Part shown: piece by piece, positions 1 through 64,000 of the stretch
Position numbering within the stretch: position 1 is the first letter of the stretch
Layout: the number at the start of each line of letters is the position of its first letter
DNA from: Brachybacterium fresconis
Lineage (GTDB): Bacteria > Actinomycetota > Actinomycetes > Actinomycetales > Dermabacteraceae
Direction of reading: 5' to 3'
DNA length: 64,000 nucleotides
NCBI RefSeq assembly: GCF_017876515.1
Contig: NZ_JAGIOC010000001.1
Location: 1,736,001 to 1,800,000 of the forward strand
Position numbers and translations under genes: made by a program
The notes under the pieces: model-generated
Databases searched by the model: none
The model's input: the letters and a program-made list of their open reading frames with translations, nothing else
What the model was told of the DNA's origin: nothing

Positions 1-356
1 CCGGCGTAAGCGCCCGGCTCGGTTCACTGCTCCTGGCGGTGCCGGTCTACGTACTCTTTGCTGCGGTGATGGTGCCGGTCGGGATGCTGGCCAGTCGCGT
101 TGCTGGGCTCGACGTTCCGGGAAGGCGTGCAGTCATCTTCAGCGGGGTGACTCGCAACTCACTTGTGGTCCTGCCTCTGGTGCTCGCCTTGCCGGCAACG
201 TTTGAGATTGCTCCACTCGTGGTAGTGACTCAGACACTCGTGGAGCTCGTCGCCATGATCATCTTCATCCGGCTTATCCCCCGGGTCCTCTCGGTCCGGC
301 CAGGAGCCGGCAGTGAACGGACCTCCCCCCGGCACACTCGCGAGATCGAGACCTAG
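1..356 (+). CDS. ACR3-type arsenite efflux / bile acid:sodium symporter family protein, C-terminal part
   Basis: The frame is open from the window edge, so only the last ~117 residues are visible. They form two or three hydrophobic segments with a conserved stretch reading GVTRNSLVVLPLVLALP, followed by APLVVVTQTLVELV. That pattern is typical of the C-terminal membrane half of the arsenic resistance branch of the bile acid:sodium symporter superfamily, which expels arsenite using the proton motive force. The tail after the last membrane segment is short and charged. The start and upstream neighbours lie outside the window. The other metal genes just downstream fit a resistance role. A non-arsenic member of the superfamily is possible, because the catalytic cysteine region is not visible. 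Confidence 0.7.
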   Translation, partial: GVSARLGSLLLAVPVYVLFAAVMVPVGMLASRVAGLDVPGRRAVIFSGVTRNSLVVLPLVLALPATFEIAPLVVVTQTLVELVAMIIFIRLIPRVLSVRPGAGSERTSPRHTREIET

Positions 357-515
357 CCCCTGCCTGAGCTACTCGTGGCCGAGAAGCACATCTAAGTCCT
401 GCCCTTCCGTTCCGGTGGCCAATCCCACGAGGCGATAGGGCGATGGCCTTGTGCAGCTAGCCTGGCTGGGGCTATCGAAGTAGCGGACAAAACGATGAAC
501 GTGAGACAGGAAGGC

Positions 516-644
516 ATGATGATGACTGGTACTGCTCGAGGGGTTACCCATGTTGAAGAAGCTGTGCCGCACAGAGTCTCTGAGGCAGTCATCTTGCCGG
601 CCCGAGCCGTGACCACTAAGAACCGTTATGAGGCGAGCCGGTGA
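516..644 (+). CDS. Small ORF (42 aa) overlapping the start of the CopD-CtaG gene
   Basis: Three consecutive in-frame ATG codons (516, 519, 522) follow an AGGAAGG purine run at about 507-514. The frame ends in a TGA sharing a GTGA overlap with the GTG start of the copper gene at 641. The peptide begins MMMTGTARGVTHVEEAVPH, has two histidines and no cysteine, and shows no membrane segment. I recognise no family. The spacing and 4-bp overlap are those of a translationally coupled leader or a very small protein, so it may set expression of the downstream gene. It could also be a chance ORF; coding evidence is limited to the ribosome-binding site and overlap. Confidence 0.4.
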   Translation: MMMTGTARGVTHVEEAVPHRVSEAVILPARAVTTKNRYEASR

Positions 645-2632
645 GCTCGATGCGCACCAGAATCCTCATCGTGGGCGCTGCGGCCCCATGGGCTGTTCTG
701 TGGACGGTGATCGCGGCTGCCATGGCGGGAGCGCCGGTCTCGATGGAGCTCGTCGATGCTGGCCCGGTGGTGCGGTGGGGGTTGCCGATCGTCGATGCCC
801 TCGGTGATGTCGTCGGTGCCGCCACCGTGGCGTGCCTCGTGCTGGCGCTCGTCGTCTTGCCCCGACGTCCGGAGCCGCCCGCGTCGGAGGCTGATCAGGA
901 TCCCGGTGCCGTCTCTCGGTTCCATCCGGCGTACGAGCGGGCGCTCGATATCGGCATGGGCCTTGGAATGATGTGGTCAACGCTGCTGGTCGTGCGGATG
1001 GTCCTTGGCTACGCTTTGGCGGCGGGCCAGGCACCCTTCTCCCCGCGCTTCGGCTCCGATCTCCTGATGTACATCACTCGGCTTGAGCTCGGTCAATACC
1101 AGCTTGCCGGTGCGGTGTTCGTCGCTGCTGCCTCGACCATGCTGATCGTCGTGAGGTCCCGCATGGGGCTCCTGATCGCGCTGGGCTTGGTGTTCGCGAC
1201 GTTGGTGACGAAGTCGATGACGGGCCATGCCTCAGGGCAGACCTCTCACGAGGCGGCCACGAGCTCGATGATCGTGCACCTCGTGGCTGCCGGAGTGTGG
1301 CTGGGTGGGCTGGCGCTGCTCGTGCTGGTCGCGGGCCAGCTCGGAGCACGACTGGGGGATGCCGCTGAACGGTTCAGCTCCCTGGCGCTTGCTTGTTATG
1401 GAGCGTTGGCCGCCAGCGGAATTGCCTCTGCCTTGGTCCGGCTCTCCGCGCCCCTGGACCTTGTGACCACGGCGTACGGGTGGATGCTCGTGCTGAAGAC
1501 GGCGCTGCTGGTGCTGCTGGGCGGAGCAGGCTGGTGGCAACGCCGTCGGGTGCTGGTCCGGCAGCGGGACTCGGACCGCCGGAGAGACTTCCTGTGGCTC
1601 GCCGCGGGAGAAGTCTTCCTGATCGCCGCGGCGACCGGACTCGCTGCCGCATTATCGAACTCGGCGCCTCCGGTGCCGGACGAGCCCGAACCGGTCACCT
1701 CGACGGCTGAGGCGCTGACCGACTACCCCTTGCCCGCTCCGCCCGAGCTGACGACACTGCTCACGACCTGGCGTGTTGACGTCGCCGGGATGGCGCTCGC
1801 CCTCGGTCTCGCTGTCATCTACCTCTGGGTGCGGATGCGCCGCCTCGTGCCGGAGACAGGCGGGCGGACCTGGCCCGTGGCGAGGACGGCGGCGTGGATC
1901 GCGGGATGCGCGGTCATCCTCTGGGCAACCAGCGGGGCACCGGGGGTGTACGCGCCGGTGCAGTTCTCTGCGCACTTGGGCCAGCACGCCCTGCTTGCTC
2001 TGGTGGCGGCCCCGCTGCTGGTCGCCGGTCGTTTCGGTGACCTCGTGCGGGAGCGGATCGCTCCTCGGTCGGATGGGTCTGCAGGGTTGCGCGAGCTCGT
2101 CGACTGGAAGCCGGGCTCTCGCGTGGGTCAGTGGCTCACTCATCCGGCGGCGCTGGCGCTGCTCGGCGCGGCGGGATTCGCGGCGATCTACCTGACACCG
2201 GCACTCGGCGCGGGATTGCATACCGCGCCGGGCCGACTGGTCATCCTCACGGCCGCCGTGGTGGTCGGCGCTGCGGTGGCACTGCCATTCCAGGGCAGGG
2301 CGCTGGGCGGTGGCAGGGTCGCTAGGGTGGAGCGCTGGGTGGCCCTTGCTGTGGGGACCGGCGTCCTTGCTGGCCTGGCGATTGTGTTGGCGCTGGCGCT
2401 CCCGGTCGTGGAGCCCGACTGGTTCGCGGCCATGGGGCGGACCTGGGGCGCCGATGCGCTCGGGGATCAACGACTCGGTGGCTGGCTGCTGCTGGCGATG
2501 GTGCTGGTGCTGGCGGTCCTGCACGGCGCACTGATCCCGCGTTCGCGCCGACCCAGCGAAGAACTCTCGGCCGATCGTGACGCTGCGGCGCGGCAGCGAA
2601 CTCGCTCAGCGCCTCGGCCCGGCTCGTCGTGA
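641..2632 (+). CDS. CopD-CtaG fusion: copper resistance D domain plus cytochrome oxidase assembly domain
   Basis: A 663-residue polytopic membrane protein. Residues ~1-350 contain about nine membrane segments and resemble the CopD copper import/resistance family, with GHASGQTSHEAATSSMIVHL as its histidine-bearing segment. Residues ~375-640 match the caa3-type CtaG family, including FSAHLGQHALLALVAAPLL. The two-domain form is common in actinobacteria and is thought to move copper across the membrane for cytochrome oxidase or tolerance. The start is the GTG at 641; an in-frame ATG at 650 is an alternative. The gene faces copC convergently, with 45 bp between the stops, which supports a copper role. 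The coupling to the small ORF ending at 644 is unusual. Confidence 0.85.
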   Translation: MSSMRTRILIVGAAAPWAVLWTVIAAAMAGAPVSMELVDAGPVVRWGLPIVDALGDVVGAATVACLVLALVVLPRRPEPPASEADQDPGAVSRFHPAYERALDIGMGLGMMWSTLLVVRMVLGYALAAGQAPFSPRFGSDLLMYITRLELGQYQLAGAVFVAAASTMLIVVRSRMGLLIALGLVFATLVTKSMTGHASGQTSHEAATSSMIVHLVAAGVWLGGLALLVLVAGQLGARLGDAAERFSSLALACYGALAASGIASALVRLSAPLDLVTTAYGWMLVLKTALLVLLGGAGWWQRRRVLVRQRDSDRRRDFLWLAAGEVFLIAAATGLAAALSNSAPPVPDEPEPVTSTAEALTDYPLPAPPELTTLLTTWRVDVAGMALALGLAVIYLWVRMRRLVPETGGRTWPVARTAAWIAGCAVILWATSGAPGVYAPVQFSAHLGQHALLALVAAPLLVAGRFGDLVRERIAPRSDGSAGLRELVDWKPGSRVGQWLTHPAALALLGAAGFAAIYLTPALGAGLHTAPGRLVILTAAVVVGAAVALPFQGRALGGGRVARVERWVALAVGTGVLAGLAIVLALALPVVEPDWFAAMGRTWGADALGDQRLGGWLLLAMVLVLAVLHGALIPRSRRPSEELSADRDAAARQRTRSAPRPGSS

Positions 2633-2677
2633 TGCGGGGCCCTCAGCGGGTTCCCGATGGTCAGGGGGTGAGGCGGG

Positions 2678-3331
2678 TCAGTCGGTGCGGTGACCGGAGT
2701 TGCGGCGCAGGCGGACGACGATCGCGCCGATGACGGCGAGCACCAGCAGCAGGGCGAGGCCGCCGAGGATCATGCCGAGGGGGAGCCCGCTCTCGCTCTG
2801 CGATGCATCTGCCTGCTCGACAGGGGTGGCTTCGGCGCTCGGCTCGCCCGTGCCGGTGGTCGGGGCCTCCTCATCTGACCCGGAGTCTGCTGTGTCCGTG
2901 GCCTCGGCGCCGACCGTTACGGTGAAGTCGACTGTGCCCTCGATCGGGTGACCGTCCGAGGAGACGACACGCCACTGGACCTGATAGTCGTCGGCCGGCA
3001 GCGCCGGTAGATCGATCGAGGCCGTGTTGCCGGACAAGGTGGGCGTCTCGGTGAAGATCTCCTCGCCGGCGGAGTTGGTCAATCGCACGACCGGGGAGAG
3101 GTTGAGCACCTCGTCGCTGTAGGTGAGCTCGAGCGTCTCGGGGGCCTGCTCGAAGCTCTCGCCGGAAGCCGGACTCGACGAGATCAAGGAGTCGTGCGCC
3201 GATGCTGCGGGCAACAGTGTGGGCACCGCCAGCGGCATCAGCACGGCGGCGAGCATCCCGACAAGGCTGGCCAGCGTGACCCGCACCGACGCCTTGGTGG
3301 CCCTGCGCGCAACTGTCGTGTCCGCTGTCAT
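2678..3331 (-). CDS. copC: CopC-domain copper-binding protein with C-terminal membrane anchor
   Basis: A 217-residue protein starting at ATG 3331, chosen over an upstream in-frame ATG because GAGGGG sits just before it and a signal peptide begins there. After a hydrophobic signal segment, cleavage near AASAHD would leave a mature N-terminal histidine, the usual copper ligand of CopC. The CopC domain (mature residues ~1-95) has typical motifs such as SSPASGESF and WRVVSSDGHPIEGTVDF. A low-complexity acidic linker leads to a C-terminal membrane helix ending in RLRRNSGHRTD, so the domain is tethered outside the membrane. It probably delivers copper to the convergent CopD-CtaG protein. It is transcribed divergently from the CmtR-type regulator at 3498. 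Confidence 0.88.
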   Translation of the reverse strand: MTADTTVARRATKASVRVTLASLVGMLAAVLMPLAVPTLLPAASAHDSLISSSPASGESFEQAPETLELTYSDEVLNLSPVVRLTNSAGEEIFTETPTLSGNTASIDLPALPADDYQVQWRVVSSDGHPIEGTVDFTVTVGAEATDTADSGSDEEAPTTGTGEPSAEATPVEQADASQSESGLPLGMILGGLALLLVLAVIGAIVVRLRRNSGHRTD

Positions 3332-3463
3332 AACATTCCCCTCTTCGGATGACCCCTCTTGCGGGCGGGTTTGTCCCCGTGACCGGGGCGCATCGAGTGT
3401 AGCGGCGTGCCACGAGACACCCACGGAAGCGTTTCCCAGGATCGGCTCGTCTGACTACACCAC

Positions 3464-3491
3464 TTCACATTAGCCCAAACAGCGATATCAT
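3464..3491 (+). promoter_or_regulatory. Promoter with overlapping inverted repeat before the first ArsR/CmtR gene
   Basis: TTCACA (3464-3469) lies 16 nt before TATCAT (3486-3491), and the ATG starts 6 nt later. The transcript is therefore probably leaderless. The -10 is embedded in GCGAT-ATC-ATCGC, a perfect 5-bp inverted repeat that could serve as the metal regulator's operator. The assignment is by pattern only. Confidence 0.5.
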
Positions 3492-3497
3492 CGCCGT

Positions 3498-3872
3498 ATG
3501 ACGATTGATGCTTTCCTGGCCGAGCCCCAGTTCGAGGTCGCAGACAGCCACGCCGCGCTCTTCCATGCCCTTGCCGAACCGACGCGCCTGGCCCTCCTCC
3601 AGCACCTCTCGACCGGTGAGCACCGGGTTCGCGACCTTGTCGAGCACATGCACCTTGCCCAGTCGACCGTCAGCAAGCACCTCTCGTGCCTGCGCGACTG
3701 CGGTCTGGTCACCGCACGCACCGAAGGCCGTTCCTCGTGGTTCGCCCTCACCGATCTGCGCCGGCTGACCGACCTGCTCGAGGTGGCGGACGACCTGCTC
3801 GAAACATCCGGGACCACCTTGTCCCTGAAGAACCACCGCGACCACGAGGACCTCGAGGACGGGGACCTCTGA
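3498..3872 (+). CDS. ArsR-family metal sensor, CmtR type
   Basis: A 124-residue winged-helix repressor. The recognition region reads LAQSTVSKHLSCLRDCGLV, with Cys64 and Cys68 in the C-x3-C arrangement on helix alpha-4 that CmtR uses to bind Cd(II) or Pb(II). The C-terminal tail is acidic and has several histidines (NHRDHEDLEDGDL) but no third cysteine, so the full ligand set differs from mycobacterial CmtR. It overlaps the CDF exporter at TGATG, so the two form one transcription unit. The expected role is repression of the exporter, and of itself, until metal binds. A second paralogue of this type lies at 10820-11179. Confidence 0.85.
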   Translation: MTIDAFLAEPQFEVADSHAALFHALAEPTRLALLQHLSTGEHRVRDLVEHMHLAQSTVSKHLSCLRDCGLVTARTEGRSSWFALTDLRRLTDLLEVADDLLETSGTTLSLKNHRDHEDLEDGDL

Positions 3873-4804
3873 TGAGCTCGGGACACGACCACTCACACGG
3901 CGCCGGCGGGCCGAGCACCGCCCGGACGCGACTCGCCATCGCTTTCGCCATCACGACCGTCATCGTGCTCGCACAAGCGATCGGGAGCGTCGTCACCGGA
4001 AGTCTTGCCCTGCTCACGGACACGGCGCACGCCCTCGTCGACGCCTCCGGTCTGCTCGTCGCGCTGATCGCGGCGACGATGATGCTGCGTCCGGCGAGCA
4101 GCGGCAAAACCTGGGGGTTCGCTCGTATCGAGGTACTGGCGGCCTTGGCTCAAGCCACGCTTTTGATCGTGGTCGGCACCTACACCGCCGTCGAGGGCAT
4201 CTCGCGACTGACGGACCCCCCGGAGGTCCCCTCGGGAGAGCTGCTCATCTTCGGTGTGATCGGGCTGGTCGCGAACATTGTCGGGATTCTCGTCCTGACC
4301 GGAGGCAAGGACTCGAGCCTGAACATGCGTGCCGCGTTCCTTGAGGTCCTCAATGACGCTCTCGGGTCGCTCGGTGTGATCACCGCCGCGATCGTGATCC
4401 AGGTGACTGGGTTCCAACAGGCCGACGCACTGGCCGGATTGTTCATCGCTGCGCTGATCGTGCCCCGAGCGTTCCGCATCATGGCCGAGACGCTGCGGAT
4501 CCTCATGGAGTACACCCCGAAGGGGATTGATCTCGATCAGGTGCGCGAGCACATCCTCGCGCTCGAACACGTCCAGGACGTCCACGACCTGCATGCCTCG
4601 GCGATCGGGAGCAATCTGCCGATCTTCTCGGCGCACGTCGTCGTGGGGGAGGAGTGCTTCGAGTCGGCTCACGCGCTGGGGATCCTCGAAGAGGTCCATC
4701 TCTGCGTCAGGACGCACTTCCCGATCGCGTTCGAGCACGCCACGATCCAGTTGGAGAGCCCGTCCGTGCATCGTCGTGAATCCGAGCGCACCCTGCACGC
4801 GTAG
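3872..4804 (+). CDS. Cation diffusion facilitator (CDF/CzcD family) metal exporter
   Basis: A 310-residue protein, translationally coupled to the CmtR-type gene (ATG at 3872 overlaps its stop). The N-terminus carries a histidine cluster (GHDHSHG). Six membrane segments fill residues ~20-205. The second contains D50-x2-H53-x3-D57, the usual metal site. The fifth, LEVLNDALGS, has Glu158 and Asp162 where zinc-specific CDF proteins normally show H-x3-D. A cytoplasmic domain of ~100 residues follows, ending in SVHRRESERTLHA. The family exchanges Zn, Cd or Co for protons, and the adjacent sensor suggests Cd or Zn. The Glu substitution may alter selectivity. A longer frame opening at 3686 is rejected because it runs through the regulator gene. 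Confidence 0.87.
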   Translation: MSSGHDHSHGAGGPSTARTRLAIAFAITTVIVLAQAIGSVVTGSLALLTDTAHALVDASGLLVALIAATMMLRPASSGKTWGFARIEVLAALAQATLLIVVGTYTAVEGISRLTDPPEVPSGELLIFGVIGLVANIVGILVLTGGKDSSLNMRAAFLEVLNDALGSLGVITAAIVIQVTGFQQADALAGLFIAALIVPRAFRIMAETLRILMEYTPKGIDLDQVREHILALEHVQDVHDLHASAIGSNLPIFSAHVVVGEECFESAHALGILEEVHLCVRTHFPIAFEHATIQLESPSVHRRESERTLHA

Positions 4805-4850
4805 CGTCCACCGATCCGCACATCTCTTGGCCGCGGGGGAATGCGACAAA

Positions 4851-4888
4851 GCGGCGCGCAGCCCACCCGGGGGTGGGTTGCGCGCCGC
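4851..4888. terminator. Bidirectional hairpin terminator
   Basis: Two 18-nt arms, GCGGCGCGCAGCCCACCC and its complement with one mismatch, are separated by two nucleotides. The hairpin sits between the convergent CDF and NlpC/P60 genes, 46 bp and 16 bp from their stops. No U-run is evident, as is common in high-GC terminators. Confidence 0.7.
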
Positions 4889-4903
4889 GGTGAGTCGCTG
4901 GAC

Positions 4904-5731
4904 TCAGCGGAAGGAGACGAAGGTGGGATTGCCCCAGATGGTGCGCTCGGTGACGGCGCCGGGGGAGCGGCCTGCATCAACGACCTTGTCGCCGCCGGCG
5001 TAGATCCCCATGTGTCCGGGCCACACGACGAGGTCGCCGGGCTGGGCCTCGGACTTGGAGATCTGGGTGCCGGCGTCGACCTGCTGGCCGGATGTGCGCG
5101 GAAGGTCGATGCCGACCTGCTTGTAGGCGTACTGGGTCAGGCCGGAGCAGTCGAAGCTCACGCCCGGGTTGCTCGAGCCCCAGGAGTAGGCGGCGCCCAT
5201 CTGGGTCCGTGCGGCGTCGACGATCGCCTGCCCGGTGCTGCTGGCGGAGGATGCGGGCGCAGGAACTGACGCGCCGCCACCGCTGACGGCCGGGGTGGAA
5301 CCGTTGAGCGAGCCGCGCGTCTCGGGGCCCACCACGCCGTCGACCTGCAGGTCGTTGCTCTGCTGGTAGTCCTTCACCGCGCTATGGGTGAGCGGGCCGA
5401 ACTTTCCGTCGACGGCGAGTGAGGCACCCTCATCGTTCAGTGCGGACTGGAGCTGCTCGACCGAGGCGCCCTGGGATCCCCAGCGAAGCTTCTCGGAGGA
5501 GTCCAGCGCCTGCGCCGGGGCCGGAGCAACGGGGGCGACGGCCTGAGAGACCGCGGACGGCGCGGTGGCCGGAGCCGTGGGTGCCGCCTGTGCCGCCCCG
5601 CTGGCGAAGGCGGAGCCGAGGAGGACGGTGCCGAGGACGGCGGCGCCTCCGGTGCCGCGCAGGGCGCGTCCGCTGGGGCGAAGAGGGGTGACTGCGCGGC
5701 CGTCCGCGCGATGGGAATTGCTCGTGGCCAT
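4904..5731 (-). CDS. Secreted NlpC/P60 cell-wall hydrolase with peptidoglycan-binding domain
   Basis: A 275-residue protein starting at ATG 5731, behind GGAG. A long signal peptide (hydrophobic core ~29-48, likely cleavage after AQA at ~49) is followed by an Ala/Pro linker. A PG_binding_1 domain spans ~83-143 (LRWGSQGASVEQLQSAL, VDGVVGPETRG). The C-terminal NlpC/P60 domain spans ~165-275, with catalytic Cys195 in FDCSGL and His240 in PGHMGIY. It should cleave peptide stems in the cell wall. It lies inside the metal-resistance region but has no obvious functional link to it. A 362-bp untranslated stretch precedes it. Cutting the cell wall may aid DNA transfer of a mobile element, but ordinary growth-related hydrolysis is equally likely. 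Confidence 0.9.
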   Translation of the reverse strand: MATSNSHRADGRAVTPLRPSGRALRGTGGAAVLGTVLLGSAFASGAAQAAPTAPATAPSAVSQAVAPVAPAPAQALDSSEKLRWGSQGASVEQLQSALNDEGASLAVDGKFGPLTHSAVKDYQQSNDLQVDGVVGPETRGSLNGSTPAVSGGGASVPAPASSASSTGQAIVDAARTQMGAAYSWGSSNPGVSFDCSGLTQYAYKQVGIDLPRTSGQQVDAGTQISKSEAQPGDLVVWPGHMGIYAGGDKVVDAGRSPGAVTERTIWGNPTFVSFR

Positions 5732-6093
5732 GAATTTTCTCCGTGTATATCCCCGAGTTTATGCACGGGGTCGTCTGGCATGGGGTCGCGGTAACGTCGA
5801 CAGCAGAGCATGCGTCGGGAAGAACATCTCGTCCCTCGTCACCGGTGGAACCAACGTACCGATCGAGACGACCGCTGAATAGCGTTATGAGCGACCCCGA
5901 CCAACGATTTCGCCTGCTCTTGAAGCCCATCGCGGCATAGGCCCCGGGGGCATACCTTCTCTTTACTGAACCCCGATGCCGCTTACTGAACCCCGATGCC
6001 GCGATGGGGTCGACGTCACGAGTCGCAGTCGAGGTGGGCGAACCCCGTCGGTCATCAGGCAGCACATCGGCAGGAGAAGAAGCCTTGCTGGGC
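5732..6093. other. Non-coding gap upstream of the NlpC/P60 gene
   Basis: No credible gene lies in these 362 bp. It holds a 20-bp tandem duplication (5963-6002) and a 13-bp inverted repeat (CCCATCGCGGCAT at 5926-5938 against 5996-6008). Together these resemble worn ends of a mobile element or a recombination site. A c-di-AMP riboswitch is often found ahead of such hydrolases, but its conserved core is not convincing here. Confidence 0.45.
5963..6002. repeat. Perfect 20-bp tandem duplication
   Basis: The unit TTACTGAACCCCGATGCCGC occurs twice in direct succession (5963-5982 and 5983-6002). The copies are identical and lie between ccdA and the NlpC/P60 gene. Confidence 0.9.
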
Positions 6094-6936
6094 TCACACG
6101 ATGGGCTGGAACGTGGCGATGGAGCCTTGCAGCTGGTCCATCCACGAGGCCCACGTTCCCGTGAGCAGCAGCAGGCCGATCGCGATGAGCAGCGCCCCGG
6201 ACGCAATTCCGATGAGGCGGCGATGTCGTGCAAGTGCCCTGCTCACGCCCATTGCCTTGTCGAGCAGGAGCGCGCTGAGGACGAAGGGGATGCCCAGCCC
6301 GAGCGAGTACGCGAGCGCCAGCGTCGCGCCCCGCGTCGCAGAGCCTCCATCGGCGCCGGCGTCGAGGGAGAGGGCGATGATCGCGGCGTAGGTGGGGCCG
6401 ATGCATGGTGTCCAGCTCAACCCGAAGACGAAGCCCATCAACGGGGCTCCCAGAAGGCCCGCATCAGGGCGTCTCCTGGAAACCTGGAGATTTCCTGTCA
6501 AGCGGGGGAATGCTCCCATGAAAATGAGTCCCATGAACATGACGATGATGCCCGCGACCCGATTGATCCATACCGCGTGCGCCTGAAGCAGATACCCCAT
6601 TGCGCCAGCGAACCCGCCCAGCGCCATGAATACCACCGTGAAGCCAGCGACGAACAACATGCTGCCGCTCAGCATCCTCCCAGTCCCTACGCGGGAAAGT
6701 CTGGGCGATCGCCTCGCATTCCCGATGTTCTCAGGCGTTTCCCGGGGTGGCTTGGTGGCCTGCGGTCCTTGTCCGGCGAGTCCGGAGACGTAGCTGAGGT
6801 AGCCCGGCACGATGGGCAGCACGCACGGTGAGAGGAACGCGATCAGGCCCGCGATCATGGCGACCGTGATGGCCAGCAGAAGAGACCCGGACAGGGCGAT
6901 CGACTGGAAGGTCTCTGCGAGTCCGTTGCTGGTCAC
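6094..6936 (-). CDS. ccdA: CcdA-family thiol-disulfide electron transporter
   Basis: A 280-residue membrane protein with six or more hydrophobic segments. It has the two conserved cysteine motifs of the CcdA/DsbD core: FLSPCVLPIVPGYLSYVSG near residue 38 and LSWTPCIGPTYAAI near residue 179. These cysteines carry reducing equivalents from cytoplasmic thioredoxin across the membrane. The ATG overlaps the upstream tlpA stop by 4 bp, so the pair is co-translated and TlpA is the likely partner. A loop of ~60 residues after the first helix pair (GLAGQGPQATKPPRETPENI onward) is longer and more polar than in short CcdA proteins. In this neighbourhood it probably keeps extracytoplasmic thiols reduced under metal stress, though cytochrome c maturation is the classical role. 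Confidence 0.9.
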   Translation of the reverse strand: MTSNGLAETFQSIALSGSLLLAITVAMIAGLIAFLSPCVLPIVPGYLSYVSGLAGQGPQATKPPRETPENIGNARRSPRLSRVGTGRMLSGSMLFVAGFTVVFMALGGFAGAMGYLLQAHAVWINRVAGIIVMFMGLIFMGAFPRLTGNLQVSRRRPDAGLLGAPLMGFVFGLSWTPCIGPTYAAIIALSLDAGADGGSATRGATLALAYSLGLGIPFVLSALLLDKAMGVSRALARHRRLIGIASGALLIAIGLLLLTGTWASWMDQLQGSIATFQPIV

Positions 6937-7532
6937 GTGGCTCCTTCGTCGAGGACGGCGTCGAGCATCGATCTCAGGATGGAGGGGCTGATCGCCCCCG
7001 AGATCCGGCCCGCGACGCGGCCCTCGTGGTCAAGGACGAGAGTCGTCGGAACAGCGTTGGGCGCGACTTGGCCGCGCAGCTGGTACATGATCTCTGCGTC
7101 CGAGTCCGGCAGCGAGGGGTAGGTGATGCCGTAGGTCTCCTCGAAGGCCGCGGCGGGCCCTGCCGAGTCGCGGACGTTGATCCCGATGAACGAGACGCCC
7201 TGGTCGGCGTACTCCTCGTGGATCGCCTGCAGATCCGGGGCCTCCACCCGGCATGGCGGACAGGAGGCGTACCAGACGTTGACCACGAGCACCGATCCCC
7301 AGTGTTCCGTGGAGTCGAATCGTTCGCCGTCATAGGTGTTCCCGGTGAACTCGACGGGTTCTGTGCGATCGGCGGGAGCGATCTCGGTGGTCACGCCGTT
7401 GCCGGAGACGTATCCGTCGTCCCCGGAGGCGTATCGATCCCCGGTATCAGTGCTGCCGCAGGCAGTGACCAGGCCAGTGACGACCAAGCAGCTGGTGGCG
7501 TAAAGAATCCGTCGCCGGGAGTGGGCGCGCAT
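6933..7532 (-). CDS. TlpA/ResA-like thioredoxin-fold lipoprotein
   Basis: A 199-residue protein with an N-terminal signal and lipobox VTAC (Cys25), so it is probably anchored outside the membrane. The thioredoxin domain (~55-195) contains CPPC (Cys91, Cys94) in VNVWYASCPPCRVEAPDL and a cis-proline near AVPTTLVLD. CPPC is seen in TlpA-type reductases. The start has a good ribosome-binding site (AAGGAGCGAGTAC before ATG). It overlaps ccdA by 4 bp and lies 63 bp downstream of the VKOR gene in the same direction. The expected role is reduction of extracytoplasmic disulfides using electrons from CcdA. An oxidising DsbA/VKOR pair and a reducing TlpA/CcdA pair side by side is notable. Confidence 0.88.
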   Translation of the reverse strand: MRAHSRRRILYATSCLVVTGLVTACGSTDTGDRYASGDDGYVSGNGVTTEIAPADRTEPVEFTGNTYDGERFDSTEHWGSVLVVNVWYASCPPCRVEAPDLQAIHEEYADQGVSFIGINVRDSAGPAAAFEETYGITYPSLPDSDAEIMYQLRGQVAPNAVPTTLVLDHEGRVAGRISGAISPSILRSMLDAVLDEGAT

Positions 7533-7595
7533 GTACTCGCTCCTTCATGAAGATCGTGAGGGGACCGGTGGTGGGCAGGACGAACTCTCCCGCGC

Positions 7596-8231
7596 CTAGA
7601 ACAGCGTGGACCAGTAGTCCCAGAACTTCACGGCGATGAGTGCCAGGATCACGAGGTACCAGGCCACGAGCACCGGGACACGGAACTCGATCACGAGAAG
7701 GGCGGCCCGCCGTATGGCCGGGGTGAATCTGTCTGCCAGGTCACGGAGATGGTGGATCGTGGTGAACCAGAACAACGGGATCGTCACTGCCCACACGACC
7801 ATGCAGTATGGGCACAGTGCCTCGATCTCGTAGAGGCTCTGCCCGATCAGCCACTGCACGAAGAGCGCCGCGAAGGTCACGCCCGCCTGGATGAGCACAC
7901 TCATCCAGCGCGCCACGCGGGCACCGGCGAGAAACGCCAATCCGAGGGCGAGAACGGCCGCGAAACCGGCGATGCCGAGGATCGGATTGGGGATACCGAA
8001 GGCCGAGGCCTGCGGGGTGTCCATCACCGAGCCGCAAGAGAGCACCGGATTGAGGCTGCACGAGGGGACGTAGCTGGGGTCCTCAATCAGTGCAATCTTC
8101 TCGATCAGCAGCACGACGGCCATGACCAGCCCGATTGCGCCGGTGACCGTGAAGAGCATCCCCAGACCGCGTGGCGCCCTCGAATCCCGAGGCGACCCGG
8201 CGGCCGGGCCGTCAGCCTTCGAGCGCGGCAT
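7596..8231 (-). CDS. Vitamin K epoxide reductase (VKOR) family disulfide-bond generator
   Basis: A 211-residue four- to five-helix membrane protein. The start is taken at ATG 8231, overlapping the upstream dsbA-like stop by 20 bp; the frame stays open further upstream but only through that gene. The loop cysteines Cys58 and Cys66 lie in SCSLNPVLSCGSVM, and the quinone-proximal CPYC (Cys140, Cys143) in EALCPYCMVVW. All four cysteines of bacterial VKOR are present. The enzyme reoxidises DsbA with quinone, acting as the DsbB substitute of actinobacteria. The gene order makes the adjacent DsbA-like protein the obvious partner. It ends the tightly overlapped part of the block; tlpA follows after 63 bp. 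Confidence 0.92.
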   Translation of the reverse strand: MPRSKADGPAAGSPRDSRAPRGLGMLFTVTGAIGLVMAVVLLIEKIALIEDPSYVPSCSLNPVLSCGSVMDTPQASAFGIPNPILGIAGFAAVLALGLAFLAGARVARWMSVLIQAGVTFAALFVQWLIGQSLYEIEALCPYCMVVWAVTIPLFWFTTIHHLRDLADRFTPAIRRAALLVIEFRVPVLVAWYLVILALIAVKFWDYWSTLF

Positions 8232-8859
8232 CGAGAGGATCCGTGAGGTCCTCGACCCGGGTAGGCTCCAGGCGCTCCCCGTCGACGAAGAAGGTGGGGG
8301 TGCTGGTGACACCGAGCGCCTCGGCGTCGGCAGCACTCTGCTCGATGCGCGCGAGGGTGGCCGGATCGTCATAGACCTGCTCGAAGCGCTCCATGTCGAG
8401 CCCGAGCTCCTCGGCATACCCGAAGAACGCTTCCCGCTGCGACGTCTCCTGATGACTCCACTCGTCGGCGTTCTCGAACAGCGCCTTGTACATGGCCTCG
8501 AATTCGCCCTGCTCCCCGGCGGCCTCAGCCGCCTTGGCGGCTTCGACAGAATTTCCGTGCAAGGGCAGGTACCGCACCACGAAGGTCACCCGGTCGCCGT
8601 ACGCGGCACGAATCTCTTCGACCGCAGGATATAGGGAGAGACAGGCCTCACACTCGAAGTCGAGGTACTCCACGAAGACGGCCTCGCCACCCTCCGACAG
8701 CCGCGGACTGTCCTCTCGCACGAGCTGCCCCGTCGCGGCTCCGGTGGCCTCCGAGGAATCGGCCTGGTCTTCCTTCGGGTCCAGGAAGATCACGAACCCT
8801 GCGAAAACCACGGCGGCCACGGCAATCAGTCCCAGGGTGAGCTTGACGCTCCTGCTCAT
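8212..8859 (-). CDS. Membrane-anchored DsbA-like thioredoxin-fold oxidoreductase
   Basis: A 215-residue protein with an N-terminal membrane segment (~7-26) and a thioredoxin_4/DsbA-like domain from ~58. The active site is CEAC (Cys70, Cys73) in LDFECEACLSLYP. The cis-proline loop TSTPTFFVDG is near the C-terminus, and the helical insertion between is typical of DsbA. It should donate disulfides to exported proteins and be reoxidised by the VKOR encoded immediately downstream (20-bp overlap). Upstream, its ATG overlaps the ATPase stop by 4 bp, so a metal pump and a disulfide catalyst are co-translated. Whether it serves the pump, other exported thiol proteins or metal chaperones cannot be told from sequence. 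Confidence 0.9.
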   Translation of the reverse strand: MSRSVKLTLGLIAVAAVVFAGFVIFLDPKEDQADSSEATGAATGQLVREDSPRLSEGGEAVFVEYLDFECEACLSLYPAVEEIRAAYGDRVTFVVRYLPLHGNSVEAAKAAEAAGEQGEFEAMYKALFENADEWSHQETSQREAFFGYAEELGLDMERFEQVYDDPATLARIEQSAADAEALGVTSTPTFFVDGERLEPTRVEDLTDPLDAALEG

Positions 8860-10823
8860 GCCTGTCCTCCTGTGGTCGTCGACTTTCGCAGATCCTCTCT
8901 GACGAGGCTGTATGCCCCCTGCGCAGCGGCGCGTCTGCGCGTCCGAGCAGCGCGCATTCCGTTGGCGATGACGACGACCTCGGCGACCTCGTGGACCAGG
9001 ACGACCGCGGCGAGACCGAGCATGCCACTCAGTGCAAGAGGTAGGAGCACGACAATGATCAGCAGCGACAGGACGATATTCTGGTTCATGATGCGTCGTC
9101 CACGACGGGCATGGTCGAACGCGGCCGGGAGGAGACGCAGGTCGTGCCCGGTAAACGCAACGTCGGCCGACTCGATAGCTGCATCCGAACCGGTGGCACC
9201 CATCGCGATCCCGATATCCGCGGCGGCCAGTGCCGGGGCGTCGTTGATGCCGTCTCCGATCATCGCCACCGGAGCGGTACGGGAGAGTTCACTGACCGCG
9301 GCGGCTTTGTCCTCGGGGCGCAGCGCGGCCCGCACATCGCTGATCCCGGCCTGGTTCGCGAGGGCTTGCGCGGTGCGCAGGTTGTCTCCAGTGAGCATGG
9401 TGATCCCGGTGCCTCGTCCGCTCAGGGTGCGGATCACCTCGGGAACTTCTGGCCGCAGCTCATCGCGCACTCCGATCGCGCCGACCGGCTCATGCTCGTG
9501 GTGCACGATGACCACAGTCATGCCCTGAGTCTCGAGTTCCTCTACTCGCTCCGCGAGGGCGCCCGATGCCAGCCAGCGCGGGCTTCCGACCGTGATCACG
9601 GCTTCGCCGACGACCCCCTGGATGCCCTGACCAGCCAGCTCCATCACTTCTGTCGCCTTCGGTGCTTCGGGTGCAGCGGCGGTGATCGCGGCGGCCAGCG
9701 GGTGGGTGCTGTGCTGCTCGAGCGCGGCCGCCCAGGCCACTACCTCGCTTTCGACGGCATTGGCAGTGAGGACGGCGGTGACGGTTGGCTCATTGCGGGT
9801 CAGGGTGCCTGTCTTGTCGAGAGCGACGTGGCGGATGCCGCCGAAGCGTTCGAAGATCGCTCCGGACTTGATGACCACCCCGAACTTGCTGGCCGAGCCG
9901 ATCGCCGCGACCACGGTGATCGGCACGGAGATCGCTAGCGCGCACGGCGATGCGGCGACCAGAACGACCAGCGCGCGGGTGATCCACAACTCCGGATCGC
10001 CGAATATCGATCCGATCAGCGCGACCAAAGTCGCGAGGATCAGCACTCCGGGAACCAAAGGGCGGGCGATGCGGTCGGCGAGACGGGCGCGGTCGCCCTT
10101 TTCGGCTTGGGCTTGCTCGACCAGCTCCACAATGGTAGTCAGCGAGTTGTCCGTCCCTGCTGCGGTCGCCTCGACCTCGAGAGTTCCGGCGTTGTTGATC
10201 GCCCCTGCCGAAACCGCATCGCCAGGTTCTACCTCGACAGGAATCGATTCCCCGGTGATCGCGGAAGTGTCCAGACTGCTGTGCCCCGAGCGCACGATCC
10301 CGTCGGTCGCGATCCGCTCACCGGCGCGCACCAGCATCACCTGACCCGCGGTCAGCTCTCTTGCGGCGATCGGAGTCCACGTACCGTCGATGGAGACGGA
10401 CGCGGTGTCGGGGACCAGCTTCAACAGCGCCCGCAGTCCGCCACGGGCCCGGTCCATCGCCTTATCCTCCAGCGCTTCGGCGATCGAGTAGAGGAACGCC
10501 AGCGCTGCGGCTTCCTCGACGTAGCCCAGGATCACCGCACCGACCGCGCTGATCGTCATCAGGAGACTGATGCCGAGCTTGCCCTTGAGCAGTGCCCGGA
10601 TCGCGCCGGGCGTGAACGTTGAGGCGCCCAGAAGCAGGCCACTCCAGAAGAGCGCAAGGGCGGGTATCCCCGCACCGGACCACTCACAAAGGAGGCCAGT
10701 AAGGAACGCGATACCGGAGAGCACGGGAAGGAGCACCTCGCGGTCCTTCCACCAGGGCCCGTCGCCATCGTCGTGATTGCTGACGTCGACGCTGTTCACC
10801 TGCGGGTCCGTCACCGCGCTCAC
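8856..10823 (-). CDS. P1B-type heavy-metal ATPase, SPC (P1B-4-like) class
   Basis: A 655-residue pump. The start is taken as GTG 10823, giving a 4-bp GTGA overlap with the regulator stop; an in-frame ATG at 10877 lies inside the regulator gene. It has no N-terminal metal-binding domain with a C-x2-C motif. The transmembrane metal motif is SPC (~292-294), the actuator motif is TGES, the phosphorylation site DKTGT lies at ~336-340, HP at ~374-375 and GDGIND follows. The last helix pair carries VLVHEVAEVVV. SPC plus the missing N-terminal domain points to the P1B-4 group (Co, Fe, Zn, Cd exporters such as mycobacterial CtpD) rather than copper pumps. It is co-transcribed with the CmtR-type sensor and with dsbA-like and VKOR genes. 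Confidence 0.9.
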   Translation of the reverse strand: MSAVTDPQVNSVDVSNHDDGDGPWWKDREVLLPVLSGIAFLTGLLCEWSGAGIPALALFWSGLLLGASTFTPGAIRALLKGKLGISLLMTISAVGAVILGYVEEAAALAFLYSIAEALEDKAMDRARGGLRALLKLVPDTASVSIDGTWTPIAARELTAGQVMLVRAGERIATDGIVRSGHSSLDTSAITGESIPVEVEPGDAVSAGAINNAGTLEVEATAAGTDNSLTTIVELVEQAQAEKGDRARLADRIARPLVPGVLILATLVALIGSIFGDPELWITRALVVLVAASPCALAISVPITVVAAIGSASKFGVVIKSGAIFERFGGIRHVALDKTGTLTRNEPTVTAVLTANAVESEVVAWAAALEQHSTHPLAAAITAAAPEAPKATEVMELAGQGIQGVVGEAVITVGSPRWLASGALAERVEELETQGMTVVIVHHEHEPVGAIGVRDELRPEVPEVIRTLSGRGTGITMLTGDNLRTAQALANQAGISDVRAALRPEDKAAAVSELSRTAPVAMIGDGINDAPALAAADIGIAMGATGSDAAIESADVAFTGHDLRLLPAAFDHARRGRRIMNQNIVLSLLIIVVLLPLALSGMLGLAAVVLVHEVAEVVVIANGMRAARTRRRAAAQGAYSLVREDLRKSTTTGGQA

Positions 10824-11179
10824 GCGAGTGCCTCCGCATCGCAGCAGCCCGGGACTGGGCAAGTGGGATTGAGGCACGCGGCACTCTCATCGACCGCGAG
10901 AGTCACTTCGACCAGCGCGTTCAAGGCCGCGGTGAGGTGCGGATCGGAGATCTCATACCGGGTCTGCCGTCCCTCCGGCTCGGCGACCACGATCCCGCAA
11001 TCCCGTAGGCAACTTAGATGGTTCGACACGTTCGACCGCGTCAGCTCAAGCTCGCGTGAGAGCACTGCTGGGTAGCTCGGAGCCTCCAGAAGTGTCAGCA
11101 AGATTCGTGACCGTGTCGGATCTGCCATCGCACGGCCCAGGCGGTTCATGACGTCCAAACGAGATGCAATAGTCAGCAT
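10820..11179 (-). CDS. ArsR-family metal sensor, CmtR/CadC type (second copy)
   Basis: A 119-residue winged-helix repressor. The recognition helix region TRSNVSNHLSCLRDCGIV carries the C-x3-C pair of CmtR, and the C-terminus adds a cysteine-rich tail, ACLNPTCPVPGCCDAE, which supplies extra thiolate ligands. It is clearly paralogous to the regulator at 3498, sharing the HLSCLRDCG core, but differs in the tail. It heads the block ending with ccdA and overlaps the ATPase start by 4 bp. A 27-bp imperfect palindrome immediately upstream overlaps its promoter, indicating autoregulation. Cd, Pb or Zn are the likely inducers by family. Confidence 0.9.
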   Translation of the reverse strand: MLTIASRLDVMNRLGRAMADPTRSRILLTLLEAPSYPAVLSRELELTRSNVSNHLSCLRDCGIVVAEPEGRQTRYEISDPHLTAALNALVEVTLAVDESAACLNPTCPVPGCCDAEALA

Positions 11180-11186
11180 GGGGTGA

Positions 11187-11213
11187 CCATACAGTGGTCA
11201 CTGACCAGTATGG
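11187..11213 (-). promoter_or_regulatory. Palindromic operator and promoter of the cmtR-ATPase block
   Basis: The outer arms CCATAC (11187-11192) and GTATGG (11208-11213) are perfect complements, and the interior contains GTGGTCACTGAC, itself partly symmetric. On the minus strand TATGGT is followed by 6 nt and then the ATG, so this sequence probably contains the -10 of a leaderless transcript. A bound repressor would block it. The operator assignment is inference. Confidence 0.6.
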
Positions 11214-11316
11214 AAGTTCATGGCCGGATAGCTGGATCACGGTCCGATCCGGCCGTCTCCAAGACAACGGCGGCGGTAGCCTTCTAAGGGAAGTCCTCCC
11301 GCACGGGGGCGCAGCA

Positions 11317-11326
11317 GGGGGGGGGG
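11317..11326. repeat. G10 homopolymer tract
   Basis: Ten consecutive G residues in a non-coding or decayed stretch. Such runs are prone to slippage and to sequencing error. Confidence 0.85.
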
Positions 11327-11540
11327 ACGTCGGGACCGTTTGCCAGCAGCGACGAAGGCATTGGAAGCACGACCCTCCCTTTCGGGGTGCTACTCGCCAT
11401 CCTGAGCTTCGCGAACTCGTCAGGCGGCTGAACCGCTTTCTCAGATGCACGCTTGTCTCCGCACTCACCGGCTCCTCGGAACCTAGGTACGCGCGCGAGT
11501 GGGCTGGCTACGACAGCCCGACCCTGGCCCTGGCCCTGAC

Positions 11541-11741
11541 GCCACGAAACGTCTTCGCACGGCCGACCAATCGTGGCGAAGGCTCGCCGCGGTCGAGGGC
11601 GAAGCTATCGCCCGTGCTTGGTCCGTTTGTGCCAACCCGTGAATCTCGGACGACTCACCGGTACATGCCGTTCGACACGGGCGCCTGGAAGCTGTCTCGA
11701 CTGCCGCCCAGGCCGTCGTCGATGAAGCTTTCAGCGGCTGA
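11541..11741 (+). pseudogene. Decayed reading frame with an internal stop
   Basis: One frame reads ATKRLRTADQSWRRLAAVEG, continues through EAIARAWSVCANP, hits TGA at 11640, then resumes ISDDSPVHAVRHGRLEAV and ends with AAQAVVDEAFSG at 11739-11741. The composition and helical character on both sides of the stop look protein-like, while the frame upstream is lost. I cannot name the family. It might be the 3' part of a small element gene inactivated by mutation. Confidence 0.35.
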
Positions 11742-11801
11742 CCGCTGTGCTCAACCGAGGATACTCGCTGGCCACACGCATCCAGTGGACCACGAATCAC
11801 T

Positions 11802-12554
11802 TTATCTTTGCTCAGAGAGATTTACGCCGGCCTGTTCCACGGCGTGACGTTCGAACTCGACGTAGTGCGCATGCTCTGGCCCAAGTCGAGCAAGCGCATG
11901 ATCGATGAGGTTCGGTGAGAGCTGCGCCAATGCTTTGTCGCTCCCCATGCTTAACGCGCTTACGCCGGAGTACCCGCGGAGCGGGTTAGGGTCGAAGCGG
12001 GATTCGACGAAGGTGCGCTCGCGCCAACCCTTGCCATGGAGCACTTCGGCTGTCTCGTCAACGAAAGCAGTGCACGCCTGCCGAATATCCGAGCGAATGC
12101 CGTAGTCATGGCGCGATTGGTCGCTCGCCTCGCGCAGCATCTCGTCGTCGACTGATGCGAAAGCGATCTCCACCAGGTCGAAGGACACTCGGTCGCTCAA
12201 GAGTGATCTGATCGCCTCCACATGGGTCGGCGCGTACCTACGCCGTAGGTTCCCCGGCGTGACACGTTGCCAACTCGCGACCTCCTGAAGACTGGGGCGT
12301 TCGCTTGCTACCGCGTGCGCGTAGGCGGTCAGGAGCGTCCGGAGGTCCTTGGCGATGCGCTCGGACTCGTTCGCGAACCCAAGGGTGGACAACAGGAAAA
12401 GCTCGTCACGCTGCCCCGACTCCAGTTCCCGCTGTGCAGCGCCAGTCGTCTCACACGCGCGCAACCTCAGCCTCTCCGCCAGATCGCGGACTGGCTCAGG
12501 CAGGCCGACGGAGTCTCCGACCTGCACGTTGGTAGTGACGTACGACTGGCTCAT
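11802..12554 (-). CDS. Hypothetical helix-turn-helix protein, probable element regulator
   Basis: A 250-residue protein, taken from ATG 12554. GGAGG lies only one nucleotide before it, whereas TATGAT is 6 nt upstream, so a leaderless start is plausible. Residues ~85-105, LQEVASWQRVTPGNLRRRY, have the spacing of a helix-turn-helix. The rest (~110-250) is mainly helical and unrecognised, including FVESRFDPNPLRGYSG. It is divergent from the mobile-element genes and separated from them by a near-perfect palindrome. Position and HTH suggest a repressor controlling transfer or replication, analogous in role to KorSA of pSAM2, though no sequence match to KorSA is claimed. GC and codon use look lower than in the core genes. 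Confidence 0.5.
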   Translation of the reverse strand: MSQSYVTTNVQVGDSVGLPEPVRDLAERLRLRACETTGAAQRELESGQRDELFLLSTLGFANESERIAKDLRTLLTAYAHAVASERPSLQEVASWQRVTPGNLRRRYAPTHVEAIRSLLSDRVSFDLVEIAFASVDDEMLREASDQSRHDYGIRSDIRQACTAFVDETAEVLHGKGWRERTFVESRFDPNPLRGYSGVSALSMGSDKALAQLSPNLIDHALARLGPEHAHYVEFERHAVEQAGVNLSEQR

Positions 12555-12580
12555 GCCTCCATCATACGCACAGCCTCGCA

Positions 12581-12608
12581 ATGTCACTTGACAAACGTCA
12601 AGTGTCAT
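12581..12608. promoter_or_regulatory. Near-perfect palindrome between divergent element genes
   Basis: Arms ATGTCACTTGAC (12581-12592) and GTCAAGTGTCAT (12597-12608) pair with a single mismatch around a 4-nt centre AAAC. TTGACA (12588-12593) within it could be a -35 for the plus-strand genes. The site lies 27 bp from the start of the HTH gene and 46 bp from the start at 12655, an ideal shared operator position. Confidence 0.65.
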
Positions 12609-12654
12609 GTGTCTACTGGTGGAGCCAGATGTTCCCAACTCAAGGAGGCCAGCG

Positions 12655-13074
12655 ATGGCTGTTCAGACCCGTTTCCCCATCCAGATGGAGGACGTGTTCC
12701 CCCAGGGTGCGTACATGATCGGAGAGGTCCTCGCCGCTGACGACTTCGACAAGAAGAGGGCCGGCGAGGTCGACCCCCAGCAGCGGGACAAGATCTCGGG
12801 CCAGCGTGTCTGGCAGGTCCGGGTGCTCGATCCGGATCCCGAGAGCCGCAAGGGCCAGGCCGAGGTGACCGTGAAGGTCTCCTCCGATCACCAGCCCGTG
12901 CCGCCCAAGGGTCCGACCACCGGCCCGTTCCGCGCTGTGGCCTTCGAGGGGCTCACCCTCACGCCGTACGTGGACCAGAACGGGAACTTCCCGAAGATCG
13001 CGTACTCGCTGCGTGCGGCCGGCTTCGCCGAGGCCAAGGCCTCCGCTCGCACCTCGAGCACCGAGGCGGCGTGA
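12655..13074 (+). CDS. Conserved protein of actinomycete integrative elements
   Basis: A 139-residue soluble protein starting at ATG 12655 behind a strong AAGGAGG. An in-frame ATG at 12607 lies inside the palindrome and is rejected. It begins MAVQTRFPIQMEDVFPQGAY and contains WQVRVLDPDPESRKGQAEV and GPFRAVAFEGLTLTPYV, a pattern I associate with small proteins preceding the FtsK-like gene in actinobacterial integrated plasmids. The all-beta look and the mention-worthy QVRVLDPD core are compatible with an OB-like or DNA-associated fold, but no function is established. It is the first gene of the replication-transfer operon and is followed after 2 bp by the small membrane peptide. Confidence 0.6.
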   Translation: MAVQTRFPIQMEDVFPQGAYMIGEVLAADDFDKKRAGEVDPQQRDKISGQRVWQVRVLDPDPESRKGQAEVTVKVSSDHQPVPPKGPTTGPFRAVAFEGLTLTPYVDQNGNFPKIAYSLRAAGFAEAKASARTSSTEAA

Positions 13075-13076
13075 TC

Positions 13077-13178
13077 ATGGAGCGGAAGGCGATGCGTCTG
13101 CTCAACGTCGCAGCGATCGGGATCCTGCTCTGGCAGGTCGTCCCGCTCGGCTGGCAGCTGGCGTTCGGGGGTGCGTGA
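13077..13178 (+). CDS. 33-residue single-helix membrane peptide (SpdB-like position)
   Basis: ATG at 13077 comes 2 bp after the preceding stop, and the TGA ends 3 bp before the FtsK-like start. The product MERKAMRLLNVAAIGILLWQ continues VVPLGWQLAFGGA: a positively charged start and one hydrophobic helix. The tight spacing argues that it is translated. Small hydrophobic Spd proteins that help plasmid spread are encoded at this place in Streptomyces integrative plasmids. That role is inferred from position only. It is below usual gene-calling length limits. Confidence 0.6.
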   Translation: MERKAMRLLNVAAIGILLWQVVPLGWQLAFGGA

Positions 13179-13181
13179 GCA

Positions 13182-14621
13182 ATGCACACCGCCTCCCTCG
13201 CCTTCCGCTTCGGCCTTGCCGAACTGCGCTGGATCGCCACGGCCCTGTGGGGTCATGTGTGCTGGTTCCACCGGTTCTGGTTCGTCGTCGCGATGTTCAC
13301 CTGGCTCACGGCCGATCTCCTCGGCAGCTGGAAGCCCTTTGCCGTCGTCGGTGCGATCGCGCTCTACTTCGTGCTCTGGGCTCGGTTCTACCCTGAGAGC
13401 TACTTCCGCGCCATACACCGCCCCCTCTGGCGGCGGGAACTCTGGCTCGACCTGCTCGAGACCTGGCCGCTGCTCATGGAGGAATGCGGGCTCTCCTCCG
13501 TCAACATCGACCGTGCGGGACAGAAGCACACTCGCGTTCCCACCATTGCGAGCAAGCGCTGGCACCGCAACGAGCTCGTCCTCATCCCGGGGCTCCTGAC
13601 CGGTCAGACCGTGGAGGACTTCCAGTCCGTCGCGGAACGTCTTCGGACCACCGTGGGCGCGACAAACCTTCGGGTGACCGGGGACCTCTCCCCCACCCTC
13701 AGTTTCACCTTCGGTGATGCCCTCGCAGAGACCCTCTATCGCGGGCTCCCGGAAGCGGAAGACCCCTGGGACGGTCGCTCGGCGTGGATGGGGATCGATA
13801 CCCGGGACGAAGACTGGTGGCTCCGTGTTGCGGGCACACACACCCTCGTCGCTGGGTCCTCCGGCTCCGGCAAGGCGTCCCTCGTCTGGGGCGTCACCAT
13901 CGGCCTTGCCCCTGCCATCGCCCGCGGAGAAGCACAGGTCCACGGGATCGACCTCAAGGGCGGTGTCGAACTGGGGATGGGCAAGGACCTGTTCACCCGC
14001 TACGCCGTGACTCCCGCTGAAGCCGTGGTGGTCCTCGAAGAGGCGGTCGACGCCATGAGCGCTCGCCTCGAACGGATGGCCGGGAACTCCCGCCAGCACT
14101 CGGCAAGCTCCGATGAGCCCCTCGTCGTCGTCCTGATCGACGAGGTCGCCGCTCTGACGTCGTACATCGAGGACCGCGACCTCAAAGGCCGTGCCCGCAC
14201 AGCGATGTCGCTGCTCTGCTCCCAGGGCCGCGCCGTCGGCTACACGGTGGTCGCCTGCCTCCAGGATCCCCGCAAGGAGACGATCCCCAACCGTGGCCTG
14301 TTCACACAGATGGTCGGACTCCGGCTCCGGGATCGCGAGGAGACCTCCATGGTCCTCGGGGACGGTGCCGTCGCTTCCGGCGCCCTCTGCCACAAGATCC
14401 CGCTGGCCTCACCGGGCATCGGCTACGTCGTTCCCGAGGACGGCTCTGAACCGATTCGCGTACGTGCCGCCTTCGTCGATGACGACCTGATTCGGGCTGC
14501 GGCTGCGCGGTTCCCCGCCCCCTCGACGATTCCCGTGGTCGTTCCGGAACCGGCGGAGAAGCCCCGCAGCTCACGGTCCCGCCCTCGGACCAAGCCCGAC
14601 ACGGAAGGAGCAGAATCGTGA
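13182..14621 (+). CDS. FtsK/SpoIIIE-type DNA translocase (TraB/TraSA-like)
   Basis: A 479-residue protein. Two hydrophobic segments (~32-50 and ~54-68) anchor the N-terminus. The motor domain follows with Walker A GSSGSGKAS (225-233) and Walker B VVVLIDE (315-321). The residue after the Walker lysine is Ala rather than Ser/Thr, which I recall as tolerated in mobile-element Tra proteins (often GKGS). Such proteins pump double-stranded DNA between mycelial or rod-shaped cells and can be sufficient for conjugation in actinomycetes. It sits between the membrane peptide and the initiator, overlapping the latter by 4 bp. The length is shorter than cell-division FtsK (>750 aa), supporting a mobile-element role. 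Confidence 0.85.
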   Translation: MHTASLAFRFGLAELRWIATALWGHVCWFHRFWFVVAMFTWLTADLLGSWKPFAVVGAIALYFVLWARFYPESYFRAIHRPLWRRELWLDLLETWPLLMEECGLSSVNIDRAGQKHTRVPTIASKRWHRNELVLIPGLLTGQTVEDFQSVAERLRTTVGATNLRVTGDLSPTLSFTFGDALAETLYRGLPEAEDPWDGRSAWMGIDTRDEDWWLRVAGTHTLVAGSSGSGKASLVWGVTIGLAPAIARGEAQVHGIDLKGGVELGMGKDLFTRYAVTPAEAVVVLEEAVDAMSARLERMAGNSRQHSASSDEPLVVVLIDEVAALTSYIEDRDLKGRARTAMSLLCSQGRAVGYTVVACLQDPRKETIPNRGLFTQMVGLRLRDREETSMVLGDGAVASGALCHKIPLASPGIGYVVPEDGSEPIRVRAAFVDDDLIRAAAARFPAPSTIPVVVPEPAEKPRSSRSRPRTKPDTEGAES

Positions 14622-16093
14622 GCGACACCGATCTCTACGCCCTCGACGTGGACGACCCCACAGCACTTAAGCGGATGCTCTCCGACGGCTTCGAGGACTG
14701 GTCCAAGCAGGCCGCCTCGACAGGGTTCTGCTCCCGTCCGGTGCGCCTCTTCGGCCAGGCAAGCACCTTCGACCGCCGGTCCGGACAGCACCTTCACACC
14801 TTCGACAGCCGCGACCTGCCCGACAGCGTCCTCTACATCCGCTGCGGCAATCGACGCTCCTCCCGCTGCCCCTCGTGCTCCCACGAGTACCAGGGCGACA
14901 TGTGGCACCTCCTCTCTGCAGGCGTCTCCGGCGGAGACAAGGGAGTTCCGGAGAGCGTCTCCACCCACCCACTGGTGTTCCTCACCCTGACGGCTCCGTC
15001 GTTCGGCACTGTGCACTCGTCGACTCGTCCCGGTGCCCAGCCCCGGCCGTGCACCGTCAATTCCGCGCCGGGGCAGTGCGGGCACGGTCGCCCTCGTCGT
15101 TGCACGGAGCACCACGACGTCGACGATGCTCGGGTCGGTCAGGCACTGTGCCGGGACTGCTACGACTACGAGGGGCAGACGATCTGGCAGTGGCACTGTC
15201 CCGAGCTGTGGCGGCGGTACACGATCCGGCTGCGCCGTCTTGTCGCCGCTCACCTCGGCATGAGCGAGAAGGCCTCGAGGGATCTCCTTCGCGTGCAGTT
15301 CGCCAAGGTCGGCGAGTATCAGAAGCGCGGGGCGATCCACCTTCACGCGCTCGTTCGGCTCGACGGCGCTCCGACGGACGAAGAGCCCTTCCCCTCCCCC
15401 GCTGTCGACGTCCCCGCTTCCTGGCTCGCAGAACGCTGTCTGGAGGCCGCGCGGGACGTTGAGATCGATGCCGCCCCGGTCGACGCCTATGATTCCGCTC
15501 GCGTGCTCCGCTTCGGACGTCAGGTCGACGCCCGGCCCGTCCAGCGCCACACCCACGAGGACGGCGACGTCTCCCCTGAGATGGTGGCGGCCTACCTCGC
15601 CAAGTACGCCACGAAGTCGGCCGGCGATGTCGCCACAGAGGGCACGCCGAATCGCCACTTGAAGCAGCTTCGGGAGACCTGCCTTGAGCTGTGCGGCCGG
15701 GCGCTGCTCGATGAGGGGTTCTCGAGCCCCTACGCACTGCTCGGGAAGTGGGCTGATGCCCTCGGCTTCCGCGGGCACTTCGCCAGCAAGTCCCGACAGT
15801 TCTCGACCACCCTCGGCACGCTCCGCGACGCACGGCGCAAGTACCACCGCGACCGCGAACAGCTCGAGACCCGCGGAGACCTCGCGACTGTCGACGACTC
15901 CCTCGACGCCGTCGAACACACCGTCGTGATCAACGAATTCCGCTTCGTCGGACAGGGCTGGCTCACCCCCGGTGATGCCGAACTTGCCCGTTCCGCCGCT
16001 GACGCAGCACGCGAGTGGAAAGACGCTCGCCGCGCTGCACCTCGACCCCACGAGAAAGGAAAGAACCATGGAGAAGCTCTGCTTCACCGCTGA
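14618..16093 (+). CDS. RepSA-like replication initiator
   Basis: A 491-residue protein with a GTG start at 14618, overlapping the translocase stop (GTGA). Cysteine pairs suggest zinc ribbons: CGNRRSSRCPSC at ~76-87, and a second set CGHGRPRRC to CRDCYDYEG at ~154-181. HLH (241-243) in KRGAIHLHALVRLD matches the HUH-like metal motif of rolling-circle initiators, followed later by YLAKYATKSAG. This is the plan of pSAM2 RepSA and related actinomycete initiators. It would nick the element's origin for replication after excision. The last 26 bp overlap the excisionase gene. Confidence 0.85.
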   Translation: MSDTDLYALDVDDPTALKRMLSDGFEDWSKQAASTGFCSRPVRLFGQASTFDRRSGQHLHTFDSRDLPDSVLYIRCGNRRSSRCPSCSHEYQGDMWHLLSAGVSGGDKGVPESVSTHPLVFLTLTAPSFGTVHSSTRPGAQPRPCTVNSAPGQCGHGRPRRCTEHHDVDDARVGQALCRDCYDYEGQTIWQWHCPELWRRYTIRLRRLVAAHLGMSEKASRDLLRVQFAKVGEYQKRGAIHLHALVRLDGAPTDEEPFPSPAVDVPASWLAERCLEAARDVEIDAAPVDAYDSARVLRFGRQVDARPVQRHTHEDGDVSPEMVAAYLAKYATKSAGDVATEGTPNRHLKQLRETCLELCGRALLDEGFSSPYALLGKWADALGFRGHFASKSRQFSTTLGTLRDARRKYHRDREQLETRGDLATVDDSLDAVEHTVVINEFRFVGQGWLTPGDAELARSAADAAREWKDARRAAPRPHEKGKNHGEALLHR

Positions 16094-16253
16094 GGAAGTC
16101 GCTGATCGGCTCAGCGTCTCGAAGACCCGGGTATATGACCTGATGCGCTGCGGCGAGCTGCCCAGCGTCAAGCTCGGTCGCTCCCGCCTGATCAAGGCCG
16201 TCGATCTTCTCGCCTACGTCGAGAACCTCGAACCGGCCCCCGTCGTCGCATGA
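16068..16253 (+). CDS. xis: Excisionase (AlpA/Xis-type winged helix-turn-helix)
   Basis: A 61-residue protein, from ATG 16068 behind GAAAGGAAAG. An upstream in-frame ATG at 15972 lies inside rep and is rejected. It begins MEKLCFTAEEVADRLSVSKT and continues RVYDLMRCGELPSVKLGRSR, the standard MerR-like helix-turn-helix of the excisionase family. It would bend DNA at the attachment site and drive integrase toward excision. It overlaps rep by 26 bp and the integrase by 4 bp, so rep, xis and int are coupled. This order is the hallmark of actinomycete integrative elements. Confidence 0.88.
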   Translation: MEKLCFTAEEVADRLSVSKTRVYDLMRCGELPSVKLGRSRLIKAVDLLAYVENLEPAPVVA

Positions 16254-17377
16254 GCCGCGCGAACGGTGAGGGCAGCATCTACCGGCGCAAAGATGGCCGG
16301 TGGGCTGGCGCTGCGTACGTCCTCACCCCGGACGGTGCCCGCAAGCGGAAGACGGCGTACGGGAACACCCGCAAGGACGTAAGCACCAAGCTCGCCAACA
16401 TGCAGGACAAGTCCCGCTCGGGCATCGCAGCAACACCCGGACGCCTCACCGTGAAAGCTTTCCTGGAAGCATGGATGCGTGATGTGCAGGAACCTCGCCT
16501 GAGCCCTGCGACGTACCAGACGTATGAGGGATACATCCGGAACCACATCGTGCCCGCGTTGGGATCAAAACCGCTGGGGCAGCTCACTGCCTCGGATCTG
16601 AGGGAGTTCCTCGGCGCGAAGACTCGTGAGGGAAAAAGCGCGGCCACGGTCAAGCAGATCCACGCGATCATCCGCTCCGCTCTCCAGCACGCGATGCGTG
16701 AGGACCTCGTTCCGAGGAACGTGGCGAAGCTGGTCGTCGTCTCTAACCCCGTACGCCAGGATGTCGAGCCGTTGACCCCGGAGGAGGCGAAGAAGCTCCT
16801 GAAAACAGCGAAGGGGCACGATTGGGAAGCCCTTTGGACCCTCTACGTCGGACTCGGGCTGCGACGAGGTGAAGCCCTGGGGCTCCGGTGGAGCGATGTC
16901 GACCTCGAGAACGGTCGCCTGCGGGTCGTGCAGTCCCTTCAGCGCTCCAGAGGAGAGCTGCGCCTGAAGAGCCCCAAGACAGACACCTCGCGCCGTCGGA
17001 TCGTGCTCCCCGCCTTCTGCATCGACGCCCTCACCCGTCACCGCACCTCCGAGCGAGAGAAGCTTGCTTCGCTCGGGCTGCCCGTTGACCCGACAACACT
17101 CGTTTTCACCTCCCAGGCCGGCACCCCCATCGAGCCCCGCAACGTGAACCGTGCCTTCGAGGCACTACTGAAGAAGGCGAAGCTGCGCCGAGTCAAGCTG
17201 CACGACCTCCGCCATACCTGCGCCTCCTTACTCCTCGCTGAAGGCGTCGCTCCGCGCGTCGTTATGGAACTGCTGGGGCACTCCGCCATCGCGGTCACCA
17301 TGAACACCTATTCGCACGTCATTCCTGCATTGCAGGACGAATCCGCCCAGCGGATGGATGCCCTCTTTCGAGCCTAG
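16250..17377 (+). CDS. int: Tyrosine site-specific integrase
   Basis: A 375-residue tyrosine recombinase. The N-terminal arm-binding domain starts MSRANGEGSIYRRKDGRWAG, a core-binding SAM-like domain spans ~65-160, and the catalytic domain ~175-365. The catalytic set is visible: Arg205 in GLGLRRGEAL, H318-x2-R321 in HDLRHT, His344 in LLGH and Tyr354 in NTYSHV. All are intact, so the enzyme is probably active. ATG overlaps the xis stop. The element's target is presumably the tRNA-Lys gene 1.3 kb downstream, although the second attachment copy was not found. Confidence 0.93.
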   Translation: MSRANGEGSIYRRKDGRWAGAAYVLTPDGARKRKTAYGNTRKDVSTKLANMQDKSRSGIAATPGRLTVKAFLEAWMRDVQEPRLSPATYQTYEGYIRNHIVPALGSKPLGQLTASDLREFLGAKTREGKSAATVKQIHAIIRSALQHAMREDLVPRNVAKLVVVSNPVRQDVEPLTPEEAKKLLKTAKGHDWEALWTLYVGLGLRRGEALGLRWSDVDLENGRLRVVQSLQRSRGELRLKSPKTDTSRRRIVLPAFCIDALTRHRTSEREKLASLGLPVDPTTLVFTSQAGTPIEPRNVNRAFEALLKKAKLRRVKLHDLRHTCASLLLAEGVAPRVVMELLGHSAIAVTMNTYSHVIPALQDESAQRMDALFRA

Positions 17378-17400
17378 GTTACGAGGTTACGAGGTTACGG
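17377..17400. repeat. Triple 8-bp direct repeat directly after the integrase stop
   Basis: GGTTACGA occurs at 17377 and 17385, with GGTTACGG at 17393. The first unit shares the last base of the integrase TAG stop. It could hold integrase arm sites or be a slippage product. Confidence 0.7.
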
Positions 17401-17471
17401 ATCTGAGCCTGAACTTGCGGATAGCTCTATCTGCGACCTATCTTTCGTGGACTCACCAAAAGGAGAATTTC

Positions 17472-17975
17472 GTGAAGCATCCGCTCGTACCGTCCATCGA
17501 AGTGCTCGGCGCGCTTCCGTTGAGCCACCTGAATGATCAGTCGATCTACGGAAACAGGGTTGAACCGATCGTCCAACTGGACTCACACGACCGAGTCGCT
17601 GCTCGTCGGTACCAGCAGGAACTGCCGTCTCAGGTCCTCTACGTCGACCGCCTCCCAAGAAGACGTAGCAGGCCCGACTGCATCATCGGAGTCGGATTCA
17701 TCGTCGCGTGGGCCACTCCCCTCGGTGTCGCTCAGGGAGTCCTCCTCGAGGACTTCGACGACGCTTTGGAGTTCGGTCGCTTGGCGATGAAGGGACTTCA
17801 TAGCGCCCACTCTTTCTTGTTTCGCGCCGCATCGATCACTAAATGGAATCCCACCACCGAGGTTGACGATAGATCGATCGTCGTCGATGCGGAAGCTCTC
17901 GAGTGGCAGCCGGGTTCGCAAGTGCAGTGGGCAAGCCCACTCGAGATCCACCCCGCCAAATACTCGCGCCGATAA
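17472..17975 (+). CDS. Hypothetical cargo protein
   Basis: A 167-residue protein. The GTG at 17472 is chosen because AAAAGGAG lies 6 nt before it; an in-frame ATG further upstream overlaps the integrase end. It begins MKHPLVPSIEVLGALPLSHL and contains PDCIIGVGFIVAWATPLGV, a weakly hydrophobic patch, then an acidic stretch LLEDFDDALEFG. I recognise no family. It lies between the integrase and tRNA-Lys, the usual place for cargo, in lower-GC sequence than the core genome. Both it and the next gene start with KHP after a similar ribosome-binding region, hinting at a common origin or duplicated leader. Confidence 0.5.
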   Translation: MKHPLVPSIEVLGALPLSHLNDQSIYGNRVEPIVQLDSHDRVAARRYQQELPSQVLYVDRLPRRRSRPDCIIGVGFIVAWATPLGVAQGVLLEDFDDALEFGRLAMKGLHSAHSFLFRAASITKWNPTTEVDDRSIVVDAEALEWQPGSQVQWASPLEIHPAKYSRR

Positions 17976-18021
17976 CAGCGATCTAGAAATATAGCCAGTC
18001 AAGGCGAAGGAGATGAACCAC

Positions 18022-18417
18022 GTGGTATTGAAGCATCCGATCGGGGTTGTTGACCGTGAGTCGATTCCGTGGGAGTTGTTCAACGGGCCGGCGTATGAGG
18101 TCGAAACGCTGCCCGCAGAGTCAGACAGCGAGGTCACCGTCGAGCACTGCTTCATCGCGTCGGCGTCGTTCGGCACCGGTAGCTGCTGCTGTGCGCTGCC
18201 CTTCGCTGATGTAGCGAGCGCTCGAGCTTTCCTTGGCTCCGCGAAGCGGACCTCGCTGGGCGAGGGAGATGTTCATCTGACCATCTACCGGGCGGCGATC
18301 GTGTGGAGCGGAGTCCCCGGCATGTTGCTCCAGTCGACCTCGCTGCTCACCGATGCGTGGATTGACGCCGATGCACTCACAGCTCACGACGATTGGAAGC
18401 GTTTCGCGGAGATGTAA
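18022..18417 (+). CDS. Hypothetical cargo protein
   Basis: A 131-residue protein from GTG 18022. AAGGAG ends 9 nt before it, whereas the in-frame ATG at 18013 directly abuts the AAGGAG and is less likely. The sequence begins MVLKHPIGVVDRESIPWELF and includes FGTGSCCCALPFADVASA with three adjacent cysteines. It has no signal or membrane segment. No family is recognised. Small acidic proteins in this position are sometimes immunity or superinfection factors, but nothing here proves that. A hairpin terminator follows at 18450, so it ends its unit. Confidence 0.5.
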   Translation: MVLKHPIGVVDRESIPWELFNGPAYEVETLPAESDSEVTVEHCFIASASFGTGSCCCALPFADVASARAFLGSAKRTSLGEGDVHLTIYRAAIVWSGVPGMLLQSTSLLTDAWIDADALTAHDDWKRFAEM

Positions 18418-18449
18418 TCTTCGACGGAACGAACTTCACCGCAAGAGAT

Positions 18450-18474
18450 CCCCGTGCCGACAACAGGCATGGGG
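18450..18474 (+). terminator. Hairpin terminator after the cargo gene
   Basis: CCCCGTGCC and GGCATGGGG pair (one G-U) around a 7-nt loop, followed by GTCTTG. It lies 33 bp past the stop at 18417. Confidence 0.6.
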
Positions 18475-18604
18475 GTCTTGCCGTTAGTCGTCACTGTTGC
18501 CAACGTGCTGCCACCATCGAGCACAGGGCCCTAATGGGAGCTCTGCGCATCGCGGCAGCGAGAGCCTCACGGTGTCTATAAGGCCGCGGAGGACCGAGGG
18601 GCCC

Positions 18605-18666
18605 GTTGCTGTCACCCCTGGTCCAGCACAGCACACACAGCCGCGTTGCTGTCAGCGTTGCTGTCA
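18605..18666. repeat. Three copies of GTTGCTGTCA beside tRNA-Lys
   Basis: Identical 10-mers begin at 18605, 18645 and 18657, the last two 12 bp apart. They lie in the ~300-bp gene-free stretch between the cargo terminator and the tRNA 3' end. Repeats of this kind are what integrase arm-type sites look like, but the assignment is a guess. Confidence 0.55.
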
Positions 18667-18717
18667 TTGCCCACTTTGGGGCGAGGTCTGGAAACACGAA
18701 CTTGGCTCTGACCAGGG

Positions 18718-18790
18718 TGGGCCCGGAGGGGATCGAACCCTCGACCCGCGGATTAAAAGTCCGATGCTCTGCCAACTGAGCTACAGGCCC
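18718..18790 (-). tRNA. tRNA-Lys (anticodon TTT)
   Basis: The minus strand folds as a standard cloverleaf: acceptor GGGCCTG with CGGGCCC, D-arm AGCTCAGTTGGCAGAGC, anticodon loop CTTTTAA, T-arm GGGTTCGATCCC, discriminator A. CCA is not encoded. Its 3' end faces the integrated element, consistent with use as an attachment site. Confidence 0.95.
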
Positions 18791-18967
18791 TGGCCCGCAT
18801 CGCGGGCCCGTCCATCTTAACGGCGCTCGAGGGCGCTCTGGGACACTGCTCCCCGGTCCACATCGCGCCCGCCCACCAGAGAAATCACGTGCTCTCGTCT
18901 CACCCCGGGTCTAGCGTTCACGGTGATCGGGACCGCCACCTCCACCACCGCACCGTCGAGGAGCGAC

Positions 18968-19804
18968 ATGACCGAGCCGCGCACATACCCGCAGGGCGTG
19001 CCCTCCTGGGTGGACGTCGAGACCGCGGACCTCGAGACCACCGCCGCCTTCTACGGCGGCCTGCTCGGCTGGACCTTCACCGAGGCCACGCCGCCCGGAT
19101 CCGAGTTCCGGTACCTCGTCGCCCAGCTCGACGGGCAGGACGTCGCCGGCGTCGGCGGTCCCGTGTCGTCGGCCCCCAGCTCCCCCACGCCGGGCTGGAA
19201 CACCTACATCGCCGTCGACGATGCCGAGGACGCCGCCGCCCGCGTCGAGGCGGCGGGCGGCAGCATCGTGCGCGGACCGGCCGACTGCGGGCCCGACGGC
19301 GTCTCGGTCATCGCCGCCGATCCCGCCGGTGTCGAATTCCGACTGTGGCAAGCCCGTCGGCGGCTCGGGGCACAGGTCGCCAACGTGCCCGGAACCTGGA
19401 ACTTCAGCGACCTGCGGGCGGCGGACCCGTCGGCCGTGGCGCCGTTCTACACCGAGGTCTTCGGCTGGGAGCTGCAGGACGCCGGCGCCACGACGTTGCT
19501 GCGGCAGCCCGGCTACGGCGCGCACCTGCGGGACACGATCGATCCGCGCATCTACGAGCGACAGGCGGCCATCGGCGACGACGGCAGCTTCGCGGACGCC
19601 ATCGCCTGGATGGAGCCGGCCGGAGACGGCGAGCGACCCCACTGGCACGTCCGCTTCACGATCACCGACCGGGATGCGGCCGCGACAGCGGCGGAGCGCC
19701 TCGGCGGCGCCGTGCGGGGCCGCCTCGACACCGACTGGACCCGCGAGGCCACGATCGTCGACCCGCACGGGGCGGAGTTCACGATCAGCCAGTTCCTGGC
19801 GTAG
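18968..19804 (+). CDS. Two-domain VOC (glyoxalase/bleomycin-resistance) family protein
   Basis: A 278-residue protein from ATG 18968 behind GAGGAG. Two VOC modules are arranged in tandem: the first (~10-125) opens PSWVDVETADLETTAAFYGG with metal-site-like residues near WNTYIAVDD, the second (~145-275) opens FSDLRAADPSAVAPFYTEVF. The hydrolase-like names for this family cover dioxygenases, glyoxalases and antibiotic-binding proteins, so the substrate is unknown. It is the first gene beyond tRNA-Lys and has the high GC of the core genome. It faces the sodium:alanine symporter convergently across a hairpin. Confidence 0.85.
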   Translation: MTEPRTYPQGVPSWVDVETADLETTAAFYGGLLGWTFTEATPPGSEFRYLVAQLDGQDVAGVGGPVSSAPSSPTPGWNTYIAVDDAEDAAARVEAAGGSIVRGPADCGPDGVSVIAADPAGVEFRLWQARRRLGAQVANVPGTWNFSDLRAADPSAVAPFYTEVFGWELQDAGATTLLRQPGYGAHLRDTIDPRIYERQAAIGDDGSFADAIAWMEPAGDGERPHWHVRFTITDRDAAATAAERLGGAVRGRLDTDWTREATIVDPHGAEFTISQFLA

Positions 19805-19815
19805 CCCGAACGGCG

Positions 19816-19857
19816 GACGCCGGGGCGGCCGGACTCGCGTCCTGCCTCCCCGGCGTC
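19816..19857. terminator. Bidirectional hairpin
   Basis: GACGCCGGGG pairs perfectly with CCCCGGCGTC around a 22-nt loop, between the convergent VOC and symporter genes. Confidence 0.5.
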
Positions 19858-19895
19858 GTTGCGTGCACGGTGATCAACGCAGGTTCGCGGTGGGA

Positions 19896-21407
19896 TCAGT
19901 CCCGCGAGCTCGCCAGCTCCCGCTCGTCCTGGTAGTCGCTGACATCCTCGTCCACCCAGACCTCGACGTTCTTGATCTCGGGCAGATCCGAGGATCGGAA
20001 GATCGGGTCCAGGCCCTGGGCACGCTGGGCGTTGTAGTGCCGCAGCAGCTTGAAGGCCGTCGGCGCGAGGATCGCGATCACCACGAGGTTCACCAGAGCG
20101 ATGAACACCATGGAGACCCCGGCGATGGTCCAGGCCAGATCCACGGCGATCACCGAGCCCAGGAACACCAGCGCGACGACGGCGCCGCCGAAGGCGAGAT
20201 GCCAGCCGCGCTTGGAGGTGATGAAGTGCATGTTCGCCTCGCCGTAGGAGAAGTTCCCCAGCACCGAGGTGAAGGCGAGCAGGAACATGATCACGGCCAG
20301 CAGGACCGCGGCCCAGGAGCCGAGATTGCTCGACAGCGACTCCTGCACCATGACCAGTCCTTCGCCGCCGACGGACACGTCCGGGAAGGCGACCAGCACG
20401 ATGAACGCGGTGATGGAGCAGATCAGGATGGTGTCGAAGTAGACGCCGAGGGTCTGGACCAGGCCCTGCTTGACCGGATGGCTCACCGAGGCGGTGGCGG
20501 CGACGTTCGGGACCGAGCCCATGCCGGCCTCGTTCGAGAGCATCCCGCGCTGGACGCCGTTGACGATCACCGCGCCGAAGCCGCCGCCGATCGCGGCCTG
20601 CGGGCTGAAGGCCTCGGTGACGACCTGAGTGATCACGCGCGGCAGCTCGCCGAGGTTCATGCCGACGATGATGATGCCGATCAGCAGGTAGATGATCGCC
20701 ATGATCGGCACCATGTTCTGCGCGACGGTGGCCACGCGGCGCATCCCGCCGAAGATGATCGCGGCGGTGAGGACGGCCAGCAGAATGCCCAGGACGATGG
20801 GCAGCCAGGTCATCGATTCCGGATCGGCGTAGACGGCGACCGCTCCGGTGACCGCATCGACGATGGTGTTGGCCTGCAGCGAGGTGAAGGCGAAGGCGAA
20901 GCAGAAGATGAACAGGACCGCGAAGAACAGCCCGAAGCCGCGGCTGCCCAGCCCGCGCTGGATGTAGAAGGCCGGGCCGCCCTTGTAGGTGTCGTTCGCC
21001 CGGGTCTTCCACAGCTGGGCGAGGGTGGACTCGATGAAGCTCGCCGCACCGGTGAGCAGGCACATCACCCACATCCACAGCACCGCGCCCGGGCCGCCGA
21101 GGAAGATCGCCCCGGCCACGCCGGAGATGTTCCCGGTGCCCACGCGCGCCGCGGCGGAGACGGAGAAGGCTTGGAAGGCGCTGAGGGACTTGGTGCGCTC
21201 GGTGCGTCCGCGGCCCGCGCCGACCTTCTCGCGCTGGGCCTTCTGCGTGATCGCCCCGAGCATCGCCGGGATCATGCGGAACTGCACTGCTCCGCTGCGG
21301 ATCGTGAAGTAGAGGCCGAGCACGATGACCACGGGCATCCCTGCCCAGGTCCACAGCCAGCCCTCGGCGTTGCCGAGGAACTCGTTCAGGGTCTCGAGGG
21401 GGTTCAT
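19896..21407 (-). CDS. Sodium:alanine/glycine symporter (AGCS family)
   Basis: A 503-residue membrane protein with about ten helices. The family signature is clear in RVGTGNISGVAGAIFLGGPG (~108-127), and FIESTLAQLWK and GMLSNEAGMGSVPNVAAT are also typical. It imports alanine or glycine with sodium. The long C-terminal cytoplasmic tail (DLPEIKNVEVWVDEDVSDYQ and beyond) is acidic. It is transcribed away from ectABC, with ~340 bp between the starts. Sharing a border with the ectoine operon may reflect osmotic or amino-acid regulation, but this is only positional. Confidence 0.92.
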   Translation of the reverse strand: MNPLETLNEFLGNAEGWLWTWAGMPVVIVLGLYFTIRSGAVQFRMIPAMLGAITQKAQREKVGAGRGRTERTKSLSAFQAFSVSAAARVGTGNISGVAGAIFLGGPGAVLWMWVMCLLTGAASFIESTLAQLWKTRANDTYKGGPAFYIQRGLGSRGFGLFFAVLFIFCFAFAFTSLQANTIVDAVTGAVAVYADPESMTWLPIVLGILLAVLTAAIIFGGMRRVATVAQNMVPIMAIIYLLIGIIIVGMNLGELPRVITQVVTEAFSPQAAIGGGFGAVIVNGVQRGMLSNEAGMGSVPNVAATASVSHPVKQGLVQTLGVYFDTILICSITAFIVLVAFPDVSVGGEGLVMVQESLSSNLGSWAAVLLAVIMFLLAFTSVLGNFSYGEANMHFITSKRGWHLAFGGAVVALVFLGSVIAVDLAWTIAGVSMVFIALVNLVVIAILAPTAFKLLRHYNAQRAQGLDPIFRSSDLPEIKNVEVWVDEDVSDYQDERELASSRD

Positions 21408-21621
21408 GACCTCGACGGTACCGAGTCGGGCGCCGGGCGGTCCGCCGATTCCACCGTCTCGAGCCGGGTTCTACCGCAGACGAGTCCGTTGCTCCTCGCG
21501 CGCGCGAGGATCGTGCCCCGCCCCACACGGGAGTGACGCATGCCACATCGGACCGGCACCCCTTCCGTTCTGGCAGTTCACGGGCGCACCGAAACTCCAG
21601 CTCAGCATGTATAGACGGGGG

Positions 21622-21645
21622 TTGTCCGACAATCCGGCTGTCGGA
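21622..21645. promoter_or_regulatory. Palindromic operator candidate upstream of ectABC
   Basis: TTGTCCGACAA (21622-21632) is a perfect 11-bp palindrome around a central C, and TCCGACA pairs again with TGTCGGA at 21639-21645. The T-G-T-n3-A-C-A spacing resembles FadR-type GntR operators. It lies about 105 bp before ectA in an otherwise gene-free 341-bp divergent region. Confidence 0.5.
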
Positions 21646-21748
21646 GCCGCCGGGGTCACGTTTGCGTCACGACACTCCGAGGCGCCCCGTCCGCGATGAG
21701 GTCGGGGGTCCACATTCGTCGCCACTGTCGATAGCGTGGGGAACCGTT

Positions 21749-22300
21749 ATGGGCCAGCTGACAACCAGTTCCGACCGCCACTCCTCGACCCGAGACACCA
21801 CAGGGACCCCGGTCCCCGGCTTCGAGATCACCTCCCCCACCCGTCACCAGGGCGCCGACATGTGGCGCGTGGCCCGGGACAGCGGGACGCTGGACCTGAA
21901 CACCTCCTACGCCTACCTCCTGATGGCACGGGACTTCGCGGAGACCTCCCGCGTCGCACTCCAGGACGGCGAGGTCGTCGGCTTCGTGCTCGGCTACCGC
22001 CGCCCGCTCGATCCCGGTTGCCTGTTCATCTGGCAGATCGCCGTCGACTCCTCGATGCGCGGCCGTAAGGTCGCCGCGCAGATGCTCGACGCGCTGGTCT
22101 CGGACCTCTCCGGCGTGCGCACCCTCGAGACCACCATCACCGAGGACAACGCCGCGTCCCAGCGCCTGTTCGCCTCGTTCGCCGAACGCCACGGCGCCGC
22201 CCACCGCATCGAGCCGCTCATCGAAGAAGCCGACTTCCCGGACCCCGGGCACGGCGCCGAGCTGCTCCACCTGATCGGGGAGCTGAACTCCGGTTCCTGA
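21749..22300 (+). CDS. ectA: L-2,4-diaminobutyrate acetyltransferase
   Basis: A 183-residue GNAT acetyltransferase starting at ATG 21749. A longer in-frame extension to 21533 is non-coding in appearance. The GNAT acetyl-CoA loop is visible in VDSSMRGRKVAAQMLDAL, and the EctA-specific regions DLNTSYAYLLMARDFAETS and TTITEDNAASQRLFASFA match the family. It acetylates diaminobutyrate in the second step of ectoine synthesis. It is followed by ectB after 85 bp and ectC, so the operon has the standard ectABC order. No ectD hydroxylase follows. Confidence 0.95.
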   Translation: MGQLTTSSDRHSSTRDTTGTPVPGFEITSPTRHQGADMWRVARDSGTLDLNTSYAYLLMARDFAETSRVALQDGEVVGFVLGYRRPLDPGCLFIWQIAVDSSMRGRKVAAQMLDALVSDLSGVRTLETTITEDNAASQRLFASFAERHGAAHRIEPLIEEADFPDPGHGAELLHLIGELNSGS

Positions 22301-22385
22301 GCGCCACCGAGCACGACCCGTCCCGACGGGCGCTCCCGCGCGCCCCGACACCGTCAGACCACCCTCAACCCTCTAGGGAGAGAAC

Positions 22386-23663
22386 ATGACCACCACCGCT
22401 GATCACAGCAGCACCACGACCGCCTACGAGTCCGAGGTCCGCAGCTACTCCCGCGGCTGGCCCGTCACCTTCACCCACGCCAAGGGCAGCACGCTGACCG
22501 CCGAGAACGGCCGGGAGTACACCGACTTCTTCGCCGGCGCCGGCACCCTGAACTACGGCCACAACCACCCCGAGCTGAAGAAGGTCGTCATCGACCACTT
22601 CGCCGAGGACCGCCTGGTGCACGGCCTGGACATGTTCACCGACGTGCGCAGCCAGTTCCTGGAGACCTTCAACGACCTCATCCTCGCCCCGCGCAACCTG
22701 GACTACAAGGTCGCCTTCCCCGGCCCGGGCGGCACCAACGCCGTCGAGGCCGCGCTGAAACTGGCCCGCAAGGTCACCGGGCGCGAGTCCGTCGTGAGCT
22801 TCACCAACGGCTTCCACGGCATGACCCTCGGTGCCCTGTCCGTCACCGGCAACTCGATGAAGCGCGGTGGCGCCGGGATCCCCCTGGTGCACTCCACCCC
22901 GATGCCGTTCGACGACTACTTCGGTCAGATCGTCCCGGACTTCATGTACCTCGAGCGTCTGCTCACCGACGGCGGCAGCGGGCTGAACAAGCCCGCCGCG
23001 GTGATCGTCGAGACCGTCCAGGGCGAGGGCGGCATCAACGCCGCACGCGCCGAGTGGCTGCGGGGGCTCTCCCAGCTGTGCAAGACGCACGACATCCTGC
23101 TGATCGTGGACGACATCCAGATGGGCTGCGGCCGCACGGGCGGCTTCTTCAGCTTCGAGGAGGCCGGCATCGAGCCGGACATGGTCACCCTGTCGAAGTC
23201 CATCAGCGGCTACGGCATGCCGCTCGCGCTGACCCTGATCAAGCCCGAGCTGGACATCTGGGAGCCGGGCGAGCACAACGGCACCTTCCGTGGCTTCGCC
23301 CCCGCCTTCGCCTCCGGCACCAAGGCCTTCGAGCTGTTCTGGAGCGATGACGAGCTCGAGAAGTCCACGATCTCCAAGGGCGCCTACATCGAGAGCCGCT
23401 TCAACCAGATCGCCGCCCGCCACGCCGATCAGCACGAGCTGGTCGTCAAGGGCCGCGGCCTCGCGCGCGGACTCGGCATGCCCGACGGCGAGCTCGCCGG
23501 CAAGGTCACCACGCAGGCCTTCGAGGAGGGCCTGCTGGTGGAGACCTCCGGCCCGGACGACGAGGTCGTCAAGCTGCTGCCGGCGCTGACCATCCCCGAT
23601 GACCAGCTGCGCGACGGGCTGGACATCATCGAGAAGGCCGTCGACGAGGCGCTGACCGCCTGA
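22386..23663 (+). CDS. ectB: Diaminobutyrate-2-oxoglutarate transaminase
   Basis: A 425-residue class III PLP aminotransferase. The N-terminal motif EVRSYSRGWPVTFTHAKGS is typical of EctB. The cofactor site is seen in VDDIQMGCGRTGGFFSFEEA, and the Schiff-base lysine in TLSKSISGYGMPLALTL. It converts aspartate semialdehyde to diaminobutyrate, the first committed step. The start has AGGGAGAGAAC before the ATG. The 103-bp spacer to ectC holds two perfect hairpins, which may affect the ratio of EctB to EctC. Confidence 0.96.
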   Translation: MTTTADHSSTTTAYESEVRSYSRGWPVTFTHAKGSTLTAENGREYTDFFAGAGTLNYGHNHPELKKVVIDHFAEDRLVHGLDMFTDVRSQFLETFNDLILAPRNLDYKVAFPGPGGTNAVEAALKLARKVTGRESVVSFTNGFHGMTLGALSVTGNSMKRGGAGIPLVHSTPMPFDDYFGQIVPDFMYLERLLTDGGSGLNKPAAVIVETVQGEGGINAARAEWLRGLSQLCKTHDILLIVDDIQMGCGRTGGFFSFEEAGIEPDMVTLSKSISGYGMPLALTLIKPELDIWEPGEHNGTFRGFAPAFASGTKAFELFWSDDELEKSTISKGAYIESRFNQIAARHADQHELVVKGRGLARGLGMPDGELAGKVTTQAFEEGLLVETSGPDDEVVKLLPALTIPDDQLRDGLDIIEKAVDEALTA

Positions 23664-23675
23664 GTCCCCACTCCC

Positions 23676-23728
23676 CGTCGGCCCGTCCCTGCCGGGGGCG
23701 GGCCGACGTTCCTGAGCGCCTGCTCAGG
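23676..23728 (+). promoter_or_regulatory. Two consecutive hairpins between ectB and ectC
   Basis: CGTCGGCCCG pairs perfectly with CGGGCCGACG (23676-23708), then CCTGAGC pairs with GCTCAGG (23711-23728) around a 4-nt loop. They could be a partial terminator, an mRNA-stabilising element or a processing site inside the operon. Confidence 0.5.
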
Positions 23729-23766
23729 GCCCGAAGACCTGCTGATCCACGAAAGAGGTACCCCCC

Positions 23767-24159
23767 ATGCTCGTCCGCACCCTCGACGAGGTCACCGACA
23801 CCGACGCCGACATCAAGTCGGAGAACTGGCGCTCCAAGCGCATCATCCTGGCCAAGGAGGGCGTCGGCTTCTCGGTCCACGAGACCACGCTGTACGCCGG
23901 GACCGAGAGCTACTTCTGGTACGCCAACCACATCGAGGCCGTGTTCATCACCCAGGGTGAGGGCACCATCGAGGACCTCGCCACCGGCGAGACGCACGAG
24001 CTGGCCCCCGGCAGCCTCTACCTGCTCAACGACCACGACAAGCACATCGTGCGTCCCCGCACCGAGATCAAGTGCGTGTGCGTGTTCAACCCGCCGGTGA
24101 CCGGCCGCGAGGTGCACGACGAGAACGGCGTGTACCCGCTGGTGACCGAGGACGCCTGA
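23767..24159 (+). CDS. ectC: L-ectoine synthase
   Basis: A 130-residue cupin enzyme that closes N-acetyldiaminobutyrate to ectoine. [40 protein letters not shown] and [20 protein letters not shown] match the family, including the Glu/His metal-site region of the cupin barrel. ATG is preceded by GAAAGAGG. The length is standard. It is the last gene of the operon and is followed by a strong terminator at 24201. Confidence 0.96.
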
Positions 24160-24200
24160 GCCGTCCCCGCGACGCCGCCGTGGGGCGGCCGACGCATGAA

Positions 24201-24243
24201 GGAGGGGCCCACCCGGAGCATCGCGCTCCCGGTGGGCCCCTCC
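24201..24243 (+). terminator. Terminator of the ectABC operon
   Basis: GGAGGGGCCCACC and GGTGGGCCCCTCC pair perfectly and the stem extends inward through GGAGC/GCTCC. It lies 42 bp past ectC and is followed by TCGTTCT. Confidence 0.8.
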
Positions 24244-24376
24244 TCGTTCTGTCTGGGGCACGGCCCGCAGGCCTCGAGATCCCGCAACCTTCGAGATCCC
24301 GCAGGCCTCGTGGTCCGTCGTCGGCCCGGCCCGCGAGCATCCGGACCGGCCCGCGAGCCTCGGGCCCCGGCAGGCC

Positions 24377-24973
24377 TCAGACGCGGGCGGCGCGCTTGCG
24401 CACGATCAGGAGGATCACGCCGATCACCAGCAGCACGAAGCCGACGAATCCGCCGGCGAGTCCGAGCAGGATCCCGCCGACCGCGCCGAAGATGCCGCCG
24501 ATGGAGACGGGCGGGCCGACGGCGACCGGGGTGCCGCCGCAGTCGATCGCGAACTCGCCGGATTCGTTGACCTCGGCGATGTCGAAGGACTCCCACGTGG
24601 TGCCGTCGATCGTGGTGGAGCTGGTGCGGTTCGGGCCGTCGCTGAGAGAGCCGCTCGACGGTCCGGTGACCTGGCAGCTCGGCATCGGGGTCCCGGCCTC
24701 GGCGTAGAACTGCAGCAGATCGCCCTCTTCAGCGGTGACCGTGCCCGAGCCGCTGTCGAGCACCTCGATGTCGCTGATCCCGCCCGCGGTGCTGCTGATG
24801 CCGATCACCGTGATCACGATGCCCGCGATGACGCTCACCGCCAGGATCACCGCGCCGAGGACGATCAGGACCACCGGTGCCTTGCCGGTCTTCTTCGGCG
24901 TCGGCGCTTGGCCATAGCCGGGCGGACCGTACGGGCTCATGGCCGGTTGCGGGGCGGAGTTCGGGACGGTCAC
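24377..24973 (-). CDS. Hypothetical membrane protein with two helices and an external domain
   Basis: A 198-residue protein from GTG 24973, chosen for the AGGAGGACCCCC spacing; an upstream in-frame ATG lacks this. A proline/glycine-rich cytoplasmic start (SPYGPPGYGQAPTPKKTGKA) is followed by a helix at ~38-65. A ~90-residue outside domain with two cysteines (MPSCQVTG, FAIDCGG) may form a disulfide. A Gly-rich second helix (~165-190) ends in IVRKRAARV. The plan is common in actinobacteria, but no function is assigned. It is divergent from the YigZ gene. Confidence 0.65.
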   Translation of the reverse strand: MTVPNSAPQPAMSPYGPPGYGQAPTPKKTGKAPVVLIVLGAVILAVSVIAGIVITVIGISSTAGGISDIEVLDSGSGTVTAEEGDLLQFYAEAGTPMPSCQVTGPSSGSLSDGPNRTSSTTIDGTTWESFDIAEVNESGEFAIDCGGTPVAVGPPVSIGGIFGAVGGILLGLAGGFVGFVLLVIGVILLIVRKRAARV

Positions 24974-25074
24974 GGGGGTCCTCCTGGAGTTCGGCCTGGG
25001 AGCTCGGCGAGGGCCGCGGAGCGCGCCTGCCCAGCGTATCGCCCCGTGCACCGCCCCCGCATAGACTCGGGCAC

Positions 25075-25755
25075 ATGCCTGATCCCCTCGTGCTCGCCGC
25101 CGACGTCGAGACCGAGCTGGTCGAGAAGCGCTCCCGCTTCCTGACCCGTCTGCACCGGGTGGACAGTCCCGAGCAGGCCGAGGCGCTGATCCGCGCCGCC
25201 CGCCGCGAGCACCCTGACGCCCGCCACCACTGCACGGCGCTGGTGCTGGGCGAGACCCCGCAGCGGGCGGAGGTCCATCGCTCCAGCGACGACGGGGAGC
25301 CGTCCGGGACGGCGGGGATGCCGATGCTGCAGGCGCTGCTGCACGCCGGGCTGATCGACACCCTCGCGATCGTGATCCGCTATTTCGGCGGGATCAAGCT
25401 GGGGGCCGGGGGCCTGCTGCGTGCGTACACCGCAGGCGTGGAGCAGGCGATCACCGCCGCCGAGCTGCACTGTCGCACCTCGCTGGTCGTCGCCGAGCTC
25501 GAGGTCTCGCTCGCGGAGATCGGCCTGGCCGAGAATGCGGTCCGTCTCTGGGCCGACGCACACGGTGCGCAGGTGGAGCCGACGGCCTACACCTCCCGGG
25601 CCGCGACGCTGACCGTGCTGGTCGCCCCGGAGCACCTCGCCGCCCTGCAGGCCGACGTCGCGCGCTGGTCCTCCGGCAGGGTCGCGGTGGACGAGACGGG
25701 GCGACGGATGGCCGATGTCGCGCTCGAGGCCACGGATCCTCCGCAGTCCTCCTGA
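25075..25755 (+). CDS. YigZ/IMPACT family protein
   Basis: A 226-residue protein from ATG 25075. TAGACT (25062-25067) ends 7 nt before the ATG, suggesting a leaderless transcript. The UPF0029/IMPACT signature is present in SSDDGEPSGTAGMPMLQALL and AIVIRYFGGIKLGAGGLLRA. The C-terminal domain (~140-215) has the ferredoxin-like fold expected of YigZ (DUF1949). The family is linked to translation or stress control (IMPACT in eukaryotes), but the bacterial role is not firmly established. A 7-bp microsatellite follows 10 bp after the stop. Confidence 0.92.
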   Translation: MPDPLVLAADVETELVEKRSRFLTRLHRVDSPEQAEALIRAARREHPDARHHCTALVLGETPQRAEVHRSSDDGEPSGTAGMPMLQALLHAGLIDTLAIVIRYFGGIKLGAGGLLRAYTAGVEQAITAAELHCRTSLVVAELEVSLAEIGLAENAVRLWADAHGAQVEPTAYTSRAATLTVLVAPEHLAALQADVARWSSGRVAVDETGRRMADVALEATDPPQSS

Positions 25756-25765
25756 GCGCACGGGT

Positions 25766-25807
25766 GCACAGAGCACAGAGCACAGAGCACAGAGCACAGA
25801 GCACAGA
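25766..25807. repeat. 7-bp microsatellite, six perfect units
   Basis: GCACAGA is repeated six times without change, with a partial seventh unit. It lies between the yigZ stop and its terminator, so copy-number change would not affect a protein. Confidence 0.95.
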
Positions 25808-25851
25808 GCACGAGGCGTCCTCGGTGCTCGGCGGGGCGAGGCCTCGGCACG

Positions 25852-25890
25852 ACGGCGGCGCCGCCCCGGAATCCGGGACGGCGCCGCCGT
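25852..25890. terminator. Bidirectional hairpin terminator
   Basis: ACGGCGGCGCCG and CGGCGCCGCCGT pair perfectly, with a further CCCGG/CCGGG inside. It separates the convergent yigZ and GlsB-like genes. Confidence 0.8.
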
Positions 25891-25910
25891 GAGGTGGGGG
25901 TGAGGAGTGG

Positions 25911-26195
25911 TCAGTCGCGGTTCTTCGTGACCAGGCCGTAGATGGCCATCACGATGATCGCGCCGACGATCGCCAGCAGGATCGTGCCGATGCTCCAGGG
26001 GTTGTCCATGATGCCGCTGATCCCGTTGCCTCCGAAGAGGCCACCGATGAATCCGCCGACGATCGCGCCGATGACTCCGAGGACGATCGTCATGCCGATG
26101 CCCATCGCCTGCTTGCCGGGCATGACTGCCCGGGCCAGGAGGCCGATGATGCCGCCGATGATGATCCAGGAGATGATGATCCAGAGAAGTCCCAT
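25911..26195 (-). CDS. GlsB/YeaQ/YmgE family stress-response membrane protein
   Basis: A 94-residue protein with three Gly-rich membrane helices. IIGGIIGLLARAVMPGKQ and GVIGAIVGGFIGGLFGG are the transglycosylase-associated (UPF0410) pattern. The name reflects sequence association, not a proven enzyme activity. Members are induced by general or osmotic stress in other bacteria, which would fit the nearby ectoine genes. It appears to be a single-gene unit with a hairpin beyond its stop. The region upstream (26196-26373) shows no gene. Confidence 0.88.
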   Translation of the reverse strand: MGLLWIIISWIIIGGIIGLLARAVMPGKQAMGIGMTIVLGVIGAIVGGFIGGLFGGNGISGIMDNPWSIGTILLAIVGAIIVMAIYGLVTKNRD

Positions 26196-26373
26196 GATCG
26201 TCTTTCCTCACTGTGCGGGGAAGGGGAAGTGTTGCATCGCAAGTATCCGTCAGAACATCTCGAATTGACGACGACATCCGCATTTTCGCAGGTCATATCG
26301 GCGACCGGGCGGTCCGGCGCGTCGTGGGACACACCGGGCGGGTCGGATTCCGTCGGACCCGGCCCCGACATGC

Positions 26374-26409
26374 CGACGGCGCCGGACCTGGTGCGGTCCG
26401 GCGCCGTCG
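26374..26409 (-). terminator. Terminator of nrdF
   Basis: CGACGGCGCCGGACC pairs perfectly over 15 bp with GGTCCGGCGCCGTCG around a 6-nt loop, 37 bp past the nrdF stop. Confidence 0.8.
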
Positions 26410-26445
26410 GCGCAGGTCACGGGCGATGCCCGGGGTGGGACGGGA

Positions 26446-27432
<987 letters not shown>

Positions 27433-27543
27433 TCAGGGGTTCGTGTCGGATGCGTCCAGTCTAGGCAGAGGGCCCGCCGGACGCGCCCAGGGGCCGCTCC
27501 CCGGCGCGGTGGCTTCGGACACCTCCGGCGGCCGGGTCCGCTC

Positions 27544-29049
27544 TCATCGCCGAGCCGGCGACGGATTCGTCGACACCGTCCGGGTCGACGCCGTCGCCCG
27601 CGCCGCCGCGTGGGTGCCCTCGGCCGAGCCGCCGTCGCCGTCGTCCTCCGCGGTGAAGGTGAGGTCGGTGGCGGTGTCGCACTCGGTCTGCGAGATGCGC
27701 AGGGCGTCCTCGGTCCGCAGCAGATCGCGGCCGCGGGTCTCGGGGACCAGGAAGGTCGCGGCGGTGGTGATCGCCGCGAGGGTCGCCATGTACAGGGCCA
27801 GGACCATCCAGTTCCCGCCGGTCCAGGCGAGCAGCGCGGCGCCGAGCACGCCGGCCAGACCGCCGGCGAGGACGGCCGAGATCTCTCGGGCCATGGCCAC
27901 ACCGAGGTAGCGATGTCGGTTGCCGAACAGCTCCGGCAGCATCGCGCACTGCGGGCCGAGCATCGAGTTGACGGCCACGCCGAGACCCACCGCGATCACG
28001 GCGATCGCGACGACCTCGTTGCCGAGCGAGAGCAGGTACCAGGCGGGGACGCTGAAGATCAGCATGAAGACCGCGCCGAAGCGGTAGACGGGCACGCGGC
28101 CGACGCGGTCGGAGATCCGTCCGGTCAGCGGCACGGAGAAGATGCCGATCAGGGAGCCGAGGGTGACGCCCCAGGTGACCATTCCGCGGTCCATGCCGAT
28201 GGCCGCGGAGGTCACGAAGGCCAGCGCGATCGACTGGAACATGTAGGAGCCGCCGTTCTCGGCCATGCGCAGGCCGATGCCGACGACGACGCCGGCGCGG
28301 CCCCGGGTGAAGATCTCCCGGATCGGGCGCTCGGCGACCTGCTCCTGCTTCTCGAGCTGGATGAAGGACGGCGTCTCCCGCAGTCGGGCGCGGATGAACA
28401 GGGCGATGAGGATCAGCCCGGCCGAGGCCAGGAACGGCAGCCGCCAGCCCCAGCTCATGAAGGCCTCGTCCGGCAGCATGGTGAGCAGGAAGAAGACGAC
28501 GGAGGCGAGCAGCGTGCCGGCCTGGATGCCGATGAACGGCAGGGCCGAGAAGAAGCCTCGGCGTCGCACGGGCGCGTACTCGGCCATCAGGACGGTGGCC
28601 CCGGCCTGTTCGGCGCCGGCGCCGAAGCCCTGGGCGAGCCGCAGGACGACCAGCAGGATCGGCGCCAGGACGCCGACCTGCTCGTAGGTGGGCAGCACGC
28701 CGATCAGGGTGGAGGCGCCGCCCATGAGCAGGATCGTCGCCACCAGCACCCACCGTCGGCCGATCCGATCGCCGATGGTGCCGAAGAACAGCCCGCCGAA
28801 GGGGCGGGCGAGGAAGCCGACGCCGTAGATGCCGAAGGCTGCGACCGTGGCCATCGCGGGATGGGCGCTGGAGAAGAACAGGCGGTCGAAGACCAGGGCG
28901 GTCATCAGGCCGTACATGGCGAAGTCGAAGTACTCCAGCGCGCTGCCGACGCTCGAGGACAGGGTCGCCCTCTTCAGGTTCGCGGCGTACTCCGTCTGGG
29001 ACATCGTCCCCGCGCCGTCGGCGCCGGAATCAGTGGGTGTCGAGCTCAC
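27544..29049 (-). CDS. MFS transporter of the metabolite:H+ symporter type
   Basis: A 501-residue protein from GTG 29049, behind GAAGGAG; the upstream extension is rejected. About twelve helices lie between residues ~30 and 440. The MFS loop motif appears as GTIGDRIGRRWVLVATIL, and ALEYFDFAMYGLMTALVF is typical of the MHS (ShiA/ProP/KgtP-like) family. The C-terminal ~55 residues are polar and disordered. It lies downstream of an IclR regulator and a hydroxyacid dehydrogenase, suggesting uptake of an organic acid such as a hydroxy- or aromatic acid. TTGCAC, 16 nt, TACGTT upstream may be its promoter. Confidence 0.85.
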   Translation of the reverse strand: MSSTPTDSGADGAGTMSQTEYAANLKRATLSSSVGSALEYFDFAMYGLMTALVFDRLFFSSAHPAMATVAAFGIYGVGFLARPFGGLFFGTIGDRIGRRWVLVATILLMGGASTLIGVLPTYEQVGVLAPILLVVLRLAQGFGAGAEQAGATVLMAEYAPVRRRGFFSALPFIGIQAGTLLASVVFFLLTMLPDEAFMSWGWRLPFLASAGLILIALFIRARLRETPSFIQLEKQEQVAERPIREIFTRGRAGVVVGIGLRMAENGGSYMFQSIALAFVTSAAIGMDRGMVTWGVTLGSLIGIFSVPLTGRISDRVGRVPVYRFGAVFMLIFSVPAWYLLSLGNEVVAIAVIAVGLGVAVNSMLGPQCAMLPELFGNRHRYLGVAMAREISAVLAGGLAGVLGAALLAWTGGNWMVLALYMATLAAITTAATFLVPETRGRDLLRTEDALRISQTECDTATDLTFTAEDDGDGGSAEGTHAAARATASTRTVSTNPSPARR

Positions 29050-29275
29050 GACATCTCCTTCGATGCGGTTCGCGGGCCACGTCAGATGCGGGCCCCGGTC
29101 ACGTTCACTGCGCCAACGTACTCTCTTCTGAACGATGTGCAACCCCTTGAACACACGGTGGTCGGCGACCTGGCCCTGGTCCGACGGGAGCCCGTCGGTC
29201 GTGCGGGGGACGTGCGTGCGGGCGCGCAAGAACGGCCCGGCCCGAAGCGTTCGGACGGGGCTGGTCGCCGTGGTC

Positions 29276-30055
29276 TCAGGCCGAGGCCTCCGGGCGTCGG
29301 GCCAGGGGGTTCGTCAGCTTCGCGGCGATGCGGAGGACGGCTGCTCCGATGCGCTCGATGGTCGCGTCATCGGCCTCGTCGGTCGACAGGGCCACCCCGA
29401 TCGCCATCGGCGGATCGCCCGGCCTCCACGGCTCCAGCGGGGCCGCGACACCGTGGACCCCCTCGATGGACTCCCCGCGATCGACGGCGTAGCCGACCTC
29501 GCGAGCACGGCGGATCCGCGCGCTGATCTCGCCGGCATCCCGGGAGGACCGGGAGGTGGGCGGGCGCAGCGCGTCCGGACGGAGCAGAGGGGCGATCTGA
29601 CCCTCGTCCTCCCGGAGCAGCATCGCGGTCCCGACGGCGCAGTAGACCAGCGGCAGGCGGGACCCCAGCGGGGTGCCGAGGCGGTGGCGACGACCCTCGT
29701 GACGGGCGAGATAGATGGCGTCGGCCTCGTCACGGGTGGCGATCTGGACGACCTGCTCGGACAGCTGCGGATCCGCCTCCACGACGGCGAAGAACTCGCG
29801 GACCTGGTTGAACTGGAGGGCGAAGGACCCACCCAGTTCGGCCGTCCGCATGCCCAGCCGGTAGCCGCTGCCCACCCTCTGGATCATCCGCTCCGCCTCC
29901 AGCGCGGCGCAGATGTTGGAGGCGGAGGATTTCGCGATCCCGACGGCGCGCGCGATGTCGGACAGGGTCTGGGGATTCCCGGCCGCCCGTTCGAGCACGT
30001 CGAGGATGCGCAGTCCGCGGGTGATGGCGGGCGAGGGGTCCCTGGTTTCGCTCAT
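29276..30055 (-). CDS. IclR-family transcriptional regulator
   Basis: A 259-residue protein. The N-terminal winged helix (~12-72) shows GLRILDVLERAAGNPQTLSD and VGIAKSSASNICAALEAERM. The C-terminal effector domain (~85-250) is of IclR type, with YLARHEGRRHRLGTPLGSRL and GVHGVAAPLEP. It starts 3 bp after the dehydrogenase stop, so the two are co-transcribed. It likely controls the dehydrogenase and the MFS transporter in response to an organic acid. A perfect ACAAGCTTGT palindrome before the dehydrogenase is a candidate operator. Confidence 0.9.
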   Translation of the reverse strand: MSETRDPSPAITRGLRILDVLERAAGNPQTLSDIARAVGIAKSSASNICAALEAERMIQRVGSGYRLGMRTAELGGSFALQFNQVREFFAVVEADPQLSEQVVQIATRDEADAIYLARHEGRRHRLGTPLGSRLPLVYCAVGTAMLLREDEGQIAPLLRPDALRPPTSRSSRDAGEISARIRRAREVGYAVDRGESIEGVHGVAAPLEPWRPGDPPMAIGVALSTDEADDATIERIGAAVLRIAAKLTNPLARRPEASA

Positions 30056-30058
30056 GGG

Positions 30059-31216
30059 TCAGTAGAACTCCACGGTGTCGACGACGTTTCGCAGCTCCCG
30101 GCCCTCGAGGTGACGGCGCAGGTTGTCGATGAACAGCTCCACGATCCGCGCTTCCTCGGCGGAGGACAGCGCGGCGGTGTGCGGACTGATCAGGACATTC
30201 GGATGATCCCACAGAGGACTGTCGGCGGGGAGGGGTTCGGTGGCGGTCACATCGAGGGCGGCGAAGCCGATCCGGCCGTCGTCCAGCGCACCCACCAGGG
30301 CGTCCTCGTCCACCACGGTGCCACGACCGACGTTGACCAGGATCGTCCCGGGTGCCGCGGACTCCAGCAGCCCCTGGTCCACCAGGCCGTCTGTCGACGT
30401 GGTCCCGGGGAGGGTGAGGACCACGGCGTCGGCACGGGAGATCGCCTCCGGGAGCTCGTCCATCGGGACGATCTCCTCCACGTGCGGGACGGGAGTGCCG
30501 CTGCGCGAGGAGCCCAGCACCCGGCTGCCGAGGGCGGAGAACATTTGCGCGCAGGCGCGCCCGATCCCACCGAGGCCGAGGACCAGGACCGTCATCTCCG
30601 CGAGCTGCCGCATCTCCCAGCGCTCGCCCCAGTGATGGTCCCTCTGCAGGGACGTCAGGCGCGGAAGCGTCTTGGCTCCGGCCAGCACCCCGAAGAGGGC
30701 GAACTCGGCCAGGGGCGAGCCGTGCACGCCGGCGGAGGTCGTCACCGCGACCCGCTCGAGCTCGGCGGCCTCGAGGCCTGCCGCCCGCAGCTGGGATCCG
30801 CCGCCGGCGGCCATCGCCTGCACCCAGCGCAGGCGGGGGTTGGCGCGGACGGTCCGGGCCAGCTGCGCGGGGTCGACATCCGGAAGGCTGAACAGCACGT
30901 CGGCCGAATCGACCATCGCCTCATAGGCACGCTGCTGCTCCGGGGTGCGGGAGTGGTCGGGATCCCCGCTCCAGTCGGCCGGCCCCTGGCGCGGGCGGTA
31001 CAGGGTGTGGTCCCGCACGACGTCCACCTCGGGCACCTGCTGCTGGATCTCCTGGCACAGCGGCTCCGGGAGGTCGACGGCGATCACGACGCGAGGACGT
31101 CCGAGCCCGGTCCTGCCAGGCCGTTCGGGGGACTCGCGCGCGTGCGCACCGTGCGCTGAGCGAGACTCCTCGGTCACCCCGGGGGCTTCGTGCGCAGGGA
31201 GGGCGTGGTGGGTCAT
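30059..31216 (-). CDS. D-2-hydroxyacid dehydrogenase family protein
   Basis: A 385-residue protein from ATG 31216, with AGGAG 6 nt upstream. An N-terminal ~45-residue polar extension (HALPAHEAPGVTEESRSAHG) precedes the fold and is unusual in this family. The Rossmann motif GLGGIGRACA (~230) binds NAD(P). The catalytic set is R (VNVGRGTVV), E and H (LISPHTAAL). It oxidises or reduces a 2-hydroxy acid of unknown identity. It is the first gene of the IclR/MFS block, suggesting catabolism of the transported acid. Confidence 0.85.
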   Translation of the reverse strand: MTHHALPAHEAPGVTEESRSAHGAHARESPERPGRTGLGRPRVVIAVDLPEPLCQEIQQQVPEVDVVRDHTLYRPRQGPADWSGDPDHSRTPEQQRAYEAMVDSADVLFSLPDVDPAQLARTVRANPRLRWVQAMAAGGGSQLRAAGLEAAELERVAVTTSAGVHGSPLAEFALFGVLAGAKTLPRLTSLQRDHHWGERWEMRQLAEMTVLVLGLGGIGRACAQMFSALGSRVLGSSRSGTPVPHVEEIVPMDELPEAISRADAVVLTLPGTTSTDGLVDQGLLESAAPGTILVNVGRGTVVDEDALVGALDDGRIGFAALDVTATEPLPADSPLWDHPNVLISPHTAALSSAEEARIVELFIDNLRRHLEGRELRNVVDTVEFY

Positions 31217-31282
31217 GGAGAGCTCCTGTGCTCGGCGGCGGCCGTCCAGCCGGATGCCGGGGGTCGGCACCGAGCCCACCCT

Positions 31283-31292
31283 ACAAGCTTGT
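31283..31292 (-). promoter_or_regulatory. Palindrome before the hydroxyacid dehydrogenase
   Basis: ACAAGCTTGT is a perfect 10-bp palindrome about 67 bp upstream of the dehydrogenase start, close to TAGGGT on the minus strand. It is a candidate IclR operator in an otherwise featureless ~350-bp divergent gap (31217-31570). Confidence 0.35.
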
Positions 31293-31570
31293 TCATTCCG
31301 CTGGTCGCCGTTCGACTCTTTGGACCGCGGGAGTTCGGGGCCGGAACGCAGTCCAGACCCGGACTCCCGTCACGACGAACACGTGACGCGCCTCCGCCTT
31401 TCGTCGGACGACACCGCCCGGGCGGGTCCGTAGGTTCGAGGCAACGCAGGAGGGTCCGCCTCCCGGTGACTGCTGCGCACAGGACGATCCGGACGGGCCG
31501 GAACGCCCCTGCGCAACGGTCGAGAAGGGCAGCGCCGACCGCCACCGATCGCCCTGTGAAAGGCCACATC

Positions 31571-31817
31571 GTGACCTCGTCCACCGCCTCCGCGTCGATC
31601 CCGCCCGCTCCCCCGGCAGCTCACCCTTCGACCCGCTCACTCGCCCCCGACATCGCCCGCGGGCTGATGCTGGCGCTGATCGCGGTCGCGAACGTGTCCT
31701 GGTACCTCTGGGGGCACGAGGGCTCCGTCGGCATGACCCCGCACGTCCCCGCGCAGGGTCCCGTCGACACCGTGATCCAGGTGGTGATGACCCTCGCGGT
31801 CGACCACCGGGCACTGC
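31571..31817 (+). pseudogene. DUF418-family membrane protein, 5' part interrupted by the IS21 element
   Basis: The fragment starts at GTG 31571 and gives ~82 residues: a short Ala/Pro-rich start, then the first DUF418 helix in LAPDIARGLMLALIAVANVS. It runs into the insertion after DHRALL-type sequence at the ACTGC target duplication. Joined to 34403-35637 after removal of the element and one target copy, the frame is continuous: 247 + 1235 = 1482 nt, encoding 493 residues with DHRALPLFAFLFGYG across the junction. The gene is therefore disrupted by a recent, otherwise clean insertion. Confidence 0.88.
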
Positions 31818-31979
31818 TGAATATTCGCGTCACTGGGGTCCGTCGGTAGCGCGTCTCGGGGCCGGTGCGCGAGTCGGGGTGTAGCGCGCTCGGGGGCCAC
31901 CGACGGTGTGCTTGGGGGCCACGTCCATAGGCTCCTTCCGCCGCGTGTATAGGGCACGTGGCGGAAGGAGCAATCGGAA

Positions 31980-33542
31980 ATGGTACGGAAGATTAGAGCG
32001 AAGCTCGTGCTGCAGCTGCGGGCGGAGGGCTTGTCCGGGCGGGCGATCGCGGCGTCGCAGGGCATGTCGCGCAAGAGCATCACGGCAGTACTGGAAGCTG
32101 CAGACGCGGCCGAGATCAGCTGGGACGATGTCGCCGACTTCCCTGACGGGGAGGTGTATGCCTGGTTGTTCCCGGGCCGGGGTGAGCATGAGAGCGTGTT
32201 CGCCCAGCCGGACTGGGAACGCGCCCACCGCGAGATGGCCCGGGTGGGGGTGACGCTGAAGCTGCTGCACGGTGAGTACGTCGATGCCTGCGCTGCTGCG
32301 GGAGATCCGGCGATGGGCTATGACCGGTTCTGCAAGACCTACCAGCGTCATGTCCTGGTCACCGGGGCCGCCTCCCGGGTCGGGCACAAGGCTGCCGCGA
32401 GCGTGGAGGTCGACTGGTCCGGCCCCACGATGACGCTGAGCGACCCGGTCACCGGGAAGGAGACCAGGGTCTACCTGTTCGTGGGGTGCCTGCCGTTTAG
32501 CCGCTACGCGTTCGCCTGGCCGGCGCTGGATATGCGTCAGGACACCTGGCAGCGCGCGCATGTGGCGATGTTCGAGGCCTTCGGCGGGTCGACGCCCCGG
32601 GTCGTGCCGGACAACCTCAAGACCGGGGTGATCAAGCATCCCCGCGAGGGCGAGGTCGTCCTCAACGACGCCTACCGGGAGATGGCCGCGCACTACTCCG
32701 CGGCAGTCCTTCCCGGCCGGATCAAGAAGCCCAAGGACAAGGCCAGCGTGGAGAACACGGTCGCGCACGTGGCGACCTGGATCATCGCGGGACTGCGGGA
32801 TCGACGATTCACCTCGCTGCCGGAGTTGACAGCAGCGGTCGCCGAGCGGATGGACGAGTACAACGCCGAGCCGTTCCAGAAGCGGCCCGGGTCTCGGGCC
32901 AGCGTCTTCACCGCGGAGGAGAAGCCGTTGCTGACCGTGCTGCCGGCGGTGGGCTATGAGATCTCGCGGTGGGTCTATGCCCGCCGGGTCGGACGCAACG
33001 CGCACGTGGTCTGGGAACGGAACTACTACTCGGTGCCGTTCGCTCATATCGGGGAGCGGGTGGATCTGCGGATCACCGACCGGGCGTTGGAGGTCTATCG
33101 CGGCACCGAGCGGCTGACCAGCCACCTGCTGCTGCCGGAGACTGCGGCCAATGAGTACCGCACCAACGAGGCTGACCTTCCCGGTGGGGAGCGTTACCAG
33201 CCCTGGGACGCTGCACGAGTGAGGGCGTGGGCCGAGCGGATCGGCCCCGCAGCCGTGACCGTGATCGACCGGATCTTCGAGTCCGTGCCCATCGATGAGC
33301 AGGGCCTGGACGCCGCGCTGGCGGTGCTGCGCCTATCGCGCCGCTACTCCAGTGAACGGGTAGAAGCGGCCTGCCAGCTGGCGCTGGCCGGGAGGGTGAG
33401 GTCGCCGCGTTATGCGCACCTGCACCCCATTTTGGCGACCGGCCAGGACCGGATGGCCGCGTTGCGGCCACCACGAGAAGAGAACGCTGAGCAGGGCGGT
33501 TACGTCCGTGGCGGCGACTACTACGCCGGAGGTGTGAAGTGA
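31980..33542 (+). CDS. istA: IS21-family transposase IstA
   Basis: A 520-residue DDE transposase. The N-terminal helix-turn-helix reads LRAEGLSGRAIAASQGMSRK. The catalytic triad is visible as Asp145 in VEVDWSG, Asp211 in VPDNLKTG and Glu258 in KASVENTV. The length is typical of IS21 IstA (~500 aa). The stop overlaps the istB GTG start. All key residues are present, so it is probably functional. Confidence 0.95.
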   Translation: MVRKIRAKLVLQLRAEGLSGRAIAASQGMSRKSITAVLEAADAAEISWDDVADFPDGEVYAWLFPGRGEHESVFAQPDWERAHREMARVGVTLKLLHGEYVDACAAAGDPAMGYDRFCKTYQRHVLVTGAASRVGHKAAASVEVDWSGPTMTLSDPVTGKETRVYLFVGCLPFSRYAFAWPALDMRQDTWQRAHVAMFEAFGGSTPRVVPDNLKTGVIKHPREGEVVLNDAYREMAAHYSAAVLPGRIKKPKDKASVENTVAHVATWIIAGLRDRRFTSLPELTAAVAERMDEYNAEPFQKRPGSRASVFTAEEKPLLTVLPAVGYEISRWVYARRVGRNAHVVWERNYYSVPFAHIGERVDLRITDRALEVYRGTERLTSHLLLPETAANEYRTNEADLPGGERYQPWDAARVRAWAERIGPAAVTVIDRIFESVPIDEQGLDAALAVLRLSRRYSSERVEAACQLALAGRVRSPRYAHLHPILATGQDRMAALRPPREENAEQGGYVRGGDYYAGGVK

Positions 33543-34285
33543 GCGTCATCGATATCGAGACCAAGCGCAAGCTGCGCGAGATGGGCGCGGCACCGCTGCT
33601 GGAAGCGTTCGAGACCCAGGATGAGAACCTCGTGCTGGGGATGGGGTTCGAAGACCGTCTCCAGCTCGCCGTCGACGAGGCCCACTCGATGTTCACCCAC
33701 GCGAAGGTCGAAGGACTGATCCGCCGGGCCAGACTGCGTTACCCCGGTGCTGACCTCCGCCGGCTCGACCTGATCGAGCAGCGCGGCCTGGACCGCAACG
33801 TGATCACCCAGCTCGCGACGTGCTCATTCATCGCCCGCCAGCAGAACGTCGTCTTCCAGGGCTTCACCGGCTCGGGGAAGTCGTATCTGGGATGCGCATT
33901 GGCCAAACAGGCTTGCCAGCACCGAATCCGTGCCCACTACATCCGGATGCCCGACCTCGCCGAGGCCTGGGCCCTGGCCCGCGACAAGCCCCAGGGGAAG
34001 AACAAGTTCCTGCGGAAATACGCAGCGTTCAGCCTGCTGGTGATCGACGAGTGGCTCCTGGACCACCCTGACGCGGACATGCGCTACATGCTGCTGGAGC
34101 TCCTCGAACACCGCTACGACAACGCCTCGACCGTGTTCTGCACCCAGTACGCGAAGAAGGACTGGCACCAACGCCTCGGCTCCGGAGTCCACGCCGACGC
34201 GATCATGGACCGGATCGTCCACAACACCATCTGGGTCGATACCGGCAGCCACAACATGCGCGAGCACGTCGCCACGCTCAAGTAA
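33539..34285 (+). CDS. istB: IS21-family ATP-binding helper IstB
   Basis: A 248-residue AAA+ ATPase with a GTG start at 33539, overlapping istA by 4 bp. Walker A GFTGSGKS lies at 108-115 and Walker B in FSLLVIDEWLL near residue 170. IstB assembles with IstA and helps select target DNA. The C-terminus ends MREHVATLK, and the sub-terminal repeats of the element follow directly. Confidence 0.95.
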   Translation: MSVIDIETKRKLREMGAAPLLEAFETQDENLVLGMGFEDRLQLAVDEAHSMFTHAKVEGLIRRARLRYPGADLRRLDLIEQRGLDRNVITQLATCSFIARQQNVVFQGFTGSGKSYLGCALAKQACQHRIRAHYIRMPDLAEAWALARDKPQGKNKFLRKYAAFSLLVIDEWLLDHPDADMRYMLLELLEHRYDNASTVFCTQYAKKDWHQRLGSGVHADAIMDRIVHNTIWVDTGSHNMREHVATLK

Positions 34286-34402
34286 CCAACCCCGGTGGAG
34301 GCCGGCGGCCCCGACAGCCGCGACCGCTGGCCCCCACCGGCACTACCCCTGGCCCCCAGAGGCAATATCCGGTGGCCTCCACAGCTTCAAATATTCAACT
34401 GC

Positions 34403-35637
34403 CGCTGTTCGCGTTCCTGTTCGGCTACGGGATGGTGCAGTTCTACCGCTCCCGCATCGACCGCGGGATGGAGCCCCGGATCGTGCGGGCCATGATGCGC
34501 CGGCGCCACTGGGGGATGCTGCTGCTGGGCCTGCTGCACGCGACGCTGCTGTTCTACGGGGACATCCTGGGGGCGTACGCGATCGGCGGGCTGCTGCTGG
34601 TGTGGATCTTCTTCGGCCGACGCACCCGCACCCTGATCATCTGGCTCGCCGTGATCGTCGGCCTCATGGCCCTGTTCGCCGTCTTCTCGGTGGTCAGCGC
34701 CGTGGCCCTGGTCTACTTCGCTCCCCCGGAGGCTCTCGCCGCCGCCGGTTCCGGCACCTTCGAGATGGGTCAGCTGCGCGATGTCGCATACGGCCAGCCG
34801 TATCTGGTCTCGCTCCTCGCGCGCCTCGGGGTCTGGGCCGTGGGGATCGTGCCGATGGGGGCGGTCGTCACGCCGCTGCCGATCCTGCTGGGCTGGCTCG
34901 CCGCCCGGCGGCGCGTGCTCGATGAGCCGTGGCGCCACCGGCGGCTGCTGACCGGCGTCGCGGTGGGCGGGATCGTCGTCGGGTGGCTGGGCGGTCTGCC
35001 CGTCGTCCTCGGCTTCCTGGGCGCCCTGCCGCTCCCGGAGAGCGTCTCCTGGGCGTTCAGCGGTGTGAACATGCTGGCCGGGATGGTGTGCGGCGTCGGA
35101 TACGCCGCCGCGTTCGGGCTGCTGGCCGCCCGGCTCGAGGGCCGCGGCGCCAGGTCGGGGACGCACGCCGAGGCGTCTCCGGACGGCGCACCGCAGGACA
35201 GTGCACCGACGGACAGTGCACCGACGGACAGGGCGGAGCGCCGCGAGACCCGCCGGGCGGCGTCGGCGGCCGAGGCCGCGCAGTCCCCTGCCGAGCGCGC
35301 CTACGGCGTCCCCGCCGCCGAGGACGTCCCGGCGCCGACCAGGAGCCCCGGCGTGCTGCTGCGCGCGCTGAGCGCCGTCGGGCAGCGGTCGTTGAGCTTC
35401 TACCTGTTCCAGTCCGTGCTGCTCGCCCCGCTGATGGCGAGCTGGGGCATCGGCCTCGGGGTGCACCTCGGCACGGCGGGCGCCGTGGGGATCGCGTTCG
35501 CGGTGTGGCTGCTCTCGCTGCCGATCTCCCTGGCGCTGGATGCGCGCGGCCTGCGCGGACCGGCCGAGCTGGTGCTGCGGCGGATGACGTACGGCACGCA
35601 TGATCCGCGTCCGTCCCGGGCCGCCCCGACACCCTGA
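34403..35637 (+). pseudogene. DUF418-family membrane protein, 3' part
   Basis: This is the larger remnant of the interrupted gene (5' part at 31571-31817). It holds most of the membrane helices, starting at LPLFAFLFGYGMVQFYRSRI, a DUF418 hallmark, through LLGLLHATLLFYGDILGAYA to a C-terminal set after SFYLFQSVLLAPLMASWGIG. An unusual ~70-residue Ala/Asp/Thr-rich linker (SAPTDSAPTDRAERRETRRA), encoded in part by a 15-bp direct repeat, is inserted between helix groups. The frame reopens by chance inside the element end, so a shortened protein could start there, but it would lack the first helix. The function of DUF418 proteins is not established. Confidence 0.85.
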
Positions 35638-35646
35638 ACACAGAAA

Positions 35647-35690
35647 GGCCGGGGCCCGCACGAAGATCTCTCCTCGTGCGGGCCCCGGCC
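35647..35690. terminator. Bidirectional terminator
   Basis: GGCCGGGGCCCGCACGA pairs perfectly over 17 bp with TCGTGCGGGCCCCGGCC around a 10-nt loop. It separates the convergent DUF418 remnant and nrdE. Confidence 0.88.
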
Positions 35691-35708
35691 CTCGTGCTGA
35701 GCGGAGGC

Positions 35709-37841
35709 TCAGAGCATGCAGCTCACGCAGCCCTCGACCTCGGTGCCCTCGATCGCCATCTGACGCAGGCGGATGTAGTACAGGGTCTTGATGCCCTTGC
35801 GCCAGGCGTAGATCTGCGCCTTGTTGATGTCACGCGTGGTCGCGGTGTCCGGGAAGAACAGCGTCAGCGACAGGCCCTGGTCCACGTGCTGCGTGGCCTC
35901 GGCGTAGGTGTCGACGATCTTCTCGTAGCCGATCTCGTACGCGTCCTCGTAGTACTCGAGGTTCTCGTTGGTCATGTACGGCGCGGGGTAGTAGACCCGG
36001 CCGATCTTGCCTTCCTTGCGGATCTCGATCTTGGAGACGATCGGGTGGATCGAGCTCGTCGAGTGGTTGATGTAGGAGATCGACCCGGTCGGCGGGACCG
36101 CCTGCAGGTAGGCGTTGTACATGCCGTGGGCCGTGACGTCCTCGCGCAGCTGCTTCCAGTCCTCCTGGGTGGGCAGGTGCACGCTGGAGTCCTCGAACAG
36201 GCCGCGGACCTTCTCCGTGCGGGGCTCCCAGACCTGGTCGATGTACTTGTCGAAGTACTCGCCGGTGCCGTAGGCGGAGTTCTCGAAATCGTAGAAGATC
36301 TCGCCCCGCTCCTTGGCGATCTTGTTCGACGCCTTGATGGCGTTGTACGTGACCGCGTAGAAGTACATGTTCGTGAAGTCCAGGCCCTCGTCGGAGCCGT
36401 AGAAGATGGACTCCCTGGCGAGGTAGCCGTGGAGGTTCATCTGCCCCAGACCGATCGCGTGCGACCTGCGGTTGCCCTCGGCGATCGTCGGCACCGACTC
36501 GATGTCCGAGTTGTCCGAGACGGAGGTCAGGCCGCGGATCGCGGTCTCGATGGTCCGCGAGAAGTCCTGCGAGTCCATCGCCTTGGCGATGTTCATCGAG
36601 CCGAGGTTGCAGGAGATGTCCCGCCCGACCTCGTCGTAGGTGAGGTCGTCGTTCATGGCCGAGGGGGTCGAGACCTGCAGGATCTCCGAGCACAGGTTCG
36701 AGTGCGTGACCTTGCCGGGGATCGGGTTGGCCCGGTTCACGGTGTCCTCGAACATGATGTACGGGTAGCCGGACTCGAACTGGATCTCCGCGAGGTTCTG
36801 GAAGAAGTCGCGCGCCTTGATCTTCTTCTTGGAGATGTTCGGGTTGTCGACCATCTCGTGGTAGACGTCCGAGACGTTGACCTCGGCGAACGGCTTGCCG
36901 TACTCGCGCTCCACGTCGTACGGGGAGAAGAGGTACATCGGCTCGTTCTTCTTCGCGAGCTCGAAGGTGATGTCGGGGATGACCACGCCGAGGGAGAGGG
37001 TCTTGATGCGGATCTTCTCGTCGGCGTTCTCGCGCTTGGTGTCCAGGAACCGCAGGATGTCCGGGTGGTGCGCGTTGAGGTACACGGCTCCGGCACCCTG
37101 GCGGGCGCCCAGCTGGTTCGCGTAGGAGAAGGAGTCCTCGAGCAGCTTCATGACGGGGATGACGCCGCTGGACTGGTTCTCGATGTGCTTGATCGGCGCG
37201 CCGTACTCCCGCAGGTTCGACAGCAGCAGCGCGACGCCGCCGCCGCGCTTGGACAGCTGCAGCGCGGAGTTGATGGAACGCCCGATGGACTCCATGTTGT
37301 CCTCGATGCGCAGCAGGAAGCAGCTCACGAGCTCGCCGCGCTGGGCCTTGCCCGCGTTGAGGAAGGTGGGGGTGGCCGGCTGGAAGCGGCCGTCGAGGAT
37401 CTCGTCGACCAGGTTCCGGGCGAGCTGCTCGTCCCCCTCGGCGAGGGTGAGGGCCACCATCACCACGCGGTCCTCGAAGCGCTCCAGGTACCGCTTGCCG
37501 TCGAAGGTCTTCAGCGTGTACGAGGTGTAGTACTTGAACGCGCCGAGGAATGTCGGGAAGCGGAACTTCTTCGCGAAGGCCTGCTCCGACAGGGACTCGA
37601 TGAAGGAGAAGTCGTACTGGGCGAGCATCTCCGGCTCGTAGTACTTGTTCTCCACCAGGTAGTCCATCTTCTCGCGCAGCGAGTGGAAGAACACCGTGTT
37701 GGGGTTCACGTGCTGCAGGAAGTACTCCCGGGCGGCGAGGCGATCCTTGTCGAACTGGATCTTGCCGTCCGCTCCGTAGAGGTTGAGCATCGCATTCAGC
37801 GCGTGGAAGTCGAGCTGCCTGTTGTGCTCGACCGGGGGCAT
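35709..37841 (-). CDS. nrdE: Class Ib ribonucleotide reductase, alpha subunit
   Basis: A 710-residue protein, taken from ATG 37841; the frame opens further up but only through nrdI. The N-terminus [20 protein letters not shown] matches actinobacterial NrdE. Catalytic-site stretches include [20 protein letters not shown] and [20 protein letters not shown], and the C-terminus ends CVSCML, the swinging cysteine pair reduced by NrdH. No N-terminal ATP-cone is present, as in class Ib. It reduces ribonucleoside diphosphates together with NrdF. It follows nrdI by 5 bp in the nrdHIE operon. Confidence 0.96.
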
Positions 37842-37846
37842 CTCGG

Positions 37847-38245
37847 TCAGTGTCGCCAAAACTCTTCCAATCCGTCGTGCACCCTCTGCACATCGCGGGG
37901 GGTGCCGAACAGCTCGAACCTGTACATGTGCGGGACACGGCACTTGGCGGAGATGATGTCTCCGGCCAAGCAGAACGCGTCCCCGAAGTTGGTGTTCCCC
38001 GCACCGATCACGCCCCGGATCCGAGCCCGGTTGCGTTCGTCGTTGAGGAACTTGATGACCTGCTTGGGCACGGCACCGCGGCCGTTGCCCCCGCCATAGG
38101 TCGGGACCACGAGGACGAACTCCTCGTCGACGACGAGGTGCTCCTCCTTGGGGTAGAGCGGGATGCGCGAGGCCGACATCCCGAGCTTCTCGACGAAGCG
38201 CTGGGTATTGCCCGAGACCGAGGAGAAGTAGACGAGGTTGGTCAC
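37847..38245 (-). CDS. nrdI: NrdI flavodoxin-like protein
   Basis: A 132-residue protein from GTG 38245, with GGAGG 7 nt before it. The flavin-binding start [19 protein letters not shown] and the loop [20 protein letters not shown] are characteristic. NrdI supplies the oxidant that activates the manganese cofactor of NrdF. Longer frames upstream overlap nrdH and are rejected. The stop lies 5 bp before the nrdE start. Confidence 0.94.
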
Positions 38246-38267
38246 GCCGACACCTCCCGGAGGCCGA

Positions 38268-38525
38268 TCAGACCGCGGTGGCGCGGCGCTCCGCGCCGGC
38301 GCCCGCCGAGAGCGCCTTGATCTTGTCGGGACGGAAGCCGGACCAGTGGTCCTGCTCGGTGATGACGACCGGGGCCTGGACGTAGCCCATCGACTTGATG
38401 CGGGCGAGTGCATCGGCATCCTCGGTGATGTCGACGACGTCGTAGGCCATGCCCGCCTTGTTGAGGGCGCGCTTGGTCGCATCGCACTGCACGCAGAGGG
38501 GCTTGGAGTACACGGTGATGTCCAA
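38268..38525 (-). CDS. nrdH: NrdH glutaredoxin-like electron donor
   Basis: An 85-residue thioredoxin-fold protein. The start is TTG at 38525, which aligns [20 protein letters not shown] with known NrdH N-termini; no ATG or GTG fits better. The active site is CVQC, and WSGFRPDKI near the end is the NrdH thioredoxin-reductase-binding motif. The C-terminus ([11 protein letters not shown]) is longer than usual. It is the first gene of nrdHIE, and NrdR boxes lie ~180-225 bp upstream. Confidence 0.93.
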
Positions 38526-38702
38526 GGGAAGGGCCTTTCTCGAGCGCCGCGCCGACGGCGCGAAGAGGGTGGTTCTTGCTGGTGGTTCAGGAGGTCCGAA
38601 GACCGTGCCGCGGAGCTCTGGACCCTCCCCACCGCCTCCGACGTCATGACTTCTGATGCGGTGGTCGGTCCCCGGGGAGCCCGGATCTCTGCGACAACGT
38701 CA

Positions 38703-38749
38703 ACACTACACCTAGTGGTGCCTCGACGGAACGACCACAAGATGTACTG
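38703..38749 (-). promoter_or_regulatory. Tandem NrdR boxes upstream of nrdHIE
   Basis: ACACTACACCTAGTGG (38703-38718) and ACCACAAGATGTACTG (38734-38749) both resemble the 16-bp NrdR consensus (ACACTATATCTTGTGG-like) on one or other strand. Their centres are 31 bp apart, three helical turns, as reported for NrdR box pairs. NrdR would repress the operon when dATP is plentiful. The nrdR gene is not in the window. Confidence 0.7.
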
Positions 38750-38762
38750 AGTTACAACCCTG

Positions 38763-38797
38763 TCATCCACAATCGGGTGTTGATGGGTTGTGGACAG
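38763..38797. promoter_or_regulatory. Two facing DnaA-box-like sequences
   Basis: TCATCCACA (38763-38771) and TGTGGACAG (38789-38797) differ from the actinobacterial DnaA box TTGTCCACA (or its complement) at two and one positions. They face each other just upstream of the NrdR boxes. DnaA control of ribonucleotide reductase is known in E. coli; here it is a suggestion only. Confidence 0.35.
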
Positions 38798-38799
38798 AT

Positions 38800-39163
38800 C
38801 GCCAGGAGTGGGGACAGGGCGCGGGGCCCACGCACGAAAGCCGAGGGTCCATGCACATCGCAGTGTGGACGAGGGGTCCGACAGCCGGCCCGACGGTGGA
38901 TGCCGGCCGCCCCGCAGGACCCGGAATCATCCCGGTTCCAGGGCGGATGTGAGGCGGATCCTCGGCGTGTCCGACGCGCGTCCCGGCGTGTCGTCGGCGT
39001 GTCGTGATCCGGCGTCCCGGCGCGGCGGCGTCGGGGGCTCACCGTGTCGCCCGCGCGCCTCCGGGGCGTGCCGGGTGCGCGCCTCCGGAGCGTGCTGGGT
39101 CTGATCCCCCGGTGGCGCGGATGCGCGCCCTGGATCACTGCGGCTCCGGGCCGCTCGGTGCAC
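38800..39163. other. Gene-free GC-rich stretch
   Basis: Open frames exist on both strands but have repetitive Arg/Gly/Pro composition. It contains short degenerate repeats (CGTGTCGTCGGCGTGTCG and a GCGCCTCCGG-based pair near 39056-39090). I see no supported gene. Confidence 0.5.
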
Positions 39164-39204
39164 GCCCAGGACCCCCGGAGCGACGGGCTCCGGGGGTCCT
39201 GGGC
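39164..39204 (-). terminator. Terminator of the Gfo/Idh/MocA gene
   Basis: GCCCAGGACCCCCGGAGC pairs perfectly over 18 bp with GCTCCGGGGGTCCTGGGC. It lies 41 bp past the stop at 39245. Confidence 0.85.
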
Positions 39205-39244
39205 CGCGTGCACGAGGAGACAACCGGACGGGTCTCCTCGCCGC

Positions 39245-41074
39245 TCAGCGGGTCGGGTCCTCCGGTCGCTCGGCGGACGTCGTGCCGTCGTCGGCCGTCG
39301 AGTCGCCGGGGGTCGCGGGGCGCGTGGTCCCGGCGGTGGGCGGCCAGGTCGACTCGGTCGGGGTCTCGAGGTTCCAGACGTCCCCCGGCTCCGCGGCCGA
39401 TGCCGTGGTGCGGTCCTCCTGCGCGGTCGAGGCAGCGCGGTCCCCCTCCCCCGCCGAGGCGGTGCGGGACTCCTGCGCGGGCGGGGCGGCGGGGTTCCCC
39501 GCCTCGGTCGCAGCGGCGCCGCTCTCCTCGGGGTCACTCCCCCGTGTCTCCTCGAGCGCGCTGATCTCCGCGGCCGAGGGGAGCTGCTCGGTCATCTGGG
39601 TCCCGGCAGGAGCGGTCCGCTCCTCTGCATCGGGGGTCGGAGCGACCTCGGCCTGCTCGAGGGTCTCGGCCGCCGGTTCCGGAGCGGGCGATGCCCGCTC
39701 GCTCGCTGCGTGCTCCCCCGCTTCCCCGTGGGTCGTCGCCGATCCCACCGTGGTCATCGTCGGCGCGCCCGGGGTCGTCGCCTCGACAGCGGCGGTGGCC
39801 GTCGAGTCGTCGGCTGTCGCCGCGTCGTCGGACGTCGTCGCCTCACCGTCGGACCCGACCGCCTCACCGTCCGACCCGACCGCCTCGCCGTCGGACCCGG
39901 CCTCCGCCGCCTCTTCCTCGGACTCGGCCTCCTCCTCGGGGTCCTTGTCGATGCTGCGACCGTCGGCGGCCACGATCGTGGCGAGGACCTCGCGCAGCAG
40001 CGTGACCTGGGCGCGCGCCTGCTCCGCCCCGGAGATCGGTGCAGTGCCCTTCTCGACGAAGGCGTGGAAGGCATCCCACATCAGCTCGGCCGAGCCCTTG
40101 GTGGCGGTCGTCCCGGTCTCCTGGACCACGCCGCTCTTCTTCTCCCGCAGCGCGACCGTGGAGCGGCGATCGCCGTGGGAGGGCGCCGGCAGCTCGACCC
40201 GCATCCGGCGGCGGGCCGAGAGCACCTCGATGTGCTCGGAGTACTCGGGGGCGAAGGGCAGGTAGTGCCAGACCAGCCGCACCTGCGCTCCCCCGCCGAG
40301 GGAGCCGAGCAGCTCGATCGAGCCGGGGATCACGCCCTTGGGCCAGTGCCGCACCGCGACCAGATCCGTGATCGGTCCGTAGGTCGCCTCGAGGACGGCC
40401 ATCTGGTGCGCGACGCCGGTCAGCAGACCCTTGACGTAGAGGTCACGATCGCGCTGGGTGGCTCCGTCGCCGGAGCCGGCCACCACTGCGGCCTGCAGCT
40501 CGCTGCGGCGCTGGGTGCGCACCTCGGAGGGCAGATCATAGGAGGAGGTGGTCACGTGGGCGCCGCCGAACAGCGGCTGGCTCGCCGGCATCAGCACCTC
40601 GTGGTCGACCATCCGCAGGTCCTTCAGGGCGATCTGCTCGGACATCCTCTGCACGGAGTCGTCGTACTGCTGGGGGTAGGCCATCATCAGCAGAGGCCGA
40701 CCGGTCATCCGCTCGAAGTCGGCGACCTTCGCGATCTCCTCGGCGGAGTAGCCCAGCGGCGGCTCGACCAGGACGGGGATCCCCCGCCGCATGAGCTGCA
40801 GCAGATCCTCCGCGTGCAGCCCGTCGGTCGACAGCACGGCCGCGTCCACGCTCACCGTCTTCGCCCGCACCGCGGTGATGAGATCCGCGACGGATTCGTA
40901 GCGCACGTCCTCATCCAGTCCCCACACCTCGGAGGACTCCCGACGCCGCCGCGGCGAATGATCCACCAGCGCGGTCACCGCGAACCGGTCCCAGCGCCGC
41001 CGCAGCACCGGCAGGTGCACGGCCTGGGCCATGGTTCCGGCGCCGATCACGGCGATGTTCAGGGTCTTCGGCAT
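39245..41074 (-). CDS. Gfo/Idh/MocA-family oxidoreductase-like protein with long acidic tail
   Basis: A 609-residue protein from ATG 41074, with GAGGAG 8 nt upstream. An in-frame ATG at 41095 lacks a site, and the frame extends far upstream without being coding. The Rossmann N-terminus KTLNIAVIGAGTMAQAVHLP and PVLVEPPLGYSAEEI (where the family has EKP) are typical; the usual catalytic Lys is replaced by Pro here. The substrate domain ends near residue ~375. The last ~230 residues are low-complexity Ala/Glu/Ser/Thr, with three GSDGEA(V/T) repeats encoded by 21-bp DNA units (39840-39900). It may be a structural or regulatory protein rather than an enzyme. Confidence 0.75.
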   Translation of the reverse strand: MPKTLNIAVIGAGTMAQAVHLPVLRRRWDRFAVTALVDHSPRRRRESSEVWGLDEDVRYESVADLITAVRAKTVSVDAAVLSTDGLHAEDLLQLMRRGIPVLVEPPLGYSAEEIAKVADFERMTGRPLLMMAYPQQYDDSVQRMSEQIALKDLRMVDHEVLMPASQPLFGGAHVTTSSYDLPSEVRTQRRSELQAAVVAGSGDGATQRDRDLYVKGLLTGVAHQMAVLEATYGPITDLVAVRHWPKGVIPGSIELLGSLGGGAQVRLVWHYLPFAPEYSEHIEVLSARRRMRVELPAPSHGDRRSTVALREKKSGVVQETGTTATKGSAELMWDAFHAFVEKGTAPISGAEQARAQVTLLREVLATIVAADGRSIDKDPEEEAESEEEAAEAGSDGEAVGSDGEAVGSDGEATTSDDAATADDSTATAAVEATTPGAPTMTTVGSATTHGEAGEHAASERASPAPEPAAETLEQAEVAPTPDAEERTAPAGTQMTEQLPSAAEISALEETRGSDPEESGAAATEAGNPAAPPAQESRTASAGEGDRAASTAQEDRTTASAAEPGDVWNLETPTESTWPPTAGTTRPATPGDSTADDGTTSAERPEDPTR

Positions 41075-41329
41075 CGACAGGCTCCTCGGGCTCATCAGGG
41101 ATCGGCCTCCGCCACGGGGCACCGCGGCGCGATGGCCGTCCCCGGCTCCGCGCCTCCGGTCCGGCGCGTGACGCACGCCTGTTCTACCACACCGGTGGTG
41201 ACCGCCACCTGGCCACTTCTCCAGTGCGACCTGCGCATCATCGAAGCGCACGACGGGGTACGTCGTCCCGCCCGGCCCCGGAGCGGATATATCCTGGCAC
41301 GCAGTCCAGGACATCTTCAGGAGGACCCC

Positions 41330-42004
41330 GTGACCCAGCGCTTCTACATGGGTGTTCGCACCGCCGTGCGCCCCCTCGTCTCGCTCGTCTGGAACCCTCG
41401 GATCACCGGGCTGGAGAACGTGCCGCGCGAGGGCGGGTTCATCATCGCCTCGAACCACCTCTCCAACATCGACAGCTTCGTGATCCCGGTGGCCTTCCCG
41501 CGCCAGATCCGATTCGTCGCCAAGAAGAGCCTGTGGACCCAGAAGGGGCTGAAGGGTCGGATCCTGACGTGGTTCTTCACCGCCGTCGACGCCGTCCCCG
41601 TCGATCGCGAGGCGCTGTCCTCCGGGAAGGGCGCTCTGCAGTCCGCCCAGGTCATCCTCCGCGAGGGCGCCGGGTTCGGCATCTATCCCGAGGGCTCGCG
41701 ATCCAGGGACGGCAAGCTCCACCCGGGAAAGCAGGGCGCGGCCTGGCTCGCCCTCGAATCCGGGCGCCCGATCATCCCCGTCGGCCTCAAGGGCACCCAG
41801 GAGCTGATGAAGCTGAAGCTGCCCGAGCGGGGGGCGGTCACCGTGCGCATCGGGGCGCCGATCGATTTCAGCGACCTCGACCCCGCCGCCTCCAAGGGGA
41901 AGAAGCGCCGCCTGATGACCGCACGGATCATGGACGAGATCCAGGCGCTGTCCGGCCAGCAGCGCTCCGACGTCCCCACCTCCTCCGCCCGCTCGGAGTT
42001 CTGA
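41330..42004 (+). CDS. PlsC-type 1-acylglycerol-3-phosphate acyltransferase
   Basis: A 224-residue protein from GTG 41330, behind AGGAGG. The acyltransferase motifs are NHLSNID (block I, ~42-48), FVAKKSLW, and YPEGSRSRDGKLHPGKQGA (block III), with IIPVGLKGT as block IV. It transfers an acyl chain to lysophosphatidic acid or a related glycerolipid at the membrane. TATATCC shortly upstream could be part of its promoter. A longer frame reaching back to 39044 is a shadow of the oxidoreductase gene. Confidence 0.9.
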   Translation: MTQRFYMGVRTAVRPLVSLVWNPRITGLENVPREGGFIIASNHLSNIDSFVIPVAFPRQIRFVAKKSLWTQKGLKGRILTWFFTAVDAVPVDREALSSGKGALQSAQVILREGAGFGIYPEGSRSRDGKLHPGKQGAAWLALESGRPIIPVGLKGTQELMKLKLPERGAVTVRIGAPIDFSDLDPAASKGKKRRLMTARIMDEIQALSGQQRSDVPTSSARSEF

Positions 42005-42109
42005 GCGCTCTCCCGCCCCCGCCGGGACCACGGCGGACCCCGTAGGATCGGGGCAGGCCGCGCGCATCCCGGGCGCGGCCGATGTCCGGACCGCACCCGA
42101 GGAGAACAG

Positions 42110-42493
42110 ATGGCAGTCGTCGTCGGATTCATCCCCACCGAGGTGGGCTTCAAGGCGCTGGCGGCCGCACGCGAACAGGCGGAACGACGCGGCGGCCCGC
42201 TGATCGTCGTCAACGTGGTGCGCGAGGGTGTCCAGGAGGATCCCCGCCACGCCGATGATCAGCAGCTCGAGATCGCCCGGGACCAGCTGCGACAGTCCTC
42301 CGTGCGGGTCGCGATGCGCCAGGAGCACACCGAGGACGACATCGCCGACGTGCTGCTGGACGTGGTCGAGGAGGAGAAGGCCGAGCTGCTCGTGCTCGGC
42401 ATCCGACACCAGAACGATCTCGCCCGCCACCTGTTGGGTCTGACCGTGCAGAAGCTGCTGCTCTCCTCCCCCAGCGAGGTCCTCGTCGTTTGA
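42110..42493 (+). CDS. Universal stress protein (UspA family)
   Basis: A 127-residue single-domain protein. MAVVVGFIPTEVGFKALAAA forms the first strand and helix, and ELLVLGIRHQNDLARHLLGL continues to QKLLLSSPSEVLVV. The usual ATP-binding motif G-x2-G-x9-G-S is changed to GIRHQNDLARHLLG, so nucleotide binding is doubtful. The start is behind GAGGAGAAC. It follows the acyltransferase by 105 bp and could share a transcript. Confidence 0.88.
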   Translation: MAVVVGFIPTEVGFKALAAAREQAERRGGPLIVVNVVREGVQEDPRHADDQQLEIARDQLRQSSVRVAMRQEHTEDDIADVLLDVVEEEKAELLVLGIRHQNDLARHLLGLTVQKLLLSSPSEVLVV

Positions 42494-42640
42494 CGGTGCC
42501 CGGTTCCCGCTCCGGCACAGTGGCCGAACCGCGGACTCTGCGCGAGAATGATGCCAGGACACCGCTGTCGCTACGGCCCGCCATGAGACCTGATGGTGCG
42601 TGCTGGGGCAGCCATTGCTTCGCAGGATGCAGGGGGATCC

Positions 42641-43729
42641 ATGGCTCGGGCCACGACGATCGATCGCGATGCCTGGCTGGGGTATCGCTGGGCCAGGCAC
42701 GGCCTGGGCGGCGATGCGGTGAACGGTGACCTCGACGATCTGTTGGTGCTCGGGGTGCAGGGGAACCGGCAGTCCCGTGGCGAACACGCACTGTCTCAGC
42801 GCGTCGAGCATGTCCGTGACACCGCGGTCGCCGATGCGATCACCCCCGAGGGGCCGCTGGTGTGCCTGTGGTCGGTGCGCGGTGCTCCCCACGCCCACCG
42901 TGCAGAACAGCTCGATCTGGTGCGCGATGCCTTGGAACCCTCGGCGTCCGACGACGGCGGCCCCGAGTTCGTCCGGGCCGTCGACGACGTCGCGGAGGCG
43001 CTCGCGGGGATCGTCACGCCCGGGATGTCCAAGGGAGAGGCCAGCCGTCGGGTCAGCGACTCCGTGGCGCCGTCCCTGGTGACGTGGTGTGCACGGTGCC
43101 GAGCTCGGCACGTGGACGACGAAGTCTTCCGAGCGGCCGGTCGACGGGCCCAGATCGTGCTGGGGAGCGAGGGGCGCACGACGACCCTGTCTCCGAAGCC
43201 GATAGTCACCCAGGAATCGGTGGAGTCCCCCCGCGAACGGCTCCTGGCAACCTTCTTCCGCGTCAACGGACCGCTGACCAGGACCATCTATCGCGAGTGG
43301 AACCACGCCGGCGTCCACAGCGTCGGCCGGTCGTGGGAAGACCTCGGCGACGAGCTGGTCCGCGTCCAGGTCGGGTCGGCGCGCTATGACCTCCCCGGGT
43401 CACTGCTGCCCCTGATGGACGCAGCGCCGTCGGCCCGAGGGGTCGCCCTGGTCCCCTCGAACGACCCGTACCTGCGCCAGACCGATCGTGCCCTTCTGGT
43501 GCCGGAGGCCGGCCGTAGGAAGAAGGTGTTCACAGCCCTGTCGGGGCCCGGCGCCCTGCTGGTGGATGGTGAGATCGCCGGGATCTGGAGATACCGTCGT
43601 TCGGCGGCGGAGGTGACCATCGAGCTGTTCGACCCGGTGCACGCTGCGCAGAAGACGGCGGCCGAGGCGCGGGCGGCGGCGATGGCATCGTCGACCGGCG
43701 ACGACAGCCCGACCGTCATCTGGTCGTAG
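42641..43729 (+). CDS. Winged-helix DNA-binding domain protein (YcaQ/AlkX-like)
   Basis: A 362-residue protein from ATG 42641, behind CAGGGGG; an in-frame start at 42593 is possible. It has the plan of the HTH_42 family: an N-terminal region with WSVRGAPHAHRAEQLDLVRD, a middle winged helix and a C-terminal beta region with GVALVPSNDPYLRQTDRALL and GEIAGIWRYRR. Relatives such as YcaQ (AlkX) unhook DNA interstrand crosslinks. I do not see a QxQ-type catalytic motif with certainty, so glycosylase activity is only inferred. It stands alone and ends in a bidirectional terminator facing the catalase gene. Confidence 0.75.
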   Translation: MARATTIDRDAWLGYRWARHGLGGDAVNGDLDDLLVLGVQGNRQSRGEHALSQRVEHVRDTAVADAITPEGPLVCLWSVRGAPHAHRAEQLDLVRDALEPSASDDGGPEFVRAVDDVAEALAGIVTPGMSKGEASRRVSDSVAPSLVTWCARCRARHVDDEVFRAAGRRAQIVLGSEGRTTTLSPKPIVTQESVESPRERLLATFFRVNGPLTRTIYREWNHAGVHSVGRSWEDLGDELVRVQVGSARYDLPGSLLPLMDAAPSARGVALVPSNDPYLRQTDRALLVPEAGRRKKVFTALSGPGALLVDGEIAGIWRYRRSAAEVTIELFDPVHAAQKTAAEARAAAMASSTGDDSPTVIWS

Positions 43730-43753
43730 AGCACGACCGCCGAACGCGCAGAC

Positions 43754-43795
43754 GACGACGCGGCCCGCCCCCAGGAGGGGACCGGCCGCGTCGTC
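43754..43795. terminator. Bidirectional terminator
   Basis: GACGACGCGGCC pairs perfectly over 12 bp with GGCCGCGTCGTC around an 18-nt loop, between the convergent YcaQ-like and catalase genes. Confidence 0.7.
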
Positions 43796-43841
43796 ATGGG
43801 AGACCGAGGCCATGCTCATCGCACGACCCCGGATCACCGGA

Positions 43842-45335
43842 TCAGGCGTCCAGCGGGTCGCCGCCCGGCTGGTCGTCGGCCGCGACGGTGCCGATCGCCT
43901 TCTCGATGCGCTCACCGATGTTCTGGTCGATGTTCTTCCAGTACTGGATCGCGTTGGACAGCACCGGCTCCTCCACCGTGCTCAGACCGCCGGAGACGGT
44001 CTCGACCAGGCGCTCGCGGGAGGCATCGTCCAGGACCTCCCGGACCATGATCCCGGGCTGGACGAAGTCACCGTCCTCGGCGTGCAGGGAGTAGGCGGCG
44101 CGGACCATCTCGCCGTCGGCCTCCCAGCCGTTGTCGACCGGACCCTGCTCGTTCTGGTACTTGCGACCGTAGGAGTTCGGGGCGTACACGGGCTGGTCGC
44201 CGCTGTGGAAGAACTCCATCGCCCCCTCCTTGTCGTAGGAGTTGGTGGGAACGATCGGGCGGTTCACCGGCAGCTGGTTGAAGTTGGTGCCGATGCGGTT
44301 GCGCTGCGCATCCGGGTAGGAGAACGAGCGGCCCAGCAGCATCTTGTCCGGGGAGAGCCCGATGCCCGGCACCGTGTTAGAGGGGCTGAAGGCGGCCTGC
44401 TCGATCTGGGCGAAGTGGTTCGTCGGGTTCTCGTTCAGCGTGACCGTGCCGACCTTGATCAGCGGGTAGTCCGAGTGCGGGACCGTCTTGGTGAGGTCGA
44501 AGATGTTGAAGCGGTAGGTCTTCGCATCCTCGTACGGGATCACCTGCACCGAGAGGGTCCAGCTGGGGAAGTCGCCCTGGGCGATCGACTCGAAGAGGTC
44601 GCGGCGGTGGTAGTCGCCGTCGACGCCGGCGAGGCGGTCGGCCTCCTCGTTGCTGAGGAACTCCATGCCCTGGTCCGTGTGGAAGTGGTACTTGACCCAG
44701 AACTTCTCGCCGGACTCGTTGATCCACATGTAGGTGTGGGAGCCGTAGCCGTTCATGTGGCGCCAGGACTTCGGCAGCCCGCGGTCGCCCATCACGTAGG
44801 TGACCTGGTGCGCGCTCTCGGGCACGGAGGTCCAGAAGTCCCACTGCATGGTGTTCGAGCGCAGTCCGGAGTCCGGGAGCCGCTTCTGGGAGTGGATGAA
44901 GTCGGGGAACTTCATGGGGTCGCGCACGAAGAAGACCGGCGTGTTGTTGCCGACCAGATCGTAGTTGCCCTCCTGGGTGTAGAACTTCATCGAGAAGCCG
45001 CGCACGTCGCGCCAGGTGTCGGGCGAGCCGAGCTCACCGGCGACGGTGGAGAAGCGCTGCACCATGGGGGTCTTGCGGCCCGGCTGGAACAGATCCGCCT
45101 TGGTGTACTTCGAGACGTCCTCGGTCACCTCGAGCACGCCGAAGGCGCCCGAGCCCTTCGCGTGGGGGCTGCGCTCCGGAACGCGCTCGCGGTCGAAGCG
45201 GGCGAGCTTCTCGACCAGGTTGGCGTCATGGAGCAGCAGCGGGCCGTCGGCGCCGATGCTCAGCGAGTGGGCGTCGGACTCGCGGGGAGCACCGGACTCC
45301 GTGGTGCTCGGGATCTTCGGGTCGAAGTCGGTCAT
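43842..45335 (-). CDS. Heme catalase, small-subunit type
   Basis: A 497-residue catalase from ATG 45335 (GGAG 6 nt upstream; an ATG at 45341 abuts the site). The active-site segment [20 protein letters not shown] holds the distal His, and [20 protein letters not shown] the distal Asn. The proximal heme Tyr is in [18 protein letters not shown]. The size and sequence fit clade 3. It destroys hydrogen peroxide in the cytoplasm. It lies 112 bp downstream of a Fur/PerR-family gene on the same strand, the arrangement usual for peroxide-responsive catalase control. Confidence 0.95.
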
Positions 45336-45447
45336 GTGCATCTCCTGTGGTCGTGCGGTTTCTGACAGGTCGTAACGAAACGTTCGGATAGGTCGGGTAG
45401 GGGTCAGATGTCCCTGACTGCCAGGCCCTGTCACCAGGGCCGGAGGC

Positions 45448-45957
45448 TCAGGGGGTCTCGGGGGTGCGGTGCGCGGTGGTCTCCGACGGGGCGGGCGCAC
45501 CGGTCGGCACCGCCGCAGGCGTCGCAGAGGAGGCGGTCTTCGCCGCTCGGCACTCGGAGCACACGCCGCGGTAGACGACGTCGGCGATCTCGATCTCGAA
45601 GCCGTGGTCGTCGTGCGGGATCAGGCAGGGGGCCTCGCCGATCGCACAGGGAACGTCCTCCAGGCGGCCGCATTCGCGGCACACCAGGTGATGGTGGTTG
45701 TCGTGGCGGTGCAGCTCGTACTGCATGCTGCGGCCGCCGAGGGAGACCCGGCGCAGCAGCTCGGCGTCCGACAGTGCGTTCAGCACGTCATAGACGGCCT
45801 GCCGGGAGACGGTGCCCAGACGTTCGCGGACCTGCCGGGCGATGACCTCGGCGTCGGCATGGGGATGAGCGGCAACCGCGTCCAGCGTCGCGAGCCGCGG
45901 AGCGGTCACGCGAAGTCCGGCACCTCGCAGGGCGGAGGTGTGGTCGATGCTCGGCAT
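45448..45957 (-). CDS. Fur-family regulator (Fur/PerR type) upstream of catalase
   Basis: A 169-residue protein. The winged helix (~5-75) includes [20 protein letters not shown] and [20 protein letters not shown]. The dimer domain carries [20 protein letters not shown] (metal ligands and first CxxC) and a second CxxC in [11 protein letters not shown]. The C-terminal ~35 residues are an Ala/Pro/Thr tail not seen in short Fur proteins. It probably senses iron or peroxide and controls itself and the catalase. TTGAAC-17-TAGCAT ends 6 nt before the ATG, so its mRNA is probably leaderless. Confidence 0.92.
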
Positions 45958-45963
45958 GGCTCG

Positions 45964-45992
45964 ATGCTATCCGCTTTTCTGGACTTGTTCAA
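45964..45992 (-). promoter_or_regulatory. Promoter of the fur-catalase unit
   Basis: On the minus strand TTGAAC (45987-45992) is spaced 17 nt from TAGCAT (45964-45969), and the ATG begins 6 nt after the -10. This is the best-formed sigma-70-type promoter seen in the window. AT-rich sequence around it may hold the Fur-family operator. Confidence 0.65.
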
Positions 45993-46290
45993 GAAACGGA
46001 AGTGTTCTGGAGGGACCGAGGAACGGTGAGGACGACCGATCCATCGATCGATCGTCACTCTGCCGCTGGGACGCTCCCGCCATCCCACTGGCGGCACCCG
46101 ACCACTTGATCGGTTGCCGGGAGGCCACCACCGATAGTCTGTCGCGGTCGCTTCGCAGTGTCCTCGAAATCCATGGCGAGGCGACCCCTGGGAAGGGACG
46201 CCTTCATCCTTCTACGGCGGGATGAGGGCATCTGCCACGGGCAGCACGTCCGGTCATGGGTCACCGTCGACACGGCCGGACACGACGAAG

Positions 46291-46322
46291 CGCCCCCGCT
46301 CAGCTCTCGCTGGGCGGGGGCG
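46291..46322. terminator. Hairpin in a gene-free gap
   Basis: CGCCCCCGCTCAGC pairs with GCTGGGCGGGGGCG (one G-U) around a 4-nt loop. It lies 71 bp past the stop of the small minus-strand gene at 46393. The rest of 45993-46392 shows no supported gene. Confidence 0.65.
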
Positions 46323-46392
46323 ATCTCTCTGATTCGCGCTGACCTCGTCCATTGTCAGATTTCGCGCGCCCGTCCAGGCACTCTTATCCGCG

Positions 46393-46608
46393 TCAGCCGT
46401 GAATGGCGAGGCGGTGGACTCGCGCGTCCCCGACGTCCATCGCCTCGCCGATCTCCATGCGATCGAGGCACCAGCGCAGGTGCCAATGCGGCTCACGGTC
46501 GGCGTTCGCGTACCCCTCCTCGAGGAGGTAGTCGGCTGCCGGCCCGGTCGAGGGGAACTCGCCTTCCCCGTCGGGAGTCTCGACGGCGAACTCAGCTGTG
46601 GTGGTCAT
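46393..46608 (-). CDS. Small hypothetical protein (71 aa)
   Basis: ATG at 46608 begins MTTTAEFAVETPDGEGEFPS and continues ADYLLEEGYANADREPHWHL; the protein is acidic and soluble. No signal, membrane segment or known motif is visible. A hairpin follows the stop, which supports a real gene, but no strong ribosome-binding site is seen. It is divergent from the next small gene, with 86 bp between the starts. Confidence 0.45.
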   Translation of the reverse strand: MTTTAEFAVETPDGEGEFPSTGPAADYLLEEGYANADREPHWHLRWCLDRMEIGEAMDVGDARVHRLAIHG

Positions 46609-46694
46609 GGTGCGAAGCCTAGATCGCGGACGGGCCCTGACCAATGCGCTCTGATCCGGCACGCTGGACCCCGACGACGGGAGGACAGCAAGCG

Positions 46695-46955
46695 ATGAGC
46701 ACCGCGGGCGAACGCCTCGAGGCAACTGTATGGCTCGACGCCAGGAACCCGGACCTCCCCGCGGCACGTCGCACCGCTTTCTATACGGCCGTCGACGAGT
46801 ACTACACGCAGCACCCGATCGCGGACCCGCGCCCCCAGGCGCTCGACATTCTGAAGCAAGATGCTCGTGTCTTCGCCGAGATCCTCGACTCCATCCTCGG
46901 CAAGGATCAGCCACCGACTGATCAGGTGGCGCCGGTCACCCCGTGTGCACGATGA
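46695..46955 (+). CDS. Small hypothetical protein (86 aa)
   Basis: ATG at 46695 follows GGAGGACAGCAAGCG, a good ribosome-binding site. The product begins MSTAGERLEATVWLDARNPD and contains RTAFYTAVDEYYTQHPIADP; it is helical and acidic, with no recognised family. A hairpin at 46975 ends the unit. It lies between the divergent small gene and tRNA-Thr. Confidence 0.5.
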   Translation: MSTAGERLEATVWLDARNPDLPAARRTAFYTAVDEYYTQHPIADPRPQALDILKQDARVFAEILDSILGKDQPPTDQVAPVTPCAR

Positions 46956-46974
46956 ACACACGATGAATGCCATC

Positions 46975-47004
46975 GACCCCACCGAGCTGCTGCTGGGTGG
47001 GGTC
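46975..47004. terminator. Terminator after the 86-aa gene
   Basis: GACCCCACC pairs perfectly with GGTGGGGTC around a 12-nt loop, followed by TATC. It may also end the tRNA-Thr transcript, which runs in from the other side. Confidence 0.65.
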
Positions 47005-47022
47005 TATCAAGTCTGTGGCCTG

Positions 47023-47098
47023 TGGAGCCGCCTGCCGGAATCGAACCGGCGACCTATTCATTACGAGTGAATCGCTCTACCGACTGAGCTAAGGCGGC
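47023..47098 (-). tRNA. tRNA-Thr (anticodon CGT)
   Basis: The minus strand gives GCCGCCT paired with AGGCGGC, D-arm AGCTCAGTCGGTAGAGC, anticodon loop CTCGTAA in a 5-bp ATTCA/TGAAT stem, and T-arm GCCGGTTCGATTCCGGC. Discriminator T and CCA are encoded. Confidence 0.95.
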
Positions 47099-47221
47099 GT
47101 TCCCGCCGGTCACGCGGCGGACCGCATCACTGTACGGGACGCGAGGCGGCGGGCGCAAAGCGATCGGGAGCGATCCCCATCACGCCCCGTCGTCCGATGC
47201 CCTCACGTACCCGGCGCCCGC

Positions 47222-48856
47222 TCAGCAGGTGAAGCCGTCCTCGGGCACCGTGTCCTCGAGGAGGTAGGCGTCGACCTGCTCCTCGATGCAGCCGCCGGAG
47301 CGCCCGTAGGCGGTGTGGCCGTTGCCCTCGAAGGTCATGTGCACGCCGCTGTCCAGCTGCTCGGCGAGGCCGACGGACCACTCGTACGGCGTGGCCGGGT
47401 CGCCGGTCGTGCCGATCACGAGGATGGGATCCGCGCCCTCGGCAGAGATCGGGGCGGGCTCGCGCAGCGGCGGGACGGGCCACTGGGCGCAGCCGTCCCC
47501 GCCCATCACGGGGCCGAAGGTCGGGAACTCCTCGGCCAGGCGCTCGGCCTCCTGCTCCTGCCACTGCTCGTCCGCGATGCCGGGATGATCCAGACAGTTG
47601 ATGGCGGTGATCGCGTAGGTGGCGTTCGTGCGATAGGACCCGTCGTCCTGTCGACCGGCGGACTGGTCGGCGAGGTTCAGCAGCGCCTCGCCGTCCCCGT
47701 TCATCCCCGCGGTGAGGGCGTCGCGACCGGTCGGCCAGAGCTCGTCGCCGTACATCAGCATCAGCACGGCGGAGCGCGCGAGCGCGCCGGTCAGCGGGCG
47801 GTCCGGGTCGCCGGTGTCCAGGGGGTTCTCGTCGACGGCGGCGAAGAAGGCCTGCAGCTGCTGCTTCCCCTCCTCGACATCACCCTTGAGCGGGCAGGAA
47901 TCGGCGTTCTCGAGGCAGTCCTCGACGAAAGCGCTGGTCGCCTTCTCGAAACCCTCGGCCTGCCCGGCCGTGAGCTCGTCCATGGTGATCGTGGGGTCGA
48001 TCGCCCCGTCGAGCACGAAGTGCCCCACCCGATCGGCGTACAGATCCGCGTAGGTCGACCCGAGATAGGTGCCGTAGGAGTACCCGAAGTAGTCGAGCTT
48101 CTCGGAATCCAGGGCCGCGCGGAGCACGTCCATGTCCCGCGCGGTGGAGTAGGTGTCGAGGTAGGGCAGCACGTCGCCGGAGTTCGCCTCGCAGGCCTCG
48201 GCGATCTTCGCGCCCCACTTCTGGGACATCTCCTCGGCCTCGGCAGTGCCCGGCTCCGCGGTCTCGGCGCGGTACTGGTCGGTCTCCTCGTCGCTGAGGC
48301 ACTCGATCCCGGCGGAGCGCGACACGCCCCGCGGGTCGAAGCCGACCACGTCGTAGGCACTGCGCACCTCCGGGGAGAACAGGTACGGGACCGACTCCAG
48401 GAAGTCCACGCCGGAGCCGCCGGGACCGCCCGGGTTGACCACGAGGGACCCGGCGTCCTGCTCGCTGCCGGCCAGGCGACCGACCGCGATCTCGATGTCG
48501 CCCTGGGAGGGGTCGTCCCACGCCAGCGGGACGGTGATCGTCCCGCACTCGGCGTCCTCGGCCATGAGGTCCTCGCACGGCCCCCACTCGATGTCCTGCT
48601 CGTAGTACTCGGCGTACGCCGGATCCGAGGCGGGGTCCGAGGGCAGGTCCTGGGCGGCGGAGGTGCCGAGGTCGTCGAGCGGAAGATCCGCCTGCTCACC
48701 CGGCGCGTGCTGACCCGCACCGCTCTCCTCCTCCGAGGCCGAGGGGGATTCCTGCTCGCCGCCGAGGTCGGTGCATCCGCTCAGCAGCAGGACGGTCCCC
48801 GCTGCTGCCGCGGTCAGTCGGGTCAGCGTCCGTCGCGACAGAGCGGCGAGTGTCAT
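47222..48856 (-). CDS. Secreted S33-family peptidase lipoprotein (tripeptidyl aminopeptidase-like)
   Basis: A 544-residue protein. A signal peptide ends in lipobox LLSGC (Cys28), followed by an acidic linker to ~70. The alpha/beta-hydrolase fold has the oxyanion region NPGGPGGSG (~141-149), VVGFDPRGVSRS, and the nucleophile elbow GYSYGTYLG with Ser260. The TAP-like C-terminal domain includes DPILVIGTTGDPATPYEWSV (acid) and FEGNGHTAYGRSGGCIEE (His). It would remove N-terminal tripeptides or similar fragments outside the cell. It matches the SlpD/Tap-type proteins of Streptomyces. It stands alone between tRNA-Thr and an ABC exporter. Confidence 0.92.
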   Translation of the reverse strand: MTLAALSRRTLTRLTAAAAGTVLLLSGCTDLGGEQESPSASEEESGAGQHAPGEQADLPLDDLGTSAAQDLPSDPASDPAYAEYYEQDIEWGPCEDLMAEDAECGTITVPLAWDDPSQGDIEIAVGRLAGSEQDAGSLVVNPGGPGGSGVDFLESVPYLFSPEVRSAYDVVGFDPRGVSRSAGIECLSDEETDQYRAETAEPGTAEAEEMSQKWGAKIAEACEANSGDVLPYLDTYSTARDMDVLRAALDSEKLDYFGYSYGTYLGSTYADLYADRVGHFVLDGAIDPTITMDELTAGQAEGFEKATSAFVEDCLENADSCPLKGDVEEGKQQLQAFFAAVDENPLDTGDPDRPLTGALARSAVLMLMYGDELWPTGRDALTAGMNGDGEALLNLADQSAGRQDDGSYRTNATYAITAINCLDHPGIADEQWQEQEAERLAEEFPTFGPVMGGDGCAQWPVPPLREPAPISAEGADPILVIGTTGDPATPYEWSVGLAEQLDSGVHMTFEGNGHTAYGRSGGCIEEQVDAYLLEDTVPEDGFTC

Positions 48857-48971
48857 ACGGGAGTTCCTTGTCCTGGGGAGCGGGAGCGGGTCCGGGGAGC
48901 AGAGGCGAGGGGCCTCCTCGGCCGCCGACCGCCGCCATCCTAGGCCTCCCGCAGCCCCGGGGCGGGGAGGA

Positions 48972-49706
48972 TCATCCGACCTCGCGGTGGTTCCAACGCC
49001 AGGCTCCGTAGGCGGCGGGAAGGATCACCAGCAGCACGAGCGGGATCAGCTCGAAGGCCCCGGCCGTCCCGTCGGCGAGCGCCACGGAGGCCGTCTGCAG
49101 GTCCAGAGCGCGCACCACGTCCACGACCGTCTCCGATCCAGTGATCATCGCGACGCCGCTCGCGGTGGCGATGACAAAGGGGAAGCCGATCGCGGCGAGC
49201 AGGCCCAGCACGGTGGACTGCAGGGCGAGACCCATGGCGAGGGAGAACAGCAGGACGGCGGCGAGCCCGGCGAGCTGGGTGGTGAACACGTCCTCGAGGG
49301 AGTCGAACCGGGCGCCGTCGCCGATCAGGTCCCCGCCGATCCAGGTGGCCACGGCGGCCAGACCGATCGACAGCAGCACGAGGACGGCGATCACCACGAT
49401 GGCGGCGATGACCTTCGAGGCCAGCACCCCGCCGCGGCCGGGTCGCTGGAGGAAGGTGTTCTGGATCGAGCCGTCGGACCACTCCCCCGCGATCATCATG
49501 ACGGTGATGATCGGGATGATCAGCGACAGCGGCAGGGACAGGACGATGACGGAGACCTCGACGTCGGAGGTGGCGTCGGGCATGAAAGCGGGCTGGACGA
49601 GCCCGCCGAGGGCGGCGAAGGCCACGATCAGCAGCAGGGAGATCGCCATCAGGATGGCGGCGCCGCGGGTGTCGAGATGGGCGCGGATGTCGAGAGCGGG
49701 TCTCAT
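48972..49706 (-). CDS. ABC-2 type transporter permease
   Basis: A 244-residue membrane protein with six helices. The start MRPALDIRAHLDTRGAAILM and EWSDGSIQNTFLQRPGRGGV are typical of ABC-2 permeases that pair with a DrrA-like ATPase. The ATPase gene lies immediately upstream, with a 161-bp spacer containing a hexanucleotide repeat. Together they probably export a hydrophobic compound or peptide antibiotic. The divergent two-component system may control them. Confidence 0.85.
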   Translation of the reverse strand: MRPALDIRAHLDTRGAAILMAISLLLIVAFAALGGLVQPAFMPDATSDVEVSVIVLSLPLSLIIPIITVMMIAGEWSDGSIQNTFLQRPGRGGVLASKVIAAIVVIAVLVLLSIGLAAVATWIGGDLIGDGARFDSLEDVFTTQLAGLAAVLLFSLAMGLALQSTVLGLLAAIGFPFVIATASGVAMITGSETVVDVVRALDLQTASVALADGTAGAFELIPLVLLVILPAAYGAWRWNHREVG

Positions 49707-49808
49707 GGGTCTCTCCTCGAAGAGGGATGCGAAGACATGGAGGGCGGGACCGGGTTCAGGGCCGGGTGGTGGCCCGGATCAGGGCCCGGTGCGGGCCGGG
49801 ATCGGAGC

Positions 49809-49850
49809 CGGGTGCGGGTACGGGTACGGGTGCGGGTGCGGGTGCGGGTG
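49809..49850. repeat. Hexanucleotide tandem repeat (seven units)
   Basis: CGGGTG/CGGGTA units run without interruption for 42 bp, with two TA-type and five TG-type copies. It lies in the spacer between the ABC ATPase and its permease, in a wider GGGCCGGG-rich stretch (49740-49865). Confidence 0.92.
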
Positions 49851-49867
49851 GCGAACGGGAGCCGGGT

Positions 49868-50899
49868 TCAGGGCTGGGCGACGGCGGCCGATGCGACGGG
49901 CTCGGCGCCCTCCGGCACCGAACCGTCCGGCTCGGGCTCCGCCTGCCCGGTGAGGGCGAAGAAGACCTCCTCGAGGCCGCCGTGGTCGGTGGCACCCAGG
50001 GAGGTGAGCACGATCTGCTCCCGCAGGGCGAGACGCCCCACGTCCTCCGGGGCGAGGCTCACCTCGAGCTCGTCGGCACCCCGCTGCTCGTAGGCGATGC
50101 CGTGCGTATCGAGTGCGGCGCGCAGCGCCCTGGGGTCCAGGGCGCCGACGCGGGTGCCGCCCTCGCTGGTCAGCTCATCGAGGGTGCCCTCGCGGACCAG
50201 GCGTCCGCCGGCGATCACCACGAGCCGGTCGACGGTGGCCTGGACCTCGCGCAGCTGGTGGCTGGACAGCAGCACCGTGCCGCCGGCGTCGGCGAAGGAG
50301 CGCAGCAGGCGGCGCATCCAGCGGATCCCCTCGGGGTCCAGACCGTTGGCGGGCTCGTCGAGCACCAGCACGGCAGGGTCCCCGATCAGGGCGACGCCGA
50401 TGCCGAGCCGCTGGCGCATCCCGTAGGAGTAGCCGCCCACGCGCTTGGCGCCGGCGTGGGCCAGGCCCACCGTCTCCAGCACCTCGTCGGCCCGGGAGGC
50501 GGGCATCCCGATCGTGCGGGCGGTCAGCCGCAGGGTCTCCAGCCCGGTGCGGCCGCGGTGGAGGCCGCCGGCATCGAGCATCACGCCGATGGTGCGGGCG
50601 GGGTGCTCGAGGCTGCGGTAGTCCGCGCCGCCGACGAGGGCCTGGCCGGCGTCGGCCTCGGCGAGGCCGGTGAGGATGCGCAAGGTGGTGGACTTGCCGG
50701 CGCCGTTGGGGCCCAGGAAGCCGGTGACGCTGCCGGGATGGCAGACGAAGGTGAGGTCGTCGACGGCGGCGCGGCCGCCGTAGCGCTTGGTCACGCCGCG
50801 GATCTCGAGGGCGGCGGCGCCGGGGACGGAGGCTGCGGAGCTGCGATCGGCCGGGGCGGCGACACCGCGATCGGCGGAGGCAGGGGTCTGTGCGGTCAT
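49868..50899 (-). CDS. ABC transporter ATP-binding protein (DrrA-like)
   Basis: A 343-residue protein from ATG 50899. After an Ala-rich start of ~30 residues the ATPase domain shows Walker A FLGPNGAGKSTTLRILTGL, signature YSYGMRQRLGIGVALIGD, Walker B VLVLDEPANGLDPEG and the H-loop SSHQLREV. A C-terminal ~70-residue region resembles the regulatory end of drug-export ATPases (GATDHGGLEEVFFALTG). It energises the adjacent ABC-2 permease. It is divergent from the histidine kinase gene, with 199 bp between the starts. Confidence 0.93.
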   Translation of the reverse strand: MTAQTPASADRGVAAPADRSSAASVPGAAALEIRGVTKRYGGRAAVDDLTFVCHPGSVTGFLGPNGAGKSTTLRILTGLAEADAGQALVGGADYRSLEHPARTIGVMLDAGGLHRGRTGLETLRLTARTIGMPASRADEVLETVGLAHAGAKRVGGYSYGMRQRLGIGVALIGDPAVLVLDEPANGLDPEGIRWMRRLLRSFADAGGTVLLSSHQLREVQATVDRLVVIAGGRLVREGTLDELTSEGGTRVGALDPRALRAALDTHGIAYEQRGADELEVSLAPEDVGRLALREQIVLTSLGATDHGGLEEVFFALTGQAEPEPDGSVPEGAEPVASAAVAQP

Positions 50900-50958
50900 G
50901 TCTCGACAATGCCGCGTCGGCCCGCACGGCGGACAGCGACCACGGGTCAGGAGCCGAG

Positions 50959-50970
50959 CGACGATCGTCG
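50959..50970. promoter_or_regulatory. Perfect 12-bp palindrome between the ABC exporter and two-component genes
   Basis: CGACGATCGTCG is fully self-complementary and is followed by GTCGAC. It lies 60 bp from the ATPase start and 129 bp from the kinase start, so it is a candidate NarL-type response-regulator site. Confidence 0.4.
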
Positions 50971-51098
50971 GTCGACGGGGGCCCGGCGCCGTCCCGGCCC
51001 CCGACCTCCGTCGGGGGCGTGGGCGACCTGCGGCTGGATCATGGCGGAGCCGACGGTCGCGGAGTCTCCGGCGCGACGGCCGCCGATACAGTGACCGC

Positions 51099-52238
51099 GT
51101 GGATGAACTGGGAGCGCCGGTGCGCCGAATCTGGCAGGAGGTGCTGCTCCTCGCCGTCGTCCTGGCCGAGGTGGTGCTCGGGGTGGTCCTGCTCTCCACG
51201 GCCCAGGATCTGTGGCAGGCGGGCGCCACCGTCGTGCTCGGTCTCGCGCTGCTGGCGCGGCATCGGCACTGGCCATGGCTGCTGCCGCTGATCCTGATCG
51301 CGAACGCCGGGGCGTGGTCGCTGGCCGTGCTGATCATCGGCACCTACGCCTATGCCACGCGCAGCCACCACCGGCTGCGCACGCTGCTGGTCTCCCTGCT
51401 CGCCGCCGCCAGCGGCGTGGTGCCCTCGCTGGTGGCGGGGACCGAGAGCGCCACCGGCGCGGTCGGGATCATGGGGATCGTGGTCACGCTGCTGGTCGTC
51501 GCGGCCTCGGCCGCCACCGGGATGTACACCTCGACCCGGCGGATGCTGCTGGCGCAGCTGCAGAAGCGCGCTGAACAGGCCGAGTCGGGTCAGGCCGCCG
51601 CCGAGGAGCAGGCCCGCCGCGCCGAGCGCACCCGCATCGCCCGCGAGATGCACGACATCGTCGCCCACAAGATCTCCCTGGTGGCCCTGCAGGCCGGCGC
51701 GCTCGAGGTCAACCCCACCCTCGAGCGCGAACAGGTCCAGCAGTCCGCGGGGCTGATCCGGCAGACCGCCACCACGGCGCTGTCCGAGCTGCGCGAGGTG
51801 CTGGGGGTGCTGCGCGGCGACAGCGAGGAGGCTCCGCTCGCTCCGCAGCCCACCTGGGAGGACGTCCGGCGCCTGGTGGCCACCTCGAAGGACGCCGGCA
51901 TCTCGGTGGATCTGTTCGACTTCATCGACGATCCGGTGCCGGACCAGTTGGCTCGCACCGCCTTCCGCGTGGTCCAGGAAGGACTGACGAACATCCACAA
52001 GCACGCCCTGCACACCCGGGCACGGGTGGCCCTGATCGGTGAGCCGGGAACGGATCTGGTGATCGAGGTCAGTAATGTATTGCCCAAGGGGTTCACGACG
52101 GACCTGCCCGGGGCCAGGATGGGCCTGTCGGGGATCGAGACCCGTGTGACGCACGCGGGCGGCACGATCACGTCGGGCCCGACCGATGATGGACGCTTCG
52201 AAGTGAGGGCGGTGATCCCGTGGCCGATGACGACGTGA
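51099..52238 (+). CDS. Two-component sensor histidine kinase (NarL-type, HisKA_3)
   Basis: A 379-residue protein from GTG 51099. TACAGT (51087-51092) ends 6 nt before it, suggesting a leaderless mRNA. Five to six helices (~12-145) form the sensor, with no sizeable outside domain. The dimer/phosphoacceptor motif REMHDIVAHKISLVALQ contains His185, as in the HisKA_3 group. The ATPase part has EGLTNIHKHA (N-box) and GMGLSGIE-like glycine motifs. It overlaps the response regulator by 19 bp. Kinases of this plan usually sense membrane or antibiotic stress and control an adjacent ABC exporter. Confidence 0.92.
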   Translation: MDELGAPVRRIWQEVLLLAVVLAEVVLGVVLLSTAQDLWQAGATVVLGLALLARHRHWPWLLPLILIANAGAWSLAVLIIGTYAYATRSHHRLRTLLVSLLAAASGVVPSLVAGTESATGAVGIMGIVVTLLVVAASAATGMYTSTRRMLLAQLQKRAEQAESGQAAAEEQARRAERTRIAREMHDIVAHKISLVALQAGALEVNPTLEREQVQQSAGLIRQTATTALSELREVLGVLRGDSEEAPLAPQPTWEDVRRLVATSKDAGISVDLFDFIDDPVPDQLARTAFRVVQEGLTNIHKHALHTRARVALIGEPGTDLVIEVSNVLPKGFTTDLPGARMGLSGIETRVTHAGGTITSGPTDDGRFEVRAVIPWPMTT

Positions 52239-52906
52239 CGCGCGTGGGACTGATCGACGACGATTCTCTGGTGCGCGCCGGGCTGGCGATGATCCTGGGG
52301 GCCGATCCGGCCCTCGAGGTGGTGGGCCAGGGCAGCGACGGCTCCGAGGCGGTGACCCTGGTCCAGAAGCATCGCCCCGACGTGCTGCTGATGGACGTGC
52401 GCATGCCCGGGCTCGACGGCATCGCGGCGACGAAGGCGGTCACGGCTCTGCCCAGCCCGCCCAGGATCGTCATGCTCACCACCTTCGACATGGACGAGTA
52501 CGTGTTCCAGGCCCTCGAGGCCGGGGCCAGCGGCTTCCTGCTCAAGGACACCCCGCCGCAGGAGCTGGCGCGCGCCGTGCACGTGGTCGCCGGCGGGGAG
52601 GCGATGCTCTCGCCCACCGTGACGCGGCGGATGCTCTCGCACTTCTCCGAGGCCAACCCCGGCACTCGCCAGGACCGCCACCCCGGGCTCGACCAGCTCA
52701 CCGATCGCGAGACCGAGGTGCTCGGCGCCGTCGGCGCAGGACTGTCGAACGCACAGATCGGGATGCGCCTGTTCATGAGCGAGGCGACGGTCAAGGCCCA
52801 CGTCTCGAAGATCTTCGCGAAGCTCGACTCCACCAACCGCGTGCAGATCGCGATCATCGCCCACGAGGCCGGGCTCAGCGACCTCGACGCCGCCCCCGGG
52901 CACTGA
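52220..52906 (+). CDS. NarL/LuxR-family response regulator
   Basis: A 228-residue protein. The receiver domain (~8-125) has the acidic pair D13-D14, the phosphorylation site Asp59 in VLLMDVRMPG, and the switch Lys in LLKDTPPQEL. The LuxR-type helix-turn-helix (~160-220) is LTDRETEVLGAVGAGLSNAQ and FMSEATVKAHVSKIFAKLDS. It is translationally coupled to the kinase. The divergent ABC exporter is its likely target. Confidence 0.93.
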   Translation: MADDDVTRVGLIDDDSLVRAGLAMILGADPALEVVGQGSDGSEAVTLVQKHRPDVLLMDVRMPGLDGIAATKAVTALPSPPRIVMLTTFDMDEYVFQALEAGASGFLLKDTPPQELARAVHVVAGGEAMLSPTVTRRMLSHFSEANPGTRQDRHPGLDQLTDRETEVLGAVGAGLSNAQIGMRLFMSEATVKAHVSKIFAKLDSTNRVQIAIIAHEAGLSDLDAAPGH

Positions 52907-52954
52907 CGGCGGGGCAGGGCACATGCGGCACCATCGGGACTGGTGTGAGCTGCA

Positions 52955-53095
52955 CGGTGCGCGGCGCGTGGTCGTGGTGCGAGGTGCGTGGTGCGAGGTG
53001 CGTGGTGCGACGTGCGCGGTGCGTGGTGCGCGGCACGTGGTACGCGGTGCGCGGTGCGTGGTGCGCGGCACGTGGTGCGTGGTGCGTGGTGCTCG
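52955..53095. repeat. Degenerate GCGTGGTGCG minisatellite
   Basis: Variants of GCGTGGTGCG(A/C)GGT fill ~140 bp. A perfect 30-bp block occurs at 53012-53041 and again at 53047-53076. No gene is supported in 52907-53252. Confidence 0.85.
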
Positions 53096-53197
53096 CAGCA
53101 CCCGTGACGCATCCCGTGTCGCAGAAGGTTCCAGCAACCTGGCACCTTTCTCGACATCCACGCCAGCCGACGCTCGCCAGCGGAGCGGCCCAGCCCC

Positions 53198-53259
53198 CAG
53201 CCGACGCTCACCGGCCGCCGCTCAACCCCAGCCGACGCTCACCGGCCGCCGCTCAACCC
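53198..53259. repeat. Perfect 31-bp tandem duplication entering a gene end
   Basis: A 31-bp unit starting CAGCCGACGCTCACCGGCCG occurs twice (53198-53228, 53229-53259), with a partial third copy and a diverged copy upstream near 53165. The second unit covers the stop codon of the metallopeptidase gene. Confidence 0.93.
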
Positions 53260-53618
53260 CAGCCGAGCTCGTGCAGGCGCGCGTCGCTGATGCCGAAGAG
53301 GTGCCCGAGCTCGTGCAGGACCGTCACCGCGATCTCCTGGACCAGGTGGTCGCGGGAGCGCGCCACCCGCTGCAGCGGGCCGCGGAAGATGAAGATCCGG
53401 TCCGGCTGCGCGTAGCCGTCGAAGACGGAGCGCTGATCCAGCGGGATCCCCTCGTACAGCCCCAGCAGCTCGGTGCCGCCGGACTGCGCCCGATCGGGCT
53501 CCTCCTCGACCAGGATCGCCACGTTCGCCTCGGCGATGGCCCGTGCGATCTCCTCGGGCAGGGAGTCCAGGGCATCGTCGACCGCCTCGTCGAACTCCCC
53601 GCGGCTGATCCGGATCAT
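53253..53618 (-). CDS. Minimal zinc metallopeptidase (MTD/acidic HExxH family)
   Basis: A 121-residue protein from ATG 53618. The zinc motif HELGHLFGI gives H-E-x2-H near residue 102, followed by a downstream Asp. The start MIRISRGEFDEAVDDALDSL and FIFRGPLQRVARSRDHLVQE match the small actinobacterial metallopeptidase family (similar to TTHA0227). The substrate is not known. The stop lies inside a 31-bp tandem repeat, so the C-terminus may vary between strains. Upstream is tRNA-Glu on the other strand. Confidence 0.88.
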   Translation of the reverse strand: MIRISRGEFDEAVDDALDSLPEEIARAIAEANVAILVEEEPDRAQSGGTELLGLYEGIPLDQRSVFDGYAQPDRIFIFRGPLQRVARSRDHLVQEIAVTVLHELGHLFGISDARLHELGWG

Positions 53619-53762
53619 GGGTCCATCGAACCATGGCGCGCCGGGGGTGGTCGTCTCGGCGCCGCCGGGCGTGGTCGTGTCGGATACGCCGCATCTGCGG
53701 CCGCGGCCTCGGCGCGAGGCCCCCAGGGTGGGTATGCTCGTCCCGGGCAGTTCTCTGCTCGG

Positions 53763-53835
<73 letters not shown>

Positions 53836-53974
53836 CTCCTGCGATCCGCGCACCTGGCATGCGGAGCGGAGGAGATCGGAGTGCGAGACGGCTCACAGCC
53901 CAAGTGGTGCGGAGCCCCGAGAACGTCCGGTAGAGTTGTCCAGGTCGAAGCGCGCAAGCGCCGAGAAAACGTAA

Positions 53975-54051
53975 GGCCCTGTAGCTCAGTTGGTTAGAGC
54001 GCCGCCCTGTCACGGCGGAGGTCGCCGGTTCAAGTCCGGTCAGGGTCGCCA
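53975..54051 (+). tRNA. tRNA-Asp (anticodon GTC)
   Basis: Acceptor GGCCCTG pairs with CAGGGTC, D-arm AGCTCAGTTGGTTAGAGC, anticodon loop CTGTCAC in a CCGCC/GGCGG stem, T-arm GCCGGTTCAAGTCCGGT. Discriminator G and CCA are encoded. Confidence 0.95.
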
Positions 54052-54056
54052 CTGAC

Positions 54057-54087
54057 GAAGGCCCCGGAACCCGGTTCCGGGGCCTTC
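54057..54087 (+). terminator. Terminator after tRNA-Asp
   Basis: GAAGGCCCCGGAACC pairs perfectly over 15 bp with GGTTCCGGGGCCTTC around a single nucleotide, followed by GTCGTTCC. Confidence 0.85.
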
Positions 54088-54230
54088 GTCGTTCCCGGGA
54101 CCGCAGGCAGAACAGCGGCGGACCCTGTCAGCTTCAGAGAATCCCGTCGGCCCCGGACCTGCGTCGTCGTGGCTCATCGCACCCGAGGCCGCCGACCCGC
54201 TCGCGACGGGCTCGGGCATACGCTCGAGGA

Positions 54231-55253
54231 ATGAGCACCCCCACGCTGAATCACCGCATCCGCCTCGCCGCGAGGCCGCACGGCGAACCCGGCCGCGACG
54301 ACTTCCAGCACGACGCCGTCGAGATCCGCTCCCCCGGCCCCGGCGACGTCCTGCTGCGCACCCGCTACGCCTCCCTGGACCCCTATGTGCGCGGGCGCAT
54401 GAGCGATGCGAAGTCCTACTCCGCCCCGATGGAGATCGGGGACGTGATCGTCGGCGGCACCGTCTCCGAGGTGGTCGAGTCCACGGTCGACGCCTTCTCC
54501 CCCGGCGATGTCGTCCTGTCCTACGGCGGCTGGCAGGAATACAGCGTCGAGCCCGCCGCGCGCCTGCGCCGCCTGGACCCCGCGGCCGCACCGATCACCA
54601 CCGCCCTGGGCGTGCTCGGCATGCCCGGCTTCACCGCGTACGCAGGCCTGCTGGGAATCGGCAGGCCGCAGACCGGCGAGACCGTCGCCGTGGCCGCCGC
54701 GACCGGCCCCGTGGGCTCCGCCGTCGCCCAGATCGCCCGCATCCACGGTGCGCGCGCGATCGGCATCGCCGGTGGGGAGCAGAAGGTCGCGCGGCTGCGG
54801 GAGCTCGGCGTCGACGAGGCCGTGGATCACCGGGCCCCGGACCTTCCCGGCCGGCTCGCCGAGGCCGCGCCCGACGGGATCGACGTGTACTTCGAGAACG
54901 TCGGCGGGGCGGTGTGGGATGCCGTGCTGCCGCAGCTGAACGAGTTCGCGCGCGTGCCGGTGTGCGGCCTGGCAGCGACCTACAACGCGACCGAGCTGCC
55001 GGAGGGCCCGGACCGGTCCGGGCAGCTGATGGGCGCGGTGCTGACCAAGAGCCTCACCCTGCGCGGCTTCATCCAGCGCGAGTTCGTCGACGCGATGTTC
55101 GAGGACTTCCTGCGCGATATGACCGGGTGGGTGGCCGACGGCCGCGTCCAGTACACCGAGGACATCACCGAGGGTCTGGACAGCGCTCCGGAGGCCTTCG
55201 GGGGACTGCTGCGCGGGGAGAACTTCGGCAAGGCCATCGTCCAGGTCTCCTGA
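54231..55253 (+). CDS. Zinc-independent medium-chain NADP-dependent oxidoreductase
   Basis: A 340-residue protein of the leukotriene B4 dehydrogenase/2-alkenal reductase (CurA-like) group. The N-terminus NHRIRLAARPHGEPGRDDFQ is followed by RTRYASLDPYVRGRMSD, the family hallmark. The NADP-binding loop reads VAAATGPVGSAVAQIARIHG (~150), then GIAGGEQKVARLRELG. DVYFENVGGAVWDAVLPQLN is also typical. No zinc-binding cysteines are seen. It reduces alpha,beta-unsaturated carbonyls, perhaps in detoxification. It stands alone. Confidence 0.93.
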   Translation: MSTPTLNHRIRLAARPHGEPGRDDFQHDAVEIRSPGPGDVLLRTRYASLDPYVRGRMSDAKSYSAPMEIGDVIVGGTVSEVVESTVDAFSPGDVVLSYGGWQEYSVEPAARLRRLDPAAAPITTALGVLGMPGFTAYAGLLGIGRPQTGETVAVAAATGPVGSAVAQIARIHGARAIGIAGGEQKVARLRELGVDEAVDHRAPDLPGRLAEAAPDGIDVYFENVGGAVWDAVLPQLNEFARVPVCGLAATYNATELPEGPDRSGQLMGAVLTKSLTLRGFIQREFVDAMFEDFLRDMTGWVADGRVQYTEDITEGLDSAPEAFGGLLRGENFGKAIVQVS

Positions 55254-55333
55254 CGGCGCCGCATCGGGCGCGACCGACGGGCCTCAACGGCCGCGCTCGC
55301 GAATCCCGGCGGCCGCGGCTCCGACCACGGGCG

Positions 55334-55356
55334 GCGCCGACGGGCTTCGTCGGCGC
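55334..55356 (+). terminator. Weak hairpin after the oxidoreductase gene
   Basis: GCGCCGACG pairs perfectly with CGTCGGCGC around 5 nt, 80 bp past the stop. Confidence 0.4.
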
Positions 55357-55445
55357 GCCCGTGGCATGCCTCTCACTGAGCAGAGCCGGTTGGGCGCTGC
55401 CGTGGGACCCTGTTAACCTTGACCTCGGCCGCTCTCAGCGGTCAC

Positions 55446-55521
55446 GGCTCTGTAGCTCAGTTGGTAGAGCGTTCGACTGAAAATCGAAAGGTCACCGGAT
55501 CGACGCCGGTCGGAGCCACCA
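55446..55521 (+). tRNA. tRNA-Phe (anticodon GAA)
   Basis: Acceptor GGCTCTG pairs with CGGAGCC, anticodon loop CTGAAAA in a TTCGA/TCGAA stem, T-arm ACCGGATCGACGCCGGT. Discriminator A and CCA are encoded. Confidence 0.95.
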
Positions 55522-55527
55522 CCGGTC

Positions 55528-55555
55528 GAAACCCCCTGGTCCGCCAGGGGGTTTC
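55528..55555. terminator. Terminator between tRNA-Phe and the TetR gene
   Basis: GAAACCCCCTGG pairs perfectly with CCAGGGGGTTTC around a 4-nt loop, followed by GTCGTTCC. It may serve both directions. Confidence 0.82.
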
Positions 55556-55590
55556 GTCGTTCCCGGAGCGTGGTCGGAGCGGCTGTGCGC

Positions 55591-56208
55591 TCACCGCTGC
55601 GGGCGCACGATCCCCGCGAGCACGAGCATGCAGGCGCGCTGCGCGACGATGCCCCGCTGCGCGGCCGGGATGCCCGTCATCACTGCGGCCACCATCGCGA
55701 CCGCCGTCGAGATCTCCTCGGGAGTCACCTCCCGCAGCAACCTGCCCGCCCTCCGCTCCCGCTCCAGGAGCACCACGGCAAGGGTGCGCATCCGCTCCCC
55801 GAGCATCGCCACCTCGACGTCGTCCGCCGCGGAGCGCAGCAGGGCCGACAGCTCCCCCGACTCGAAGGCCTGCTCGGCGATCACCGCGAAGAACTCGCGC
55901 AGTCCCGGCGTCGCATCCGGGGACTCCGCATCCGGGGACTCCGCATCCGGGGACTCCGCATCGAGGAACTCCGCCTCGAGCTCGTCGATGTTCTCCGAGA
56001 ACACGGCGGCCGCCAGCGCCGTCCGGGTCGGGAAGTGCCGGTACAGGCTCCCCTGTCCCACACCGGCACGCTGGGCGATGGCCCGGAGCGGGACCGTGAG
56101 TCCGCGGGCGGAGAACTCCACCCGGGCCGCAGCGACCAGGGCCCGCCGATTCTCCGGTCCCGCGCCGGGGCCGCGGTTCTGCTTCTTCTCAGACGGCTCG
56201 GGCGGCAT
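55591..56208 (-). CDS. TetR-family repressor
   Basis: A 205-residue protein. The N-terminal helix-turn-helix is NRRALVAAARVEFSARGL followed by AIAQRAGVGQGSLYRHFPTR. The ligand domain has an odd acidic insertion, three exact DAESP pentads (residues ~83-97) coded by a 15-bp tandem repeat (55913-55957), so loop length may vary between strains. The C-terminus ends MLVLAGIVRPQR. It is divergent from an SDR gene, and a perfect palindrome 16 bp before its ATG is the likely shared operator. Confidence 0.92.
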   Translation of the reverse strand: MPPEPSEKKQNRGPGAGPENRRALVAAARVEFSARGLTVPLRAIAQRAGVGQGSLYRHFPTRTALAAAVFSENIDELEAEFLDAESPDAESPDAESPDATPGLREFFAVIAEQAFESGELSALLRSAADDVEVAMLGERMRTLAVVLLERERRAGRLLREVTPEEISTAVAMVAAVMTGIPAAQRGIVAQRACMLVLAGIVRPQR

Positions 56209-56223
56209 GGGAGTAGCCTAGCT

Positions 56224-56241
56224 CCGGACAGTATTGTCCGG
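56224..56241. promoter_or_regulatory. TetR operator candidate
   Basis: CCGGACA (56224-56230) and TGTCCGG (56235-56241) are perfect complements around GTAT. The position is just upstream of the TetR gene and 113 bp before the SDR gene. Confidence 0.7.
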
Positions 56242-56354
56242 TAGGTGCTCACGGAGTTCACCACCGCATCGCTCATGCACCGCGGATCCTGCGCCGTCAC
56301 CGTCGAACACGGGACGGAGCCGTCCCCGCCGCAGCCGTCCCGAGGAGAGAACCC

Positions 56355-57149
<795 letters not shown>

Positions 57150-57399
57150 CCCGGGCTGCGTCGAGGCGTCCCGACTCCTCGACAACCTCTCCGGGATCGA
57201 GAAGAATCCCACCGGGGCCACATCCTCCTGCAGTGGGACTCGATCGGCCAGGACGACCGCGCGAGCGCAGAGCGCCCGACCAGGTGCGAACACGTCCGCG
57301 AGGATTCCCGCGACGACCGGATGTCGAGAAACCGGACCCGGCTCCGTCCCTGACATGAACGCGACCACCGAGGGTCGCATCGCACAGAGGGAGAGCATC

Positions 57400-57837
57400 A
57401 TGGCCAAGTACCTGCTGCTGAAGCATTACCGCGGCGCCCCGGCGTCCGTGAACGACGTGCCCATGGATCAGTGGACCGAGGACGAGATCTCGGCGCACAT
57501 GCAGCACATGGACGCCTTCGCGACGCGCTTGGAGTCCACCGGCGAGTTCGTCGACAGCCAGGCGCTCAGCCCCGAAGGCACCTGGGTCCGCTACGACGGA
57601 GAGGGCCGGCCTCCGGTCACCGATGGACCGTTCGCGGAGACCAAGGACCTCATCGCCGGGTGGATGATCATCGATGTCGACACCTACGAGCGCGCCCTCG
57701 AGCTGGCGGGCGAGCTGTCCGGCGGGCCCGGAGCGGGCGGGAAGCCGGTCGGCGAATGGCTGGAGCTGCGGCCCCTGTTCGTCCCGCCGACCACGATGAC
57801 GGAGGTCGGCGAGATCGTCGGCCAGGAGCAGCGCTGA
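57400..57837 (+). CDS. YCII/DGPF-domain protein
   Basis: A 145-residue protein from ATG 57400, behind GAGGGAGAGC; an in-frame ATG at 57355 is less likely. MAKYLLLKHYRGAPASVNDV opens the ferredoxin-like YCII fold, and PVTDGPFAETKDLIAGWMI contains the DGPF motif that names the family. Its function is unknown, but it is almost always beside an ECF sigma factor of the kind that follows directly. The stop TGA adjoins the sigma GTG without a gap, so they are co-translated. Confidence 0.92.
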   Translation: MAKYLLLKHYRGAPASVNDVPMDQWTEDEISAHMQHMDAFATRLESTGEFVDSQALSPEGTWVRYDGEGRPPVTDGPFAETKDLIAGWMIIDVDTYERALELAGELSGGPGAGGKPVGEWLELRPLFVPPTTMTEVGEIVGQEQR

Positions 57838-59037
57838 GTGTCCGAGATGCACGCGTTGGACGAGGACCTGCTGCGACGGCTCACCCCGGCCGTCCTGCGG
57901 GTCCTCGTCCGCCGCGGCGCCGACTTCGCCGCGGCAGAGGACGCCGTCCAGGACGCCCTGATCGAGGCGATCCGGGACTGGCCCGACGCCCCGCCGCGGG
58001 ATGCGAAGGGCTGGCTGATCACGGTCGCCTGGCGGAAGTTCCTCGACGGCGCCCGGTCCGAGACCGCCCGTCGTCATCGCGAGGACCGGATCGACGCCGA
58101 GCCCTCACCCGGTCCGATCGCCGAACGCGATGACACGCTGTGGCTGTTCTTCCTGTGCGCGCACCCGTCGCTCACGCCGTCGTCGGCCGTCGCCCTCACC
58201 CTGCGGGCCGTCGGCGGGCTCACCACGAGGCAGATCGCCGAGGCCTACCTGGTGCCCGAGGCGACGATGGTCCAGCGCATCAGCCGGGCCAAGCGCACGG
58301 TGGCGGGGGTGCGGCTGGACGAGCCCGGATCGCTGGGCACCGTGGCGCGCACGCTGTACCTGATCTTCAACGAGGGCTACTCGGGTGAGGTCGACCTGGT
58401 GGCCGAGGCGATCCGTCTCGCCCGCCTGCTCGCAGGGGCGGTCGATGACCCGGAGGTGTCCGGTCTGCTCGCGCTGATGCTGCTCCACCACGCGCGGCGC
58501 GCGAGCCGGACCGCGGCCGACGGCCGTCTCGTCCCGCTCGCCGAGCAGGACCGCTCCCTCTGGGACACCTCGCTGATCGCGGAAGGGGTCGCGATCCTGC
58601 AGGCGGCGCTGGTCCGCGATCGTCTGGGCGAGTTCCAGGCCCAGGCCGCGATCGCCGCCCTGCACGCCGACGCCCGCAGCACCGCGGAGACCGACTGGGT
58701 CCAGATCCTTCAGTGGTACGACGAGCTGGCCGCGCTCACCGAGAACCCGGTCGTGCTGCTGAACCGTGCCGTCGCGGTCGGGGAGGCCGACGGGCCGCGG
58801 GCCGGCCTCGCCGCCCTTTTCGAGCTCGACGACTCCCTGCCGCGCTACGCGGCGGTCGCGGCGCATCTGCACGAGGCCGACGGGGACCGGGCGACCGCCG
58901 CCCAGCTCTATGCCGAGGCGGCGCGGAAGGCATCCTCGCTCGCCGAACGGGATCACCTGACGCGACAGGCGGCGCGGCTGAACAGCGAGGCTTCTCCGGG
59001 AAGGGCGTCGCCGTCCGGCGCGAACGGATCGGGCTGA
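57838..59037 (+). CDS. ECF sigma factor with long C-terminal extension (ECF42-like)
   Basis: A 399-residue protein with a GTG start directly after the DGPF gene. Sigma region 2 is at ~15-75 (DFAAAEDAVQDALIEAIRDW) and region 4 at ~120-165 (LTTRQIAEAYLVPEATMVQR). A ~220-residue helical extension (TPR-like, with FNEGYSGE, LMLLHHARRASR and RAVAVGEADGPRAGLAALFE) replaces an anti-sigma partner. The DGPF neighbour and this extension fit the ECF42 group. The extension is thought to regulate activity. The target promoter is not identified. Confidence 0.92.
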   Translation: MSEMHALDEDLLRRLTPAVLRVLVRRGADFAAAEDAVQDALIEAIRDWPDAPPRDAKGWLITVAWRKFLDGARSETARRHREDRIDAEPSPGPIAERDDTLWLFFLCAHPSLTPSSAVALTLRAVGGLTTRQIAEAYLVPEATMVQRISRAKRTVAGVRLDEPGSLGTVARTLYLIFNEGYSGEVDLVAEAIRLARLLAGAVDDPEVSGLLALMLLHHARRASRTAADGRLVPLAEQDRSLWDTSLIAEGVAILQAALVRDRLGEFQAQAAIAALHADARSTAETDWVQILQWYDELAALTENPVVLLNRAVAVGEADGPRAGLAALFELDDSLPRYAAVAAHLHEADGDRATAAQLYAEAARKASSLAERDHLTRQAARLNSEASPGRASPSGANGSG

Positions 59038-59082
59038 TCTGCGAGGCACGTACCTCCGGGGCACAGCCGACGCCGCACCCGC

Positions 59083-61143
59083 TCACTCCCCCTGCTGGGC
59101 CTCCACGGCCGCCACGATCTCCTCGACCGCCTCGTCCAGGCTCATCCGGGAGGTGTCGATGATCAGGTGATAGCGGGTCGGCTCGGCCGGGTCCCAGCCC
59201 ATCAAGCGCCCGGACATCCGCGGGCGCATGCGGTCCTCGCGCACCTGGCGCTGGGCGGCGACCTCCGGGGTGAGCTCGTAGTCCACGGTCGCGCGGGCCA
59301 CGCGGTCCTCCACCTCGCCTTCCATGCGGACATGGATGGCACCCTGCACGTCCCCGAGGATCATGGTGGCGTCGCGACCCACGACCACGCCGCCGGAATC
59401 CTTGACCAGCTTCATCACCTCACCGACGTTCTGGCGCACCATCTGCGAGGTGATCTGGGCTTCGCCCGACTCGGCGGCGACGTCGACCTCGACCGTCGGC
59501 CAGGAGAAGGTGTGCAGCCACCGCAGGGAGCGGCCGGTGCGAGAGTCCTCCAGCACCCGGGGCCGGGACGAGGAGGCTCGCTCGAGGTCCTCGGAGCTGA
59601 AGCGCGTGCCCGCGAAGGCCACCCCCAGCTGCTCGGCGACCCGGGCGCCGACGGACGAGGCGCCGGCCCCGTACTGCTCGTTGATCGTGACCACGGGACG
59701 GGTGGCGATCAGTCGCTGACCGTCCCGGGAGATCACCACCGCACCGCCGGGCTTCGTCGCACCGACGGAGGCCCGGGCGCGTCGCTGGCGCAGATCCTGG
59801 ACGATGCTGCGGTGCTCCTGGGCACCCAGCGGGTAGAGCACGATGATCAGCGCGGCGATCACACACAGCACGGCCGGGGCCCACCCGGCGGCGATCTTGA
59901 TGCCCTGGACCGCCTGCTCCGTCTGCTCCGGCGCGCCGGAGGCGTAGCCGAACGCCCCGATGATCGCACCGCCCAGCGCGCCGCCGATGCCCTGGCCGGT
60001 CTTGCGCACGAAGGACAGCACCGAGTAGCTGCCGCCCTCGGCGCGCGTGCCGGTCTTCCACTCGCCGTAGTCGACGGTGTCGGCCTGCATCGAGAACATC
60101 AGCGCGTTGGTGCCGCCGAAGCCGATGCCGTAGACGAGGAAGGCGAGCAGGGCCAGCGGCAGGCTGCCGGTGGGGGTCAGGCCGATCAGCACCAGGCCGG
60201 CGACGGCGACGAGAGCAAGCCCCACATAACCGATCCGCTTGCCGAACTTCTCGGTGATCGCCGGGATCGCCGTGGCGGCCGCGATGGTGCCGATCGTCTG
60301 GGCGAGGAACAGCAGCGTGAAGTATCCCGCGCCGCCGACCACGTCGCGGGCGTAGTACATCATCACCGCGTTCATGGTGAAGGAGCCGCCGAGCAGGAAC
60401 AGCGCGCCCAGGCACAGCAGCAGCAACGGCTTGTTGCGCACCACCATCGCCAACGTGGTGCGCAGGGTCAGGGTGCCGGTGCCGGGCGGGACGACCTCAC
60501 GGGTGTTGCGGAAGCAGACCCAGTACAAGATCATCGCGATCAGGGCCAGGGCGACGGTGGCCAGGGTGAACGTCAGGCGGATCCCGTCGGCCGTGGTGTC
60601 CTCGAACTGGGGCGAGAGCACCAGGGAAAGCACCACACCGGTGATCGAGGACGCGATCGACCGGGCGCCGGAGAGGCGGGAGCGGTCGGTGGCGTTCTCC
60701 GTCATCGCCGCCGAGAGCGAGCCGTAGGGGATGTTCACGAAGGAGTAGCACAGCTGGAACGCCGCATCGAACAGCAGGATCCAGGCGACCGTCGCCATCG
60801 GGCCCAGCCCGGCCGGGGTGCTGAACAGCAGCACCAGCGAGACGACCAGGAAGGGGCTCGCCCACAGCAACCAGGGCCGCAACCGCCCGTGGCGGGTCTC
60901 GCGGCGGCCGACGGTGTTGCCGGCCACGAGGTCGGTGACGCCCGCCCACACCTTGGTGACGCCGTAGATGGTGCCGGCGATGGCCGCGGGGACCCCGGCG
61001 ATGTCCGTCATGTACACCATGAGGAACAGCGAGGTCATCTGGAAGGCGACGTTGTTGGCCGCGTCGCCCATCGCGTACCCGAGGACACGGCGCCTGGGCA
61101 GGAGATCCGTCCTGCTACCGGTCGCCTCGGCTGCGCTAGACAT
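59083..61143 (-). CDS. GPH-family sugar symporter fused to a cytidylate-kinase-like domain
   Basis: A 686-residue protein in one uninterrupted frame. Residues ~15-460 form twelve helices of the glycoside-pentoside-hexuronide:cation symporter family (YAMGDAANNVAFQMTSLFLM, CYSFVNIPYGSLSAAMTENA). Residues ~483-686 look like the cytidylate-kinase-2 family: a P-loop region VVTINEQYGAGASSVGARVA (484-503), a middle VVVGRDATMIL and a C-terminal RYHLIIDTSRMSLDEAVEEI. The P-loop has NEQYGAGASS where active members carry ISREYGSGGRE, so catalysis is doubtful. The kinase-like half would lie in the cytoplasm and might sense or modify a nucleotide or the imported sugar. It stands alone; a second in-frame start was not preferred. 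Confidence 0.88.
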   Translation of the reverse strand: MSSAAEATGSRTDLLPRRRVLGYAMGDAANNVAFQMTSLFLMVYMTDIAGVPAAIAGTIYGVTKVWAGVTDLVAGNTVGRRETRHGRLRPWLLWASPFLVVSLVLLFSTPAGLGPMATVAWILLFDAAFQLCYSFVNIPYGSLSAAMTENATDRSRLSGARSIASSITGVVLSLVLSPQFEDTTADGIRLTFTLATVALALIAMILYWVCFRNTREVVPPGTGTLTLRTTLAMVVRNKPLLLLCLGALFLLGGSFTMNAVMMYYARDVVGGAGYFTLLFLAQTIGTIAAATAIPAITEKFGKRIGYVGLALVAVAGLVLIGLTPTGSLPLALLAFLVYGIGFGGTNALMFSMQADTVDYGEWKTGTRAEGGSYSVLSFVRKTGQGIGGALGGAIIGAFGYASGAPEQTEQAVQGIKIAAGWAPAVLCVIAALIIVLYPLGAQEHRSIVQDLRQRRARASVGATKPGGAVVISRDGQRLIATRPVVTINEQYGAGASSVGARVAEQLGVAFAGTRFSSEDLERASSSRPRVLEDSRTGRSLRWLHTFSWPTVEVDVAAESGEAQITSQMVRQNVGEVMKLVKDSGGVVVGRDATMILGDVQGAIHVRMEGEVEDRVARATVDYELTPEVAAQRQVREDRMRPRMSGRLMGWDPAEPTRYHLIIDTSRMSLDEAVEEIVAAVEAQQGE

Positions 61144-61339
61144 AGGTCACCTCTCCTGGTCTGCTCGACCGGTCGGTGCGCGTCAGGGCGCCGGGCGCCG
61201 CATCGCGAGGGTGGTCGAGAGCATCGCGCGTCCGGGGCGCCACCCCCACGGTCGTCGTGCGACCAACTGTTTCATATTTCTACGGTCTCCCGGCGACCGA
61301 AGGTCCCGCGCCGTGGGTGACGCTCACCTCCGGGCGAGA

Positions 61340-61383
61340 CGCCCCACACCTCAGGGCGAGGCGCCCCACACCTCAGGGCGAGG
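61340..61383. repeat. 22-bp tandem duplication
   Basis: CGCCCCACACCTCAGGGCGAGG occurs twice exactly (61340-61361 and 61362-61383), with a degraded third copy after. It lies in the 282-bp gap between the symporter fusion and the next minus-strand gene, where no gene is seen. Confidence 0.88.
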
Positions 61384-61425
61384 CGCCCCTCACCACGGGC
61401 GAGGTGCCGCTCGAGCGCGTGCGGC

Positions 61426-61788
61426 TCACCGCCGGCTGAGTCGCCCCTCCACGTCCGGCCAGGCCACTTCGAGGTTCTCCGTGGCCATCAGGCCCTTCGT
61501 CGCCAGGTAGTCCGCCAGCCGCACGCCCTGCGGCGACAGCTCCACGATGGTCAGCCCCGCGACCTCGCTCTCGGTGTCGGCATCGAGCACCCACTGCTCG
61601 GCGAGCTCGGAGATGCCGTGCGCGGCCAGCCGCTCCTCCCCCTCCTCGAACTCCCCGGGGCTGCCCAGGGCATGACCGAGCAGCGTGCGGGGCTGGACGC
61701 GGTCGTAGTCCTCCGTGAGCGGCTCGAGGTACCCCACGGTCTCCCCGTCCTCACGGGTGACGCTGACCCAGTCGTGCTTCTCGCTCAT
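61426..61788 (-). CDS. Conserved hypothetical protein (120 aa)
   Basis: The start is ATG 61788; an in-frame ATG at 61809 lacks support. The acidic protein opens MSEKHDWVSVTREDGETVGY and includes VQPRTLLGHALGSPGEFEEG and VLDADTESEVAGLTIVELSP, then LADYLATKGLMATENLEVAW. It has no signal, membrane segment or recognised motif. The balanced composition suggests a real cytoplasmic protein. It is divergent from the PadR gene, with 80 bp between the starts. Confidence 0.6.
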   Translation of the reverse strand: MSEKHDWVSVTREDGETVGYLEPLTEDYDRVQPRTLLGHALGSPGEFEEGEERLAAHGISELAEQWVLDADTESEVAGLTIVELSPQGVRLADYLATKGLMATENLEVAWPDVEGRLSRR

Positions 61789-61855
61789 GACCGCCCATCG
61801 TAAGCCCACCCGAGCCGAACCTCCCGCCCGGACCGAGAACCCGCTGCATACCGTC

Positions 61856-61861
61856 TATACT
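61856..61861 (+). promoter_or_regulatory. -10 element of the PadR gene
   Basis: TATACT is followed by 7 nt and the GTG start, pointing to leaderless transcription. GCATACCGTCTATAC around it has partial symmetry and may hold the PadR site. No clear -35 is seen. Confidence 0.5.
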
Positions 61862-61868
61862 TAGCTCC

Positions 61869-62300
61869 GTGGCGAACCTAGACACTCATGCCGAAGACGC
61901 ACCGTGCTGGCCTCCGACCTGGGTCCGCGCGCTGCTCCCCAGCGCGATCCTGGCCTGCCTGGAGGACACCCCTCTGCACGGCTACGCGATCGCCCGCGCC
62001 CTCGGTTCCCGCGGATTCGGGGTTCCCCAGGGCGGATCGCTGTACCCGGCGCTCGCCCGGCTGGAGGAGTCCGGGACGATCTCGGCCGAGTGGACGCCCG
62101 GGCCGTCCGGCCCTGCCCGTCGGCAGTACACGCTCACGCCCCGGGGGCAGCGACAGCTCACGCGGGACCGGACGATGCTGGGCGCGCTCACCACCGCTCT
62201 CGGCCCCGACCCGCAGGACGGCCGCGACGCCGTCGACGCCGATTCCTCGAACCCGACCGCTGCGGCCACGGCGACGAACGGGGCGACCCATGACCTCTGA
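61869..62300 (+). CDS. PadR-family transcriptional regulator
   Basis: A 143-residue protein with a GTG start. The winged helix (~20-100) shows LACLEDTPLHGYAIARALGS and GGSLYPALARLEESGTISAE, with RRQYTLTPRGQRQL as the wing. The C-terminus is an Ala/Asp-rich tail. It overlaps the next gene by 11 bp. PadR regulators are often co-expressed with a small membrane protein that they control, and that pattern is seen here. Confidence 0.92.
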   Translation: MANLDTHAEDAPCWPPTWVRALLPSAILACLEDTPLHGYAIARALGSRGFGVPQGGSLYPALARLEESGTISAEWTPGPSGPARRQYTLTPRGQRQLTRDRTMLGALTTALGPDPQDGRDAVDADSSNPTAAATATNGATHDL

Positions 62301-63432
62301 GGACGTCCCTCCCGGGGCCGAGGGCGGCCCTGCCGGCCCCGAGCTCCATCGCGTCCGCCGTGAGTTCCTCGCCGCCCGCGGAGTCGATGACGACCCCCGA
62401 TGGGCGGAATCGGCCCTGGTGACCATGGTGTTCGCCGACGTGCAGATCGACGTGGCCGAGGAGGCACTGATCGACGCCGCAGCCCTGGTCCAGCAGAGTC
62501 AGGAGAGCCCCGAACAGCTCTACGGCCCGCCCGACCGGTGGGCGGGCGAGACCGTGGAGTCCCTGCGCGAGAGCGGTATCGCGGTCTTCGAGGACCCGAT
62601 GCCGCCCGACCTGCGCGGGAGCGTGCTGACCGTGTTCGGCGTCGCCGCGGGGCTCAGCGCCCTGTTCGTCGCCAGCGACGTGCTCTCGCTCCTGCTCGGC
62701 ACCGGGCCGGACAAGAGCCTCACCCTCGGGCTCGCGGTGGCCCCCCTGCTGCTCTCCGCGGCGATCATCATCCTGTGGCGGGTCTACACCGAGGCCTCAC
62801 GCCGCTTCTCCTTTCCTGCCGTGGTCGCCCTGAGCGTGCTGGTCCTCGCGATCTGCGCCGGGGGGACCGCGGCGGTGATCATGCCGCTGGGCCAGACGGA
62901 ACCCGTGGCCGGCCGAGGGTGGATGGTCACCCTCGTCCCCCTGTACGGGCTGATCGCCGCCGTCCTCGCCAGAGTGTGGCCGAAGCCCTCGGCCGCCCCA
63001 CAGCCGCTGACGGTGCCGGAAGTGCTGGAGGGCGCGGCCGTCGAGGACGAGCAGTGGCTCCGGCGGGCGCGGGCGGCTCTGCGCGAGCGCGGTGACCTGC
63101 CTGAGAAGCGGATCTCGGCCGCACTGAGGGAGGCGCAGGAGCACGCCGCCGACCACGGGACTCGACTGCTCGAGGAGTTCTCCTCCCCGGAGGAGTATGC
63201 CCGGTCCCTCCCTCGGGACCCCCGGGTGACGCCGCGACGGATGACCGTGCTCTACGGTGCCCTCGCTCTGTGCTGGCTCGCCGCGGGAGTTCTCGGCGCC
63301 GCCGAGCAGCACTGGGAGCCGAGCTGGGACCAGGGGATGTACGCGGTGCTCGTCCTGATCAGCCTCTGGCTGGCCTGGACCCATGCCCGGTCCTGGCGAG
63401 CAGCGGCGACAGGCACCGCGACCGGAGCGTGA
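62290..63432 (+). CDS. Membrane protein coupled to PadR
   Basis: A 380-residue protein from ATG 62290; a longer frame upstream is a shadow of padR. The soluble N-terminus (~1-115) contains TMVFADVQIDVAEEALIDAA, then four helices (~120-235). A cytoplasmic helical segment (~245-310, EDEQWLRRARAALRERGDLP) is followed by two more helices (~320-370). The family is not recognised beyond resemblance to DUF1700/DUF1129-type partners of PadR. It might sense envelope stress or modify the output of PadR; neither is proven. Confidence 0.65.
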   Translation: MTSEDVPPGAEGGPAGPELHRVRREFLAARGVDDDPRWAESALVTMVFADVQIDVAEEALIDAAALVQQSQESPEQLYGPPDRWAGETVESLRESGIAVFEDPMPPDLRGSVLTVFGVAAGLSALFVASDVLSLLLGTGPDKSLTLGLAVAPLLLSAAIIILWRVYTEASRRFSFPAVVALSVLVLAICAGGTAAVIMPLGQTEPVAGRGWMVTLVPLYGLIAAVLARVWPKPSAAPQPLTVPEVLEGAAVEDEQWLRRARAALRERGDLPEKRISAALREAQEHAADHGTRLLEEFSSPEEYARSLPRDPRVTPRRMTVLYGALALCWLAAGVLGAAEQHWEPSWDQGMYAVLVLISLWLAWTHARSWRAAATGTATGA

Positions 63433-63579
63433 CGAGGCCGGGCATCGGTCGCCGTCCTGCTCTGGCGGGCGGCACGGATCGCGCGCCGTCCTGCCCTTGC
63501 GGGCGACGGCGAGCGCCGTAGGGTGAGGGGCATCACGCACCCGGAATGGCCCGGGCCCCGACCCCCGTGGAGGACGACG

Positions 63580-64000
63580 ATGTCTGCCGAGAACCCCGAT
63601 CTGGCGATCGCCCAAGCAGCGACCCTGCGACCGATCGCCGAGATCGCCGAGAGGGCGGGGATCCCCGCCGACGCCCTGGTGCCCTACGGATCCGACAAGG
63701 CCAAGGTCGACGTGCGGAAGATGTCGGCCCCTGCCTCGCACGGCAAGCTCGTGCTGGTCTCGGCCATGTCCCCCACGCCCGCGGGCGAAGGGAAATCGAC
63801 CACCACCGTCGGCGTCGCCGACGCGTTCACCCTCAAGGGACAGAGCACGATGGTCGCGCTGCGCGAGCCGGCGCTGGGCCCGATCATGGGGATCAAGGGC
63901 GGCGCCACCGGCGGCGGCTACGCGCAGGTCGTGCCGATGGAGGACATCAACCTCCACTTCACCGGCGACTTCCACGCCATCCAGATCGCCAACAACACCC
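63580..64000 (+). CDS. fhs: Formate-tetrahydrofolate ligase, N-terminal part
   Basis: The frame starts at ATG 63580 behind GGAGGACGACG and runs off the window after 140 codons. [30 protein letters not shown] and [20 protein letters not shown] (the ATP-binding loop, ~60-80) match the family, as do [20 protein letters not shown] and [19 protein letters not shown]. It makes 10-formyl-THF from formate and ATP for one-carbon metabolism. Only the first quarter is visible, but the match is unambiguous. Confidence 0.95.

Follow-up and report, generated by a model that had tools for sequence, protein, structure and literature searches.

Bacterial metal resistance is usually explained by sensing and efflux, and in Gram-positive organisms export delivers the metal to the wall space, the compartment in which lipoproteins, cytochromes and wall enzymes are produced. 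In Mycobacterium tuberculosis the Cd-responsive cmtR-pacL2-ctpG operon confers Cd tolerance and, in the portions of the report drawn on here, consists of three genes, one of them a PacL gene, without redox genes (PMC13043812). In Mesorhizobium, ccdA lies downstream of the Zn/Cd pump gene cadA and is up-regulated like the pump, by a factor of more than 4 under Zn and Cd; LspA and thiol-disulfide proteins were induced too, a response whose role the authors leave open in the excerpt cited (PMC3668242). The Cd and Zn sensitivity of Escherichia coli dsbA mutants is attributed, in the passages cited, to binding of the metals to free thiols (PMC7598926). The Scs (suppressor of copper sensitivity) proteins of Salmonella, Proteus and Caulobacter, as portrayed in the sections cited, form Gram-negative clusters of extracytoplasmic thiol-redox proteins linked to copper tolerance (PMC5524982, PMC8900818, PMC3672137).

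Within the window (the whole 64,000-nucleotide stretch analysed, from a Brachybacterium-type bacterium) the minus strand carries six intact ORFs in the order cmtR, P1B ATPase, dsbA, vkor, tlpA and ccdA (Table 1). An earlier note had proposed these identities, the order and the strand, all of which are borne out by the open reading frames and by matches to the CmtR, heavy-metal P1B ATPase, Thioredoxin_4/DSBA, VKOR, AhpC-TSA/ResA-TlpA and DsbD_TM/CcdA families (Pfam, NCBIfam). With starts taken at GTG 10823 (ATPase), ATG 8231 (VKOR) and GTG 6936 (CcdA), the junctions from cmtR to ccdA recompute to the lengths given previously: -4, -4, -20, +63 and -4 bp. As in the mycobacterial operon, a CmtR regulator stands ahead of a CtpG-like pump, but here redox genes follow. 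The block shares with the Mesorhizobium locus a CcdA gene behind a metal pump, although that locus belongs to another phylum and, in the text cited, no DsbA-VKOR is described beside cadA. It shares with Scs the grouping of extracytoplasmic thiol-redox proteins; in contrast, it pairs DsbA with VKOR and TlpA with CcdA, and includes a Cd/Pb sensor and a pump. We put at roughly even odds (about 0.5) that the block is a metal-inducible resistance operon in which a metal pump is joined by a thiol-redox set for the envelope.

Table 1. Features of the six-gene block, its flanks and the element that carries it (window positions, except attL).
Feature	Position	Strand	Basis or remark
CopD-CtaG fusion (copper / caa3 oxidase assembly)	641..2632	+	PF05425 + PF09678
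CopC-domain secreted protein	2678..3424	-	PF04234
Second ArsR/SmtB regulator, ahead of CDF gene	3498..3872	+	HTH_5 1.1e-15
CDF divalent-metal exporter, convergent to block	3872..4804	+	PF01545/TIGR01297, match made on longer ORF 3686-4804; start by coding score
NlpC/P60 cell-wall peptidase, after ccdA	4904..5731	-	Pfam
CcdA, membrane carrier of reducing power	6094..6936	-	PF02683
TlpA/ResA-like thiol reductase, lipoprotein	6933..7532	-	PF00578, ResA/TlpA models
VKOR, membrane re-oxidant of DsbA	7596..8231	-	PF07884 3.1e-41; 20 bp overlap with dsbA
DsbA-like oxidase, membrane-anchored, CEAC, metal-linked class	8212..8859	-	Thioredoxin_4 + DSBA
CtpG-like P1B metal-exporting ATPase, 655 aa	8856..10823	-	TIGR01512/TIGR01525, Pfam
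cmtR, Cd/Pb-sensing ArsR/SmtB repressor	10820..11179	-	NF047906 equivalog; 2jsc alignment
CmtR-type promoter/operator, predicted, leaderless, GTCA-N8-TGTATGGTCA	11184..11205	-	sole exact match in window
FtsK/SpoIIIE-type translocase	13182..14621	+	PF01580
RepSA replication initiator, pSAM2 type	14618..16093	+	PF20199 3.5e-144
Tyrosine integrase	16250..17377	+	PF00589
attR, 59 bp over 3' part of tRNA-Lys	18704..18762	-	57/59 repeat at attL
attL	C1:1732598-1732656, 3.3 kb left of window		57/59 match to attR

The regulator scored 173.5 bits against the NF047906 equivalog (cut-off 150) and aligned without gaps to residues 1-103 of M. tuberculosis CmtR (2jsc), retaining Cys57, Cys61 and Cys102, which we take to be the metal ligand set of CmtR Cd/Pb sensors; it was assigned to that class on the score and the three cysteines. 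The TGTAT of its predicted operator starts 14 nt upstream of the ATG. When 68 distinct CmtR upstream regions were searched with a loose pattern, a TGTAT(A/G)GT(T)CA-like element was present 14-15 nt before the start in 67, and the element plus its upstream half in 60, compared with 1/1360 shuffles. The possibility of another CmtR site, ahead of tlpA or farther downstream, was considered and rejected, the exact match ahead of cmtR being alone in the window. Allowing two mismatches gave five palindrome matches including the exact one (1.85 expected; 2/100 shuffles reach 5), two of the others lying within tlpA and vkor, and nothing is made of these extra matches. Scans for transcription signals were uninformative: the promoter scan returned a single promoter-like site, which is upstream of the ArsR-CDF pair and on the plus strand, and the terminator scan two terminator-like sites (one in ccdA, minus strand) where 2.4 were expected. 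The promoter scan also missed the CmtR promoter, and thus a transcript break may lie in the 63-bp vkor-tlpA gap.

The ATPase carries the SPC motif, no N-terminal metal-binding domain was detected in it, and its best-scoring solved structures were ZntA (4umv) and sCoaT (7qbz). P1B-4 (SPC) pumps are marked by a membrane SPC motif and by HEG(G/S)T close to the end of the protein, and mycobacterial ctpD, a pump of this type, is reportedly linked to thioredoxin. The earlier description of an SPC-class P1B ATPase holds for motif and family, but its analogy with P1B-4 pumps and ctpD is less certain: the enzyme shares SPC and HE with the P1B-4 pump sCoaT, yet reads HEVAE where sCoaT has HEGST, and these motifs lend no support to a close ctpD-type relation. 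The pump is CtpG-like, the P1B-4 label needs care, and the ctpD-thioredoxin link may concern another pump type, since VAE here stands for GST. The M. tuberculosis CtpG motif is APC, in contrast to SPC in the block.

Both redox pairs are complete in their cysteines. DsbA has CEAC and, as read off the sequence, an anchor at the N terminus and a TP motif of the cis-Pro type, while VKOR has CPYC and a second Cys pair in CSLNPVLSC, the features of an oxidative pair. TlpA has a CPPC site and, again by eye, a VTAC lipobox, and CcdA has one cysteine in each of its SPC and TPC motifs; together with the family matches these identify a TlpA/ResA-CcdA reductive pair, ResA being among the solved-structure relatives of TlpA. 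Scs membership of DsbA was not supported: the Scs entry 4gxz gave an E value of 0.0022, and the copper/metal-resistance chains 6nen and 6mhh 0.0021-0.0029, whereas the four best chains reached 3e-13 to 2e-11. Nor does the block hold the ScsC-type foldase with DsbD-like ScsB of the copper-tolerance systems, the DsbD type being represented, among Pfam matches in the block, by the membrane domain alone.

These components suggest how the operon might act. Cd(II)/Pb(II), or Zn, would free a single leaderless promoter of CmtR, giving one transcript, and the ATPase would pump metal across the membrane to the wall space, in which exposed cysteines would bind soft metals. DsbA, re-oxidized by VKOR, would make disulfides from the exposed cysteines of exported proteins and so leave fewer metal targets, while the lipoprotein TlpA, to which CcdA would pass reducing power from cytosolic thioredoxin, would re-reduce sites that were wrongly joined or have to be kept reduced, the heme sites of apocytochrome c being an example.

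It had been proposed that the six-gene order should be sought elsewhere, and it recurs intact in 3/296 other genomes of the order, which makes a chance arrangement unlikely. Two of these, L123 and L124, are of the same genus, with redox proteins 87-92% identical to those of the window; their copies are nearly alike and hardly count as two. The third, L129, is from another family, its pump and redox proteins being 38-61% identical to the window's. A decayed copy of the block is present in L125.

In the wider census, strong-class DsbAs, defined by a 160-bit line set after a gap from 162 to 148 had been seen, lie near an exporter or CopC gene in 38/53 neighbourhoods, compared with 1/26 for other DsbAs, 20 of which were hand-picked from the list and 6 taken by rank. 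The 53 include close copies or overlaps (L132/L133, L139/L144, L153/L154, L157/L158) and several short contigs, and the Fisher values for these counts take loci as independent of relatedness. The DsbA-VKOR pair also occurs elsewhere, since 9 of the 15 strong neighbourhoods without exporter or CopC have VKOR. Seen from the pump, the redox genes are optional, because a strong DsbA lies within 14 kb in just 18/75 other CtpG-type pump places (within 500 bp in 6/75); none was found within 20 kb in 57/75. Taken with a named collection in which 16/80 pump loci had any DsbA, VKOR, TlpA or CcdA match, this led us to reject the idea that the pump and the redox genes form a fixed unit.

Phylogenetic comparison suggests that the block was assembled by parts, exchanged and recruited separately. 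Identity profile, trees and an AU test (the group named after the identity drop was seen, before any pump tree) indicate that one pump cassette took the place of another without loss of DsbA and TlpA-CcdA. At base level the alignment puts the break close to 8.72 kb, within the early part of dsbA, and shows it to be less sharp than the 250-bp profile suggests; the idea that recombination fell exactly on the start of dsbA was rejected. In the DsbA tree (65 rows) starred branches force at least six changes in the directly upstream pump and at least five in the CDF gene, each a gain or a loss in either direction; 39/65 rows have neither as the next recognized upstream gene. The TlpA-CcdA pairs of six-gene blocks are not one clade (p-AU 2e-6, the group having been named after a first quick tree), and in each six-gene lineage they nest with ResB-linked copies of their own genus. 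By these trees, on at least two occasions a TlpA-CcdA pair derived from local cytochrome-c-maturation copies came into this slot or took over from a pair already there. The TlpA+CcdA tree does not include the decayed block L217, nor the rows behind the long branches of the quick CcdA tree.

It could be argued from this nesting that the redox genes are a spare kit for maturing cytochrome c and oxidase, that is, a metal-induced second copy of the thiol steps (TlpA-CcdA) for when metals block the housekeeping pathway, with CtaG-CopD serving oxidase assembly and DsbA-VKOR feeding the same pathway. This is the main rival, live because related islands carry ResB, CcsA, CtaG, LspA and Lnt, although on balance we consider it improbable. 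ResB or CcsA accompanies the strong DsbA in 9/53 neighbourhoods, CtaG in 19/53 and LspA or Lnt in 10/53, in contrast to 0/24 weak controls; CcdA was labelled in these neighbourhoods by phmmer because the all-against-all clusters mixed it with 12 unlabelled ORFs (16/53 and 11/26 loci). The CcdA of the block is 69% identical to the ResB-linked CcdA of its own genome. The ResA-CcdA-ResB-CcsA sets (System II) with which the block's TlpA-CcdA nests, however, include ResB and CcsA, for which the window gave no match, and the sole ResB found in the genome is a housekeeping one, in a separate maturation set at C1:1662-1666 kb. In a Rubrivivax cadA mutant Cd lowered cytochrome c and cbb3 oxidase, yet the authors tie these losses to heme synthesis and the part of the report cited does not mention thiols (PMC7283390).

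A dedicated metal-linked envelope thiol system is a reasonable reading of the genomic evidence because the order recurs, a single CmtR-type site precedes it, the DsbA belongs to an exporter-linked class and the TlpA-CcdA slot was filled in two lineages from different sources. These observations favour the earlier idea of such a system, but not the view that it is little described: it is not wholly new, given Scs in copper stress and ccdA beside cadA in Mesorhizobium, in the portions of those reports cited. On the note's further suggestion, that such a system matures a thiol metal carrier, the analysis turned up nothing in either direction. Recurrence with separate recruitment suggests that metal export and envelope thiol care work together. 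More tentatively, actinobacterial metal islands may encode a metal-induced set of proteins dedicated to maintaining the envelope, by which extracytoplasmic metal targets would be backed up or repaired, a proposal to which we would give slightly less than even chances. Disulfide making and breaking would form this set here; other islands have cytochrome-c maturation, oxidase assembly and lipoprotein maturation. In a sizeable number of actinobacterial islands, gene order and trees indicate that efflux travels with extracytoplasmic thiol chemistry. If the proposal is true, resistance would comprise export and upkeep of the receiving compartment, a combination built several times by selection from different parts, and a built-in thiol-care set would help explain how the wall compartment survives exported metal.

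The block is cargo of a 22-kb tRNA-Lys integrative element. RepSA, an FtsK-like translocase, an integrase and a duplicated tRNA end place this element among the pSAM2-type AICEs, from which it differs in bearing approximately 10.5 kb of metal/redox cargo. Islands vary greatly in gene content and most CtpG-type pumps have no strong DsbA nearby, as would be expected if metal islands on mobile elements gather useful genes, the redox genes having landed next to the pump through the accidents of assembly and serving general fitness, not metal resistance. This hitch-hiking appears distinctly unlikely, however, as genes in the block overlap by 4 bp, the same slot was filled from different sources and the redox genes were retained through the pump swap.

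It is very unlikely that the block matures one dedicated exported protein with a metal-binding or processing role, for instance CopC, the NlpC/P60 peptidase or an unrecognized thiol carrier. The gene after ccdA does encode NlpC/P60 in the window and in both L123 and L124, and the window and L123 also have CopC and CopD-CtaG nearby. The exported neighbours differ among islands, however, and no candidate was found that keeps its position; in the 14.6 kb read from L129 the six genes are present, but neither NlpC nor CopC was recognized. The NlpC/P60 protein in this place is 92% identical to the window's in L123 and 91% in L124, where it is cut by the contig end.

The earlier note had read six adjacent minus-strand genes as a single block encoding a metal sensor and pump together with disulfide-forming and disulfide-reducing proteins. 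Both the order and the junctions, which on recomputation from the window sequence are -4, -4, -20, +63 and -4 bp from cmtR to ccdA, are confirmed, and Pfam and NCBIfam support the families. The CmtR scores above the equivalog cut-off, and Cys57, Cys61 and Cys102, the metal ligands of Mycobacterium tuberculosis CmtR, are conserved in it. The pump contains the SPC motif, has no N-terminal metal-binding domain by Pfam, and is similar to the solved structures of ZntA and sCoaT; the C-terminal motif of sCoaT, a P1B-4 pump, is unlike its own. Each of the four redox proteins has its active-site cysteines.

Genes of the metal and redox block, with positions in the window
Gene	Position	Strand	Family evidence
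cmtR	10820-11179	minus	CmtR equivalog (NCBIfam)
P1B ATPase, SPC	8856-10823	minus	Pfam and NCBIfam
dsbA	8212-8859	minus	Pfam and NCBIfam family check
vkor	7596-8231	minus	Pfam and NCBIfam family check
tlpA	6933-7532	minus	Pfam and NCBIfam family check
ccdA	6094-6936	minus	Pfam and NCBIfam family check

Upstream of cmtR lies GTCA-N8-TGTATGGTCA. Among 68 distinct regions upstream of CmtR genes (protein identity of 60% or more) in the compared loci and the window, 67 carry, 14-15 nt ahead of the start codon, a TGTAT(A/G)GT(T)CA-like element, a loose pattern derived from the same sequences in which it was counted; 60 of the 68 also have the upstream half (shuffled sequences: 1/1360). An exact-match search of the window returned one copy of the site and no second one inside the block. 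This near-constant element, with its one exact copy, points to a putative leaderless CmtR-controlled promoter before cmtR, and it can serve as a search motif.

An NlpC/P60 wall peptidase gene follows ccdA on the same strand; convergent to this end of the block are genes for an ArsR regulator and a CDF exporter, and beyond them CopC and then a CopD-CtaG fusion. The other flank carries FtsK-like, RepSA and integrase genes and a tRNA-Lys, the 3' part of which (window 18704-18762) is one copy of a 59-bp att duplication (57/59 identical). The far, left copy (1732598-1732656 of the same contig) repeats only this 3' part, with no whole tRNA there. The repeats bound a 22.16-kb AICE-like element whose left end is 3.3-3.4 kb outside the window, whose right end is in tRNA-Lys, and which encloses the entire metal and redox block. 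Because the att repeats and the FtsK-like, RepSA and integrase genes enclose or flank it, the block is cargo of this element. The G+C of the block is 0.667, versus 0.700 for chromosomal DNA to the right of the element. Directly outside attL is an arsenic-type block (L213 106-3917; contig 1728.1-1731.9 kb) in which Pfam identifies a flavoprotein and an SBF-family (ACR3-like) transporter; ArsR-like and low-molecular-weight-phosphatase/ArsC-like genes are assigned there from our reading of the sequence.

The recurrence of the six-gene order, proposed earlier as a check, was borne out in neighbourhoods taken for 79 DsbA places among 297 genomes of the order (the window's own is one of them): the six-gene order is intact in two near-alike loci of the same genus (L123, L124) and in one of another family (L129). 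The block of the same-genus genome G132 is the same as that of Brachybacterium equifaecis (L056). A decayed block occurs in a further genome of the genus (L125/L217, G222), where the pump matches only over its last ~115 residues and both tlpA and ccdA are disrupted. In that copy dsbA, vkor and NlpC/P60 still match over full length, and a CmtR gene and a full-length open pump lie ~13 kb away. Elsewhere TlpA-CcdA is divergent from pump-DsbA-VKOR (L127, L128), the redox genes precede cmtR (L037, L058), or the arrangement is plasmid-borne (Rhodococcus, Mycobacteroides, Gordonia, Paenarthrobacter). Any DsbA, VKOR, TlpA or CcdA match was found within the locus DNA of 16 of 80 pump loci of the named collection, which include ~26 distant relatives. 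An 11.9-kb contig labelled as a Verrucomicrobia MAG (L015) encodes a pump with 78% identity to that of the window, which may reflect wrong binning or a recent transfer. In L142, L143, L152 and L164 an ArsR gene is followed by a short CDF-like gene and then DsbA (with VKOR in 3/4), a recurrent second type of exporter-DsbA operon; in L143 the CDF-like protein has a Cys-rich C-terminal tail.

The block appears to have been assembled by parts. DNA identity between the window and B. equifaecis is ~90% over 0.75-8.75 kb (3/32 segments of 250 bp at 70-78%) and 57-73% over pump and cmtR, the change falling within the first part of dsbA. The window pump groups with that of Mycetocola manganoxydans (99/95), a clade with L123 and L124 being rejected (p-AU 2e-72), and the DsbA and TlpA-CcdA of the window, L123 and L124 form starred clades in their trees. 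Because the pump tree splits the window from L123 and L124 and the other trees unite them, the regulator-pump cassette has been swapped and the redox genes retained. TlpA-CcdA is nested among ResB-linked copies of its own genus in each case, in the window's lineage (99/97) and in L129 (100/100); a single origin of the pair in six-gene blocks was rejected (p-AU 2e-6, the group being named after a first quick tree). The DsbAs of both, in contrast, fall in one starred clade of ten rows, the next recognised upstream gene being a pump in eight, decayed L125 included. Either TlpA-CcdA joined the block on two occasions, or local copies twice took the place of an older pair; on either history the slot is kept. 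Starred branches of the DsbA tree require that pump linkage was gained or lost at least six times and CDF linkage at least five times, and 39 of 65 rows have neither directly upstream.

The proposal of a metal-linked thiol system is supported in part, by recurrence, the single CmtR-type site, the DsbA-exporter link and the kept TlpA-CcdA slot. Of 53 places with the block's class of DsbA (at least 160 bits, a line chosen after scores were seen), 38 have a metal exporter or CopC no more than 9.5 kb away, versus 1 of the 26 remaining, mostly hand-picked control places; nine of the 15 places of this class without one have VKOR. Per genome (n=297), this class (46, from the 54 best places of the search) and CtpG-type pumps (65) coincide in 25 (Fisher p 1e-7, kinship ignored). 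Starting from the pump, the association is weak: such a DsbA lies within 14 kb of just 18 of 75 other CtpG-type pump places (within 500 bp of six). Active sites are CEAC, CESC or CEGC in 50/65 rows of the class, and CPYC or CPFC in 20/27 weaker-scoring rows.

Most likely, metal would lift CmtR, the pump would export the metal, DsbA-VKOR would hide exposed cysteines as disulfides, and TlpA-CcdA would restore those that must be reduced. Escherichia coli dsbA mutants are Cd- and Zn-sensitive, which that study explains by metals binding free thiols (PMC7598926), ScsC contributes to copper tolerance in Proteus (PMC5524982), cmtR-pacL2-ctpG confers Cd tolerance (PMC13043812), and Mesorhizobium ccdA, downstream of cadA, rises >4-fold with Zn and Cd, its role being left open there (PMC3668242). 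It could be argued that the block is instead a spare cytochrome maturation kit, an explanation that overlaps with metal-induced thiol care. This rival is favoured by cytochrome findings, a cadA mutant of Rubrivivax having less cytochrome c and oxidase under Cd (a loss linked there to heme synthesis; PMC7283390), and by the ResB, CcsA and CtaG content of the islands. By phmmer labels, the 53 neighbourhoods contain VKOR (28), TlpA or CcdA (22), CtaG (19), LspA or Lnt (10), ResB or CcsA (9) and M23 or NlpC (7), each scoring 0 in 24 controls; label-free clustering independently recovers ResB (8 loci) and CcsA (7 loci).

Among the matches listed in open-access literature, judged from titles, abstract openings and selected passages, no publication describes a pump with this redox combination. 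Published work places cmtR, lspA, resA and czcD together in a Brevibacterium island table (PMC12467314), ties CcdA-DsbA modules of an Arthrobacter plasmid to sulfur metabolism (PMC6305408), and notes that metal resistance genes share a plasmid-like region of Sulfobacillus with a VKOR gene (PMC6803676).

The own genome also holds a housekeeping CcsA-ResB-CcdA-TlpA set, a third TlpA-CcdA pair, another VKOR and another DsbA, and the block therefore supplements existing pathways. A Mutator-type transposase separates the third pair (L209 12274-18016; contig 342-348 kb) from a nearby paralogue of the NlpC/P60 gene of the block, and four further genomes of the genus carry close relatives of this pair.
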